A DNA stretch of 64,000 nucleotides from Blepharisma japonicum (lineage: Eukaryota > Ciliophora > Heterotrichea > Heterotrichida > Blepharismidae). The notes beneath the pieces were generated by a model, which worked only from the letters and a program-made list of their open reading frames with translations, was not told where the DNA came from and did no database searches. The position numbers were made by a program, and so were the translations under genes. Shown here piece after piece: positions 1-64,000 of the stretch (the first letter of the stretch is position 1; the number at the start of each line of letters is the position of its first letter). The stretch lies in contig CATKHK010000039.1 of the NCBI GenBank assembly GCA_949751835.1, positions 248,001 to 312,000 on the forward strand. The letters run 5' to 3'.

Positions 1-28
1 TTATACATTTTTAATTGTGTAATATTAA

Positions 29-2677
29 ATGTCTGTTCTTGAGAAACGTAAACTAAAGCAAGAACTAGCCAAGAAAGAAGAAGAGGCTAAATCGCTTGAC
101 GAAAAAATCCAAAAAATCCAAAATGACAAAGCAAGACTTGAAGGCAATGTTTCTGCTAAAATTACCCAGCTAAAAGGAGCTGAACATAGTTTAAATGATT
201 TACAAAGAACAATTGCTGATGTAAACCAAGAAATTATACATATTCAAAACTTAAAAAATATACAAAACAAAGACAAGCCTGATATCTCAAAGCGTGTTGA
301 TGATAAGGAATTTAAAGAAGTCGGAAAAAAACTCCAAGAAAAATTAGAGCAACTCGCCAAGAACAAGCAGCCAATTTTGCCCACAAAAATTCGATCAATC
401 CGTGAACTTCGTGAAAAAACAGAAAATGTCCCACTTGTCCATACTGCAAAAATCCTTTATACTAAAAATCTAAAAGATGGCGATTTCCGAAAACTCGACC
501 GATCAAATGCAGTTGAGCTTAGTGTTCGCTTAAATTCCTCTACAACTTTTCAACAACTAAAACTCATAGCTTGCAAACACTGGAATTTAGATGAAAATTT
601 ATTTGCCTTAAGAGCTCCAAACTACTCATTTATAGACCATTTTAAAGATAGCGTCGTCAAAATTGTATGTGAACAGCGCATGAAACCTGAGTTCTGAATA
701 ATCCAAAAAGACAACAGCTCTACTAAATCGTTTACCGACCCTGATGACTATTTCATTGAAGAAAACTATAAAAATCAGTTTTCTAAACAAGGGAATAGAA
801 GGAAAAAAAGAGTCCTCACAGATGAGGGCAGAAAAATTAATTATAATAAATTTCTGCTGACTTATGAAGGGATGCAAACCCATCTTCCAGACGAAGCACA
901 GGTAAATGAAGACTGGGAGAAAGAAAGGTTAAGTATATGAAGCCTAAGCAGCCCTACACTGGTCGTTATTACTATTATTTTGGCACTAAGTTTAGGGATA
1001 CATATAGCACTGATAGACTTAGATAAAACTTACTGGATTTCTTATGAGGTGGATTTTTGGCTCTCACAAGAAATTGCAAACACAGGGGAGCATTTGACGA
1101 CAATGACTAGCGTGCTTTCTATAAAAAACTTTATTACTAGTGTACTTGCACGAATGGTTTATGAATCAAGTTATGCTTCATCTGACCCTCCTTTGACAAG
1201 TGAATTTTTTATACCTGTGGGGCCACTTAGAATAAGGACACTGAGGACTGAGGAAAAAGGCTGCTATCATAATGATGGGCTAGAAATAGAAAATGCTACT
1301 TGTTACCATAGTGAGTATGATGAGGATACTAAATATACAGACAAGCTTAATCTAAATCCAGGAAATACCCAAGATTATGAAATCTATCGATCTACAAGCT
1401 ACACTAATATCAGCTCAGTATTAATAGGAGAGTTTTCAAATTACGACGGGAGTGGTTATATTAAAGATTTTTCCTATTCATTGACTTTAGAGCAGTTTGT
1501 AGACCAAGCTAATGCTATTTTTGAGAAAGGCTGGATTGATCCCAGTGTAAGAGCAGTCATTATTTCTCTATGTTTTTACCTCCCAAATTCTGATTACTGG
1601 GTATGAGAAGATATTGTAATTTTTATATAGATAATCGAAATTTCTGTAGCTGGCCAAATTAAAGCTATTCCAATAAGACCATATATTTTTCATGGAGATC
1701 TCACATATGAAGACTATAGACCTGCAATTGTGATGATGGCGTTCAGGATTGTTTTTTGTGTTTATTTCCTAGCCTATGGAGTTATCAAAGGTCTCAAAGC
1801 AGACCAATATGGAAAAAGAAACCTCAAAAAATTTTGGTCAGTTTATTCTTTTATTGACTGGTTTATGATGGCGCTGTTTATCACAACGATTGCATTTGCA
1901 GCCCAAGTTAACGCTGACGAAAAAAAGATTTTAAAAGACAATTATTTTCATGATTTTAATGCAGTTGGGTTTGCTTATAGAACCGCTACAATTATTAATG
2001 CTTGGTCAATATTTTTGATTATGTTTAGAATGGTGCACGTTTTAACTATAAGTAAACGTCTATATTTGCTTACCAAAAATATATCAATTGTAAAATATAT
2101 TTAGGCTATAAAAGACTTAGCTGCTTATGTGATTTTAATTTCTCCTTTGATAGTTGGATTTTGCTTTTTAGCACTTTCTGTATGGGGAAGTTACTTTATT
2201 TATTATCGTAACTTTGGGTATGCATTATTGTATAACATACTTTTTTCAATTGGGATAGGAAATACCCAAACCCTTATCAGAATTAATGCATTTTGGACGT
2301 TATTTTTTTATATTTGCTATTTGTTTTTTGTGATGTTTTTCGTTACCTCATCCTTTATAGGGATCTATATGGATGCATACAGACAAGTCAGAATAAGAGA
2401 AGGGTATAGAGATGATGTAAAAGTTTGGAGTGTGGCAGATTATATTGTCTGGGTTTTAGGATGCTTCCCTAAGACAAAGATTAGAAGCAAAGTAGATAGC
2501 TGGATCCAAAATAGGAAAATGAAAAAGGAATTAAAGAAAAACAAAGAAATCCAGAAATTAAGCAAAAAACAAATGAAAGAGAATGAAGATACAGAAGAAG
2601 AAAAATCAAATAAAGATAAAGACGAAGGAAGAGATAGACTTGTGGACAAAAAGGTTACTATTTTGATACCTAATTAA
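29..2677 (+). CDS. Polycystin-2-like (PKD2/TRPP) cation channel
   Basis: Likely a six-TM non-selective cation channel of the TRPP family, often ciliary or at the plasma membrane. The start is ATG 29 with TAA in frame just before it. Reading needs TGA=Trp (for example 695-697) and two 15-nt introns, 1616-1630 and 2090-2104; spliced length is 872 aa. Visible order: N-terminal charged coiled coil (about 1-120); S1 near residue 310 (VVITIILALSLG); a large extracellular polycystin domain ending SGYIKDFS...GWIDPSVRAV; then S2-S5, a pore stretch (LFSIGIGNTQTL), S6 (FFYICYLFFVMFFV) and a charged Lys/Glu tail. The polycystin-type extracellular domain between S1 and S2 is the family hallmark. The coiled-coil N-terminus is not standard for animal PKD2 but lies in one uninterrupted frame. 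Decayed copies of its 3' part lie downstream (5695, 9408, 12086). Family call is firm; ion selectivity is not known. Confidence 0.85.
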
Positions 2678-2697
2678 TAACGTAGAAATTAATATAA

Positions 2698-5205
2698 ATG
2701 GTTGATATAAGACTTCCTCAGCACATCAAGCCTACTAATTATTCCATTTCTTTGGATTAGTATTTTCTAGCTAGCTTTATGAGAGAACAATATTATACAG
2801 GGACTGAAATAGTCACTATTCTCATAGAATTTCCAACAAAAATAATTTACATGCATTCAGAAAGCCCAGTAGTTATCAAAAGTATTGCTATGCTTGTTCA
2901 AATGAATATAGATTTATTGCATTTTTCATCAAATGATGATAAAACTTGTATTGAACTTCCTATGGAAATTGAAGGTGAAATTAAAATTAAAATTGACTTT
3001 GAAGTGAAGATAGATTTTGTTTTAAAAGGAAGTTATATCTGTAAGAGCATAAATGAAACAATTATGGCCACTACTCATTTCGAGCCTATTTATGCAAGAA
3101 AAGCTTTTCCATGCTTTGATGAACCAATAATGAAAGCGAGATTTCAATTAAATATCACAGCAGATGATGATTTTTTTGTGATTTCTAATATGAACTATAC
3201 AGAAAAAAAGAATTTAAATGGGAAAGTAGCCTATAAATTTGAAGAAACACCATTAATGTCTTGCTATCTCCTGCATTGGACTATATGCAAGCACAACCAA
3301 ATTTCAACTATAGCAGACTGTGGGGTAAAAATTACTCTATATGCAGAAAACACTGATTTTTCGCACGATTTTCTTGACCTTGCCAAATCTTCTCTTGATT
3401 TTTACAATAATTATTTTGGAATCCCATACCCTCTTCAGAAACTTGACCTTATTTCAGTTTTTGGTAATTTTTATATAGAACTAAAAGTCGCAGCTATGGA
3501 AAATTATGGATCTATAACAATTTATATATATTGCATAGAAAGACTCCCAAATGACGACCTCCAGCTTTTTCCTATGAGCTGCAACTTAATTTGTCATGAA
3601 ATATCTCACATATGGTTTGGAAACCTCGTTACTATGGAATGATGGACCTATTTGTGGCTAAATGAAGGGTTTGCAAAATTTTTTGAGTATAAATGTCTAA
3701 ATATTATTAAGCCAAAGTTTAAAGTTTGGCAGAAATTTCTAATAGATGTATGGAATTATGCTATGGTTAGGGATATACAAAAAAATACCCATCCAATAGA
3801 AGTAGAATGCAGTGATCCGAATAGAATTGAAGAAATTTTTGATGCAATTAGCTATGCAAAAGGAGCTTCTGTTTTGAGGATGCTTGAAGATTTTATAGGA
3901 GAAGATGCATTTTTCAATGGGATTAGGAAGTATTTAAATGTGTATAAATGGAAAAATACGAACACAGATATGCTTTGGGAAATTTTAGCAGAATTTTCTT
4001 TTCCAGAAATCGGAGAAGTAATGCAATGCTGGACAAAGCAAGAAGGGTTTCCTCAGATCGCAATACAAAAAATTGATGATTTCGAGTACGAATTAACCCA
4101 ATATTCGTGTCTAGCTAGAGATAGCTCTCATTTGTGGCACATTCCTATTAAGTTTATTTCAGATGATCTTAGTGTTCATTATGTGCTATTCAACAATAAA
4201 ACTACAACTATTAATTTGGAAAAGTCAAGCAAATGGATAAAACTGAATTCAAAAACAATTGGTTTCTATAGGTCAATTTATTCTGATGAAATATTTTATG
4301 AAATATTAAAATCAATAAAACTCTTAAGTGTTGAAGATAGATATGGACTTTTGGATGATTCAATACAGTTTTATAAGGCATCTAAGACTGGATTTACATA
4401 TTTGGCAGATTTAATTACATCTATGATTCCAGAATATGAGTATATAATCATCACAAATATCAGCGAAGTTACTACACAATTGTGAGAAAATAAATATTTA
4501 AAAAAAATCTCACATAAGTTATCAGAATTTTTTAAATCGATATATAGACCATTTTGGGATAAATATAAATTAGATAGGGTAGAAGATTATTATGATTTTG
4601 AATCAGCTAGGCTTATTTGTTATAAAAATTTAATTGAAAAGTGCAAAGACAGAGACGTTGCAGCGCATTTGATAGAAGCAAAAGAAAATGGAACCTTAAG
4701 CGCTGAGCTAAAAGATTGTTATTTTTATAGTAAACTTTTATGTGCTTCCTTTGGGGAACTTTATAACTTATCAATTGAGAATGTAAATTTTGGATATTTT
4801 ATAATGGAAAATAGTGAAGATTCAGAATTAATTAAAAATGTATTGCATTTTTATAGACTTTTTGATACTCAAGAAGCTTTGAAGATTAAAGAAGTTCTTT
4901 TTGATAGCAATGAGCCTTCAAATTCTCAATTTTTATTGTCAGCACTGATAAAAGAAATCCAGATAGGTGATGAAGCCACTTATGTCAGCATTCTTGAAAA
5001 TTCAATTAATCATTTTATCAAAAAACATTGGTTTTTTGATGGAAATTTAATTAAGCAAGAGCTTGAAGATGTGTCTGAAGATTTGCGTGATACAAAGCCA
5101 GCCATTTCAAACATTCTTCATTCAATAGCTGATTCAGTTGAGATAACAGCAGAATTTAACTCGAATAGAGCATATGATGAAATTTTTATATATTTCAATC
5201 ATTAA
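2698..5205 (+). CDS. M1 family zinc aminopeptidase, copy 1
   Basis: Removes N-terminal amino acids from peptides; related to puromycin-sensitive aminopeptidase. No signal peptide or membrane segment is seen, so it is probably cytosolic. ATG 2698, one 15-nt intron (2760-2774), 830 aa. Zinc site HEISH at residues 295-299 with the third ligand Glu 318 in LWLNEG, exactly 18 residues on. The intervening TMEWW is written with TGA for the first W, strong evidence for UGA=Trp. The substrate motif GAMEN reads AAMEN at 260-264. The family Tyr lies in ISYAKGAS. A second TGA (4483-4485) is also read as Trp. The helical C-terminal domain continues to TAA 5205. First of four tandem copies; 20 bp after the polycystin stop. 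Intact. Confidence 0.93.
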
Positions 5206-5694
5206 TTAATATTGGCTTTATTTAAATCTCTTTCATTTAATACTAATAAAATTTCTATTTTGGGTAAGTGTTTTTAAAGGTTTATCATTTAAAAATAATC
5301 ATCTTAGATAATTAAATGGATTTTATATGCAATTTTTTACTCCTATTTGACCCATATTTACTATGAATTATCAAAGCTTTATAATCAAGCCAATAAAATG
5401 AAGAAAGAAAAGTTTACTTATCTACCCTACTAATGCATTATTTCGATTGATTCTGATTGCTTTATACAACACTCTATTGTTTCATAATAACACTCTACTG
5501 CTTCATCATAACACTCTATTGCATCATCATAGCACTTCGTTGTTTCGGCATCTCTGCCCATATCATCTATCATCTTGCATGTCACTTATTAGCTGCAGAA
5601 AATTTGGATCCAAGTTCAGGATCCAGTTTTAGGTCTTCTCATCAATCTTATTTTTTGGGCTTATTCAGCCCCAGGCGAAACAACTCCAAAATTA
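5206..5694. other. Intergenic stretch with minisatellite
   Basis: AT-rich 3' flank of aminopeptidase copy 1, followed by a 21-bp repeat (5468-5530) and a block around 5600-5700 that recurs at about 9260-9370 after copy 2. No intact gene is seen. The short reading frames here have no recognisable content. Confidence 0.6.
5468..5530. repeat. 21-bp minisatellite, three units
   Basis: Three tandem 21-bp units starting AACACTCTATTGTTTCATAA with minor variants. The same unit is expanded to five copies at 9061. It lies in the spacer that was duplicated together with the aminopeptidase genes. Confidence 0.85.
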
Positions 5695-6231
5695 GCTTGA
5701 TTATGACACTGTTTATCACGATGGTTACATTTGCAGCCTAAGTTAACGCCGATAAAAATAATTTTAAAAGAAAATTATTTTCATAATTCTAACTAAGTTT
5801 GGTTAGCATTTAGAGCCACTACAATTATTAGTGCTTAATCATTATTTTTGATATGGTTAAAATGGTGCACGTTTTAACCATAAGTATGCGTCTATATTTG
5901 CTCATCAAAAATATATCAATTATAAAAGATATTTAGGCTATAAAATACTTAGTCCTTAAGTGATTTAAATTTCTCCTTTGTTGATCGGATTTTGTAAAAG
6001 TATGAGCGTGGCCGATTATATTGTCTTTTTTAGGATACTTCCCTAAACAAAATCAAAAGAAGGTAGATAGCTGAGTCAAAGCTAGACAAATGGAAAATTT
6101 GAAATCCAATATTTGAGCAAAAAACAAATGAAAAAGCGAAGATACAGAAGAAGAAAAGTCAAATAAAGATAAAGACGAAGGAAGAGATAGACTTATGGAC
6201 AAAAAGGTTACTATTATGATACCTAATTAAA
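5695..6231 (+). pseudogene. Decayed 3' part of the polycystin gene
   Basis: Aligns by eye to polycystin positions from about 1861 to 2677: shared stretches include the S3 region, AATGGTGCACGTTTTAACCATAAG, and the Lys/Glu-rich tail through ATACCTAATTA. It has many frameshifts and stops. About 250 bp covering S5-S6 are deleted, with the junction near 5993-6000. The position of the second 15-nt intron is still visible near 5923-5937 with its GT changed, so the copy arose from DNA and not from mRNA. It marks the left end of the duplicated unit that holds aminopeptidase copy 2. Confidence 0.85.
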
Positions 6232-6250
6232 AACGTAGAAACTAATATAA

Positions 6251-8758
6251 ATGTCTGAAATAAGACTTCCTCAGCACATCAAGCCTACTCATTATTCTAT
6301 TTCTTTGGATTAGTATTTTCTAGCTAGCTTTATGAGAGAACAATATTATACAGGGACTGAAATAGTAACTATTCTCATAGAATCTCCATCAAAAATAATT
6401 TACATGCATTCAGAAAGCCCAGTAGTTATCACAAGTATTGCTATACTTGTTCCAATTAATGCAGATTTATCGCATTCATCAACAAATGATGATAAAATTT
6501 GTATTGAACTTCCTATGGAAATTGAAGGTGAAATTAAAATTAAAATTGACTTTGAAGTGAAGATGGATTTTGCCCTAAAAGGAAGCTATATCTGTGAGAG
6601 CATAAATGAAACAATTATGGCCACTACTCACTTCGAGCCTATTTATGCAAGAAAAGCTTTTCCATGCTTTGATGAGCCAATAATGAAAGCGAGATTTCAA
6701 TTAAACATCACAGCAGATGATGATTTTTTTGTTATTTCTAATATGAATTATACAGAAAAAAAGAATTTAAATGGGAAAATAGCCTATAAATTTGAAGAAA
6801 CACCATTAATGTCTTGCTATCTCCTGCATTGGACTATATGCAAGCACAACCAAATTTCAACTATAGCTGACTGTGGGGTAAAAATTACTCTATATGCAGA
6901 AAACACTGATTTTTCGCATGATTTTCTTGACCTTGCTAAATCTTCTCTTGATTTTTATAATAATTATTTTGGAATCCCATACCCTCTTCAGAAGCTTGAC
7001 CTTATTTCAGTTTTTGGTAATTTTTATATAGACCTAAAAATCCGAGCTATGGAAAATTGGGGATCTATAACATTTGCACAATATTGTATAGAAAGACTCC
7101 CAAATGAAGACCTCCAGCTTTTTCCTAAGAACTGCCGCACTCTTTGTCACGAAATATCCCACATGTGGTTTGGAAACCTCGTTACTATGGAATGATGAAC
7201 CCATTTGTGGCTAAAGGAAGGGTTTGCAAGATTTATTGAGTTTAAATGTCTGAATATTATTAAGCCAAAGTTTAAAATTTGGCAGAAATTTCTAATAGAT
7301 GTATGGAATTTTGCTATGGTTAGGGATATACAAAAAAATACCCATCCAATAGAAGTAGAATGCAGTGATCCGAATAGAATTGAAGAAATTTTTGATGCAA
7401 TTAGCTATGCAAAAGGAGCTTCTGTTTTGAGGATGCTGGAAGATTTTATAGGAGAAGATGCATTTTTAAATGGGATTAGGAAGTATTTAAATGTGTATAA
7501 ATGGAAAAATACGAATACAGATATGCTTTGGGAAATTTTAGCAGAATTTTCTTTTCCAGAAATCGGAGAAGTAATGCAATGCTGGACAAAGCAAGAAGGG
7601 TTTCCTCAGATCGCAATACAAAAAATTGATGATTCCGAGTATAAATTAACCCAATATTCGTGTCTAAACAGAGATAGCCCTAATTTGTGGCGCATTCCTA
7701 TTAAGTTTATTACAGACGATCTTAGTGTTCATTATGTACTATTCAACAATAAAACTACAACTATTAATTTGGAAAAGCCAAGCAAATGGATAAAACTGAA
7801 TTCAAAAACAATTGGTTTCTATCGGTCAATTTATTCTGATGAAATATTTTATGAAATATTAAAATCAATAAAACTCTTGAGTGTTGAAGACAGATATGGA
7901 CTTTTGGATGATTCAATACAGTTTTATAAGGCAACTAAGACTGGATTTACATATTTGGCAGATTTAATTACATCTATGATTCCAGAATATGAGTATATAA
8001 TCATCAAAAATATCAGCGAAGTCACCTTATTTATGTTAGAAAATAAATCTTTCAAAAAAATCTCACATAAGTTATCAGAATTTTTTACATCGATATATAA
8101 GCCATTTTGGGATAAATATAAATTAGATAGGGTAGAAGATTATTATGATTTTGACTCAGCAAGGCTTATTTGTTATAAAAATTTAATTGAAAAGTGCAAA
8201 GACAGAGACGTTGCAGAGCATTTGATAGAAGCAAAAGAAAATGGAACCTTAAGCGCCGAGCTAAAAGATTGTTATTTTTATAGTAAACTTTTATGTGCTT
8301 CCTTTGGAGAACTTTATAACTTATCAACTAAGGATGTAAATTTTGGATATTTTATAATGAAAAATAGTGAAGATTCAGAATTAATTAAACATGTATTACA
8401 TTTTTATAGACTTTTTGATACTCAAGAAGCTTTGAAGATTAAAGAAGTTCTTTTTGATAGCAAAGAGCCTTCAAATTCTCAATTTTTATTGTCAGCACTG
8501 ATAAAAGAAATCCAGATAGGTGATGAAGCCACTTATGTCAACATTCTTGCAAATTCAATTAATCGTCTTATCAAAAATCATTGATTCTTTGATGGAAATT
8601 TAATTAAGCAAGAGCTTGAAGATGCGTTTGAAGATTTGCGTGGCACAAACCCAGCCTTTTCAAACTTTCTTCATTCAATGGCTGATTCAGTTGAGATAAC
8701 AGCAGAATTTAACTCGAATAGAGATTATGATGAAATTTTTACATATTTCAATCATTAA
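6251..8758 (+). CDS. M1 family zinc aminopeptidase, copy 2
   Basis: Near-identical to copy 1 and of the same length (830 aa). ATG 6251, 15-nt intron 6313-6327, end TAA 8756-8758. Zinc motif HEISH with Glu 18 residues later (LWLKEG). Two consecutive TGA codons (7193-7198) encode the WW of the conserved TMEWW, and another TGA at 8582-8584 is read as Trp before FFDG. The GAMEN Gly is Arg (RAMENWG). All catalytic landmarks are present and the frame is open throughout, so it should be functional. It shares its 3' flank with copy 1. Confidence 0.92.
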
Positions 8759-8830
8759 TTAATATTGGCTTTATTTAAATCTCTTTCATTTAATACTAAT
8801 AAAATTTCTATTTTGGGTAAGTGTTTTAAA

Positions 8831-8852
8831 TGCTTATCATATAAAATAAGCA
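8831..8852. other. Hairpin downstream of aminopeptidase copy 2
   Basis: Perfect 7-bp inverted repeat TGCTTAT / ATAAGCA around an 8-nt AT-rich loop, about 72 bp after the stop. The same hairpin follows copy 4 and a weakened one follows copy 3. It may be a 3' end element or simply inherited flank. Confidence 0.5.
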
Positions 8853-9060
8853 TATTAATAAGCTAACATCATAACTAAATATATGATAAGATTATTAAAA
8901 GATTAATTAATACATCAATATAGCTTCTGAATTTTATTGCATCATTATTTACTATGGAATTATCAAAGCTTTACAATCTGACCAATAAAAAGAAGAAGAA
9001 AAATTTACTTACCCTACGATACACTTGCATTCTTTCGATTGATTCTGATTGCTTTATAAC

Positions 9061-9208
9061 AACACTCTATTGTTTCATAATAACACTCTGCTGTTTCATC
9101 ATAACACTCTATTGTTTCATAATAACACTCTGCTGTTTCATCATAACACTCTATTGCATCATCATTATCATCATTATCATCATTATTATCATCATCATTA
9201 TCATCATA
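9061..9208. repeat. 21-bp minisatellite (five units) plus ATC/ATT run
   Basis: Five 21-bp units from 9061 to 9165, alternating ATTG and GCTG variants (a 42-bp higher-order period), then an imperfect trinucleotide tract of ATC/ATT to about 9208. Expanded relative to the three-unit array at 5468. Confidence 0.88.
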
Positions 9209-9407
9209 GCACTCCGTTCCTTCAGCATCTCTGCCCATATCATCTTGAACGTCACTTATTAGTTGCAGAAATTTTGGATCCAAGCTCAGGATCCAGTTTT
9301 AGGTCTTCTCATCAATCTCATTTTTGGGCTCATTCAGCCCCAGGCGTAACAACTCCAAAATTAGCTTGATTACTAATTTTTGGCTTTTCCACGCTTACTG
9401 TTATCTT

Positions 9408-9447
9408 AGACTTATAGACAAAAAGGTTACTATTATGATACCTAATT
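9408..9447 (+). pseudogene. Remnant of the polycystin 3' end (tail only)
   Basis: About 40 bp matching the last codons of the polycystin gene (GACTTATAGACAAAAAGG... to the TAA), directly followed by the aminopeptidase 5' flank, as at 6190-6250. Confidence 0.7.
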
Positions 9448-9469
9448 AAAAACGTAGAAACTAATATAA

Positions 9470-11982
9470 ATGTCTGAAATAAGACTTCCTCAGCACATCA
9501 AGCCTACTCATTATTCTATTTCTTTGGATTAGTATTTTCTAGCTAGCTTTATGAGAGATCAATATTATGCAGGGACTGAAATAGTCACTATTCTTATAGA
9601 ATCTCCAACAAAAATAATTTATATGCATTCAGAATACCCAGTAGTTATCACAAGTATTGATATACTTGCTCCAATTAATGCAGATTTATCGCATTTTTCA
9701 ACAAATAATGATAAAATTTGTATTGAACTTCCTATGGAAATTGAAGGTGAAATTAAAATTAAAATTGACTTTGAAGTGAAGATGGATTTTGTCCTAAAAG
9801 GAAGTTATGTCTGTAAGAGCATAAATGAAACAATTATGGCCACTCTCATTTCGAGCCTATTTATGCAAGAAAAGCTTTTCCATGCTTTGATGAGCCAATA
9901 ATGAAAGCGAGATTTCAATTAAACGTTACAGCAGATGATGATTTTTTTGTTATTTCTAATATGAACTATACAGGAAAAAATAATTTAAATGGGAAAGTAG
10001 CCTATAAATTTGAAGAAACACCATTAATGTCTTGCTACCTCCTGCATTGGACTATATGCAAGCACAACCAAATTTCAACTATAGCTGACTGTGGGGTAAA
10101 AATTACTCTATATGCAGAAAACACTGATTTTTCGCATGATTTTCTTGACCTTGCTAAATCTACTCTTGATTTTTACAATAATTATTTTGGAATCCCATAC
10201 CCTCTTCAGAAGCTTGACCTTATTTCAGTTTTCGGTAATTTTTATATAGAACTAAAGGCCCCAGCTATGGAAAACTATGGATCTATAACATTTAGAGAAT
10301 GTTGCATAGAAAGACTTCCAAATGAAGACCTCCAGCTTTTTCCTAAGAACTGCCGCACTCTTTGTCACGAAATATCTCACATGTGGTTCGGAAATCTCGT
10401 TACTATGGAATGATGGACCCATTTGTGGCTAAATGAAGGGTTTGCAAAATTTATTGAGTATAAATGTCTGAATATTATTAAACCAAAATTTAAAATTTGA
10501 CAGAAATTTCTTATAGAAGTATGAAATTTTGCCATGGTTAAGGACAGACACAAAAGTACCCACCCAATAGAAGTGGAATGCAGTAATCCAAATAGAATTG
10601 AAGAAATTTTTGATGCAATTAGCTATTCAAAAGGAGCTTCACTTTTGAGGATGCTGGAAGATTTTATGGGAGAAGATGCATTTTTAAATGGGATTAGGAA
10701 GTACTTAAATGTGTATAAATGGAAAAATACGACCACAGATATGCTTTGGGAAATTTTAGCAGAATTTTCTTTTCCAGAAATCGGAGAAATAATGCAATGC
10801 TGGACTAAGCAAGAAGGGTATCCGCTGATCACAGTTAAATAATTTGATGATTCCGAGTATGAATTAACCCAATATTCGCGTCTAGGTAGAGATAGCTCTC
10901 ATTTGTGGCACATTCCTATTAAGTTTATTACAGACGATCTTAGTGTTCATTATGTGCTATTCAGCAATAAAACTACAACTATTAAGTTGGAAAAGCCAAG
11001 CAAATGGATAAAGCTGAATTCAAAAACAACTGGTTTCTATATGTCAATTTATTCTGATGAAATATTTTATGAAATATTAAAATCAATAAAACTCTTGAGT
11101 GTTGAAGATAGATATGGACTTTTGAGTGATTCAATACAATTTTATAAGGCAACTAAGACTGGATTTGCATATTTGGAAGATTTAATATTATCTATGATCC
11201 CAGAATATGAGTATATAATCATCAAACATACCAGTGCATTTACTACGCGATTGTGAAATAAATCTTTAAAAAAAAGCTCAAATAAGTTAGCAAAATTTTT
11301 TACATCGATATATAGACCATTTTGGGATAAATATAAATTAGATAGGGTAGAAGATTATTATGATTTTGACTCAACTAGGCTTATTTGCTATAAAAATTTA
11401 GTTGAAAAATGCAAAGACAGAGAAGTTGCATGGTATATTATAGAAGCAAAAGAAAATGGAACCTTAAGCGCTGAGCTAGAATCTTGCTATCTCTATAGTA
11501 AACTTTTATGTGCTTCCTTTGAAGAACATTACAACTTATCAATTAAGAACGTAAATTTTGGATATTTGATAATGAAAAATAGTGAAGATTCAGAATTAAT
11601 TAAAAATGTATTGCATTTTTATAGACTTTTTGATACTCAAGAAGCTTTGAAGATTAAAGAAGTTCTTTTTGATAACAAAGAGCCATCAAATTCTCAATTT
11701 TTATTGTCAGCACTGATAAAAGAAATTCAGATAGCTCAGGAAACCACTTATGTCAACATTCTTGCAAATTCAATTAATCATATTATAAAAAATCCTTGGT
11801 GCCTTGATAGAAATTTAATTAAACAAGAGCTTAAAGATGCGTCTGAAGATTTGTGTGACACAAAACCAGTCATTTCAAACTTTCTTCATTCAATGGCTGA
11901 TTCAGTTGAGATAACAGCAGAATTTAACTCGAATAGAGCATGTGATGAAATTTTTATATATCCCAATCAACCAATTAATTAA
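9470..11982 (+). pseudogene. M1 aminopeptidase, copy 3 (broken)
   Basis: Same layout as its neighbours: ATG 9470, 15-nt intron 9532-9546, zinc motif HEISH and LWLNEG retained. Two clear lesions are seen. A 1-nt deletion near 9842-9846 (GCCACTCTCATT where the other copies have GCCACTACTCATT) shifts the frame. A TAA at 10840-10842 replaces a Lys/Ile stretch that is open in all other copies. A one-codon deletion near 11256 is harmless. Downstream frames still align to the end (TAA 11982), and Trp codons are still TGA, so decay is recent. The GAMEN Gly is Pro (PAMEN). Not expected to give a full enzyme. Confidence 0.9.
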
Positions 11983-12396
11983 TATTAGCTTTATCTAAAA
12001 ATTTTTTAATGTTTATCATATAAAAAAATAAGTCTATTAATAAGCTCACATTATAACCGAAAATATGAGTTCAGATTATTCAAAGGCCAATTATATTGTC
12101 TAGTTTTTAGGGTGCTTCCCTAAGATAAAGATCAAAAATAGTGTAGACAGCTGGATTAAAGTATAAAAATAAAAAAAGGATTGAAAAAAAGCAAAGAAAT
12201 CAAGAAATTGAGCAAAAAACAAATGAAAGAGAATAAAGAAACAGAAGAAGAAGAAGAAGAAGAAGAAAAAGAAGAAGAAAAAGAAGAAGAAAAAGAAGAA
12301 AAATCAAATAAAGATAAAGATGAAGGAAGAGATAGTCTTATAAAGAAAAAAGGTTACTATAATGAAACCTAATTAATAGTGTAGAAACTAATATAA
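11983..12396. other. Spacer between aminopeptidase copies 3 and 4
   Basis: Holds a degraded hairpin flank near 12008 and the third polycystin remnant (12086-12373). No gene of its own. Confidence 0.6.
12086..12373 (+). pseudogene. Decayed polycystin C-terminal tail with GAA expansion
   Basis: Matches the polycystin tail from VADYIVWVLGCFPK through SKKQMKEN to the end, with stops inside. A GAA/GAAA microsatellite (about 12244-12300) has expanded the short Glu run of the parent. It is followed at once by the 5' flank of aminopeptidase copy 4. Confidence 0.82.
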
Positions 12397-14913
12397 ATGT
12401 CTGAAATAAGACTTCCTCAGCACATCAAGCCTACCCATTATTCTATTTCATTGGATTAGTATTTTCTAGCTAGCTTTATGAGAGAGCAATATTATACAGG
12501 AACTGAAATAGTCACTATTCTCATAGAATCTCCATCAAAATTAATTTACATGCATTCAGAAAGCCCAGTAGTTATCACAGGCATTGCTATACTTGCTCCA
12601 ATTAATGCAGATTTATCGCATTTCCGAACAAATAATGATAAAACTTGTATTGAACTTCCTATGGAAATTGAAGGTGAAATTATAATTAAAGTTGATTTTG
12701 AAGTGAAGATGGATTTTGTCCTAAAAGGAAGCTATGTCTGTAAGAGCATAAATGAAACAATAATGGCTACTACTCATTTCGAGCCTATTTATGCCAGAAA
12801 AGCTTTTCCATGCTTTGATGAACCAATAATGAAAGCCAGATTTCAATTAAACGTTACAGCAGATGATGATTTTTTTGTTATTTCTAATATGAACTATACA
12901 GAAAAAAATAATTTAAATGGGAAAGTAGCCTATAAATTTGAAGAAACACCATTAATGTCTTGCTACCTCCTGCATTGGACTATATGCAAGCACAATCAAA
13001 TTTCAACTATAGCTGACTGTGGGGTAAAAATTACTTTATATGCAGAAAACACTGATTTTTCGCATGATTTTCTTGACCTTGCCAAATCTTCTCTTGATTT
13101 TTACAATAATTATTTTGGAATCACATACCCTCTTCAGAAACTTGATCTTATTTCAGTTTTTCGTAAGTTTTATATAGATCTAAAATCCCGAGCTATGGAA
13201 AACTGGGGATCTATAACATTTGCAGAATTTTGCATAGAAAGACTCCCAAATGAAGATCTCCAGCTTTTTCCTAGGAACTGCCGCACTCTTTGTCACGAAA
13301 TATCTCACATGTGGTTTGGAAACCTCGTTACTATGGAATGATGGACCCATTTGTGGCTAAATGAAGGGTTTGCAAGATTTATTGAGTATAAATGTCTAAA
13401 TATTATTAAGCCAAAGTTTAAAGTTTGGCAGAAATTTCTTATAGATGTATGGAATTTTGCTATGGTTAAGGATATACAAAAAAATACCCACCCAATAGAA
13501 GTAGAATGCAGTGATCCAAATAGAATTGAAGAAATTTTTGATGCAATTAGCTATGCAAAAGGAGCTTCTGTTTTGAGGATGCTTGAAGATTTTATAGGAG
13601 AAGATGCATTTTTAAATGGGATTAGGAAGTATTTAAATGTGTATAAATGGAAAAATACGACCACAGATATGCTTTGGGAAATTTTAGCAGAATTTTCTTT
13701 TCCTGAAATAGGAGAAGTAATGCAATGCTGGACAAAGCAAGAAGGGTTTCCTCTGATAGCAGTAAAAAAAATTGATGATTCAGAGTATAAATTAACCCAA
13801 TATTCGTGTCTAAACAGAGATAGCCCTAATTTGTGGCATATTCCTATTAAGTTTATTACAGACGATCTTAGTGTTCATTATGTGCTATTCAGCAATAAAA
13901 CTACAATTATTAAGTTGGAAAAGCCAAGCAAATGGATAAAGCTGAATTCAAAAACAACTGGTTTCTATCGGTCAATTTATCCTGATGAAATATTTTATGA
14001 AATATTAAAATCAATAAAACTCTTAAGTGTTGAAGATAGATATGGACTTTTGGATGATTCAATACAGTTTTATATGACAGCTAAGACTGGATTTACATAT
14101 TTGGCAGATTTAATTGCATCTATGATTCCAGAATATGAATATATAATCATCAAATATACCAGTGAAGTTACTACATTATTGTGAGAAAAAAAATCTTTAA
14201 AAAAAATCTCACATAAGTTATCAGAATTTTTTACACCAATATATAGACCATTTTGGGATAAATATAAATTAGATAGGGTAGAAGATTATTATGATTTTGA
14301 CTCAGCTAGGCTTATTTGTTATAAAAATTTAATTGAAAAGTGCAAAGACAGAGAAGTTGCATGGCATATTATAGAAGCAAAAGAAAATGGAACCTTAAGC
14401 GCTGAGCTAGAATCTTGCTATTTCTATAGTAAACTTTTATGTGCTTCCTTTGCAGAACTTTATAACTTATCGATTGAGAATGTAAATTTTGGGTATTTTA
14501 TAATGAAAAATAGTGAAGATTCAGAATTAATTAAAAATGTATTACATTTTTATAGACTTTTTGATACTCAGGAAGCTTTGAAGATTAAAAACGTTCTTTT
14601 TGATAGCAATGAGCCATTAAATTCTACATTTTTATTGTCAGCACTAATAAAAGAAATTCAGATAGCTCAGGAAACTATTTATGTCAACACTCTTGCAAAT
14701 TCAATTGATCACATTATAGAAAATTATTGGTGCTTTGATGGAAATTTAATTAAGCAAGAGCTTGAAGATGCATCTGAAGATTTGCGTGACACAAAGCCAA
14801 TTATTTCAAACTTTCTTTATTCAATGGCTGACTCAGTTGAGATAACAGCAGAATTTAACTCAAATAGAGAGTGCGATGAAATTTTTATATATTTCGATCA
14901 GCCAATTAATTAA
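12397..14913 (+). CDS. M1 family zinc aminopeptidase, copy 4
   Basis: Fourth tandem copy, 833 aa: ATG 12397, 15-nt intron 12459-12473, TAA 14913. HEISH and Glu in LWLNEG present. TGA at 13339-13341 and 14182-14184 are Trp. The GAMEN motif reads RAMENWG. The C-terminus ends with a few residues not in copies 1-2 (DQPIN), shared with copy 3, so copies 3 and 4 form one subgroup and 1 and 2 the other. Frame is open throughout; likely functional. Confidence 0.92.
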
Positions 14914-14941
14914 TATTAGCTTTATCTAAAACATTTTTAAA

Positions 14942-14964
14942 TGCTTATCATATAAAAATAAGCA
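14942..14964. other. Hairpin downstream of aminopeptidase copy 4
   Basis: TGCTTAT / ATAAGCA inverted repeat with a 9-nt loop, 29 bp after the stop; same element as at 8831. Confidence 0.5.
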
Positions 14965-15144
14965 CATTAATACGCTCGCATTATAAGAGAAGATATTAGT
15001 CCAGATTATTTAAAAGACTAGTTAATACACCAATATATCTCCTGCATTTAATATATCATTATTGGTGCTCCGTTTTAACTTAATAAATAAATAATAAAAG
15101 AATCGAAATGATGATTTTTTTATCTTATAATATTATGAAAATCG

Positions 15145-16801
15145 TTAAATAATTTGAGTAGAGGAGATGCATGGATCGATTGTGCTTCTTCTTGCTCTTT
15201 TGATCGCTTCTACCATTGAGCAGCGTCTATTAGTTAATCTTCTTGTACTTAATTTTCTTACCGGCGCTCTCAATGATTCATCATTTTCTGTACAAAATGA
15301 ACTTGAAATATCAGTGAAGCCTAGATAGCACTTACAATTCAAAATATCTGCAAAATCCTCATAGCTTAAATCTTCGTCAAATTTAAGCTCAAATTCTTGC
15401 AATAAATCTCGATATTCAGTTTCTGATATATAGCATCCAGCTTTTTCTATAGCATTTTTTAAATCACTCATATTGATTTTTCCATCAGCGTCAATATCAA
15501 AATATCTAAAAGTCATCCATGTGTTTTCTTCATTGAACTGCACAATTTTCTTCGTCAATAATTTTTTTTCTGTCTGCAGCTGCTATAAGAAATTGAGTAT
15601 AGTTTAATTTACCTTTTCCAATAAATTCAATTTTTTCCAATAAATTATTGAACTCTTCTTTTGCAAGCTGAAGGCCGTTCTTCTCCATGCAAGCTTTTAT
15701 GTCTTCAGCAGTTATGAATCCTGTTCTTTGTCGATCAAGCTCATGAAAAGCTGCTTTTAAATCATCTATTTGGTCTTGGGAAAGATTTCTTACTAAGACC
15801 TTCATTGAAATATTTCAGAGCTTTCCTTTATCTTTATATTTTTTGATTGACTGAAAAATTGCTTTATCAATTGTATGCGATTTTGTATTTATTGATTTAA
15901 ATCAATCATGGTTTAAAGCTTGAGCTGCAGTAATGCGATTTTCAGGATTTAAAACTAACATTTTTGAAATAAGGTCTTGAGCTTCAGGAGATATTGAAGC
16001 CCAACTAGGATTATTGGTGCAAAATTCTCCTTTAAGAATGTTTTTAAATTGATCATGCATTGATCTCCCTGGAAACGGAAATTTTCCAATTAACAAAAAA
16101 TAAGTCATCACCCCAATTGACCAAATATCGCATTCCTTGCCATAACTTCCTTTAATAATTTCTGGAGCCATATATCTGGGTGATCCTAGAAATGAGTCCA
16201 TTTCTTTGTCCAAAAATTTGGTTGAAAATCCAAAGTCTATTAATTTTATTTCAGCGTCAGACCTATCACTTGATAATAGAATGTTTTCTGGCTTGATGTC
16301 TCTATGGCAAATATGCATATTGTGTAGATGGTTTACTGCTAATAGAACTTTTTGTATAGTTCTTACAAGTTCAGCTTCTGTTGAGATCTTATGCATTGAC
16401 CAATTTTCTAAGAGATCGCCTCCATAGCAATATTCAGTTACTAAATGGATATACATATCATCTTCATAAATTTCATATAATTTGCATATGTTTGGATGAT
16501 CCAGCATATGAAGAATATTCAATTCATTATCCAACGATTTTAGATATTTTTTTACTTTGTTTTTGTTGATTGATTTTATTGCATAATGCCTCTCAGAAGA
16601 TTCTGGGATATGAGATTCTCCTGGATCGATTAGAGTTGCCTCTCTTACAGTTCCGAATGCACCGTATCCAATAGTTCTGAGGAGATTATAATGCTTTGAA
16701 ATGATGTCAGCGTTTATTGCTCTTGCAATTGTAGTTTTTGTAGCAGATTTTGAGGCTAGAGGTCTTTTCATTGAATATTCTTTATGGCAGCAGACTCCCA
16801 T
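15145..16801 (-). CDS. Calcium-dependent protein kinase (CDPK), frame break between EF-hands
   Basis: Ser/Thr kinase directly activated by Ca2+. The start at 16801 gives MGVCCHKEYS, a strong N-myristoylation/palmitoylation signal, so it is probably membrane-anchored. Kinase landmarks: GYGAFGTV loop, AIK lysine, HRDIKPEN, DFG (IDFGFS), MAPE. Two TGA Trp codons join the kinase to a junction segment and EF-hand region: EF1 DRQRTGFITAED, a degenerate EF2, EF3 DIDADGKINMSD, a degenerate EF4. Between EF2 and EF3 (about 15530-15558) the frame changes. The sequence GAAGAAAA occurs twice, 22 nt apart; removing one copy plus the 14 nt between would give the family-typical spacing. A 1-nt error in the adjacent A8 run would also reconnect the frames. 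If the break is real, the protein stops after EF2. Family call is certain; integrity is open. Confidence 0.85.
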
Positions 16802-17373
16802 TATTGCTATAATTATAATTATTTTTAGTTTTGAAGAAATTAACCACTTATTTATGTAAAGATTTATGATAAATATGGATTTTTTTTTTGAAGCTCAATA
16901 ATTGTCAATAATAGAATTGTATAGGTAAAATTGTGATTGACAAGAGAATTATAGGATTTGTAAAAGAAATGATAATCATAAGAAATTTATTGCAGGATTA
17001 ATTAATTACAAATAAAATGAAAGTTATTAAACTTTAGAAATTTTGTAGGAATTTTGATTATAATAATCAAATTAATTTTAAAATAAAAAATCCTAATTAT
17101 CATTCAAATTTATTAATTCAAGATTATAATGTATTATGCTTGAAATAGTTTTATTTTAGGATAAAAAATTTATTATTTTTAAGTTAATCGTTTGTTTTAG
17201 AATTATCAGAAAAAGCAATAATAAAGTAGTATTTGATGATGAAATTAAGAATAAATAAATACATTAATCAAAAAATTACAATGAAATTTTTATATAAATT
17301 TCTTTACAAATAACGAAAATATTTATTGAAAAAATTATTTATCATGATTTAAAGAAAATAAATCATTAAATAT
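16802..17373. other. AT-rich intergenic region
   Basis: 572 bp upstream of the kinase gene and downstream of the exchanger gene, both on the minus strand. Many A/T runs, no reading frame or RNA gene recognised. Presumably contains the kinase promoter. Confidence 0.6.
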
Positions 17374-18957
17374 TTACTGCATTTCTCTATATGATCTATT
17401 GGAATGGAGCGAATATTCTGATACCTCTGGTATTGTGTCATTATCCTCTTTAAGAACCAAATTCTTAGCTGCCAGAATCGCCTTTGCTCTTTTGACCTCT
17501 TCCAAAGCATCGCTGTGTATTAGCCATGGTTTTATATATTTATCATCAATAGTCCTCCACATTTTGTGGACCCAGTTTTTGTATGTCTTTGTCTCATCTT
17601 GTGCTAAAAAGACACTTTTTCTTCCTGTTATTGATCTGCTTAAATCATCATCTTTTATTTCCATCCCACGATCGTCATTTCCTTCATCAGGCTTAATCCA
17701 CCTTACCCATAATGGCAAAACTGTCCCAAATACCAGAGTTGTCCCAATCACAACTCCTAAAACAGTGATTCTTAGGGTATCTTTATGAGAAAAATCCAAA
17801 TCAAGAGATAACGCAAAGGAAACCGCCCCTCTAATAATCCCGCCCATCCAAATAACAGAAATAGCTCCAACGCTCATTCTAAATTTTCCTCTAGAAAGCA
17901 GCTGAACAATCCAAATCAAGCCAAAAACTGCAATTAATCTTGACACTATAGTAGCTCCAGAAACAACTAAAATATAATTCCATTCAATTCCCTCCTCTTT
18001 ATAACTAAAAGCAGAAATTCCTAAATAAGCAAAAACTAATGCTTCTGAAGCATCTCCAATAAATTGAAAAGAATTAGTCACAGAAGTCCTTGAAGTTTTG
18101 GATAAATTATACCAAGCATAATGCCCTGATATAATCCCACAAACCAAAAGTACAATAACGGCTGACAAATCAATGGCTTTTGCTATCATATACCCTAAAA
18201 TTGATATATAAAACTGCAGTGCAATAGATTTGCTAGGCTCGTCTCTTAAATCATATAAAACTTTTGTCATAAAACTAGCAATTAGTCCAAAAACAGCTCC
18301 CATCAAAATACTTGTGATACTTACATACAAAAATGTTCCAATAAACGTAAATACTTCAGCTGCGTTTATATCAGAGATGCTCACCGTTTTTACGACATTT
18401 ACAAGTAAAATGCCTACAGCGTCGTTTATGACGGATTCCCCAAATAAAATTGAGTGTAATTTAGGTGTTTTAGATTCTTCTACAAGCGCCAAAGCACAAA
18501 CAACATCAGAAGATGATAAAACAGCACCTAAAGCCATAACTTCACTAGGGCTTAGGTACTTTGTGCCATCGTGGTTGATGAATCCTCATTCACTGAAGGC
18601 ATATGCCATAGCTGCTATTAGAACAAAACATATTAAAGTTCCTATGATTCCTAATAAAAAGATTGGGCCAATATTTCGGAAAAATCGTCGCCTTTTCATA
18701 TTAAAGCCTGCAGCTAAAATGAGGAAGGGTAGCATAAAATCGAAAAATATATCTGAGCTAAATCTTGAAAGCGAGTGTCCAATTCCATCCATAAAGGCTC
18801 CTAATCCGATGCCTATCAAAATTATAACGCCAGATTCATGAAAATAATGAATCTAAATTTGCTTTACCTTATATTTTGGGAGATAGACTGATAGTATCAT
18901 AGAAAGAGTTATGAGTATTAAGCAAAAGATGCTCTCTATGCCCACATCCAGTGACAT
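17374..18957 (-). CDS. Na+/H+ exchanger (CPA1/NHE family)
   Basis: Membrane antiporter swapping Na+ (or K+) for H+, for pH and salt balance. Start ATG at 18957, one 15-nt intron 18853-18867 (GTAAAGCAAATTTAG on the minus strand), 522 aa. Family landmarks in order: HYFHESGVIILIGIGLGA, then SSSDVVCALALVEE (matches the ATDPV...LAIF element), FGESVINDAVGILLV (the FGES..ND ion-site helix), further helices, and a late arginine element GGIIRGAVSFALSL, as in NHE proteins. About 12 hydrophobic helices, then a short cytosolic tail of about 120 aa. One internal TGA (18586-18588) is Trp. Shorter than animal NHEs because the regulatory tail is small. Confidence 0.9.
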
Positions 18958-19347
18958 TTATAATCTCCTTCTTTATGTTGACTTAATAATTACCAAAGAT
19001 TTTGGCAACATGTTGAGCTCAATTTTTTATGTTATATATTCGTAAACGAGTCCAAAAATTAAGTTTTAAACATATATTAAAAATATTTCACCGGTTATTA
19101 TGTTCTGATGAATATTCTTTCCAATTATTAATTTATTATAATCTTCAGGTGATTTTTCCAGTAAATTTAAGAAAATGGATTAATAAAATAAACTATCATA
19201 TTATACGCAGATTCTCTATACTCCAGCCGTTTTTGAATAAATTCATTATAATAATTTATATATTTATTATTATACTATTAATAAAACATAAATTCTAATT
19301 CCTCTCATATTCTAACGACATTTCTTATTTAAATTTTCCTTTTCAAG
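18958..19347. other. Intergenic region
   Basis: 390 bp between the exchanger start and the fumarylacetoacetase stop. It contains an 89-codon plus-strand frame (19029-19298) rich in Ile/Lys/Phe with no recognisable domain, most likely chance in AT-rich DNA. Confidence 0.55.
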
Positions 19348-20643
19348 TTATTCCTTTTTAGTAGTCCTAGCTCTAAGAACTTTTCCAACGCATTCTCCAA
19401 ATCCAATTGTTAAGTTTCCTTTTTTAGACTGCCCAACAATTTTCACAGTGTCCCCTGCACCTAAAAACTTTACCCTGCTTCCTTCTTTATACGGGATTCC
19501 TTTCAATCCTAAACAGTCCATTTCAAGCAGCGACCCAACAGTATCTGGAGTGATCCCTGATAAAGTTCCAGTTCCAATTAAATCTCCAGGCTGCAAATTG
19601 CATCCTGTTTCTGTATGATGTGTGACCTGCTGTGCTACACTCCAGTACAAGTGTGCTAAATTCGTCGAAGAAATTTTTACAAAATCTGAATCTTTTACTC
19701 CACCTTTCTTAAAAAATACGTCAAGGCCTACATTATAATTAGATCTGTGAGGATCTTTAAGGTAATCTAATGGTTCTGGGACTTGAGGGTCCATTGGAGC
19801 TTTAAAAGGTTCAAGAGCTTCTAAAGTGACAATCCAAGGGCTTATAGAAGTAAGCATATTTTTGGAATTAAATGGCCCAAGTGGTGTAAATTCCCATAGC
19901 TGAATATCTCTAGCAGTCCAATCATTTAAAATAACAAACCCAAAAATATTATCAGCCGCTTTCTCGATAGGGATAGGTTCTCCTAATTTATTAGTTTTTC
20001 CACCTATGAAATATCCCATTTCTACTTCAAAATCTAGCCATTGAGACTGTTCATAAACTGGCTTATTGCTGCCTGGATGCATGACCTGCCCAAATGGCTT
20101 GCGCAGAGGCGTTCCACTGAGTTTTACACTTGAACTCCTTCCATGATAAGCAATTGGAATCCACTCATAGTTAGGCTTGATCGCTAAAGGATATTTTTTT
20201 CCACAATTATCTCTATGGTTTTTACAGGAGTAGAAATCTGTGTAATCTCCAATTTTTGCAGGTATTTCTTGTCTGAAATTTTCTATTGGGATTAAGACTT
20301 CATTTCTGAGCTCAGCGTTATCACGAATTTTTGGATTATTGGCATCAAATAAGTCTTGCAAGATTTCACGGACTTTTTTCCATTGAGCGCGCTCTTGAGA
20401 CATGAATTTGTTGAGGTATTTTGAAGAAAAAGTGCTTTGAGGGAGAATTTCTTTGAAAAATCCTTGAGATTCTAATTCTGCAAGATTTATTGCGTAGTCT
20501 CCAATTCTGCTTACACATTTTACGCCACCTTTAGCTCCTATTCGCTTGCCAACACCATAAGGCAAGTTTTCTAAAGGAAAATGATGGTCTGGTGGAAGAT
20601 CTCCTATAAATGATTTGAATCTACGCAGTGGTTTAATGATCAT
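19348..20643 (-). CDS. FAH: Fumarylacetoacetase
   Basis: Last step of tyrosine/phenylalanine breakdown: hydrolyses fumarylacetoacetate to fumarate and acetoacetate; cytosolic. 431 aa, close to the usual ~420. The N-terminal domain begins with FPLENLPYGV, typical of FAH. The catalytic domain shows YHGRSSSVKLSGTPLRKP, the metal-binding DFEVEMGYFIGG, GFVILNDWTARDIQ, and EFTPLGPFNSKN, then GDLIGTGTLSG near the C-terminus. No introns and no in-frame TGA. Start at ATG 20643. Nothing odd. Confidence 0.96.
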   Translation of the reverse strand: MIIKPLRRFKSFIGDLPPDHHFPLENLPYGVGKRIGAKGGVKCVSRIGDYAINLAELESQGFFKEILPQSTFSSKYLNKFMSQERAQWKKVREILQDLFDANNPKIRDNAELRNEVLIPIENFRQEIPAKIGDYTDFYSCKNHRDNCGKKYPLAIKPNYEWIPIAYHGRSSSVKLSGTPLRKPFGQVMHPGSNKPVYEQSQWLDFEVEMGYFIGGKTNKLGEPIPIEKAADNIFGFVILNDWTARDIQLWEFTPLGPFNSKNMLTSISPWIVTLEALEPFKAPMDPQVPEPLDYLKDPHRSNYNVGLDVFFKKGGVKDSDFVKISSTNLAHLYWSVAQQVTHHTETGCNLQPGDLIGTGTLSGITPDTVGSLLEMDCLGLKGIPYKEGSRVKFLGAGDTVKIVGQSKKGNLTIGFGECVGKVLRARTTKKE

Positions 20644-21352
20644 TAATTTATAAATATTTGAGGGTATTTAATATATCCTGCTACCAAAAGACATTTTTAA
20701 TCGAATAACCATGAATTTATTTTTCTATATGCGGTATAAAACATTAAATAAGATTAAAGGGTTAAAACTTCAATTTTCTAATCTAAATTATTTTTTCTTG
20801 TATTTTATTAATAATTTTAGCTTTCAACCTAGGTCTAAAAATTTAAATATATTCAAATTAAATAAACATTTCGAGCTAAGATAATAACCATTCACACTCT
20901 ATTTATTTATACTAAAGAGATAAAAAAATTTTATCTATTTGCCTTCGTTAGATTACTAGTAACCTTAAGTTTGCATTTTATTTCAATGAACTATCTGTAA
21001 ATATAAGATCAAGGATAAAAAACTTTATTTATAGATTTTCGAAGGTTTCATTTACACCAAAAAGCAAAAGCTATTTTGATAAATGATTTTAAAAACAAAA
21101 TTAATTTCCCCATTTCTTTATTAGCTTTTAGCTCTACTTATTATAATTCATTTCGCAATAATTGTTTTAAACTTAATTGCTTTATTCACATTAAAAATTT
21201 CAATTTAATTTAAAGTAAATTCAAAAATGCATCTAAATCTTCAACTGCCAAATCGATAATTATGATTCTAATGCCGAAATAATGAGCTTCGTTATATTTT
21301 CTATCTTATAGATGAAGAATGCCATAGATTTTTATTAGAAATTACGATTCAA
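20644..21352. other. AT-rich intergenic region (divergent promoters)
   Basis: About 700 bp between the divergent fumarylacetoacetase gene and the next plus-strand gene. No RNA gene, repeat or significant frame recognised. Confidence 0.6.
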
Positions 21353-22258
21353 ATGGATGCAAGTGCTGTATTGAAACCCAGACGTACAAAAAACAATATA
21401 TTAACAGGAAATAACTTAGCAAAGGTTTTCTCTTTGGATGAGGAAAACCATCAATTAAATCAACAAAAAATTGTGAAAAATGACCTAAAGACCCAATTTT
21501 TAAAACGAATCAATAAAGACTCTGATTTAAATGTTTCATCATCAGAAACAAATCTTGCAAAGAAAATAAATCCTGTAGATGAGAGGATTCATAAAATTCC
21601 AAGGGTTAAGGCTGAAATTTGTGGATACACAAACAATATGCCTGCTCAGCCCCAAAAAATTGAGGCAAAGCATACAGAAAAACAGATTAATAATTTTACC
21701 TTTGAAGCCGATTCAAGACTAGTAGCTGCCCCTCGTAGAAACCTTGATGAAGCTAAAATGCCCAGAAGTATGACTCCTGATCAACCAAATCGTAAATCTC
21801 ATAAAATTGTTATCCCTCATATTCCACTTATTGTTCACAATTGCTTTGGTGACACTATAAATAAAGAAAAAATCAGTCCCCACACAGGAATTTTAAGCTT
21901 TTTAGACGATATCCAAAATCTAGGATTAGATGAAGTCCCAATTCGGTCCCGGGCTAAAAAGTCAAAATCAAGCACTCCTATGTGTACTTCCACTTTAAAA
22001 TTGGACTCAGATTCCCCATATAAAAAGCGTGTGAAAACAAAGAATATTTCAGTAGATAGAACTCGTGCATTTCGGTTTATTGCCAGTTCACCTAATCAGT
22101 CTCCTATTTATAATTCAAAAAAATCAATTGTTGTGAAAAAGATTTCGCCTACTACAAATTATGATGAAAAATCCACTATGCCTTCAACGCCAACTCGACA
22201 GTATGGGAATCCGATTTTTGTATTAAAACGAGAATTTTCTTTTAAAGATAATAGCTAA
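21353..22258 (+). CDS. Unrecognised basic, low-complexity protein
   Basis: 301 aa, ATG 21353 to TAA 22258, no intron. Rich in Lys, Ser, Pro and Asn; no membrane segment, no known domain. Several S/T-P sites (SMTPD, SSTPMCTST, SPTTNY, MPSTPTRQ) suggest a phosphorylated, largely disordered protein. Codon use resembles neighbouring real genes and the frame is long for AT-rich DNA, so I believe it is expressed. Function unknown. Confidence 0.65.
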   Translation: MDASAVLKPRRTKNNILTGNNLAKVFSLDEENHQLNQQKIVKNDLKTQFLKRINKDSDLNVSSSETNLAKKINPVDERIHKIPRVKAEICGYTNNMPAQPQKIEAKHTEKQINNFTFEADSRLVAAPRRNLDEAKMPRSMTPDQPNRKSHKIVIPHIPLIVHNCFGDTINKEKISPHTGILSFLDDIQNLGLDEVPIRSRAKKSKSSTPMCTSTLKLDSDSPYKKRVKTKNISVDRTRAFRFIASSPNQSPIYNSKKSIVVKKISPTTNYDEKSTMPSTPTRQYGNPIFVLKREFSFKDNS

Positions 22259-22310
22259 AGATTTAAAAAAAAAATGAGATGGGATTAATGAGCTCCAGTT
22301 ATTAAGTAAA

Positions 22311-24065
22311 ATGGAAGAGTTACAAAGAAGGATTGAGGAATTAGAAAAAGAATTGGAGCAGAAAAATAGATATATAGAAAAACTAGAAGGAGAATTAGGA
22401 AAAAAATCATTATTGCCTGCTTTGGCTATTTTGCTAAATAAAGTTCAACCAAATCTGACGAAACCTCAAATGGTTTCAGTCGAATCTTTAAAATTTTTCA
22501 CAAGATTGATAGGAAATGCAATTCATATTCAATTTCCTGAAACTTTAAAGCGAACAGAGACACTTAGGCATTTAGAAGAAAAGCCAAAAAGAAATTTTAA
22601 AAATTCAGCCAGAAATTCTGAAATTAGCAAATTATTTGATAGAATTAACCCACTTATAGAACAAAAAAATATCATGAACGCTGAAATAGATGCACGAATA
22701 AAAAAACTCAAAGAAGAATATGAATCCAAAAAAATTGTTATTAGAGAAACATACCACGCTATGGGAAACCGGATTGAGTCTCATATAAACGACATGATAG
22801 AGAAGCTCCAAATCGGGTTTGGAAAAATTATTTTATTAGAAAAAGAAACTGAGCGAGCTTACCAATTGCTTGAAATCATCAAAGAAGAAAATAATTTTTA
22901 TTTGAAAATGATAAAACATGCAGATAAAAATGGAATTGCTCTATTAAAACCTCGAAATATGGAAATATCTTTAAATGATTTAAAAAGTGTAATAGCTCTT
23001 TCAGAAGAAGACAGTAAAGCCTTTATGGACTCTTTAGACGAAAGCATAATAACAATTGTATATCAGATTATAGAATTTGACGATGAACAAAGCTGCTGCC
23101 CTATTGAAATTTCTCCTCAAGGTTTACCACTTTCAGATTATTCTATTATTTTTAACAAAGACAAAATAAGAAATGTAGATGGTAAAGATGGCGCTGTTAA
23201 ATTTAACCAAATTTTAATAAGTGAAGACTGCGGGTTTGTCTATGAATCAGTCATAGAAATTTTTACCTCAGAATTGTCACCTCATGTAATAAATTTATTG
23301 CATGTCCACGTTGAAGACACATCTGAAGAAATCCCTATAGAAGTTGTATATATTTTACCTGAACAAAACTGATCTGATTATACAAATTTTGAAAATGATG
23401 CAAAAGGTGTTCCTTTACGGTATAAAATTATTGTGAAAGAAGGAAAAGTTGACACTGTTTTATATAACACAGGAACTGGTCACAAAGAGCTGCCATTTAT
23501 AGAAAAAAAAATTAAAATTGGGGATAATTTTTGTATTCAAGATAATAATATTGCTCAAGTAAAATTAATTCCTACAGGGTTGCTAGGGAGAAGTTGGCAA
23601 GCAAGAGACACTGAAATTAATCCGATTTTTACAAAAAATCCACCAGATTCTTTTTGCCCAGGGAGACACATTGAAGATTTGCCTGGGAATATTGATATGA
23701 AAATTGTCTGTGAAAACGGTGAGTTGGTTACTAATGGAAAAGAGTTTGCATATCCTGTTTGCTTATGCAAAGCTCTGGAAGGGTCACAAATAAGCAGTTT
23801 CAATGAGCTTAAGGTCGAAAAAGAAACACACAAAATAAACAATTTGTTAGAAAATTTAGAAAATTTGAAAAGATGCGTTGAAGAGTTTAAATCAGGGAAT
23901 ATTAGTGATAAAAAGGATTTATTGAGTAGAATGACACAATATTCAGTTTCCTCAAGAGAAGGAATTTCTGAAAAGCCTGAATTGTTGGCTGAGTGGGGCC
24001 CAGTTTTGCAGATATCTGACAGAGCTTTGAGAAATTTAGCAACTGATATAAGGTTCGGTGGTTAA
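22311..24065 (+). CDS. Unrecognised coiled-coil protein
   Basis: 584 aa; ATG 22311, TAA 24065; TGA 23370-23372 read as Trp joins two long frames. N-terminal heptad-rich coiled coil (RRIEELEKELEQKNRYIEKL), a second helical coiled region at about residues 110-210, then a mixed alpha/beta region with scattered Cys, and a C-terminal helical tail. No recognised domain, signal peptide or membrane helix. Starts 52 bp after the previous stop. Probably a heterotrich or ciliate-restricted structural protein, by inference only. Confidence 0.7.
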
Positions 24066-24256
24066 TTAAATCATTTCATATTTTTATTAAATAAGGGTGA
24101 CGTTTGGGAAATTCATCTTAATTTGTCAGCACAATTCTTAAGATTTAAATTTATTTCATTGAGTTAAAATAATTAATGTTTTCAAAAATTCCTATATTTT
24201 GACTATACTAAATTATATAAAACTATGATAATTATCTTTAATTTACAATATATTAT

Positions 24257-26614
24257 ATGAATGTTGGGACTACTGAAGGCTTTTACGCTTCAACTGTTGA
24301 AACCCAGACAAAAGGAGAAATACAACTACAGCACAGAGTTGATATTTTGTGAATGCGTCTTAGAGGCTCATTAAAAACTGCTATTCGGCTATCAGGATTA
24401 CGAAAAGACATTCAGCTTTTTGGAACCCAGCCACATTATTGAACTATGGTCCAAGAAACCAAACAAAGACCAAAGGATGATTATCTTTTCAGACCTGACT
24501 CGTTTTTTAGTCAGGTTTGGGTTTGCATTCTTTGGCCTTTTTTAATTTGAACTGCTATAGGTTTGCCTTTTACTGTGAGTTTTCAAACTAAGCACCCATG
24601 GCAGCTAGAAACTACTATTGACTGCCTGGTCTTTTTAAATATGCTTTTTATCATAAATTCCATATATGTTAAAAGCAATTACAAAATTTTGACATCTAGA
24701 AAAGATATTGTTATTATGTACATTAGAACCTGATTTATTATTGATGTAGCTGCCATGATTCCAATGGAATTCTGAGGGTGAACAATCAATGATCCCGACG
24801 GATCATTATGTGACTTATTAAAATTCCTCAAGCTACTTCGGCTTTTCTTATTACACCGATATTCAGGAATTTTACAAAACACAAATTTCCTATCTCGATG
24901 AGTAAGCGAAAACAAAACGACCAAAAAAAAATCAGGAATTGAAAAAATTATGACGATTTTCAGAATTTTTAAAATTCTGGTCACTTATTTTATAGTTGTA
25001 CATATAATTGGCTGCTTTTGGCATATGATTGGAAGACTGCAGATTATGAACTATGAGTCATGAATGAACCGATATGCAATGACGGACGATTCGATTTTTT
25101 CACAGTATATAACTTCTATTTATTTTGTATTTACCACATTTACGACTGTTGGCTACGGAGATATAGTAGCAAGGACCAAAGCTGAAAAAGTGTTCGCTAT
25201 ATCTTTGATGGCTTTTGGGAGCACTTTTTATTCTTATACAATCGGTACCTGGATGTCAAAATTAAAGACAATTGATAAAAGGAGGGCATTGATTGATACA
25301 AGATTGAAAAGTCTTAATGAATTATCAAAAGACATAAATTTGCCAGATGAGGTTAAAATTAAAGCCAAACATACAATTATTGAAAATTTCAAAGAAAATT
25401 TATCTGAAGACATAGATGAAGCTACTATGCTTAGCGAGCTTCCTTCATCTTTAAAAGCAGAAGTCACTCTTTATTTATATAGAAAAGTAATTGATAACAT
25501 TTATTTTTTCAACCTCAGAAATCCTTCATTTCTTTCTGCTATTGTCCCAAAGCTGAAAAGCATGACTGGAATCCGGTCAGAATATGTATACAGAGAAGGA
25601 GAAATAGCTGACGAAATGTATTTTTTAAAAAAAGGAAGAGTATTGTTTAGAGCTTCAAATGGGGTTGCTTTCAGAACAATGGCAGATGGGTCATATTTTG
25701 GAGAGCACGAGCTTATCATTAATTCTACTAGGCTGTTTTCGATTGAAATTTCTGTATTATCGAGCTTCCTTGTCCTCTCAAAAAGAGATTTTATTATTGT
25801 TATGAACGAATTTCCTGATATTTATGAAGAAATCAAAGAAATCGATAAAGTTCGGGCTTCAAAATTTTCAGCATCTCTGGCACATTCTTTAAACTTAATC
25901 CCAAATACAAAGCTGCCTAATCTCAATTATTCAGAAAACAGCTTAATTTCAGCATCAGAAAAAGATGAAGAAAGTGCCCATCGTTTATTCAGAGCTGATA
26001 CAGGAATTATGGTAGCCAGTATGCAATTTTCAGCTGACAAATTTAAAAACTTAAGCTTATGGTCACATGTTCTTTCTAGCAATAATCGTCGAGGACCTCG
26101 GCGGTCATCTACAGTCCTTGCTGATGATGACGAGGAAGGCATCAAAATGATGAGAAGGCGCAAAAAATCAATTTTAACATCAGTTCCAAAAATCAACGGC
26201 AATGAAGAAGGAATGAGACATAGGAGCGCAACGCTTGATTTTAGATCAATTTCGCCGATTCATTTACCCTTATCCTTAAATTTCACAGAAATGAAGAGCT
26301 TTGAACCAATTAGTCAGAGGGAGTTAAAAATCCCTGCGACTAATAGAACACAGGCGACTAAAATTTCAGCATCAGATAACTGAATTTATGATGAAAGCAC
26401 ACTGTCAGAGCTGCTGGGGTTTGAATTGACTCCTAGGGATGAAAATACAAATAGAACGACTGATAGCGAGATTTTGATTAAATTAAATTATTCTACAAAA
26501 AAAATCAATGAAGACCAAAAAGTCATACAGGATTCGATTTTGGAAATTGAAAACCAGCAGATTGGGATTATGAGAAGCTTGGATTATATTGAAGATTTAA
26601 TCAGAAATTATTAA
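24257..26614 (+). CDS. Cyclic-nucleotide-binding-domain K+ channel (HCN/EAG/CNG type)
   Basis: 785 aa. ATG 24257 follows an in-frame TAA at 24239. Many Trp are TGA (for example 25061-25063, 26381-26383). Six transmembrane helices: S1 from VWVCILWPFLIW, S2 near IDCLVFLNMLFIIN, S3 with RTWFIIDVAAMIP, S4-like LLKFLKLLRLFLLHRY, S5 FIVVHIIGCFWHMIG, and a pore with FTTFTTVGYGDI, the K+ filter. A C-linker follows, then a cyclic-nucleotide-binding fold: REGEIADEMYFLKKG, GSYFGEHELI. The usual PBC Arg-Thr/Ala is replaced by STRLFSIE, so ligand binding is uncertain. Long polar tail after the domain. Ciliates have many such channels for membrane excitability; the exact role is unknown. Confidence 0.9.
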
Positions 26615-26635
26615 TTTTAACAAATTTATATATAA

Positions 26636-27307
26636 ATGGGAGAAAATGCAAGTAAACCAATTTCTTTTTGTGGCGATTGCGGGAAAAATTTAACGGTAAC
26701 TGAAGAAGCTTATAAGGAAACATGGGGAAGCATTAGAAATGATTTGGAAGAGAAAAAACAGCAGCAAGAATCAAGTTTTATTGATGATAAAAAAATCATA
26801 ACTGGCCAAGACCAATCTCCCATAAAATTAATTAAAGTTTCACCTTTTGTGGAGCCAAAAACATCAGTGGAAAATAGTGAGCAGTTAATAGATGATTATA
26901 TGGTTTTTCTTAAAACTCTTAGCTCTCCAAAGCACAAGCGGACTATGACTATGCCTGCAAGCCAAAGTCCTAGTCAAAAGTTAAATAAATCGAGAAGAAA
27001 TGACAGATCTCCAACAACTTCGAGCACCAAAGAACCTTTGCATATACAAGTAAGTTTATCAGAGCTTGCACGAAAGAGAAAAGTTAGGCTAAAACTAAAT
27101 GAAATCAAAAGCGAAGCTGAGATCAGGCCACAGCAGCAAATTCAGGACTTAACAAGTAATACAACTCCGGATTCTCCTTCAAAGCTACTAAGAAGTTTTT
27201 CAAGCAATATGACTAATAAATCGGTAAATTTGGTTGAAAAGATGAGAATGAATACTTCGAGTATAAAAAACGATATGTCTGTGGACACATTTGCTCAAGA
27301 CCCGTAA
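26636..27307 (+). CDS. Unrecognised protein, possible N-myristoylation
   Basis: 223 aa, ATG 26636 (21 bp after the channel stop) to TAA 27307. The N-terminus MGENASKP fits a myristoylation site (Gly2, Ser6). A CGDC pair follows at residues 12-15. The rest is polar and Ser-rich with S/T-P sites (SSPKHKR, SPSQK, RSPTTSS), likely disordered and phosphorylated. No known domain. The CGDC pair alone is too little for a zinc-finger call. Confidence 0.6.
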   Translation: MGENASKPISFCGDCGKNLTVTEEAYKETWGSIRNDLEEKKQQQESSFIDDKKIITGQDQSPIKLIKVSPFVEPKTSVENSEQLIDDYMVFLKTLSSPKHKRTMTMPASQSPSQKLNKSRRNDRSPTTSSTKEPLHIQVSLSELARKRKVRLKLNEIKSEAEIRPQQQIQDLTSNTTPDSPSKLLRSFSSNMTNKSVNLVEKMRMNTSSIKNDMSVDTFAQDP

Positions 27308-28120
27308 ATTTCAAAAGGATTATTTAATTAAAATTTATTAATTCTAAAGCCTATATATATAATGAATAGCTTGGCAAAAAGTATTATTTTTTTAATTAAA
27401 TTCGATTCGTTTTATTTTTAATTTTATTAGAATTCATTGCTAACCTCTTTGTGTTTCCAATGATCTTAAAATAAACAATTTTACGTTATTTTATTTTATT
27501 TTCATTATTTATAATTAATATACTGAGACTGAAAAAGAGAATTATTTTATTTTAATATTTGAAGGGATAATATACAAGTTTGATTCTTGTAATATAGCAA
27601 ATAAATCAGCAAATCTATGATTTAAGTTAAAATAATAGATTAGCATTTTTAAAAGTATATTAGCTCGCGTTCCAGACTTAAGGATAAGCTTTTAATAGAG
27701 ATAAATCATAAATTGAAAGCTTACTTATCAAACATTCGAACTAAAAAGATGTCGGTGCTGGGAATCGAGCCCAGGTACTTACGGCCACAACGTAAGATTC
27801 TACCACTAAACTACACCGACGACTGAATTTATGCTAATTAAAGCAGAATTTATAATAAGCTAATTTATTTTGTTTGTCTAAATATTATTACTTAGGCAGA
27901 AGTAAAATTATAAATCATAATTAATCTAAGCTCATTTATAAGAGTACCTATTATTTTTAATTAAAATCTAGACTTTATTAAAATCAATAAAACCTTTTAT
28001 TTATTAATAAATTTAATGCCTTTTAAGAGTGGTTATTTCTATAACTCTGAGAGAAAATCAATCTTCTCATTTTATAGAATATCTATAGAGCCACCATCTT
28101 TAAAATGGATTAATATAAAA
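27308..28120. other. Intergenic region with tRNA-His
   Basis: AT-rich, about 800 bp, holding only the tRNA-His gene at 27750-27820. The frame of the next protein extends back to an ATG at 28016, but I prefer the start at 28121. Confidence 0.6.
27750..27820 (-). tRNA. tRNA-His (GTG anticodon)
   Basis: Minus-strand cloverleaf: acceptor GTCGGTG / CACCGAC, all seven pairs matched. The anticodon arm TTACG-TTGTGGC-CGTAA gives anticodon GTG. The T arm has TGGGC-TCGATTC-(G)CCCA pairing, and A is in the discriminator position. The anticodon region resembles other eukaryotic tRNA-His. No intron. Confidence 0.93.
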
Positions 28121-28840
28121 ATGGGTGATTGCGCTAGCCGTCCTAATGATTCAGAAATTGAAGAACACTTGCTCCAATCAAACCCAAAAAATGATACATA
28201 TTTCCGATATATCCCCAGAATCGACTTTTTCAGCAAAGAAATTGCTGAAGAAACGAATATAACGAATCTTGAACAAAAAATTAATTTTCTTATCAAAATG
28301 AAAAAAGGATGCCAATATAAAAAAGAAAACACAATTCAAGGATCCCAAGCTGTGCCTGAGCTGAATATTGAAATACAAAAAGGGTATAACTTATACAAAA
28401 ACAATAATTGTTTTTCTCAAAGTAAACCATATGTTAAAATATCTTTAGAGCCTAATGGCCCAATTGTTGAGACCCACGAGTCTGACTGTTATAAGCCTTA
28501 TTGATATCGATTTATTCAGTTTAGAAATACAATGTGATCATTTGAAAGCATTGATTTTAAAGTTTTGCTTAAAAGAAATATGAGGGAAGACGAACTATTA
28601 GGGAATTATAAGCTTAAATTAGAAAATTTAGATGACCAGCTGCTAAAAGAAGGGTGATTTGATTTAATTACTGATGACTCTATTAATAAAAAATGCAGCC
28701 TGTGCTTAAGAATCCAAATGATTAAAGATGAACGGCTTCTTTTAGATAGATTAATGGACAAATGTGATGAAATTATATTGATGGCAAGATATAAAATTGA
28801 ACAAATACACAGTAGCAGCTATAACTCTGACGAGAATTAG
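28121..28840 (+). CDS. C2-domain-like, probably acylated protein
   Basis: 239 aa from ATG 28121 to TAG 28840. This start gives MGDCASRPND, a textbook N-myristoylation plus palmitoylation motif; the upstream ATG 28016 in the same frame would bury it. Residues about 85-210 look like a C2 beta-sandwich: ELNIEIQKGYNLYK, SKPYVKISLEP, then FKVLLKRN and ELLGNYKLKLENL. TGA 28502-28504 and others are Trp. The short Asp content suggests Ca2+ loops may be incomplete. Predicted to sit on the inner face of a membrane; partner and role unknown. Confidence 0.68.
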
Positions 28841-28933
28841 TTAAATGTAACATATTTCCACATAATTTTTTAAGTCAATACTTTCTTCCATCTTAAATCC
28901 AAATTTCATTCATAAGACAGTTATATTAAAACC

Positions 28934-30946
28934 ATGGCAGCACTAACAGGAGATTACCAATTCTCATCAGAGCCTCGTGCTGTAAAAGCCCGCAACACCA
29001 AATATAGAGAACCCGAAGAAGGCCAGGCCTCAGTCAATATCATGTGAGATAAGCGTGTCGTCAGAGGCAACACCTACGCTGCAATGATCGTCCCCTCCAA
29101 TGCACCTCAAGAACTCGAAAAAACCCAAAAAAAGTTCACAAAATCTGACGGATTGCAAAAACAAGCCACAGAAGAAAAAGACCGTGAAATCCATACCCCA
29201 GAGCCTGTAGAAGGAAGACAGCACATTGACGTCCAAACTGAAAATATGCCAGAAGAGCTTTCTGACAAGCCAAAAGAATTCGAAATTGAAACTCAAACTG
29301 ATTACCTAATGGACCGCCCGCCTACACCTTTGTTTATGCCTAAAAAAATTGGTGAAGATGTGATTACGCAGGTAGAAGATGGCGAGTTATTTGATTTTGA
29401 TGTAGAAGTGGCGCCAATATTGGAAGTTTTGATAGGGAAATCGTTAGAGCAGGGAAGAATGGAAGTCCTGGAAGAGGAAGAACTTGAAGCTATGAGAAAG
29501 CATCAGAGGGAGTTTGAGCAGAAAAGGAATGCAAAACTTATAGAGGTGCAAAGATTAGAAGCAGAAGAGCTTAGAAGAAGAGATGAAGCAGAAAGAAGAA
29601 AAGTCCAAGCAAGAACGAGAAAAGAGCAATTACAATTTGCACACAAGAAATATTTAGCTAGAATTTTGGCCAAAAAATACTTGAATAGGCTAGGAAACAA
29701 CGCAGTTACTTATTTAAGTGATGCAGGAATTTTCAGTGACCCTAGAGAAGTTGCTTTTCATGACCAATTGATTCCGTGGCTTTCTATTGAAAGTTTGGCA
29801 TCTTTACATGAAGAAAATGCTATTATTGCCTTTTTAGAAGAAGCCGTTCAAGAAGCCAAAAATATGCTTATAGAACAGCACAAAAAAGCCATCGAAAAAG
29901 AATACTCAAGGAGAAGAGAAGAAAAAGAAAATGAAATAAGGGCTCAGCAAGAAGATGAAGCAAGAAAAAAGAGAAGGGTTGAGCTCAGAATTATCAGACA
30001 AAAAGAAAGAGAAATCGCTGCGCTTAGAGCAAAAATTGAAGAAAAAATTGTAAATACTGGTGCAGTTGTAGACAATGGACCACAGCAAATTTATTCTGAT
30101 ATTGATGGAAGACAGACCACAAATATCATTGGGACTCCTGGTGGGCTTTTTGGGGAGCTGCTACAGTTTTTTAGTGCTATTGAAGAAGTAACTGAATTTG
30201 CGTTGAGCCAAGAACAAATAAATCTGCTGTTTTATGATTTCTTACTGCATTGTTTGAGAGCTCCAACTGTTATTTATAATAATGTGAGAGCTGAGCAGCT
30301 AGCAGAGTTTATTAAAACTTTTGGAAAGCCTAGCTTGACTCATCAAAACATACATTTGGCCGGAGATGATATAAAAAATAAAATTTTAGCCTATTTGAAT
30401 AATGTCGAAAACTCAGTCCCAAGAACCACACTTACTCTGTTTTGGCAAAACGCAAATGAGTTCGGTTTCAGACAAGGCCTTTTCGAAGGACTTTTAACTG
30501 CATTTTTTAGTGCTTTAATCCTAAAAGATGCAGATGCAGCTCATCCTAACCCCTTAAGGCCTAAAGTTGAAATCAGGCCTACAGAGCTTCCAGAGCAAGG
30601 CCAAGAAATCGCCTTAATCAAAATTGTTATTCCCAAGAGAGTCCCTGAACCTCCAATAGGAGAAGAAGACCAAGAGCCTGGATCTCCAAAAGAAGTAGAG
30701 ATCAGTGATAGAGCCTTAATGATAAACCCTACCAGCGAGGATATGAGCGTATTTGTGATCCATCAGGCCGCCCAAAGAATTATTAGAGCTGATATGTGCC
30801 AATGGGTAAGAAATGTGAGAGGATACGAAAGTATTGATATTGAAAGATTGAAAGCAGTTCTTGCAGAAAAAACTGAGTTTAGGGAATCAAAACTTATTAG
30901 CATGCTATGCCCTGATGTCCCAGTATTTGATTTCGAGTTTAACTAA
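28934..30946 (+). CDS. RSPH3: Radial spoke protein 3 (axonemal AKAP)
   Basis: Dimeric anchor of radial spokes on doublet microtubules in cilia. 670 aa from ATG 28934. The conserved start region contains VNIMWDKRVVRGNTYA (Trp written TGA at 29047), then LFDFDVEVAPILEVLIGKSLEQGRMEVLEEEE, a long charged helix, and LNRLGNNAVTYLSDAGIFSDP...IPWLS, as in RSP3 proteins. A second coiled coil (about 310-365) and a C-terminal extension of about 300 aa with no domain I recognise follow. The extension is much longer than in the algal or animal protein. Confirms a ciliated organism. Confidence 0.93.
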
Positions 30947-31073
30947 TTTGAGTTTAATTTTAAATAAGGAATTAATTAAAATCCTTTGAAAATTATGAAA
31001 ATGTAATTAGCAATAAGAATTTTATATAAATTTCTAAATTATAGGAATTAAAACCCAGCCCCAGCAGCTCGAT

Positions 31074-31841
31074 TTAATCATCTAATTCTCCATTCCTATA
31101 CAAAAGTGGTATCACAGTCAAATGTTCAATTCTGTCAATATAATGCACAATTGTTCTGGGCTTCTTAAGCCACACAAGAGAATATCCTGTATTATAAAAT
31201 GCAAATCTTGGCGGCCCTTTCATTTCTCTATTGCACAGTCTTCCCATCAGAAAATCCAAAAAGAGCCCATGTGTAACTATTAAAATCGCTTTTCCTTGGT
31301 ATTCATCAAGCTCACTCAAATGTGTCAATCTTTCCCAGACTCTTCCAGCCCTTTCCCAGGCTTCTTCTTCAGTTTCTTCTCGACCTAAGAAATACCAACC
31401 TTCGTCTGTAATATCTGGTGGTAACACAAAATTGGGAAATCTCTCCAAAATTTGTCCTCGGCTTTTGCCTAAAAATGCTTGACCTCGAGACCGGCAGCCT
31501 TTTACCTCATGAATGTCTACCCATACAATTGGGTCTAGCCCGATTTCTTTAGAAATTATGTCAGCAGTTTGTAATGATCTGGTCATTGCACTGCAGTGGA
31601 TTTCTGCAAAAGACTGGTCAATAAAGTTGTCGAATTTGTCTGGATGGTTTTTCATGTATTGGCCGAGCTGGCGAGCTTCTTCAATCCCACCTTCTGATAG
31701 AGTGGGATCATGCTCTCTGATTCTTTCATATTCTGATCTTTCCATTGTACAGCTTGCTAAATTATTGTTAGATTCGGCATGACGAATTAAGTAAACTTTT
31801 AGACCAGTGTGAGGGTGGGCTTGGAGTTTGTTACCGGCCAT
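31074..31841 (-). CDS. Histidine phosphatase (phosphoglycerate mutase-like) family protein
   Basis: 255 aa. The phosphate-accepting motif is LIRHAESNNN, a slight variant of RHGE, with the second catalytic His in VTHGLFLDFLMG. A conserved Arg lies in SAMTRSLQTA and a Glu in the VWVDIHEVKG region. Cytosolic; substrates of this branch range from phosphosugars to nucleotides and proteins, and I cannot narrow it. Faces radial spoke protein 3 tail to tail, 127 bp apart. Confidence 0.9.
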   Translation of the reverse strand: MAGNKLQAHPHTGLKVYLIRHAESNNNLASCTMERSEYERIREHDPTLSEGGIEEARQLGQYMKNHPDKFDNFIDQSFAEIHCSAMTRSLQTADIISKEIGLDPIVWVDIHEVKGCRSRGQAFLGKSRGQILERFPNFVLPPDITDEGWYFLGREETEEEAWERAGRVWERLTHLSELDEYQGKAILIVTHGLFLDFLMGRLCNREMKGPPRFAFYNTGYSLVWLKKPRTIVHYIDRIEHLTVIPLLYRNGELDD

Positions 31842-32084
31842 ACTTTATTAATGAAATCAGCAATTTTTGATAAGTTTACATTAGAAAATGGGTTACTTAC
31901 AAAATGAGCCAGTTTATTGGAAATTAATAAAAATGATAATTGTATAAGAAAATTATCAAGTTCATTATTATTACTGGAAATTCATTTAATTTAAATAACA
32001 CATTTTTATACAAATTCAGCTTAGATATCTAATTCTTATGTCTTTACGATTAAAATTCGATTTATTCCAGTAGGTAAAAATTAA

Positions 32085-33567
32085 ATGACAATTTATGCAA
32101 TCGACATAAACAATCACAAAGTTTCAGCAGCTATGAAAATCCTAGGAATTGACCCTTCAGAGCTGATCAAGCTTTCATATGACGATTTTTACGAAAGAAG
32201 TGTAGATGAAGATATCCAAAAACTTAGATATGAGCATTACATCAAAAAATTAAACGACACTGTAAAACTTATAAAAAGCAAAATTAAGGAAAACCGAGGA
32301 TGAAGCTTAGATAAAGTCTCAAAAGAAACAAAATTTCATATCTTTTCCCCTGAAATTTCAAATAAATCTTTTAATTTCGAAAAATTAAAAGAAAAGCATA
32401 AAGAAATTATTTGCAATGCAATTAATGACTATGAAAGAGAAATTCAAGCAAGAGAAAGCAAAGAAAAAAAATTAAAAAAAGCTTGGAATATTAAAGAAAA
32501 ATTACTAGAAGAAGAAATCAAGATGAGAAAATCAAAATTAAATAAGTTTGTAGATGTGCAGAAAAGGAATATTGAAGATATAAAAAGAAAAGAGCAAAAT
32601 AGCCTTTTGGAAGCTTTAAAAAGCGAATCATCGTCTCCAGTGATCAGGAAGTCTCCTGAGTCTTTGCTTGGCAGTAGAAAAATTAATTCAGTTAATGGCA
32701 GACGTTCTGATACAAAATTGCTAAAAACTAAGTCAGGAGATATTTCAGAAGAAGAAATAGAAGAAAAATTATCATCAATTTATAAGAAAATCGAAAAATC
32801 AAAAGGAGTACATGATGAATTAATAAACAGGAAAAAGGGCCAAATTTCAAGAAAGCATTCAGAAATCAATGTAAAAAAGTTTGAGAATAGCGATTTAGAG
32901 TCCATCGAAACTGCTATAAAGATGATCAGTAGACACAAAAAGGCCACAGAAAGAAGAGCACAAAGTGCTATGAAGCAACAAGAAGCTAGAAATTTATCAA
33001 AGCGAAAATATTTTGAAAGATACACAAATGCACAAGAAAAATTAAAAGAAAAAGATGAAAAAATAATAAAAAATCTGGAAAATTTTGAAAAAAAGACACA
33101 ATCTTTGCAAAAGCTTTTAGAAACTAAAAAAGCAGTAAAACATAAAAATTTAGAATTAAAAGTAGAACTGCACAGACTAAAAACAAGAGACACACAAACA
33201 AATAGAGAACGCCACAAGCGTGTAATGGTAACTCATAACTAGGCTTGCAAACCGAGACCATATACTTGGTAAACAGCATGAATCTAGAAAACGTATAAAA
33301 GCAATGCGACAAGAGCTTGAAAGCAGCATCACCACAAAACGTGCAAATGCTCGCAAAGTTATGATAGAAAAAGAAAAAATGCACGAAGTTTTAGCTATAG
33401 TCTCCAACCATCCTGAGTCAAGACTCGCCAAACAAAGAATGAAAGAAATGAGTATTCAGCTAGCTAAACCTACAAGTGACTTAGAATTATCTAACTCTGA
33501 TAATCCACTCGATACAATTGAAGACCAAGTCCATCAAAAAAGCATTTCTTACACTAAAACATTTTAA
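32085..33567 (+). CDS. Coiled-coil protein with an intron and an unresolved frame break
   Basis: Starts ATG 32085 and reads through TGA 32301-32303 as Trp to a perfect 15-nt intron (33228-33242, GTAACTCATAACTAG, A at position 10). After splicing, the same frame stops at 33270. The neighbouring frame (from about 33244 to TAA 33567) carries convincing coiled-coil sequence (LANRDHILGKQHESRKR..., then MRQELESSITTKRANARK). One base must be gained or lost in 33243-33269, by mutation, sequencing error, or an extra 19-nt intron (33269-33287). The product is Lys/Glu-rich, largely helical, with no known domain; it may be a cytoskeletal or axonemal component. The 31-bp gap to the next gene is short. Confidence 0.65.
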
Positions 33568-33599
33568 TCTAATATGATCTGTTATAATAAACCTTTTTA

Positions 33600-34868
33600 A
33601 TGAATCGCAGAGGAAAAGCTCGAAAAGTTGGAGATAATGAAATGGTAAAATTATCTAAATCTCTTTCTTGGGCCCTCAGGCATGGTATTGGTGAGCTTGG
33701 ACTTAATATGACCTCAGCAGGATTTGTTAGGGTTGATCAGCTACTTGCACACCAAAGATTTTCTAAATGGACTGAAGATCATATAAAACAAGTAGTCGCT
33801 GAAAATGACAAAAAAAGATTTGATTTAGCTGAAATTGATGGAATGCAGTGGATCAGAGCCAACCAAGGCCATACCATAAATATTGTAAAAGATGAAGATT
33901 TATTGACAGAGATTACAGATCCTAGTATGTATCCTGTAGTAGTCCATGGGACTGATAAAAAATCCTGGCTTACTATAATGAAAAGAGGTTTGTATAGGAT
34001 GAGGAGAAACCATATACATTTTGCTACTGGTTTTCCAGAAAATGGGCAAGTTATAAGTGGAGCAAGAAGTAACTGCACTGTTTTTATTGATATTGATATA
34101 GGAAGAGCTATGCAAGATGGGGTAAAATTTTTTATTTCTTCGAATTCAGTGGTACTGACATCTGGGATTAAAGGATTTTTATCACCAAAATATTTCAAAA
34201 AAATTTATATAGATAGAGTAGAAACACCATTTGAATGGAAACCGTTAGAATTAGACTACTTTTTAGTACTAGATTTTGAAGCAAACTGCATAGAACCTGG
34301 AGAATTAATATGCCAAGAAATTATTGAGTTTCCAGTTCAAGCATTAAATACAAAAACTTTGCAGATTGACCACACTTTTCACTATTACATTAAACCTGAC
34401 GTTGTCCCAGATCTCTCAGATTTTTGTACAAATTTGACTGGGATTACTCAAAATATGGTTGATGCAGGAATTCCACTATTAGAAGCTTTGAGGAAGTTTC
34501 ATGAATTTTTAGAAGAAACTGGCTTATCAAGCAAAAATTGGTCATTTCTTACTTGTGGAGATTGGGATTTAAAAACATGTCTCCAAAAAGAAGCTAACTA
34601 CAAAAACTATCAGCTTGCTCCTTATTTTTATAGCTGAATAAATATTAAAAAAATTTTCCCTTCATTTATGGCAAAAGGAATGATGGAAATGATAGGCTTA
34701 TTAGAAATCGAGCATGTAGGAAGGCATCATTCTGGAATTGACGACGTTACAAATATAGCTAGATGCATGGCTGCAATGCTCCAAGCTGGAGTAGGCGTTT
34801 TTGAAAGTGACATACTTAGAGTGCAATTAATTCCGAAAAGAAATGAAGAAATAAAGCAGCAGCCATAA
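33600..34868 (+). CDS. tRNA 2'-phosphotransferase (Tpt1/KptA) fused to an ERI1-type DEDDh 3'-5' exonuclease
   Basis: 422 aa, one frame with TGA 34635-34637 as Trp. Residues 1-215 are a complete Tpt1 domain: LSKSLSWALRHG (Arg27, His28), RFDL, RANQGH (Arg86), VVHGT, MRRNHIHFA, GARSNC (Arg156), SNSVVLTSGIKGFL. This Arg-His-Arg-Arg set is the known catalytic tetrad that moves an RNA 2'-phosphate to NAD+, the last step of tRNA splicing. Residues 218-410 are an ERI1/3'hExo-like nuclease: LDFEANC (Asp225, Glu227), QEIIEFPV, GDWDLK (Asp323), and GRHHSGIDD (His377, Asp382). Both halves look catalytically intact. Neither has a targeting signal. The combination is unusual; I know both families only as separate proteins. 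Confidence 0.92.
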
Positions 34869-34996
34869 TTAATCCCAGATTTTATTATCCTCCTAATTTA
34901 TTCTGTATAGATTTCTCGTAAAAATCAATTATTTTCTAGATAAAATATTCCTCTCAAAATTTGAATCGCAAACTTTCAATCGTCATATTTAATTTT

Positions 34997-37690
34997 ATGA
35001 GTTTCCAATACTCCTCTCCTGAAGCTGAAGAAAATGATATGCAGCCTATCGAAGACTACTCCCCAGACGCTTATCAAGACCATTCTCAGTCTCCTCCTCA
35101 GGTACAGCACTCCTACTCCCGTCAAAGGCCAGCTTCTTCGTATGAACCAAAATATTCTCGCGATCCAAAGCCATCATCACGCCTTTTCAATAAAGACTCA
35201 TATCTTTCAAATTCCCAGTACAATTTGCCAGTTTCTGTTCCTGCGCCATCAGAAGTTCTTCTCTCAAAAGTTTTTGATGAAGAACTGTCAGTCCGGTCTC
35301 CATCTCAAAAAAAGCGACTTAAGCTTTTACAGCATAAAATGAGTATATCTCAAAGAGAAGAATCCCCAGAATTTTATACAAAGGGAAATGTTGATTTAAT
35401 CACAGCCAAAAAATTCAAAAATTACCATGAAGAAGCTGTCCCATTTGTGGAAAAAGCTGATAAGTTGCATAGGAGCATAGAAAGTTTGAGGAGATCAAGC
35501 GATTTTAAAGATTTAGAAAAATATCCAATAGAAGAAAGAATAGCAAAATACAGTAGCTGTTTAGAAAACCCTAGCAAAGAAATAAAATTAGCTGGGCTGC
35601 AAGGAATCCACGAGCTAATAGAAACAGAAAACATTACTAATGGCGTTAAAGAAATCATTATAGGCGAAGTTTTGAACGTTTTAATGAGATGGGACGAGCA
35701 AGAGCCAGATTTCACTGAATGTGCCCTAGACATCATAGGAAGTTTAGGTCCACATCCAATGACCTTAGACCAAATTCCTTTATTTGTGTCAATGGTTGTT
35801 CATGATGAGACTTCAGAATACATGAATATTCACCAAGCTGCTTTTGCTTGCTTATGCAGACTTGGATTCCACGGTGTTGACGCTTTAATAAGACTTGCTT
35901 CAAAAGATTACCCGCATTTACAAATTTGGCTACTTGACAAACTTGCATTAACTAATGCCATTCAAAGACAAATTATAGTTCCAGCCTTATCCCAAGATGC
36001 ATTAAGCCCTGATTCTACCTTAAGAACTCAAGCTGTTGCCGCTTTAAATCGTATGTATTCAGTAGTTTGGGAAGGTGGAGCATTACCTGTTTTATTAACT
36101 TTGATGGAAGAAGGCTCAGTTGATAGGCAGCTTATAGCTTGTACCATTAGGGCATGTGGGAATATTGGAGAACAAACACTGATAAAATTATTAAGACAAA
36201 GTGATGCGCCAAAAATCAGAATGGCAAGTGCTGCTGCATTGTGCTGGAGAGTTCCAATCCGCCCTAGGCAGCTTGAAATTAGAGTAATTAATGATTCAAT
36301 TACTTATGAGCAGCGAACATTCCCAGGGACTATCTGCACTTATAAAGGACCACTTACTCCAGTAATTGTCCAAAGCGAAGAGGATGATGCAATATTAGAA
36401 ATAAACGCCCGTGACTTTTTAGCCTGTCTCCAAAGGTGGATAAAACGAGAGTCTGAAGAAGATTTAGGCGAAGTTTTCCCAAATCTTCCTTCAATGCCTT
36501 ATGTAAGTGAAGCCCAAACTGAGGAATCTCCTAATATTTCAATAAACGCTATACAAGCTTTGTGTGGAGGACTAAAAGACCCATTTGAAGGCGTCAGAGA
36601 AACCTGCACATATGCATTAGGATTTATTGGGCTGCCTGAAGCTGCAGATTCTGCGAATTTTTTAATAAAATTACTGAAGGACGCTTCCCCACAGGTAAGG
36701 ACTATGGCTGCATGGGCACTGGGGAGATTAGGACCTGCCGCATATAGAGCAGGGTCTGGGCTTATAGAGCTGCTTAAAGATGGGTATTGGAAAGTAAGGA
36801 CAGCTGCATGTATATCATTAGCCAGTACAGGGCAAAATATAGCCCAAAAAGCAATCCCTGTTTTATTTAAAATATTAAGAGATGGGTCAATTAATAGAGG
36901 AACTGTAGCAGAAACTATTGTTAGGCTTGGCCCACAAGGAGAAAGATTATTAATTGATTTATTGAACCATGAGCCAAATTCTAATATAACCCTCAGAACT
37001 GGCGCTGTAAAAGCATTATCCCAAGCTAATATTTACCACAACAACATTGATTTTGTAGTCGAAACTTTATTTAGACTATCTAACGACAGGATGCCAGCAG
37101 TCAGAAAAGAAGTATTTTTAGCTTTAAACACCCTTTCAGAGCGAGCTAAAAACCAAATCACTTATCTAAAGCCAAGAAGCTTGCTTCCTCTCTATTTCCG
37201 ATTCCTTAACGACCCAGCTGTTGAAGTAAAAGATACAGCTATGAAATGCATAGTCCTCCTCGGCCCACAAGGACAGTTAATGCTAATTGAAGCTTTAACC
37301 AAAGACCAAAACCCTCAAATCCGTGCCCAAGCTGCCAAAGGTCTCGGTCTCTTCGGCCCTTCTACTTTTAGATCTTTATTACTCGGACTTCACGATTCCC
37401 ACCCATTTGTAAGGAAAATCGTCGCCCAGACAATTTCTAACAATTTTACAGCTGAAGCCATAAGTGAAGAATTTTGGGAAAAAGTTCCACAAAGACAAGG
37501 TATCCGCTGCACTATAAAAGAAATATTAAAATTGCCATACCCAGTCCCACAGGCCTGTGGAAATTTATTAAAAGAACTTTTGATGGTTTTAGAGCAAGAA
37601 TTTGCAGAAGGGGGCAGAGGATATGAATATATGGACTCTCACCCTGAGCTACATAAGCCACTAGAAGAAGCTGAAGAAGAAGAAGTTTAA
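34997..37690 (+). CDS. HEAT/armadillo-repeat protein
   Basis: 897 aa from ATG 34997. The first ~110 residues are disordered (Pro/Ser/Tyr-rich). From about residue 160 to the end there are helical repeats of HEAT type with recurring LGPxG and AAxALG turns: IIGSLGP, YALGFIGLPEAA, AAWALGRLGPAA, VRLGPQG, KCIVLLGPQG, AAKGLGLFGPST. They probably form an alpha-solenoid scaffold. A non-repeat insert at about 430-520 separates two blocks. The acidic C-terminus ends EEAEEEEV. No introns, no TGA needed. I cannot assign it to a named protein. Confidence 0.85.
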   Translation: MSFQYSSPEAEENDMQPIEDYSPDAYQDHSQSPPQVQHSYSRQRPASSYEPKYSRDPKPSSRLFNKDSYLSNSQYNLPVSVPAPSEVLLSKVFDEELSVRSPSQKKRLKLLQHKMSISQREESPEFYTKGNVDLITAKKFKNYHEEAVPFVEKADKLHRSIESLRRSSDFKDLEKYPIEERIAKYSSCLENPSKEIKLAGLQGIHELIETENITNGVKEIIIGEVLNVLMRWDEQEPDFTECALDIIGSLGPHPMTLDQIPLFVSMVVHDETSEYMNIHQAAFACLCRLGFHGVDALIRLASKDYPHLQIWLLDKLALTNAIQRQIIVPALSQDALSPDSTLRTQAVAALNRMYSVVWEGGALPVLLTLMEEGSVDRQLIACTIRACGNIGEQTLIKLLRQSDAPKIRMASAAALCWRVPIRPRQLEIRVINDSITYEQRTFPGTICTYKGPLTPVIVQSEEDDAILEINARDFLACLQRWIKRESEEDLGEVFPNLPSMPYVSEAQTEESPNISINAIQALCGGLKDPFEGVRETCTYALGFIGLPEAADSANFLIKLLKDASPQVRTMAAWALGRLGPAAYRAGSGLIELLKDGYWKVRTAACISLASTGQNIAQKAIPVLFKILRDGSINRGTVAETIVRLGPQGERLLIDLLNHEPNSNITLRTGAVKALSQANIYHNNIDFVVETLFRLSNDRMPAVRKEVFLALNTLSERAKNQITYLKPRSLLPLYFRFLNDPAVEVKDTAMKCIVLLGPQGQLMLIEALTKDQNPQIRAQAAKGLGLFGPSTFRSLLLGLHDSHPFVRKIVAQTISNNFTAEAISEEFWEKVPQRQGIRCTIKEILKLPYPVPQACGNLLKELLMVLEQEFAEGGRGYEYMDSHPELHKPLEEAEEEEV

Positions 37691-37712
37691 GTTAATTTAA
37701 ATGGGGATTAAA

Positions 37713-39590
37713 TTAAGCATTATTTACAAATCTGCCGTTAGGATAAAAAGTACCTTCGTTATAAACGAATTTCCCTCTTATCATTACTTTTGAGATTTTC
37801 CCATATAGTGACGAGTTTTCATACACACAAGTTTCCTTGTAGTCTGAGTAGGATTTTCCTGTGATGGATTCATAAGGGTTTCATATGATAAAATCGGCAT
37901 GTTGGCCTATAGAAATGGATCCTCGCTTAGTGTCAATGCCTAAGAGCTGGGCAGGGTATAATGAAAGCCACTTGGACATATTGACTAAATAGCGCTCTCT
38001 GAGAGGCTCGAGGTTCGGCTTTTTCATGAGGTGAGTCCAAATTGACTGTAAATTGAACCCTAAGTTGTTAACTCCACTTAAGGATTTTCTGAAACTTCCA
38101 CCGTCTAGCTGCTTATAGCGGTTTGGAATTGAAGCGTGATGAGAAGAAATCATTTTTATATCTTTAAGCTTCAATAAATCCCATAACAAGTCAGAATTCG
38201 CTTTAGTCCTTATGGGTGGAAAATCCTTGAACCTTGTATCACCTTTTCTTATATCTTGGTCATTAAAACATAAATAGCTTGAAGCAGTGTCACAACTGAA
38301 GAATTTTGTAGGCAGCTTAGCATGGCGAATTTTATTGACTGAGCTTGCACTTGATAGGTTGGCTATATGAAGCTTGCATTTCTGAGTGCTAAAAGCTTGG
38401 AGAATTTTGTCGACACCAGCTATTTCCCATTTATCAGGAATATTTGCTATATACACTATATACAAGTCATCATTTTGAGCACTAGAGTCTGTAGATAAAA
38501 TAAGTGGGTTAGGACGGAAGCCTTCAAGCCGCTTTTTGGCTGGGGATTCGACTTCGTCTGATGAATTTGTATTGAAATAGCAAACTGAGACACTTCGTCG
38601 GCGCTGGGGGTCTGTATATGAAGTGATGCCGGAGTTTTGGTATGAGAGTTGTTCAGCTTTGCTTAAGTTTTCAATGCTTTCTTCTATTATTTTAATTCTA
38701 TATTCTATACTATTCACTGTACTTTGCTCAGGGCTTGAATTCTCAATAATCATATTTGGAGGCTCAATTTTTTCTATTGCGCTTTCGTCTAAGGAGTAAT
38801 TCACTTTGTCTTCTATCTTCATTCTTTTAATTGGAAGCCCATCTTCTTTAAAAATCGGAACCAAGGGCTCTGAAGCTCTTCTCCTATTTTTATTTTCAAA
38901 GTTTAAGGTAATCTCGTCTTCGTCACTTTCAGAGTCAATGCTGTCAGGAAAAGCAGCAGCTAAGTATCGTAGATCTTTTGAGGTATCTTGGCTTATTCTT
39001 TCATTGATCCTTAAAAATCTACATGGGGATGCCATATAAAGCATTCTCTGATTTGGCAATGAGGGGTCTAGGATTAATGGCAACCCAGTCCTTTGGGCTT
39101 TAAAAAATAGACTTGGTAGGTCTGACACAGCATTCACAATTGCAGATGGCTGGGAGAGGTAAGCTTTAATTGCAAATGGGTGTGATTTTTGTTTAAGTTC
39201 GTCAATATTGCATTTTTCATCATCAATGCGAAGTAGTGATCCAATATCACAGCAAAGATCATTATGATTTTCATTGGTTTCTTCATTGAATAAAGGTTTC
39301 TCTTCAAGGAAAAAAGTCACCCCTCCAGAGGCGGCCATTCTACTTGAATTTTGCAAATTCTCGAATTCTGGCCTAATGCCTATATCTATTATTCCAGGAG
39401 ATATATAAAAATCCCCAAAATTCATTGGATTTCAGCTTTGGTATCTCGAAATGACTGCTTCAATATTTACAGTCTCATCGAAAATTTGTATTGATTTGAT
39501 GTCTTCGTCTTCTATTAATATTATGCCATACACTGGTTCTCTGTAAGAGTAATGAATTATATGTTTGCTGATGATTGATTTCTTGACCAT
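37713..39590 (-). CDS. Allantoinase/dihydropyrimidinase-like protein without metal ligands (probable pseudoenzyme)
   Basis: 625 aa; start ATG 39590, stop TAA 37713; TGA 39428-39430 and 37881-37883 are Trp. The fold signature of cyclic amidohydrolases is clear: SPGIIDIG, MAASGGVTF, LHIANLSSAS, FKDFPPIRTKANSDLLWDLL, GVNNLGFNLQSIW, and ISIGQHADFIIWNP. Yet the active site is gone: the HxH after IID is G71-x-R73; the His of the HLSSA motif is Asn411; the His of ETCPHYL is Ser438; the Asp of SDHSP is His485. A Ser/Asp-rich, apparently disordered insert of about 180 aa sits in the middle (about residues 180-360). As with animal CRMP proteins, a structural or signalling role is likelier than catalysis. 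Role unknown. Confidence 0.8.
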
Positions 39591-39744
39591 TTTGAATTGC
39601 GCTTTCTTTATTAGTTGTAATTACTGTATGATGTGGCGTCTTTTTGGAAAGCTGATAAACATATTAAAACTTTAATAACTGATAAATGTAGAAGATTAGA
39701 AGAAATAAATTATAAAGAAAATTTAAGAAATATAAAACTTGGAG

Positions 39745-40216
39745 TTAGCCATTTTTTAATGAATATGTGAAGGTGATGGAAATCAAGAAGAATAAAAAAT
39801 CAAAAATGAGATATTCTGTTAAAAATCAGTAAAATTTGACAGTTTAATAGGTGTGAGATAACAAAATAAAAGGATTTTGTGAAGCAATAAATAATGGAAG
39901 ACCGGGGTATCGATCCCCGTGCCTCTTGCATGCTAAGCAAGCGCTCTACCATTTGAGCTAGACTCCCAATTAAAATCGGGTAAATTAATTTGATTATATA
40001 GTAAAGAATATCTCAATTAAGGGCAGTCCTGAAGAAATTTTAAATAAATTCAAAAATAATCGAAAAATGATATGCATGGAATGGGATTTTAATGATGCTT
40101 ATTTAATAGTGAAATGAAACACTTTTATTTAAAAGTAAAAAGACCAATCAGTCAAAACGTATTAAGTTAATTGTCTATATTAATTAGGAATATATTTTAC
40201 TTAAATGCTACCTCTA
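39745..40216. repeat. Duplicated block A (contains tRNA-Ala)
   Basis: Starts TTAGCCATTTTTTAATGA and ends TGCTACCTCTA; the same boundaries occur at 41055-41526. The downstream flank (gene sense: upstream of the tRNA) is better conserved than the other flank. Direct repeat orientation. Confidence 0.85.
39895..39967 (-). tRNA. tRNA-Ala (AGC anticodon), copy 1
   Basis: Minus strand: acceptor GGGAGTC / GTCTTCC with the G3-U70 wobble that marks tRNA-Ala. The anticodon arm CTTGC-TTAGCAT-GCAAG gives AGC. T arm CGGGG-ATCGATA-CCCCG; discriminator A. One T-T mismatch at acceptor position 6-67. No intron. Confidence 0.93.
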
Positions 40217-41054
40217 GGCACATATCTACTAATAAAAATATAAACATTCTTATTGGCTCCATTCCATTTCTGATTGGCAAAACCTTCTAAGCAATTTTAA
40301 TTAATTAGCTTAAACTCGTTCAGATGATTAATTCTAAATTTAGCTCTCAGTCTGTTTCTTTTTTAAAATAGATTACGAGGGACTGAAAAGCACTAAAGTC
40401 GACTCAATTTAATTTTATAAATTATTTATTCATTGCCTTTATCTAAAATCACATTCTTCCTTCAATAACTCAGGTTTTTAATACCATTTATTTTGGATCA
40501 AGACTTGCTAATTGGCTTCTTTCTCTGAAGCTCTTACATTTTTCTTTTACATTAACCTTTCGTTTAATCAGAAAGCTTGGCACCAAATTAAACCTTGAAT
40601 TTTAAGTCTAATTTCACTTTAAAATCGATTATTAGAGACATATTGATTTCTTGTATACTTTTATTTAAAGCCTATTGCTTCTTTATTTTTAGCTTGGAAG
40701 TTAAAAGCCTTTATCAATACCATTATTTTTTGAAAATTCATTAGATGAGGATTCAAATTTGTAAGGCTTGTAAAATATGAGCAGCTGAATAAATTCCAAT
40801 ATTATTATACCAATTTTTCGTTATTTCGAATCTAATTTGTTTTCCCTTTTCAAATATTTTCAACTTTGCACAATGAAGATCTTATATTTGTGAATTTAAC
40901 CTTGAAAGTGTGATTAGCTTTATTAATTAAGAGTTCTTGTCACAAAGCGAGAGTAAAACTCTTTTTCTTATAATGCCATACTGAAATCAGGTTTCATTGT
41001 GTAACCTTTGCATACAAAAAATATGCCACGATGCTGGAATGTTTTTTAGAATTC

Positions 41055-41526
41055 TTAGCCATTTTTTAATGATATGCTATAGTGTAGAAACCAGAAAGAA
41101 TAAAAAATCAAAAAAGATATATTTTGCTAAATATCAGTAAAATTTGACGGTTTATTGGGTATTAAATAAAAAAATAAAAGGATTTTGGGATGCAATAAAA
41201 AATGGAAGACCGGGGTATCGATCCCCGTGCCTCTTGCATGCTAAGCAAGCGCTCTACCATTTGAGCTAGACTCCCAATTAAAATCGGGTAAATTAATTTG
41301 ATTATATAGTAAAGAATATCTCAATTAAGGGCAGTTCTGAAGAAATTTTAAATAAATTCAAAAATAATCAGAAAATATTATGCAGGGAATGGGATTTTAA
41401 TGATGCCTATTTAATAGTGAAATGAAACGCTTTTATTTAAAAGTAAAAAGACCAATCAGTCAAAAACGTAATTAAATTTATTGTCTATATTAATTTGGAA
41501 TACATTGTAGTTATGTGCTACCTCTA
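41055..41526. repeat. Duplicated block B (contains tRNA-Ala)
   Basis: Direct-repeat partner of 39745-40216, same length (472 bp), diverged by scattered substitutions and small indels outside the tRNA, which is unchanged. Confidence 0.85.
41203..41275 (-). tRNA. tRNA-Ala (AGC anticodon), copy 2
   Basis: Identical over the whole tRNA to the gene at 39895-39967, including the G3-U70 pair and the T-T mismatch. Confidence 0.93.
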
Positions 41527-41625
41527 ATCATAGTAAATATATAAATTAAATATTTATATTATCAAAGATATTGGAAAACAAGTTATGTAGCTAGATATTA
41601 GCATTATTTTATTAGATGTGTCAAA

Positions 41626-41850
41626 CTATTGTAAAATATTTGATGAGTTAGGTGTGCCCACAAATGAAACTTTAATCGTGTAGACGTTCCCTTCCATCTC
41701 AAAATTTAATGATGAATTTGAGTCTATTCTTGCAGACTGATTAATTTCTCTGTTTCGTATTAGTTGTAAATTAGATGCATTTCGAGAAGCCGTTTCTCCT
41801 TCTTTTTCTATTAGCTTCATATTAACTTTGCTTATAACACTGCAGCCCAT
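41626..41850 (-). CDS. Small hypothetical protein with MGCS acylation motif
   Basis: 74 aa, ATG 41850 to TAG 41626. It starts MGCSVISK, a good myristoylation/palmitoylation signal. The rest is polar with one beta-like stretch (NVYTIKVSFVG). No known domain. The acylation motif and separate position support a real gene, but its length leaves doubt. Confidence 0.45.
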   Translation of the reverse strand: MGCSVISKVNMKLIEKEGETASRNASNLQLIRNREINQSARIDSNSSLNFEMEGNVYTIKVSFVGTPNSSNILQ

Positions 41851-42221
41851 TTTCTGCTAAATTTTTATAAATTATATCGGAGACCATTTTTCATCACATG
41901 TTAAGCATTCTTTTTTTCCTGGCATCTTAAAACCAAATACGCAAATTTCTTACTTTTACTTGAATAAAACTAAACAACTCAATCAAAAATTTAATTAAAT
42001 TTAAAATCGACTGATATTGGCCTAGCTTTTTATGAAATTGAGAAATTTCATAATCTGGCATAACTGATGAAATGGCGAAACTGATATTAGCTTAATCAAG
42101 TGTTATAAGATAAATTAAGCTAAATGATAGAAGATAAAGGGAAATTTTTAGAGGAATTTTGAATATCATAACAATTGTTAGAAAGAAGACAATATATATT
42201 TTTAGATTTATAAGAAAAAAT
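41851..42221. other. Intergenic region (divergent)
   Basis: About 370 bp between the small MGCS protein and the divergent deubiquitinase gene; AT-rich, nothing recognised. Confidence 0.55.
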
Positions 42222-45200
42222 ATGTACTCTACAAGATATTATGATACATGGGGATCTCTTCAACAAGACAAAAAAAGCTACGTCGGCCTATCAAACCAAG
42301 GAGCCACCTGCTACATGAACAGTCTTCTTCAAACTTTATTCATGTCTTACGACTTCCGCAAAGAGCTTTACAAATGGCAATATGATCAAGATCGTCATGG
42401 TGAAAAAGAAGATTGTATCCCTTTGCAGCTTCAATTGCTTTTCAGTAAGCTTCAACTACGAGAATACCACTACATAGAAACCACAGGACTGACCAAAAGT
42501 TTCCAATGGGACATGCGAGATGGCTTCCAACAACACGATGTCCAAGAATTCTGTCGAGTTCTGTTTGATGCTATTGAACAAAGCGTTGAAAGCACTGACC
42601 AAGCTAATATGATAAAAAAACTATATGAAGGAAGCTACATAGACTACGTGAAATGTTTAAATTGCTTAAGAGAAAGCTCTAGAGAAGATAAATTCCTGGA
42701 TCTAAGCTTAACTGTCCGAAACGATTTCGATAAAATTTACAATGATTCTATAGAAAAAGCTTTAGCAAATTATATAAGGCCTGAAGAACTGACTGGGAGC
42801 AATCAGTATTACTGTGAACATTGTGGGGGAAAACAAGATGCCATTAAAGGGCTGAAATTTAAGTCTTTGCCGTATATTTTGGTATTGCAGTTGAAAAGGT
42901 TTGACTTGGATTATGAGACTTTCCAGAGGATAAAATTAAATGATAAGGTCACTTTTCCTCAGATTTTGAATATGAACCCATTTGTAAGAGAAATCCCACA
43001 CGGAGACCCTGAGAGAATAGAAATTGAGTCAGAACATTCTGAGGAAGAAGAAATCCCTATGGTAATTCCTAAAAATCTTGACGATCTGCAATTAGTCCAT
43101 AGCAAAATCAGCACCTATGACACGATTGGAGGGGATTTTGACAAAAAACCTCTAAAACTTGACAAAGTCGCCAAAGAAAAGCACATAGCGATGCGGGCTG
43201 AAGAAAAAAAGCACGAAAGAGCCAAAATGATTCACAAGTATAGAGAAGACGGAGAAGACGTGTATGAGCTTTATTCAATTATGATTCATTCAGGGTCAGC
43301 TAATGGAGGGCATTATTATGCATATATAAAGTCTTTTGAGACGGAAAGATGGTACGATTTTGATGATTCTTCAGTAAAAGAAATTGATGAAAAAGACATA
43401 GAAAAAGTATTTGGTGGGGAAACAAAAAGCTATGGATGGTCCAGCTCTTATTCAACAAATGCCTATCTCCTTATGTATCGAAAAGTCGACGAAAGTCGCA
43501 ATATTTTGAGAGTGGAAGACTCTGAAATTCCTCCTTATATTTTAGAGGAAATTGAGCATGAAAGAAATAAAGAAAGAGAAGAACTTAACGCAAGAGAAGA
43601 AAAAAGGAAAAATATTAAGCTAAGGATTTTTTATCAAGGAAAAGAAAAAGAGCTTGAAATTAATAGAGAAATGCTGGTCAAAGAACTAAAACTTAAAGCA
43701 ATGGAAGAATTTTCGATCCCTGCTGAAGAAGAAAAAAACGTCAGAGTAAGAAATTACAGCCAATATTATGATACAAACCAAGAAGTTCTTGATGAAGAAA
43801 ATTCAATAGAAAATGAAAATCTTTTTTCACAAAAAATACTTGCATTAGAAACTAAAAAAAGTGATGAGGTTTTTGAAGATTATGACCCTAGTAAATATAC
43901 AGTAAAAGTCAACGTGTGGAATGATAAATACTCAGACGATGATATCCCATATGACCAAAAAATCGCTAACCCAAAAAAATTTTTAATTGACAAAAGAAGC
44001 ACTATTAGACAAATGATGACACTTTTTGAAGAAAAATTAGGGATTCCTTTTAGCAAGCAAAAAATTCTAAAAAAAAGTTTTATGACGATGAATTCGCAGC
44101 CTGAGGTGCTGTCAATTAAACATTATTATGACCAATCTTTAGCATTTTCAAGAGTATATGATGGCTCCACACTTTTTGTGGAAGAAATGGACGACATTTC
44201 AGCAAAATCCAAGTGGCAGGTTGAGTTCGAAAAAGAGTCAAATAAACTTGTAATTAAATTCAATAACCCTGACCAAATCACAAAATATTCTTCCCCAGAC
44301 TTCAAAGAATACGTCACAGTCCATTCACAGAAAACTTTGGCAGACCTTAAAACTTTAATTTCTGCACATCTAAATATCCCTGAAAATGAATTTATTATGA
44401 AAAGAGGCAGCTTATATGGAAGTGAGCTAAAAGACATGACTTTAAAAATCTGCACCGCAAATATTATGAATAATTCTTATATTTATGTAGAAAAAGGAAT
44501 TCCTGCAAATCCTAATGAAGTTAGGCTCGTTTTTTCAGTTGCGGTGCCACCTAAAGATGGAGAAAGCGATGGGGTCGTGTTTGGCTTTGAAGATACCTTT
44601 GAAATTTCGGTAAATTTAAAAGCAAAAATTATTGATATTAAGAAAATCGTCTGTGAAAAATTAAAAAAAATTCATCCGGAATGGGAGCTAAATCCACTGA
44701 ACATTAGATTGAGGGAAAAAGTTAATGAGAAATTAGCAAAACCCTATACGAATGATGACAGTTTGAATATTTATCATACTTATGATAGGAAAAATATTGG
44801 GATTCAGGTTTTAGAGGAAGAAGAAAAGTCTTTGGATTACTATGAACTCTTGCTGGTCGTGAGGAGATGGTGCCCGTCTACTTGGGAATTGTCAACTCCA
44901 AGGGAGGTCGTGGTGAATAAGCATTGGAGGCTTTCAGAATTTGGTACAAAATTAAGTGAAATTTATAATATCCCTGTAAAATTTATTTAGCAAGAAAATA
45001 TTGAGGTAGCAAAAATTACGTACTCGTGGAGCTTTATTAGAGGAGAATTGTTGACTGAGGATTTTATAAGCACATATAATAATTATCATTATATGTCAGC
45101 ACAGCCGTGGCATCTGAGTTCTGATGGTACACTTTTCATGTAATAAATATTTAGTATCAAAGACAGCAGAGATATCTTAAGAGACATGACAAAAGAAGAA

Positions 45201-45362
45201 AAAGCAAAATATATGCCAAAATCAACAAGTTCTTATATGAGTGGTTATGCTAGTAAATATGAGCCAGAAAAAGAAAAAAGTGTAAAAATCACAGTAAAGA
45301 AAAAAAATGCACAAGAAAATAAGAAAGAAGATGATATGGATATAGACACTAATACAAGCTAA
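42222..45362 (+). CDS. Ubiquitin carboxyl-terminal hydrolase, USP47/USP40-like
   Basis: Cysteine protease that removes ubiquitin. I start at ATG 42222 (MYSTRYYDTW); the open frame extends upstream without a better ATG. Two 15-nt introns near the 3' end, 44976-44990 and 45140-45154, carry the frame to TAA 45362, giving 1036 aa. Ignoring them would cut off the conserved C-terminus (WHLSSDGTLF). Catalytic Cys30 in NQGATCYMNSLLQTLF; QQHDVQEF; zinc pair CLNC / CEHC; LQLKRFDLDYET; catalytic His364 in NGGHYYAY, followed by WYDFDDSSV. Several ubiquitin-like domains follow, as in USP47. Lysine-rich tail ends with acidic residues. Confidence 0.93.
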
Positions 45363-45400
45363 GTCTCAAAATTAATTAGCTAATTTATTCTAATATTCTT

Positions 45401-46597
45401 CTAATTTAAAAACCCATATTCAGTTGTAGGTGGCTGAAATCCCTCACTTAACACTGTGCCAACATCGTCAAAAGAAGGATCTCCAAAAAGAGAAATAGTA
45501 CCGTCATTGTTTTCTCTTTCCAAAATAATTGTTTTTATTCTGCTTCATTTTTCAATTTCTCGAGGATTTAAAGTTCTTTTACAAAAATCACATCTTTCGT
45601 TTAAATCCATCCTGGAGGTGCAGAAGTTGCACAATTCTTGAAAAATTAAATTTACAGCAAAATGCTCAGACACTTTTTTGCTATTTTTGAATTTACATGG
45701 GTCTAATTCGCACTTAGGCAAGACAATTAAATTTTCAGAACGAATAAATCCAGTATTAAACGAAAATCTACAAATTTTCTTCATTTTAATCGACCCTCAA
45801 TTAGAAAGCTTACACAAAATATCTCCTTGCAAAATTAAATCCCTCTTCATTGCAATAATATCATGAGTAATTAAATCATCCCATGAATCTTGTATATGAA
45901 CTTGTCTATCTCTTTGATCTTCTTTGCTTGAAAAAACTAGCTGGTCTTCTTTGAAAATTTCGAAAATGGGCTTGCAAGAATTCCCATTTATATGTGGAGA
46001 AGTTTTTAATTGTACCCTTGTCAATAAAGTAATTAGCGGGCTTTTTACTTTTCCATGGAAAATCTCAGCGAAATATTTTACATAGCGAATTTGGGACGGC
46101 TGGGTTACACCTCCTCCTTTGGTAAATCGCTTTTCTTTGTAATAATTTAATGCTTCGTCAGGATCAATAAATCTTCCTGAATATATTAGATAGCAACAAA
46201 TCAAAGTTCCAGTTCTTCCCTTTCCAGCCCTGCAATTAACTGATACCACATTTTCCACATCATGCGAAAGCCATCTGTGCATGTCTTCACATGCACTAAA
46301 TAATAGATCAATAGGAGGTGGATAATGATCTTCCCATGGAAATTCTCTAACAGTGCCTTCAAATTTTGTATAATCATAAGGAATCCCAGATAAATTTAGG
46401 ATCCTGTACTTTTGATGATGTCTGTCATTTAGGAATTTTGATACAGATTCTAAAGGGTTTCGATATATTTTGTGAATTCCTTCAGCAGGTATTGACATTG
46501 CAATTATCCTTTGAGTTACGTAGGATAAATCAAGGTCATAACCGTCTTCTTTAAGCCGTTTCTTTTTTCCTGAGACGATTGTGCGCAGATAATTCAT
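45401..46597 (-). CDS. PTEN: PTEN-like phosphoinositide 3-phosphatase
   Basis: Removes the 3-phosphate of PIP3, opposing PI3-kinase at the plasma membrane. 398 aa, nearly the length of human PTEN. Start ATG 46597 (MNYLRTIVSGKKKR, a basic PIP2-binding N-terminus). General acid Asp90 in WEDHYPP. Signature NCRAGKGRTG with Cys122 and Arg128; the two lysine/arginine positions typical of PTEN lipid specificity are Arg123 and Lys126. The C2 domain covers residues ~190-345. Two TGA Trp codons (45794-45796 and 45545-45547) join three frames. The stop TAG lies at 45401, 38 bp from the convergent deubiquitinase end. Confidence 0.93.
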
Positions 46598-46993
46598 TAG
46601 TAATTTAATTATTGTAAATGGATAGAATTTTTGTGAACTTATTGGGAAATAATAGCAAGATAAGTAAATTCGTAAAAATGTGTTGAAAATTTTAAAATAA
46701 ATTCAAAATATTGGTTAAAAATTTTGAAATTTAATTACTTGTAATACAAAAAGATGCCTCAGTAGGGCTCAAACTCACAAATTTTAGCTTATAAGCAAAT
46801 GCTTTAGCAATTAAGTTAAATAATTATTTTTCGCAGCCAAGCCCAAAAAATTGTCTTGCCTTATGAAATAAGCAAAAATGCCTCTTTATAAGTAAATTTA
46901 ATAGAAAGTATTTTTATAAGTGTTTTAAATAAATTTTAAAGCAAAATTAAAGCGTATTTACCTGCTTTCTATATCTTAATTATGAAACAAAAA
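46598..46993. other. Intergenic region with tRNA remnant
   Basis: 396 bp upstream of the PTEN-like gene. It contains a decayed tRNA-like sequence at 46753-46825; otherwise AT-rich with nothing recognised. Confidence 0.55.
46753..46825 (-). pseudogene. Degenerate tRNA, Ile(TAT)-like
   Basis: On the minus strand, the D-loop and anticodon regions look tRNA-like (TTGCTAAAGC, TTTGCTTATAAGC with TAT in the loop position) and a T-arm-like GAGTTTGAGCCC follows. The acceptor ends do not pair and both stems have mismatches, so it is not expected to be a working tRNA. Confidence 0.4.
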
Positions 46994-47869
46994 TTAATCA
47001 TCATGGAAAATAGCTTTCATTCTCCCGTAAAACTCTTGCTTTTCTTTTACCCTGTCAAAATAAACCCCACTATCAAACTTTTCAGCTTGGTTTTTCAATT
47101 CTGACATCATATTAAAAAACATGCTTTTTGTAATGTAATTTAATATCGCTTTCGGTATGAATTTCTATATAAAAAATACCACTGCTGTGTTAGTTTTGCT
47201 AAAAAACATAATTTCGCATTCATTATTTTCTGTGGCTTTTAAAAGTGTTCCTCCTAGTGGTATCGTCATTCTTGTTTTTTTCTCTGGACTTGGCAACGTA
47301 AATCCAAGGTAATCTGAATATCTAGGGCTTCCCATTACAATTAATATAGATTTCAGCTCTTCCATTGGGATATACTTTGCAGCTAAAATACTTTCTCTAT
47401 TCACCAGTGGCCATGGCAAATCATATTGATACCTAAGCAACCTCCTGTTTTCCCTAGGGTCAAATAAAACTTCACTGTTTTTTACTGTGTGTATTCATGA
47501 AGGAAGCAAATCGACCTCTCGTAAAATTGCAAATAAATTAATTGCTGGACAATGAATTGCTGCTTGGCATTTAATAAAAAAATCTTCTCCTTTTCTTTTT
47601 GTTGATACTGATATCTCATTTTTCTCCGCAATTGTCTCTCAATCTTCTTCATCGATGAGGTAGCCCAGTAATAAACTTACATCGTCCATTTCTTGAGAAA
47701 AATGCTGATATTCATTATTATTGCTCAACAGCTGCTTAAGATCTAGATTAGTTCTAAGTTGCGAATCTAAATAGAACATACCGATTTGATAGTAGAGATC
47801 AAGTTCTTTTTCGAAATCTTCTTCGTAAAAAGCTTTGACAAATTCATTCATGAGAGTTGCTGTGTCCAT
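46994..47869 (-). CDS. START-like lipid-binding domain protein
   Basis: 286 aa; start ATG 47869, one 15-nt intron at 47165-47179 (GTATTTTTTATATAG on the minus strand), stop TAA 46994. The N-terminal ~75 residues are helical. From about residue 95 a START-type fold is suggested: FFIKCQAAIHCPAINLFAIL, EVDLLPSWIHTVKNSEVL, DLPWPLVNRESILA, then a C-terminal helix after the intron (KFIPKAILNYITKSMFFNMM). Two TGA Trp codons are needed. START domains bind lipids or sterols; the ligand is unknown. No signal peptide. Confidence 0.78.
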
Positions 47870-48091
47870 AATTTAAAATAATTATGGGATGAAGTTTTTT
47901 ATGAGTCAATTTTGGTAAAAATGTCTTATTAACAAGGTGAAATTCAACCACTAGTTCATTTTAAGCTTAAAGAATTTACATAAAAATGACAGAAGATGTC
48001 TAAACCAAAAAGAAATGAAAATTAAATGATTTTTAAAAAAAATTAACCGAAATATTTTTACTGAATTTGCTCTTAGTTATTGAAGATAATT

Positions 48092-49003
48092 TTACTTTCT
48101 ATCTATTAGTATATCTATAAAGCTGATTAACGAAAAAATCCCACCCAGAATAGAGCACAACGTGATAATAAACTGTGAAGTGAATTTCTCTTCTATTGAG
48201 TATTTCATCGAAATACAATCAAAATCATATCTATAATAAATTGTGCTAACTTCTGAACTCGACCTGCTTGACAAAGAATTCATTGAAAACTCATAAAAAT
48301 TATAAATTTTTTCACTTTCCACTTCATATTGCACGGGTGTTATTTTCATTACATGTTCATGCCTAAACCCAAGCTCTTCTTCCCGGAAGGTTTCTTTAAA
48401 ATATTTTTTCATTTTAATCTCACTGTTATTGAAATATCTTCCAATATTTTCGTTCCACTTTTCGTCTCCTATTTGGATAGAATTTATTGTGTGTTCTAAG
48501 GTAAGCTCAGATAAAATATCACTAGGTAGACTGTGCAATAGGTTTTCATGTGCATGAAAACCTATATGAAAATTCCCTGGTACAGTCAGTACTGGGATTG
48601 TGCCTCATAGATGGCATCCTTCTAGGTCATCTACAGCATTTTCTATGTTTTCATACGTCAGATTTAAGCTGCCGGGAATTTTTTTGCCTTCTTCATCTAT
48701 TCTATCTTTGTGTATAGATTTGCAATCTTCTTCATAAGAACCAATTATATCTTGCCAATCTACTGTGAGCAATAGGCAAGGAGATTTTGGAATCGTTATG
48801 TCGATAGAAATGTTAACAATCTTGGCCAGTTCTGTAGGGACAATTGTAATTTGTTTGGAAATTGATGGAGATTTGAAAGAATCCAGCTCAAATAGAAAAA
48901 GGAAAAGCATAGAAGAAAATGAAAAGATAGTAAAAAGACCTCCAAGCGCAGTTTGTCTAGCTATGTCTGGATTAGTTTTTGTGAAAAGGTCTAGTTTTTT
49001 CAT
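48092..49003 (-). CDS. Erv41/Erv46 (ERGIC) family cargo receptor
   Basis: Membrane protein cycling between ER and Golgi in COPII vesicles. 303 aa, ATG 49003, stop TAA 48092, one TGA Trp (48605-48607). Typical N-terminus KKLDLFTKTNPDIARQTALGGLFTIFSFSSM enters the first transmembrane helix. The luminal domain includes SIDITIPKSPCLLLTVDWQDIIGS and GCHLWGTIPVLTVPGNFHIGFHAH. A second helix near the C-terminus (FIITLCSILGGIFSLISFIDIL) ends in a short cytosolic tail. Both termini cytosolic, as known for the family. Shorter than Erv46 and closer to Erv41/ERGIC2. Confidence 0.9.
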
Positions 49004-49142
49004 ACTTTATTATGATCATTATTTTACTATTGGTCTTAAAAAATACGTGTCAATTTCAGTTGATTTTTATCAATATTGAATGTTGAATATTTAGGCTTCT
49101 CCTAAATGTAACAGCCTAAAAACAATTTAGACTTATATAAAT

Positions 49143-49703
49143 ATGTTTCTGATTTTACTTATAGGCGCTGTTTTCGCCTATAATTGCACACTTCTCCCTG
49201 GATCAGATTCCAGAGATCCAAACCCATCTCTAGTTAAATGTTACAGACAGAATGGGTCATCCTGCTGTGTTTCAGCTCATGACCAACAAATTCAGTCTGT
49301 ATATGGACAAATTTTCCCAGATCAGTGTCAGCGAGAATATGGTTGAATGGAGGATTATTTTTGCTTTGGGTGCCACCCTTCCCAAGGCAAATATACTGAC
49401 GAGGTCAACATGACAGTAACACTATGCAAGGAATACGCCGAAGATGTATGAGGAGGCGACTTAAGTAAGCGAACTAAAAAATATGATAACTGTGGGATGT
49501 ATACTTATTGAAGAGTAAGCCCTCAAACTGTTGTCCCAAGCTTGGAGTGGGATAACGCTTATGAGTTCTTCAATGAAGTAAAACCTCCGTATTTCGAAAA
49601 CTATACAATCCTCATTTCGGAAAAGGCCTGCTTCGATAGTGGCTGGGGAGTTCAATTAAACTGGGCGCTTTTATGCGTTTGGGTTTGGATCTTAAATTTC
49701 TAA
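49143..49703 (+). CDS. Secreted or GPI-anchored Cys-rich protein
   Basis: 186 aa; ATG 49143, TAA 49703; TGA codons (for example 49344-49346) are Trp. Signal peptide MFLILLIGAVFAYN. The mature part has about 12 Cys (SCC, CQREYGWMEDYFCFGC, LC, NCGM, KACF), suggesting several disulfides. The hydrophobic C-terminus (WALLCVWVWILNF) fits a GPI-attachment signal. The SCC and Cys spacing recall folate-receptor-like domains only weakly, so I give no family. Confidence 0.65.
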
Positions 49704-50695
49704 CGTAAAGTTAGTTTTTTAATTCTTTCTTAGAACTTAAATGGTAGACAAAATATTTAAAATGCTAATAAGCTTAGGTTGCTATATGAATTAATGCTTA
49801 GTGAAAATTGAAATTACAATAATTAAATTCTTCGTGAATAGAATAGCTGATATATCATTAAATCGGTCTAATAAGTGAATTTTTTAAGATCAACGATTCA
49901 TTATATTGACTTTTAATATGCAATCAAACCAATAAAAGTAATTTAGATAATGATTTATAAAGAAATGTGATGAAATTACATAGAAGAATTATCAAAAAAT
50001 TAAATCAACATTCTCTTAATATCGAAGAGCATAGCCAAAAATACTTAAGAAAATTTTGATAAAATTGATAGGTAATAGGATAATAAGTCAAATGCCAGAA
50101 TATTAATAACCTTTATATGAAGAATGATGAGTTGAGATAAGAAACTGCCAAATTTTCATTACTTTGTAAAATTAAGCATTTATAAAAATTTTAAACTCCA
50201 TCTATAATAAGTCAATAATGTCTAATTAAATTATCTAAAAAAATTAAATGGGGACTTTTAATCATTGAAATAAGCTATAATAATATTATATGAGTCTGCT
50301 AGGCAAAGGCTTTAAAGAAATTAAAATAAACTGATAATAATTATATTTAAGGCTTCTAGACAACAATTTAAAACTCGGCGAGTAGTATGTAAGTATTCTT
50401 ATTGACTACTGCAATATAAATCAAGACTTCACTACATTTTAATGTATATTTCAAGATATAAAAGGCTAGCATCAACCCAGACCGCATTCTAGTAAGGTCA
50501 TATTTGAGATTTCTTATGCAATATGGGTCTAAATGAGAAGGCCTTATAGATGATTATTAGATGATCCAAATTACATTATAGGATACCTTGTATCAGTCAA
50601 TGTTAAAAACATCTATATAAAAACGATTAAAAACTATTATGTATATATATTTTAACTAGACAGCGATAATTCATAGAGAAATAAATGGCTATTAG
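49704..50695. other. AT-rich intergenic region
   Basis: Nearly 1 kb between the Cys-rich protein and the 3' end of the large GTPase gene on the minus strand. No frame, tRNA or repeat recognised. Confidence 0.55.
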
Positions 50696-53600
50696 TTAAG
50701 AGCGAACTCTAGCAAATTCCAAGTTATGCTCAATGACAGATACAATTGAGCTTACAACGCTTTCTACCAAATTAGTCATGCCTGCAAGAGTTATAACTTC
50801 CATATTTCCTCCATATTCAGCTTTGAAAAGATCTGCTGTTTTATTTAAAATATTGCTGAGCTTTACCAATTTTAATAAGGTTTTTTGAGACTTCATGTCC
50901 TGCAACAAATTTTTCCATTTATGTCCACAGGGGCATCCATCTGGATATTGCGTATTGTCATAGAATTCCTTACCGTGAGGAGAATCATCTGCAATTATAA
51001 AATAAATTCTAGATGCAGAAGGTCTCCACTGAAGCCTATTTGCATTATAAATTCCATCGATCATTGCTTCTCCATATTTAGCACCCCCACCCCCAGCATT
51101 CAAAGAACTTAAAAAGCTAAGTGAGGCATCTTTATTGAAATCATTAAGATTTCTAGAAGGTGGATATATCGTAACTGGGTTTAGAGGATCAAGCCCACCA
51201 CTATCTGTATGGTGGTCTGTATATCCAACTATTGCAAATTTTGTTGAAATTCCTCGGGATAGGTAATTATTTACCACCATAGTAATAATTTCTTTTACTT
51301 TTGGGAATGATGAAGACATCGACCCAGTGCAATCTAATATAAAGCATATATCAAAAGAAGATGATCCTTCATGATGGCAAGGAAAGTCATGATCCCCATA
51401 TTTATCAGAAAAAGTATGATATAATTCTGCATTACAGTAAATTTTTTCAGCATGATCAGGACTGTTGCAAAAATATGGACACTTGCTAAATAATTGTTGT
51501 GCTTCAGGATTTTTACTTTCAACTGGAGGATCCCAATTGTAATGGCGCCAGTAGGCTGTACATTGGAGAAGATCATATATAATTTCTGGATTTGGCTGGT
51601 ATCTGTCACTTGAATGAACTGCTAAGCCTACTAAAGTTTTAGCATAGCATCTAGTTCCTCCTGGACATTCTAAAGGATGTGAATGGCCTCTTCCTTTTCT
51701 TAGGCAGCTTTGATCACAAAAATCAGGCTTTGCTGCTTCTCCTGCTTTTAAAATCCTTATTGTTTTTTTTGATACTCCTTCAGCTAGATCTTCATCATCT
51801 TCATTTTCGATGTCGAAGGTCTCTTTTTTAGCTATATAAATGCATTTTTCTTTATTTCTATGGGCTGGTGAGAAATGCGACCCTTCATGTCCAGCAAGTT
51901 TCTTGCAAAATGCATCACAATCAGGGCATTTTTCTTCACATGTGTGATCTTTTGCGGGGCATTCATGAGATTCTTCATGACGAATTTTATATTGAGGAAT
52001 AGAAATTCCACAGGCAGATTTAGTTGCTTCTTGATGAGTGTAATGATAAGGAAATTTATTTAAGCCATTATCAAAAATCCTAACTTCATTTTTTATATTT
52101 ATCTTGCAAATTCCTGCTATTTTGCATATATTTTCGCATTTATGAGTTCTATTGCAGATATGAATTTGCTCTCGCGTTTCACTTTCCTGAGGAAACTCAA
52201 TTTCTTCACTCAGCGAGTGAAGATGGTTTTGGCTTGCACAAGTCATACCGCAGTCTTTCATGCAGCATGCTAATGGGCAATTTGACTGCCCACAATCATG
52301 CAATGGGTGATTTTCTAAGCATTCTTTATCGCATTTTCTTTTACAATAATCAAATAATTCGCATTTCTTTCCACAAGAGTGTTTTGATTCTCCACACATA
52401 TGATCTCCATTGTGATTAGGATTTTTTATGCATTCCTTATTACAAATATCATACAGCAAACACTTATTTCCGCATATATGTTTTTTCATGTTGCACATAT
52501 GCTCTCCATGATGACCTGCAGGAAATGCGCAATCTTTAGAATCTTCACAAATGCTACATTTAAATGGGCAGCAATGATTAGTTGTGCAATCACACTCACT
52601 TGCGTGATTTATAATTTTTAAGCAGATTCTGTCACATTTGCTGCATTTTCGCCCACAAATAGAGTGCTGATTTATAATTTTATCAAGATCTCTTTCTACT
52701 GAGGCGATTTCGCTCTCAGCATATTGTGCTAGCTCTGAGGATTTAGGAAGGCTCCCTGTGAAATAATTTAGCATTTCTTGTTTCCATAAAATAAAATATT
52801 CTTTGATTAGTAAGTCTATGCAAGTATACCATTCATTATGGTAAAACTCATTATCTCTTTCTTCAGTTTCATTATGCAAAATTTTTTTGAAAGGAGATAG
52901 TGTTTCTTTTAAATCCAGGGTTACAGACTTTACTGCGATATTTATTTCTATTGTTCTCCCAATAAATTCTAATTTTAGAAGTAGCATTGACTCGGGCTTT
53001 ATAACTTCTTTTGCGCTAGATGGATCTTGAATGATCTCTTTAAAATATTTTTTCAAAGCTGCAATTTTTATTTGAAGTGTTCTATCATCAATGCTTGTTG
53101 TGTCATCAGCATAAATTTGTGCAAGCACTGTTTTCAAAGTTATTAAAAGCTCTTTTCCAGATTTTCAGCGAATTGGTACGTTTTCTAGATAATAAAGCTT
53201 TCTAGCCTCAACAGCAGAGTCAAACAATTTTTCGTTTTCGTAATTATGGTATGACGAGCAAGAGAATTGCCCCTTAAAAAGCTTAAGCAGAAAATCAGCT
53301 TTATTGCAATCTGTCAAGTATCTTATAAATTTTTCAAGTTCAACAAGTGCTTCTTCATCTTGATTTTCTCCCACATCTCTTAATGCAACTTCTAGTTTTC
53401 CTTGAAACAGAGCTGATCCATTTAGTCTGTCCATTCCAAAAGTGAATTTTTCAAAGAGATAAGTAAGGTTTCTATTAAATGTAAGATCTTGATTTAAAAT
53501 TGTAACATCAGCAACAGCTGATAAAAATAAGCAAAGCTTTATTTCCTCTTGGACTGTCCTTTCGATTGAAAAAAGCCCCTCGCAGTCCATAATTACAAAT

Positions 53601-56600
53601 AATTGTCCTTCTATGTTGGCCAAAGATATCCATATTCCATCTGTGCAGCGATGTGCTGCTACATCAAATCTTGTTCCAAAAATTCTATTAAGTAAATAGC
53701 TTTTCCCTGAGCTTTGCTTTCCAATAATTGCAATTACTCTAATATTATTAGCTGATGATATTAGATTCTCGAGATTTCCCAATTTGATGTAGTCAACAAA
53801 TGTCTCAATGAAATTGCTTGTTGTGTCAAGTTCCTCATTTAAATTTTCTGCATTATTTAATCCATTTTGAAGAGGTATTAAATTTCCTTCTTGAATAGAC
53901 GCCAAGTGCAATGGCTGTCTTGTTTGAATAATTCATGTTAAAACTTCTTTTGAAATTTGCTGATCATTAGCCAGTTCTTCAAGTCTTTGAAGGTTATAGG
54001 GGTAAATAAATCCTTGATATCTTAGTGATTGTTTTATTGAGACTATAGATTTGATATATTGATCAACTTTAACGTTTTTTATATCGCAATAAACAAAAAA
54101 TTCTTTATCACTGTCGCCATTATTAATTAAATTGATCTTTTTCCCAAATTTTGATAAAGCAAAATGAATAATATCAATAGCTGGGTTACCAGGAATATTT
54201 TTACGCTTTTTAATTGTTCTTTTTAGGTTTGTAAATTCTCTCTCACTCAAGAATCGATATGCTTTAAACATGTAAGTTTGATCATATATAATAATATAAT
54301 TGAACATATTATCTGTAAGACATTTGAAGCCAACAAAATTTGGTCCAATAGAAATTTTTTTCAAAAATTTAAAATTCACATCATAAAGTTCTATATCTTG
54401 TGTTGTTCTCAATAAATAGGTGGTTTCGTCAACTGAACATTTTACTTCTAAGAATGAAAGTCCAGATTGAGAGCGAAGGTAGTCACTTGAGCCATGCATA
54501 TCTTTAGATTCTTCAGGCAATTGAGATATTTTAACTGGGTGAAGTAGCTTATCTTGACTAAGCAATTCTATATAAAATAAGAACCCTTCCTCATTTAATA
54601 ATAGCACTCTTCGTTTTTTAGGTAAAATGCAAGCTGAATTGACTTTCTGTACCATCTCCCTATAAACTTTTAACTCCGATCCTTTGTCAATATATTTCCC
54701 TTGCTGTATTGCTCCATAATAAGCCTTCTGAAGGCTATTTTGGAAAGCTAAAAATAAGTTTGGACTTGAACCTGAGGCAAGAATAAAATCACTTTTTAGC
54801 CTAGAAATCAGATTGGTTTCATAAGTGTAATTCTGAGTAGGATTAAATTGAACTATCTCAGTTTGAAATTCATTACTAAGTAAAAGATAGGCTATATTCT
54901 CAGAAAATGATATTATCTGTATATTAGAAAAATCACATTCAGTCGTATATTTATTTTCAATACCAGATGATTTAAGTTGTATCCCTGCTTCTGTAATTAT
55001 TATTTTAGCTGTTTCAAAACTGTATGTATATTTCATCTTTACATCAATTGAATTTTCAATAATTTCGCTGGATTTGTTTTCTGCTTCGTTAATCAAAGTT
55101 GTGAAAAGAGATTGATAAGCGGATCTAATTTCTTTATCCCAATAATCTATGAATTTTTCATATTCCGATTGAATAAATAACCTTTTTTGATAAGTATCTC
55201 CATCTTCGTAATATTGCAAAATATCGCGATTGGTTTCTTCAGGAAATTTTATATTAAATATATAGCTACTAAGATATTTTGATTTAGTTTTAAATTCATT
55301 GAATTGGAATCTGAGGAGATTTTGCTTTGCATTTTCTAAATCATTTGAAAAATAAGATGAAAAAAATCCTTTATCATTTTTGTATTCAAATAATGCTTTA
55401 AAGCTATCAGTAAATTCATTGAATTTAGTGTGAAGCAATTCAATCATTTGGGAATTAACCTTTCTATACAAGCTTTTTATAGATTCCAAAACACCGTGAA
55501 TTTCTTTTATAGATCTTTCACATGAACTTTTAAAAGTATGAAAAATACCTAAGTTTTCTAAAGATTCAATGAAGCTGTAAAATCCTGATTTTTGTATTCT
55601 GGTGTTTATTGAGTGAAATAGCTTGGTTCTGGCTTTAAATATTTTATCTACTTCACTGTCTCTGTTTTGAAAATATTTTTTAACTGTAAAAATATGAAAA
55701 TAGGAGTCAAACGAAAGTAAAAACCATCTATTATAGCAATATAGATTTTCGGAGACTTTAACTTCTTCTATATCAGACAGTCCAATGTTTTGTCTCTCAA
55801 GGTTGATGTCCATTCCTAGATGTAGTTTAGGGACAAAAGGATTCTGCTCACCCTCTACATTTGACTGATACCAGTTATCTAAAGCTTGTTTAGGAGGGCA
55901 GCAGACCACAGCTGAGCAGATATCAAACAAAAGTCTTACAAAAATAAATTCTTTTGAATAATTTGGGAATGGTTTATCTATATAAACCTGTTGATTTCTG
56001 CATTTAAAATATAAGCACAATCTTCTAGACTCTTGAGAATAGAAGTATGCAATTCCTTCTCTGACATCTTTTAATAAATTTATGGAGAGCTTCTTAATAT
56101 TCAAAAGCTTTGAAAGGAGCTCAACGCATTTTTCTTCACAACCATAGACGCCTATAACCTCATTATTATCACTTAATGACCCTATCAAATTTTCACAGGC
56201 CGAAGAAATTATTTGCCATTTTGTGATAGTGAAGTTTTGTGCATTATCAACAATGCTTTCGAATAATACTCCTTGGACTTCACACTCTTCTTCTAGATCT
56301 TCATATAAAGTAGTTTCTTTTGTTGTTTCACTTTCTTTTTTTTCTTCGATAATAGGAGCTTCCTTTTTAATGCCTTCAGAAATAATTTCAATTTCCTCAT
56401 TTTCAGACAAATCCATAGATATTGAATGAGTAGAAGGTTTTAAATTTTTATCAAATTCTTCTGCTATGTCTAGATCTTCATTTTTATTTTCTTCAACTTC
56501 AGCAATTTCAACCTTGAGTAAAGGCTCAGTTGTTGAAAGAGTTGGAAATTCAATAGTCTCAGGTGCTTTTGCTTCCTCGGAGATGATTTCTTGCTTTTTC

Positions 56601-56914
56601 TCGGGAACTTTTGCCTCTTCTTTTTCTTTGGGCTCCATTTGTGGATCTTCTTCCATTTCTACAATTGTATGCTGTTTTCGTCCGCTCATAAAGTGATCTC
56701 TAAGACAACTATAGCATATGAAAGTATTGCATTCCGTGCATTTAAGCTCTTGAGGACTTTTCAGACACAAAGTGCAGAATTCTATAGGAGCAAGGCTATG
56801 AGATGCTTTATTGAGAACGTGAATTGGTATGCAAAAATCACATATAAGTGATTTATCAACAGAGCATCGATATGAAGGTGGCTTCTCTTGGCAATGCTTA
56901 CAAGAAGACTTCAT
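50696..56914 (-). CDS. B-box / large GTPase / Cys-rich / vWA multidomain protein, copy 1
   Basis: 2072 aa, single frame when TGA is Trp (53933-53935, 53165-53167 and others), no intron. Order: two B-box-type zinc fingers (residues 1-90; CKHCQEK..., CTLCLKSPQELKCTEC); an acidic Glu/Lys linker (90-220); a conserved region (220-990) with helical parts and beta-rich stretches; a large GTPase with GKQSSGKS (1065-1072), switch Thr1091 in HRCTDGIW, DCEGL (1110) and LRDV (Arg1179-Asp1180). The RD motif in place of NKxD marks the GBP/atlastin/RHD3/VLIG class. Next a Cys/His-rich region (~1415-1790) with repeated HxxxHMC and CGxxC units. Last a vWA domain with metal site DCTGS (Asp1861), IVGYTDH and IADDSPHG, like vWKA-type kinases but no kinase follows. 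Function unknown. Confidence 0.88.
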
Positions 56915-58424
56915 TTATTATTATAAACTTGCAATTTTATTTTGCTTGATATCATTATCTATGATTCTATAAATTATTGGAAATTTATTATGAAAATTGA
57001 ATTATATTAAGCTATTCATTTTTTCTTTGTAATTATTTCAATAAGATGTGAATGAATCTTACTAATAGATAGATTATTAAGAATCATTTCAGGTAAACCT
57101 ATGAAATCCTTATTTTAAGCTTATCAGAACAAAATTTGTGAAACTAGCCTTTAAATAGATAAAAGAAATATAAATTATTTTTTAATTAAATTAGGTCTTG
57201 AATAATGTTGAGTGACTTGAAATTGATGAAAATTAGCATTTAATAAAACAATTATCTTAGTCTGCATTTACTTATTTTTATATTCTTTTATTTAGCTTTA
57301 AAAAAGAAATTATATAAAATTTTTCATGTAAAAATAGCTGTTAGATTTAAACTTTGTTTGCAGTTATGAACTTTATTATGTTATTTTAAAGAAAAGTTTC
57401 CAGCATTTCTCTCTTTTGATTATGTCAACAAATAAATTAATCCCTTAATGCTTTTATACACCTTCGCAAATTCAAAATAAATTAAAATAAAAAATAAAAA
57501 CAAAGATTTGACTTTTACACTTATCAATTAGTGATCACACATTTATTTTCTCTTTTAATTGTCAACCTTAATTTATGTAATTATTTAAATATAAATATAT
57601 CGCTTGACTCTGTTAAAATTTCTATTCTTATTAGCAGCCATTTTCATTTCAACTATCCTATTAATTCTAAAGAAAGTCTTATGCTGTTTGTAAATCTCTA
57701 CTTAGAGCTGGCATGACGCATAAATTATACAATGATTTTATCTTTTTAAAATTTTTATTAGTCCATTTATTACCTTTTAAATTCTAGGACTTAAAAAGAA
57801 GAAAATTATACAACTTTATGTATTTGCATAAACATTTTAATTATATTTTGTGCTTTTCTTATTATCTAAGCATATAAATATATAATATGACATTATTGAA
57901 GGCATTGCTTTATTCGTATTTATCTGGTATCTTAATTTCCAATATATATTTTCTTCCCAGATTTTATTTCTTTATATTGCAAAACTATATTTATTGAATG
58001 GTAATATTCTTGTAGATGCTTATCACTGTTGATAATAAACTTAAACCAAATGGCTATTACATGCGAATAAATCAAGAAAAATATTTACTTTCCATTTCTA
58101 CAAATAATTAAATAAATATGGCTTCCTACCTTTTGGATATTTTATGTCATTCCCCAGCATATAAACGTTCGACTAAAAGGGCAATGCCTAATATAATTCA
58201 ATGAAAAAATCAATGGAGTGTTAACTCTTCATTGAGATTAACTATTTTTTGCTATATTTAATTTTCTCATTTCTTTCCAATAGCATAATATAATGGTAAA
58301 ATTAGTTGAAATTCCATTCTCAGCTTATGATCTACAAGGAAAATCTTTTTAAATTTAAAATTCAATCTAACTGTAGATTCTTAACAAAGAGAAAAGGATG
58401 AAAATTTTATAGAATTATAATAAT
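56915..58424. other. Divergent intergenic region of the two giant genes
   Basis: 1.5 kb of very AT-rich DNA between the two ATGs. No frame with convincing content, no tRNA, no clear inverted repeat. It must contain both promoters. Confidence 0.6.
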
Positions 58425-61400
58425 ATGGAGTCACTTTGTAGCCAGTGTCATGATCAAAACTTTTCTTTTAGATGCACTACTGATAATACACTCTTATGCC
58501 AACAATGTGTTGCAAGCCATGCTATTATTGAAGGTACTCATACTATGGTTCTAGCAGCCTGCAGTTCGTGTAATAAAAAATTTCTGCAATTTAAACTGTT
58601 AGAAGGCAATTTATTTTTATGCTTCACATGTGCAAAGAAAATTGAAGAAACCAAAGAAGAAGCCCGTCCTCGTCCAAAAATGCCGCCAAAAAATAGCAGC
58701 ATAAAAGACCATTCTGATGAAGATACTGATTATATCCAAGGGGCTTTATTTGAAAGTGTAATCGATAACGCTCAAAACTTTACTATTAGCAAGTGGCAAA
58801 TAGTCACTTCTGGCTTTGAAAAGCTTATTGCATCTTTAGGAGAAAATATCAAAGTGATAGGACTTTATGGCTGTGAGGCAGTTTGTTTGGAGCTAATTTC
58901 AATGCTTTTGAGTATTGATAGGGTAAATCCAGAAAATTTGAAAAAACTTAAAGAAGGAATTGTTTACTTTTATGCACACAAAACTAGCTGCCTGTGCTTA
59001 TACTTTAAATGCAAAAATCCTGAAATTTATATAAAGAAGCCATATCCACATCATTCAAAAGAATTCATTTATGTAAGACTCTTATTTGATATTTGCACAT
59101 CTGTAGTATGCTGCCCTCCAGAAAAAGCATTGGAAAATTGGTACCACTCAAGTATCGAAGGCGAACAGAACCCATTCGTACCAAAACTTCACCAAGGAAT
59201 GGAAATTAATCTGGAAAGACAAACTATTGAGCTTTCTGATATAGAAGAAGTCAAAGTTACTGGGTTTTCAAATAATACCCGCTTTAACTTAGTTTTAATA
59301 TCATCTGATTCCTACTATCGGGTTTTTGCGGTTAAAAGATCATGTCAAGATGTCTTACAAGAAATCAGCAAAATTGAGGATGCCAAGAATAAACTATTCT
59401 ATGCAATTCAATCTAAAATTAAAAACTCAGGATTTTTAGACTTTATTAGAAGTTTAGATATTGCGGGCTATTTTTTGACCTTTAAAAACTCCTGCGAAAG
59501 ATCCATAAAAGATGCAAACGGCGTTTGTGCCTCTATTAAAGGCTTTTATAGAGATATCCATCGCAAAATCATGAGTATGATTGATGAAAAGTTCAATGAG
59601 TTTCAAGAAAGCTTTGAATCATCATTTAACTACAATAGGCAGAGCACCAAATACTACCTAATTTCAAATACCATAGATAATGATTTTGATAGGCTTAAGG
59701 AAAGCATAAAAAAGTTGGAATTTAATTATTTTAAAAATAAGTCCAGAGAGCTTAAAAATTATATAACAGGTGTCAAAGGTATTGAAGATGAAGAAATAAG
59801 TGAGTATGATAAAAATTTACTAATTGATGAATCTTATCAGAAATTTATAAATAGATGAGATAAAGAATTCTTAGACAGTTTCCGCCCACTCTTATTTAAC
59901 TTGTTAAAAGAGACTGAAAATAAGATAAGCGTAATTATTAATTGTTCAATTGATGTGAAAAAAAAATATTTTTATAGCTTTGAAACTATAAAAATAGTCC
60001 ACACTGATGCAGGAATAAAGTTGCAATCGTCAAGCATTGAAAATAAATATGTCACTGAGCAAGATTTTTTAGATATGCAAATAGTGTCATTTTCTGAGAC
60101 TATGGCTTATCTTTTACTTAGCAATGGATATCAAACTGAAATAGTCCAATTTAACCCAATTCAAAACTTCGCTTATGATACCAACTTAATTACTACTCTA
60201 GACAGTGATTTACTTATTGCTGAGGGGTCAACTCCAAACTTATTTGTAGCTTTCCAAAATCGTTCGCGAAAAGCTTATTATGGAGCCGTTCAGCAAGGAA
60301 AATATATTGATAGAGGAAGTGAATTAAAAGTATATAGCGTGAATGTGCACAAAGTCATTTCAGCTTGCATTTTACCAAAAAATAGAAGAATACTCTTATT
60401 AAATGAAGAAGGACGCTTATTTTATATAGAATTGATGAGCCAAGATAAGCTTATTCATGCTGTTAAAATTGCCCTGTTTGCTCCTAAAGAAGAATCAAAA
60501 GACTCTTATGAATCATATGATTTTCTTCGTTCCCAATCAGGGTTACCTTTCTTAGAAATAAAATGCTCTGTTGATGAAACAACATATTTACTGAGAACTG
60601 AGCGAGACATCGAACTTTATGATGTCAATTTCAAATTTTTGAAGAGAAACTCTATTGGTAGAGGCTTTGTTGGTTTCAAATGCCTAACTGATAATATGTA
60701 TAATTACATTATTTCATATGATGAACCCATAAAATTCAGGGCACAAAGGTTCTTAAGTGAACGAGAGTTCACAAGCTTAAACCGGACAGTTAAAAAGCAC
60801 AAATCAATTCCAGGAAACCCAATTATTGACGTAATACATTATTCGTTATCGAAATTTGGGAAAAAAGTAAATTTGATTAGCAATGCCGATATTGAAAAAT
60901 ATTTTTTTATTTATAGCAAACAGAAGAACGTAAAAGTTGATCAATATATCAAGTCAATAACGTCCATAAAACAATCATTAAGCTATCAAGGATTTATTTA
61001 TCCTCATAATTACGAGAGACTTGAAGAGCTCAGCAGCGATCAATTAATTTCTAAAAATGACTTGACCTGGATTATTCAGACAAGGCAGCCTTTGCATTTG
61101 GCATCTATTCAAGAAGGAAACTTGATACCTTTGCAAAATGGACTGAATAATGCTGAAAATTTAAATCAAGAGCTGGACACGACAAATAATTTTATAGAAA
61201 CTTTTGTTGACTATATTAAACTGGGGGATTTAGAAAAACTTATAACATCTGCTACCAATCTGAGGGTCATAGCCATCATTGGAAAACAAAGTTCTGGAAA
61301 AAGTTATCTTCTGAACAGAATTTTTGGAACAAGATTTGATGTTGCAGCACATCGTTGCACTGATGGTATATGAATCTCTTTAGCTAATATTGACGGAAAA

Positions 61401-64000
61401 CTATTTATCATTATGGACTGTGAAGGACTTTTTTCGATCGACAGGACAGTTCAAGAAGAGATCAAGCTTTGTTTATTCTTATCAGCAGTTGCAGATGTTA
61501 CTATTTTAAATCAAGATCTTACATTTAATAGAAATCTTACATATCTTTTTGAGAAGTTTACATTTGGGATGGATAGACTTAAAGGAACTGAACTTTTTAA
61601 AGGTAGGCTTGAAGTTGCTCTTAGAGATGTTGGAGAAAATCAAGATGAAGAAGCTCTTACTGAGCTTGAAAGGTTTATAAGATATCTTATAGACGGCAAT
61701 AGAGCTGATTTCTTGCTCAGATTGTTTAAAGGCCAGTTCTATTGTTCTTCATATCACAACTATGAAAATGAAAAGCTTTTTGATTCTGCTGTTGAGGCTA
61801 GAATGCGCTATTATTTAGAAAGTGTGCCCATTCGATGGACTTCTGGAAAAGACTTTTTAATTACATTGAAAACTGTCTTGGCACAAATCTACGCTGATGA
61901 CACTACTAGTATTGATGACAGGACACTTCAAATAAAAATCGCAGCTCTAAAAAAGCATTTTAAAGAAATAATTCAAGATCCAGCATCCGCAAATGAAATT
62001 ATAAAGCCAGAATCCATGCTAAATTGTAAGCTTGAGTTTTTAGGAAGGGTAATCGAAATAAGCCTTCCTATAAATTCAGTTAGCCTAAGCTTAAAGGAAA
62101 CACTAGTCCCTTTCAAAAAAATCCTTCATGGAAAGACTGCTGAGCGCGATGATGAATTTTATCATAATGAATGGTACTTATGCATTGATATACTAATAAA
62201 AGCGTATTTCAATCTATGGAGGTCAGATATGCTAAATCATTTTCTTGAGAAACTTCCTAAGTCAGCAGAGCTGATTCAGTCGACAGAAAGCGAAATAGCT
62301 GCAATTGAAAGAGACCTTGATAAAATAATAAATCAGCATTTTATATGTAGGAGAAAATGCAGCAAATGTGAAAGAGTCTGCTTAATGAATTTAAATCATA
62401 CAAATGAATGCAATTGTACAACTGATCATAAATGCCCATTCAAATGCGCGATTTGTGAGGATATTAAAGATTGCGCATTAGTAGCTGGCCACTATGGGGA
62501 GCATATGTGTAATATGAAAAAGCATATATGTGGGCATGACTGTATTATGTTTACTATATGTGGAAATCAATGCATAAAAAATCCTAACCATAACGGAGAT
62601 CACATGTGTGGGGAATCTAAGCATTCTTGTGGGAAAAACTGTGAGTTATATGAGCACTGCAAAAGAACGTGTGACAAGGATTGCACAGAAGATCATAAGC
62701 TCCATGATTGTGGGCAGTCAAATTGTCCGTCAACATGCTGTATGAAAGAGTGTGGAATGAATTGTGCTAGCCAAAATCATCTACATTCGCTTAGACAGTA
62801 TTAAAATTTTTTATTAATTTTTTTAATTAAATTTTATTATCAGAAAGTCAGTAACATAGTTGAATTCCCTCAGGACGTCGAAGTTCTTAACCCAATCTGT
62901 ATTTGTAATAGACCCCATCCATGCTTTGAAAAATGCGAAGCTATTGGATGTTGCAAGGTGGAAATTACGAATGAAATAATTATCTATGACAATGGCTTGA
63001 ATAAGTTTTCCATGCGTTGAACCCGTCAAGAAGCTGTAAAAGCCGTTTGCGCAGCTTCTATCCCTCAATTTAAAATTTCTCACAAAGAAAATCACGAATG
63101 CAGCTCAAGAGTCCATACTTGCCTGGAAAAATGCCCTGATTGCGATGCTTTTTGCAGTAAACCTGCAGGACATGATGGTTTGCACTCATCTCCAGCTCAT
63201 AGAAATAAAGAAAAATGCATTTATCTCGCCAAAAATGAGACTTTTGATGTTGAAAATGAAGATGTTGATGATCTTGCAGGAGGAGTATCAAGAAAAACTA
63301 TAAGAATATTCAAGGCAGGAGAAGCTGCAAAGCCTGATTTTTGTGATCAAAGCTGCTTAAGAAAAGGTCGAGGACATTCACATCCTTTACAATGTCCAGG
63401 AGGTCCAAACTGTTATGAGAAAACTCTAGTAGGCTTAGCAGTTCATTCAAAAGATAGATATCAGCCAAATCCAGATATTGTTTATGATTTACTTCAATGT
63501 ACAGCTTATTGGCGCCAGCAGAATTGGGAACCTCCAGTAGAAGGTAAAAATCCAGAAGCTCAGCAATTATTCAGCAAGTGTCCTTATTTTTGTAATAGTT
63601 CTGAGCATGCTGAAAAAAGCTATTGTAATGCTGATTTATATCATACTTTTTCAAATAAATATTCGGATCATGCATTTCCTTGCCGTCATGAATCATCATC
63701 GAATTTTGATATATGCTTTATACTTGACTGCACCGGATCTATGGCTGCCTCATTTCCTAAAGTAAAAGAAATTATTACAATTGTTGTTAATAGTTACATT
63801 TCTCGAGGGGTTTCAACAAAATTTGCAATAGTGGGTTATACTGATCATTATGGAGACAGCAATGGCCTTGATGTTAACAATCCAGTTACAATATATCCGT
63901 CTTCTCGTAGATTAGATGATTTCAATAAGGATTATGCTATCACTTTTTTAAATTCTCTTAGTGCAGGTGGTGGTGGCAGATTGTATGGAGAAGCAATGAT
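58425..64000 (+). CDS. B-box / large GTPase / Cys-rich / vWA multidomain protein, copy 2 (runs off the window)
   Basis: Divergent paralogue of the gene at 50696-56914, head to head with it. It starts ATG 58425 with B-box-like CSQCHDQNFSFRC, a shorter linker, then the same conserved region. TGA 59856-59858 and 61371-61373 are Trp. GTPase: GKQSSGKS from residue 953, HRCTDGIW, DCEGL, LRDV. The Cys/His-rich region follows. At 62802 a TAA interrupts the frame inside an AT-rich insertion (62798-62851); after it the same frame resumes (EFPQDVEVLNPICIC...) and continues through the rest of the Cys-rich region to a vWA domain (DCTGSM near 63728) that is open at the window end. Either the insertion is removed from the RNA or this copy is truncated after the first half of the Cys-rich region. 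Confidence 0.82.
62798..62851 (+). other. 54-nt AT-rich insertion interrupting giant gene copy 2
   Basis: Begins GTATTAAAATT and ends GTCAG, flanked by the repeated pentamer CAGTA (62796-62800 and 62849-62853). Absent from paralogue copy 1. Removing these 54 nt (GT...AG) restores an open frame joining LR(H) to NIVEFPQ. It lacks the 15-nt form of all other introns here. It may be an atypical intron, a retained internal eliminated sequence, or a lesion. Confidence 0.55.

Follow-up and report, generated by a model that had tools for sequence, protein, structure and literature searches.

At the end of the window, a stretch of 64,000 nucleotides, lie two giant genes, A and B, arranged head to head. 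They are paralogues that share 69.5% identity in a pairwise alignment, and both the open frames and this alignment bear out the divergent pair proposed in the first-pass annotation, although the end coordinate of 64000 given there cuts gene B, which in truth ends at 64358. We completed the 3' part of gene B that falls outside the window from the same contig. The locus contains the following features:

50696..56914, minus strand: gene A, 2072 aa, a single open frame with UGA read as Trp
50969..51352, minus strand: vWA domain of gene A, aa 1855-1982 (PF00092, E 6.1e-7, 30.3 bits)
51365..52657, minus strand: Cys/His-rich region of gene A, approximately aa 1420-1850, with CxxxC and HxGxHxC motifs
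53165..53812, minus strand: large-GTPase domain of gene A, aa 1035-1250, with G1, G2, G3 and LRD motifs
53960..56278, minus strand: middle region of gene A, aa 213-985, without known domain
56279..56653, minus strand: acidic linker of gene A, aa 88-212, with 42 D/E and 15 K/R, largely missing in gene B
56666..56908, minus strand: two B-box zinc fingers of gene A, aa 3-44 and 46-83 (PF00643)
56915..58424, no strand: spacer of 1510 bp between both start codons
58425..64358, plus strand: gene B, 1959 aa, with its stop beyond the window end (64000)
58431..58550, plus strand: one B-box of gene B, aa 3-42 (PF00643, one stretch)
61191..61838, plus strand: large-GTPase domain of gene B, 89% identical to that of A
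62337..63705, plus strand: Cys/His-rich region of gene B, including the 54-nt insert
62798..62851, plus strand: AT-rich insert of 54 nt in gene B, GT..AG, carrying the only in-frame TAA of this gene
63708..64000, plus strand: vWA domain of gene B, the match extending to 64091, past the window end

The spacer is possibly a common promoter region. A recent inverted duplication that included the flanks was rejected, as we found two short matches only (the best with 34 bases, 82%, E 0.003). The TAA of gene B is at 62802, and four GT..AG excisions (54, 84, 96 and 114 nt) are each able to restore the frame; we chose the 54-nt excision because it retains all gene B sequence that aligns with A. Judged from its sequence, the excised segment is probably an intron, or alternatively a retained germline segment.

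The B-boxes at the N-terminus are supported by PF00643 (cut-off 24.1 bits) in both genes, with two stretches in A (E 1.2e-10, 41.8 bits) and one in B (E 2.3e-7, 31.3 bits), so that the earlier claim of B-boxes in both copies stands except for the second B-box of B, which follows the first and is degenerate in the alignment with A. An ANCHR-like B-box also matches the second one of A (aa 46-83). The description of this end as TRIM-like is unsupported: TRIM proteins have the order RING, B-box, coiled coil, whereas Pfam finds B-boxes but no RING over cut-off in the pair (on A, zf-RING_2 reaches 15.6 bits, E 0.02, where its cut-off is 27.3, and this match overlaps the second B-box). This genome also has many B-boxes, with 65 matches, the A/B pair counted in.

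In the GTPase domain, a G1-G2-G3-LRD set is intact in A and B. The motifs named in the first-pass annotation are present in A. In this copy, GKQSSGKS (aa 1065), CTDGIW (1090), DCEGL (1110) and LRD (1178) are what we take to be G1, G2, G3 and G4, respectively. Three Pfam profiles match this domain of A, URGCP_GTPase (E 5e-14), RHD3 (2e-9) and GBP (5e-7), and bear out the proposed superclass of GBP, atlastin and VLIG. By profile score, the best of them is URGCP/VLIG-like, about at the cut-off and not clearly above it: PF25683 gives 52.2 bits for A and 52.5 for B in the protein scan against a cut-off of 55, covering 86 and 74 of 396 profile positions, and in the genome search A reaches 55 (over the cut-off) and B 52.3 (under). 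The genuine Sey1 genes of this genome have 41 and 37 bits with the same profile. The GBP profile, PF02263, scores 29.6 bits over a cut-off of 21.1, yet it covers only positions 11-103 of 264; one GBP of the same genome scores 186 bits over positions 4-263 and carries GBP_C, which Pfam does not find in A or B at E up to 1. With RHD3 the pair scores 37.6 and 36.5 bits, below the cut-off of 42.4, versus 238 and 233 for the Sey1 genes, and Pfam detects no Sey1_3HB in either protein at E up to 1. By hydropathy alone, calculated for A only, no strongly hydrophobic stretch follows the GTPase. The closest solved relative is Sey1 (5ca8, E 7.1e-8), and NCBIfam returned for A only general bacterial GTPase models, far under their cut-offs.

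GBP is strongly matched 16 times in this genome, which also has two Sey1 genes. A tree was built from 17 rows, all of this genome and including eight GBPs and the two Sey1s; it places the pair outside these GBPs and, with moderate support (90/89), next to Sey1. The identity of A is 26% to the genome's own Sey1 genes and 20-22% to the eight GBPs. The pair has the identical motif order in common with GBPs, but its position in the tree and the missing GBP_C make the label "GBP-class" too narrow, and Sey1 is an adjoining group from which the pair differs in the missing three-helix bundle and the low RHD3 score. Hence we rejected an identity as either GBP or Sey1, as the tree keeps the pair apart from both, the GBP match is partial and the RHD3 match is below cut-off. 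Since the genome encodes Sey1 and GBPs separately, the pair is no replacement for either. Like the animal URGCP/VLIG (GVIN) proteins, whose profile is its best GTPase match, if a partial one about at the cut-off, the pair has a giant chain; the animal family is not known to carry the B-box, Cys/His-rich and vWA modules. Our search of the genome found two full copies and one vWA-only gene, which NCBIfam did not match, and we saw no birth-and-death expansion among these.

Between linker and GTPase, aa 213-985 of A form a large further conserved part that had gone unnamed in the earlier annotation and in which no Pfam match exceeds its cut-off. AlphaFold2 models of A aa 201-985 and of aa 985-1450, for which B was the sole aligned sequence, were both unusable (pLDDT 31.5 and 38.9, respectively); the order predicted for the middle region, alpha/beta, helical, then beta-rich, is of very low confidence (model pLDDT 31.5). 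Ribosomal protein S6, the best of three solved-structure matches (E 0.028), was taken as chance. The middle region also contains the highest 19-residue hydropathy of A (1.84 at aa 323). A degenerate second GTPase at A aa 213-400 (VIGVYGCEEKC versus VIAIIGKQSSGKS) was rejected as an established domain and kept as a lead. With hhalign, this candidate aligns to the pair in the expected register (P 0.029). The P values were 0.014 with a combined profile of Sey1, GBP and the pair itself, 0.055 with GBP by itself, 0.6 with Sey1 and 0.54 with HSP20-type GTPases; among the controls, P was 0.097-0.62 for ten column-shuffled profiles and 0.14-0.84 for four other regions of A. The hhalign probability is only 1.7-3.2%, the pairwise local score was reached by 62-630 of 2000 shuffles and the global score by 513-833 of 2000, and windows starting near 213 are not among the best 12 of 73 windows of A.

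The zinc-rich part described earlier is present in A as a Cys/His-rich region with 46 Cys and 32 His (aa 1425-1850), which matches nothing in Pfam at E up to 10. The DCTGS-type vWA behind it is supported by PF00092 in both copies (cut-off 23.8 bits; 30.3 for A and 27.8 for B, E 3.5e-6 in the latter), and with it the B-box, the large GTPase and the vWA, for which profile searches had been suggested as a check, all have Pfam support. DCTGS is at A aa 1861, a site that we presume to be MIDAS-like. Against solved structures, the zinc-rich and vWA part together had no match to E 0.1, and the vWA alone had a best E of 0.24. The pattern DCTGS...GYTDH...DDSPHG of the pair presumably resembles the vWA of Dictyostelium VwkA; compared with cytosolic vWA proteins of the VwkA type, A has no kinase domain in Pfam.

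The two copies have diverged unevenly, with 89.1% identity in the GTPase part and approximately 30% in both the B-box region and the linker (102 of the 125 linker columns are gapped); dN is 0.065 in the GTPase versus 0.58 in the B-boxes. A conserved GTPase core next to a divergent N-terminal linker, as first described, is thus borne out. All regions, the labile N-terminus included, have a dN/dS ratio under 1, with synonymous sites near saturation. In the GTPase part pS is 0.735, the top of nine regions, and because 73.5% of synonymous sites differ there, the identity points to constraint at the protein level and not to recent gene conversion, which we rejected as its source. As judged from these substitutions, the GTPase identity reflects strong purifying selection. 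The suggestion of an adaptable sensor with a fixed effector fits the pattern of divergence, but with dN/dS below 1 everywhere and near-saturated synonymous sites, relaxed constraint fits equally well.

We tentatively favor, at somewhat less than even likelihood, a reading of A and B as a GTP-switched cytosolic multidomain scaffold or coat from the URGCP/VLIG-RHD3-GBP branch of the dynamin superfamily, because the GTPase, B-box and vWA profiles match, the GTPase motifs are intact and constrained at the protein level, the hydropathy maximum of A lies in the middle region, and human GVIN1 offers an analogy. Against this reading stand the two unusable models, the URGCP-type score near its cut-off, the 41 and 37 bits that genuine Sey1 genes have with that profile, and the lack of matches outside this genome in the scans of viral contigs and prokaryotic genomes. 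A report on GVIN1 describes a giant GTPase that coats bacteria, with an N-terminal domain, an unstructured linker and GTPase domains that dimerize in a predicted model (PMC11974893). That model also has a second GTPase-like domain; its putative counterpart in the middle region of the pair is a lead whose alignments are non-significant. In the scaffold or coat that we propose, binding of GTP would make the GTPase domains dimerize, and the giant chains would cover a membrane or particle as an assembled coat or lattice; the zinc-rich/vWA tail would bind a target or partners, in a metal-dependent manner if the MIDAS-like site works, and the variable B-box/linker end may recruit other partners, so that two copies may share one job with different partners.

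A housekeeping role in membrane remodeling, or as a vesicle or organelle scaffold (which could sit, for instance, at the contractile vacuole, the phagosome or the cortex) and apart from defense, is less likely but deserves weight, given that the pair adjoins Sey1 in the tree, that its top solved relative is Sey1 and that its GTPase is under strong purifying selection. It is also consistent with a review that lists the vWA protein VwkA under the contractile-vacuole network (PMC7072818), but neither a membrane anchor nor the Sey1 three-helix bundle was found in the pair, and the genome already has its two Sey1 genes. We consider it unlikely that the pair serves cell-autonomous defense by forming a coat, in the manner of GBP1 and GVIN1, on microbes that are ingested or intracellular or on their vacuoles; the variable N-terminus would then be a recognition or signaling arm. 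The superclass of the GTPase, its fixity beside a labile N-terminus and the GVIN1 precedent (PMC11974893) all suit such a role; against it, only two full copies were found with no expansion by birth-and-death seen, dN/dS is nowhere above 1, B-boxes are too widespread in the genome to say much on immunity, and PADLOC, which was built for prokaryotic defense, has no match for A. The more specific proposal of a ciliate-own defense coat with URGCP/VLIG kin, in which the GTPase and zinc-rich/vWA tail would form the coat and the fast-changing B-box end would provide recognition, is quite improbable. Hardly more than a slim chance attaches to a substrate adaptor of the ubiquitin system, in which B-boxes and zinc-rich region would cooperate with further proteins, with the GTPase as a regulatory switch; the B-boxes of the pair and the many B-box genes genome-wide would agree with it, but the RING match is below cut-off.

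In the parts of the topical literature consulted, we found no protein that, like the pair, unites a B-box with a dynamin-superfamily GTPase, a Cys/His-rich region and a vWA domain, and three scans of viral contigs and two of prokaryotic genomes, seeded with few exact peptide patterns that miss distant relatives, confirmed no relatives. If the pair coats membranes or microbes, it would show how GTPases of giant size function in a lineage remote from animals, and a coat would raise the question of whether phagotrophic protists were the first to have antimicrobial coats; a ciliate defense coat, if true, would put cell-autonomous defense of the GVIN type outside animals, in a unicellular predator. 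If the pair is a housekeeping scaffold, it still represents a large-GTPase branch of its own, next to those of GBP and Sey1, in a culturable ciliate.

The reading of UGA as Trp follows from a swap between A and B at four conserved Trp sites, with TGG in one paralogue and TGA in the other. Telomeres of the CCCTAACA type suggest that the DNA is from Blepharisma or a closely related heterotrich.

The two head-to-head paralogues, gene A and gene B (together, the pair), were modelled with the following coordinates.

56914 to 50696, minus strand: gene A, 2072 codons in one open frame (UGA as tryptophan)
58425 to 64358, plus strand: gene B, 1959 aa after a 54-nt excision

The final 358 bases of gene B lie outside the window, on the same contig. 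Gene B contains a single in-frame TAA, at 62802, and its frame can be restored by four GT..AG excisions (54, 84, 96 and 114 nt), among which we adopted the 54-nt excision at 62798-62851, as it retains all the sequence that can be aligned to gene A. This insert is AT-rich and long against the introns of mostly 15-16 nt reported for Blepharisma stoltei (PMC9942806), and may represent an intron or residual germline sequence in the assembly. Reading UGA as tryptophan is not guesswork, because four conserved tryptophans (A positions 592, 994, 1095 and 1250) are encoded by TGG in one copy and TGA in the other. In the genome searched here (45.2 Mb, 224 contigs), four CCCTAACA repeats gave 62 forward and 79 reverse matches and the reversed control gave none; for B. 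stoltei, the same UGA assignment, CCCTAACA telomeres and a 41-Mb genome with 66% AT have been described (PMC9942806). The source is thus probably a Blepharisma or a closely related heterotrich.

The architecture of these proteins is real and unusual, and represents a new variant within the known large GTPases. Pfam recovered all three of the named domains proposed in the first-pass annotation: N-terminal B-boxes (A has two stretches, B one), a large-GTPase domain, also found by comparison with solved structures, and a von Willebrand-type (vWA) domain near the C-terminus. The region between GTPase and vWA is rich in cysteine and histidine (46 Cys and 32 His among 426 residues in A; motifs CxxxC, HxCxxxC and HxGxHxC) and matched no Pfam family. 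A one-piece Pfam scan of residues 201-985 gave nothing above cut-off, and a low-quality model of this stretch of A, built from a two-sequence alignment, hints at an alpha/beta start that gives way to helices and then to a beta-rich part. Topical searches of an open-access library brought up no paper on a protein of this architecture, which is weak evidence.

To place the GTPase, we compared the pair with the URGCP/VLIG, RHD3/Sey1 and GBP families. In the protein scan, A scored 52.2 bits against URGCP_GTPase (cut-off 55), 37.6 against RHD3 (cut-off 42.4) and 29.6 against GBP (cut-off 21.1, but as a partial match); in the URGCP_GTPase search of the whole genome, A reached 55 bits and B 52.3. Controls from the same genome score as expected for their own families: its two Sey1 genes gave 238 and 233 bits with RHD3 (41 and 37 with URGCP), and the single GBP scanned gave 186 bits with the GBP profile and also carries GBP_C. 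The GBP profile matched 25 times in the genome (16 matches reaching at least 94 bits, the two genes of the pair, and seven GTPases of a different kind). In a tree of 17 sequences, all from this genome (the pair, both Sey1, eight of the 16 strong GBP matches and five of the seven others), the four groups stay apart and the pair adjoins Sey1 with support of 90/89, on a long branch. URGCP is thus the nearest family by profile, and Sey1 the nearest by the own-genome tree and solved structures; full membership in either is at most tentative. Taken together, the profile scores, controls and tree point to the pair as a separate branch of large GTPases. The earlier label of a GBP-class GTPase holds for the wider GBP/atlastin/VLIG superclass but is too narrow if it means GBPs proper, as the GBP match is partial and the pair stands apart from the GBPs in the tree.

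Genome searches, which score best candidates only and so return lower bounds, gave at least two matches for the middle region of A (aa 213-985), A and B; at least seven for the GTPase, where the pair is joined by five weak hits to Sey1 and GBP genes (E 2.5e-6 to 7e-4); and at least five for the C-terminal part, where A, B in two pieces and one weak piece are accompanied by a vWA-only gene on contig 26. The family has at least two full copies, A and B. B-boxes and vWA domains are common in the genome (at least 65 and 36 matches, pair included), and among the best candidates their fusion to this GTPase was seen in the pair only. The vWA-only gene on contig 26 (56633-57343; 237 aa) shares 64% identity with the vWA of the pair and carries neither GTPase nor zinc region; it might work alongside A and B as a partner or compete with them. 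On the same contig, 41508-41738 matches this vWA weakly (39%) with four internal stops, and is possibly a decayed copy.

Divergence between A and B is uneven, as the first-pass annotation had proposed for a conserved GTPase core and a variable N-terminal linker: the GTPase parts (aa 985-1250) are 89.1% identical, whereas 102 of 125 linker columns are gapped. Elsewhere, identity is, in falling order, 77.8% (vWA), 76.1% (helical part following the GTPase), 73.2% (Cys-rich region), 72.7% (aa 660-985), 63.4% (aa 213-400), 46.4% (aa 400-660) and 30% (B-boxes, the signature of the second being lost in B). Correspondingly, dN is 0.065 in the GTPase, 0.58 in the B-boxes and 0.85 in the linker (23 aligned codons). 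Because pS, high in all regions (0.54-0.74), peaks in the GTPase, the identity there reflects selection on the protein and not recent copying. No region has a dN/dS ratio of 1 or more (range 0.022 to 0.73), the ratios being rough because dS is near saturation.

The nucleotide site is intact and under strong constraint, which argues that GTP matters to the function of the pair. By analogy with members of the dynamin superfamily, GTP would drive dimerisation and assembly; the Cys/His-rich region together with the vWA would form a tail that binds the target, and the B-box end a changeable arm for partners. Human GVIN1 is reported to form a coat around bacteria, with dimerisation predicted to run through its GTPase domains (PMC11974893); for the pair, such a coat would be an analogy.

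A role in defence is possible. Reviews attribute defence roles to plant GBPs (PMC9005921) and propose immune roles for Dictyostelium TRIM and GBP homologues (PMC5758549), so the question is a fair one for a phagotrophic protist. Both the superclass membership of the GTPase and the pattern of divergence between the copies speak for such a role, but just two full copies were found among the best candidates, the dN/dS ratios give no sign of positive selection, and B-boxes are widespread across the genome.

A second unusual GTPase family in this genome comprises seven open frames that share the P-loop GLYDKGKT (contig 102 at 40866-51450, contig 103 at 89791 and contig 7 at 526229). Five of the seven stand in a row on contig 102, and all three frames scanned by Pfam carry a C-terminal HSP20/alpha-crystallin domain. 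Neighbours of the pair look ordinary: an ERGIC/ERV-type protein at 48095-49003 and a ubiquitin hydrolase at 42222-44987. The frame at 47165-47866 had no Pfam match at E 0.01, and the next frame past gene B (64723-66411, outside the window) looks C2-domain-like by eye. Three further open frames of 808-811 aa lie in the window.

2779-5205: M1-family aminopeptidase (205 bits)
6332-8758: M1-family aminopeptidase (208 bits)
12478-14913: open frame of similar length

Since the first two, those scanned, are M1-family aminopeptidases, the three are likely a tandem array.
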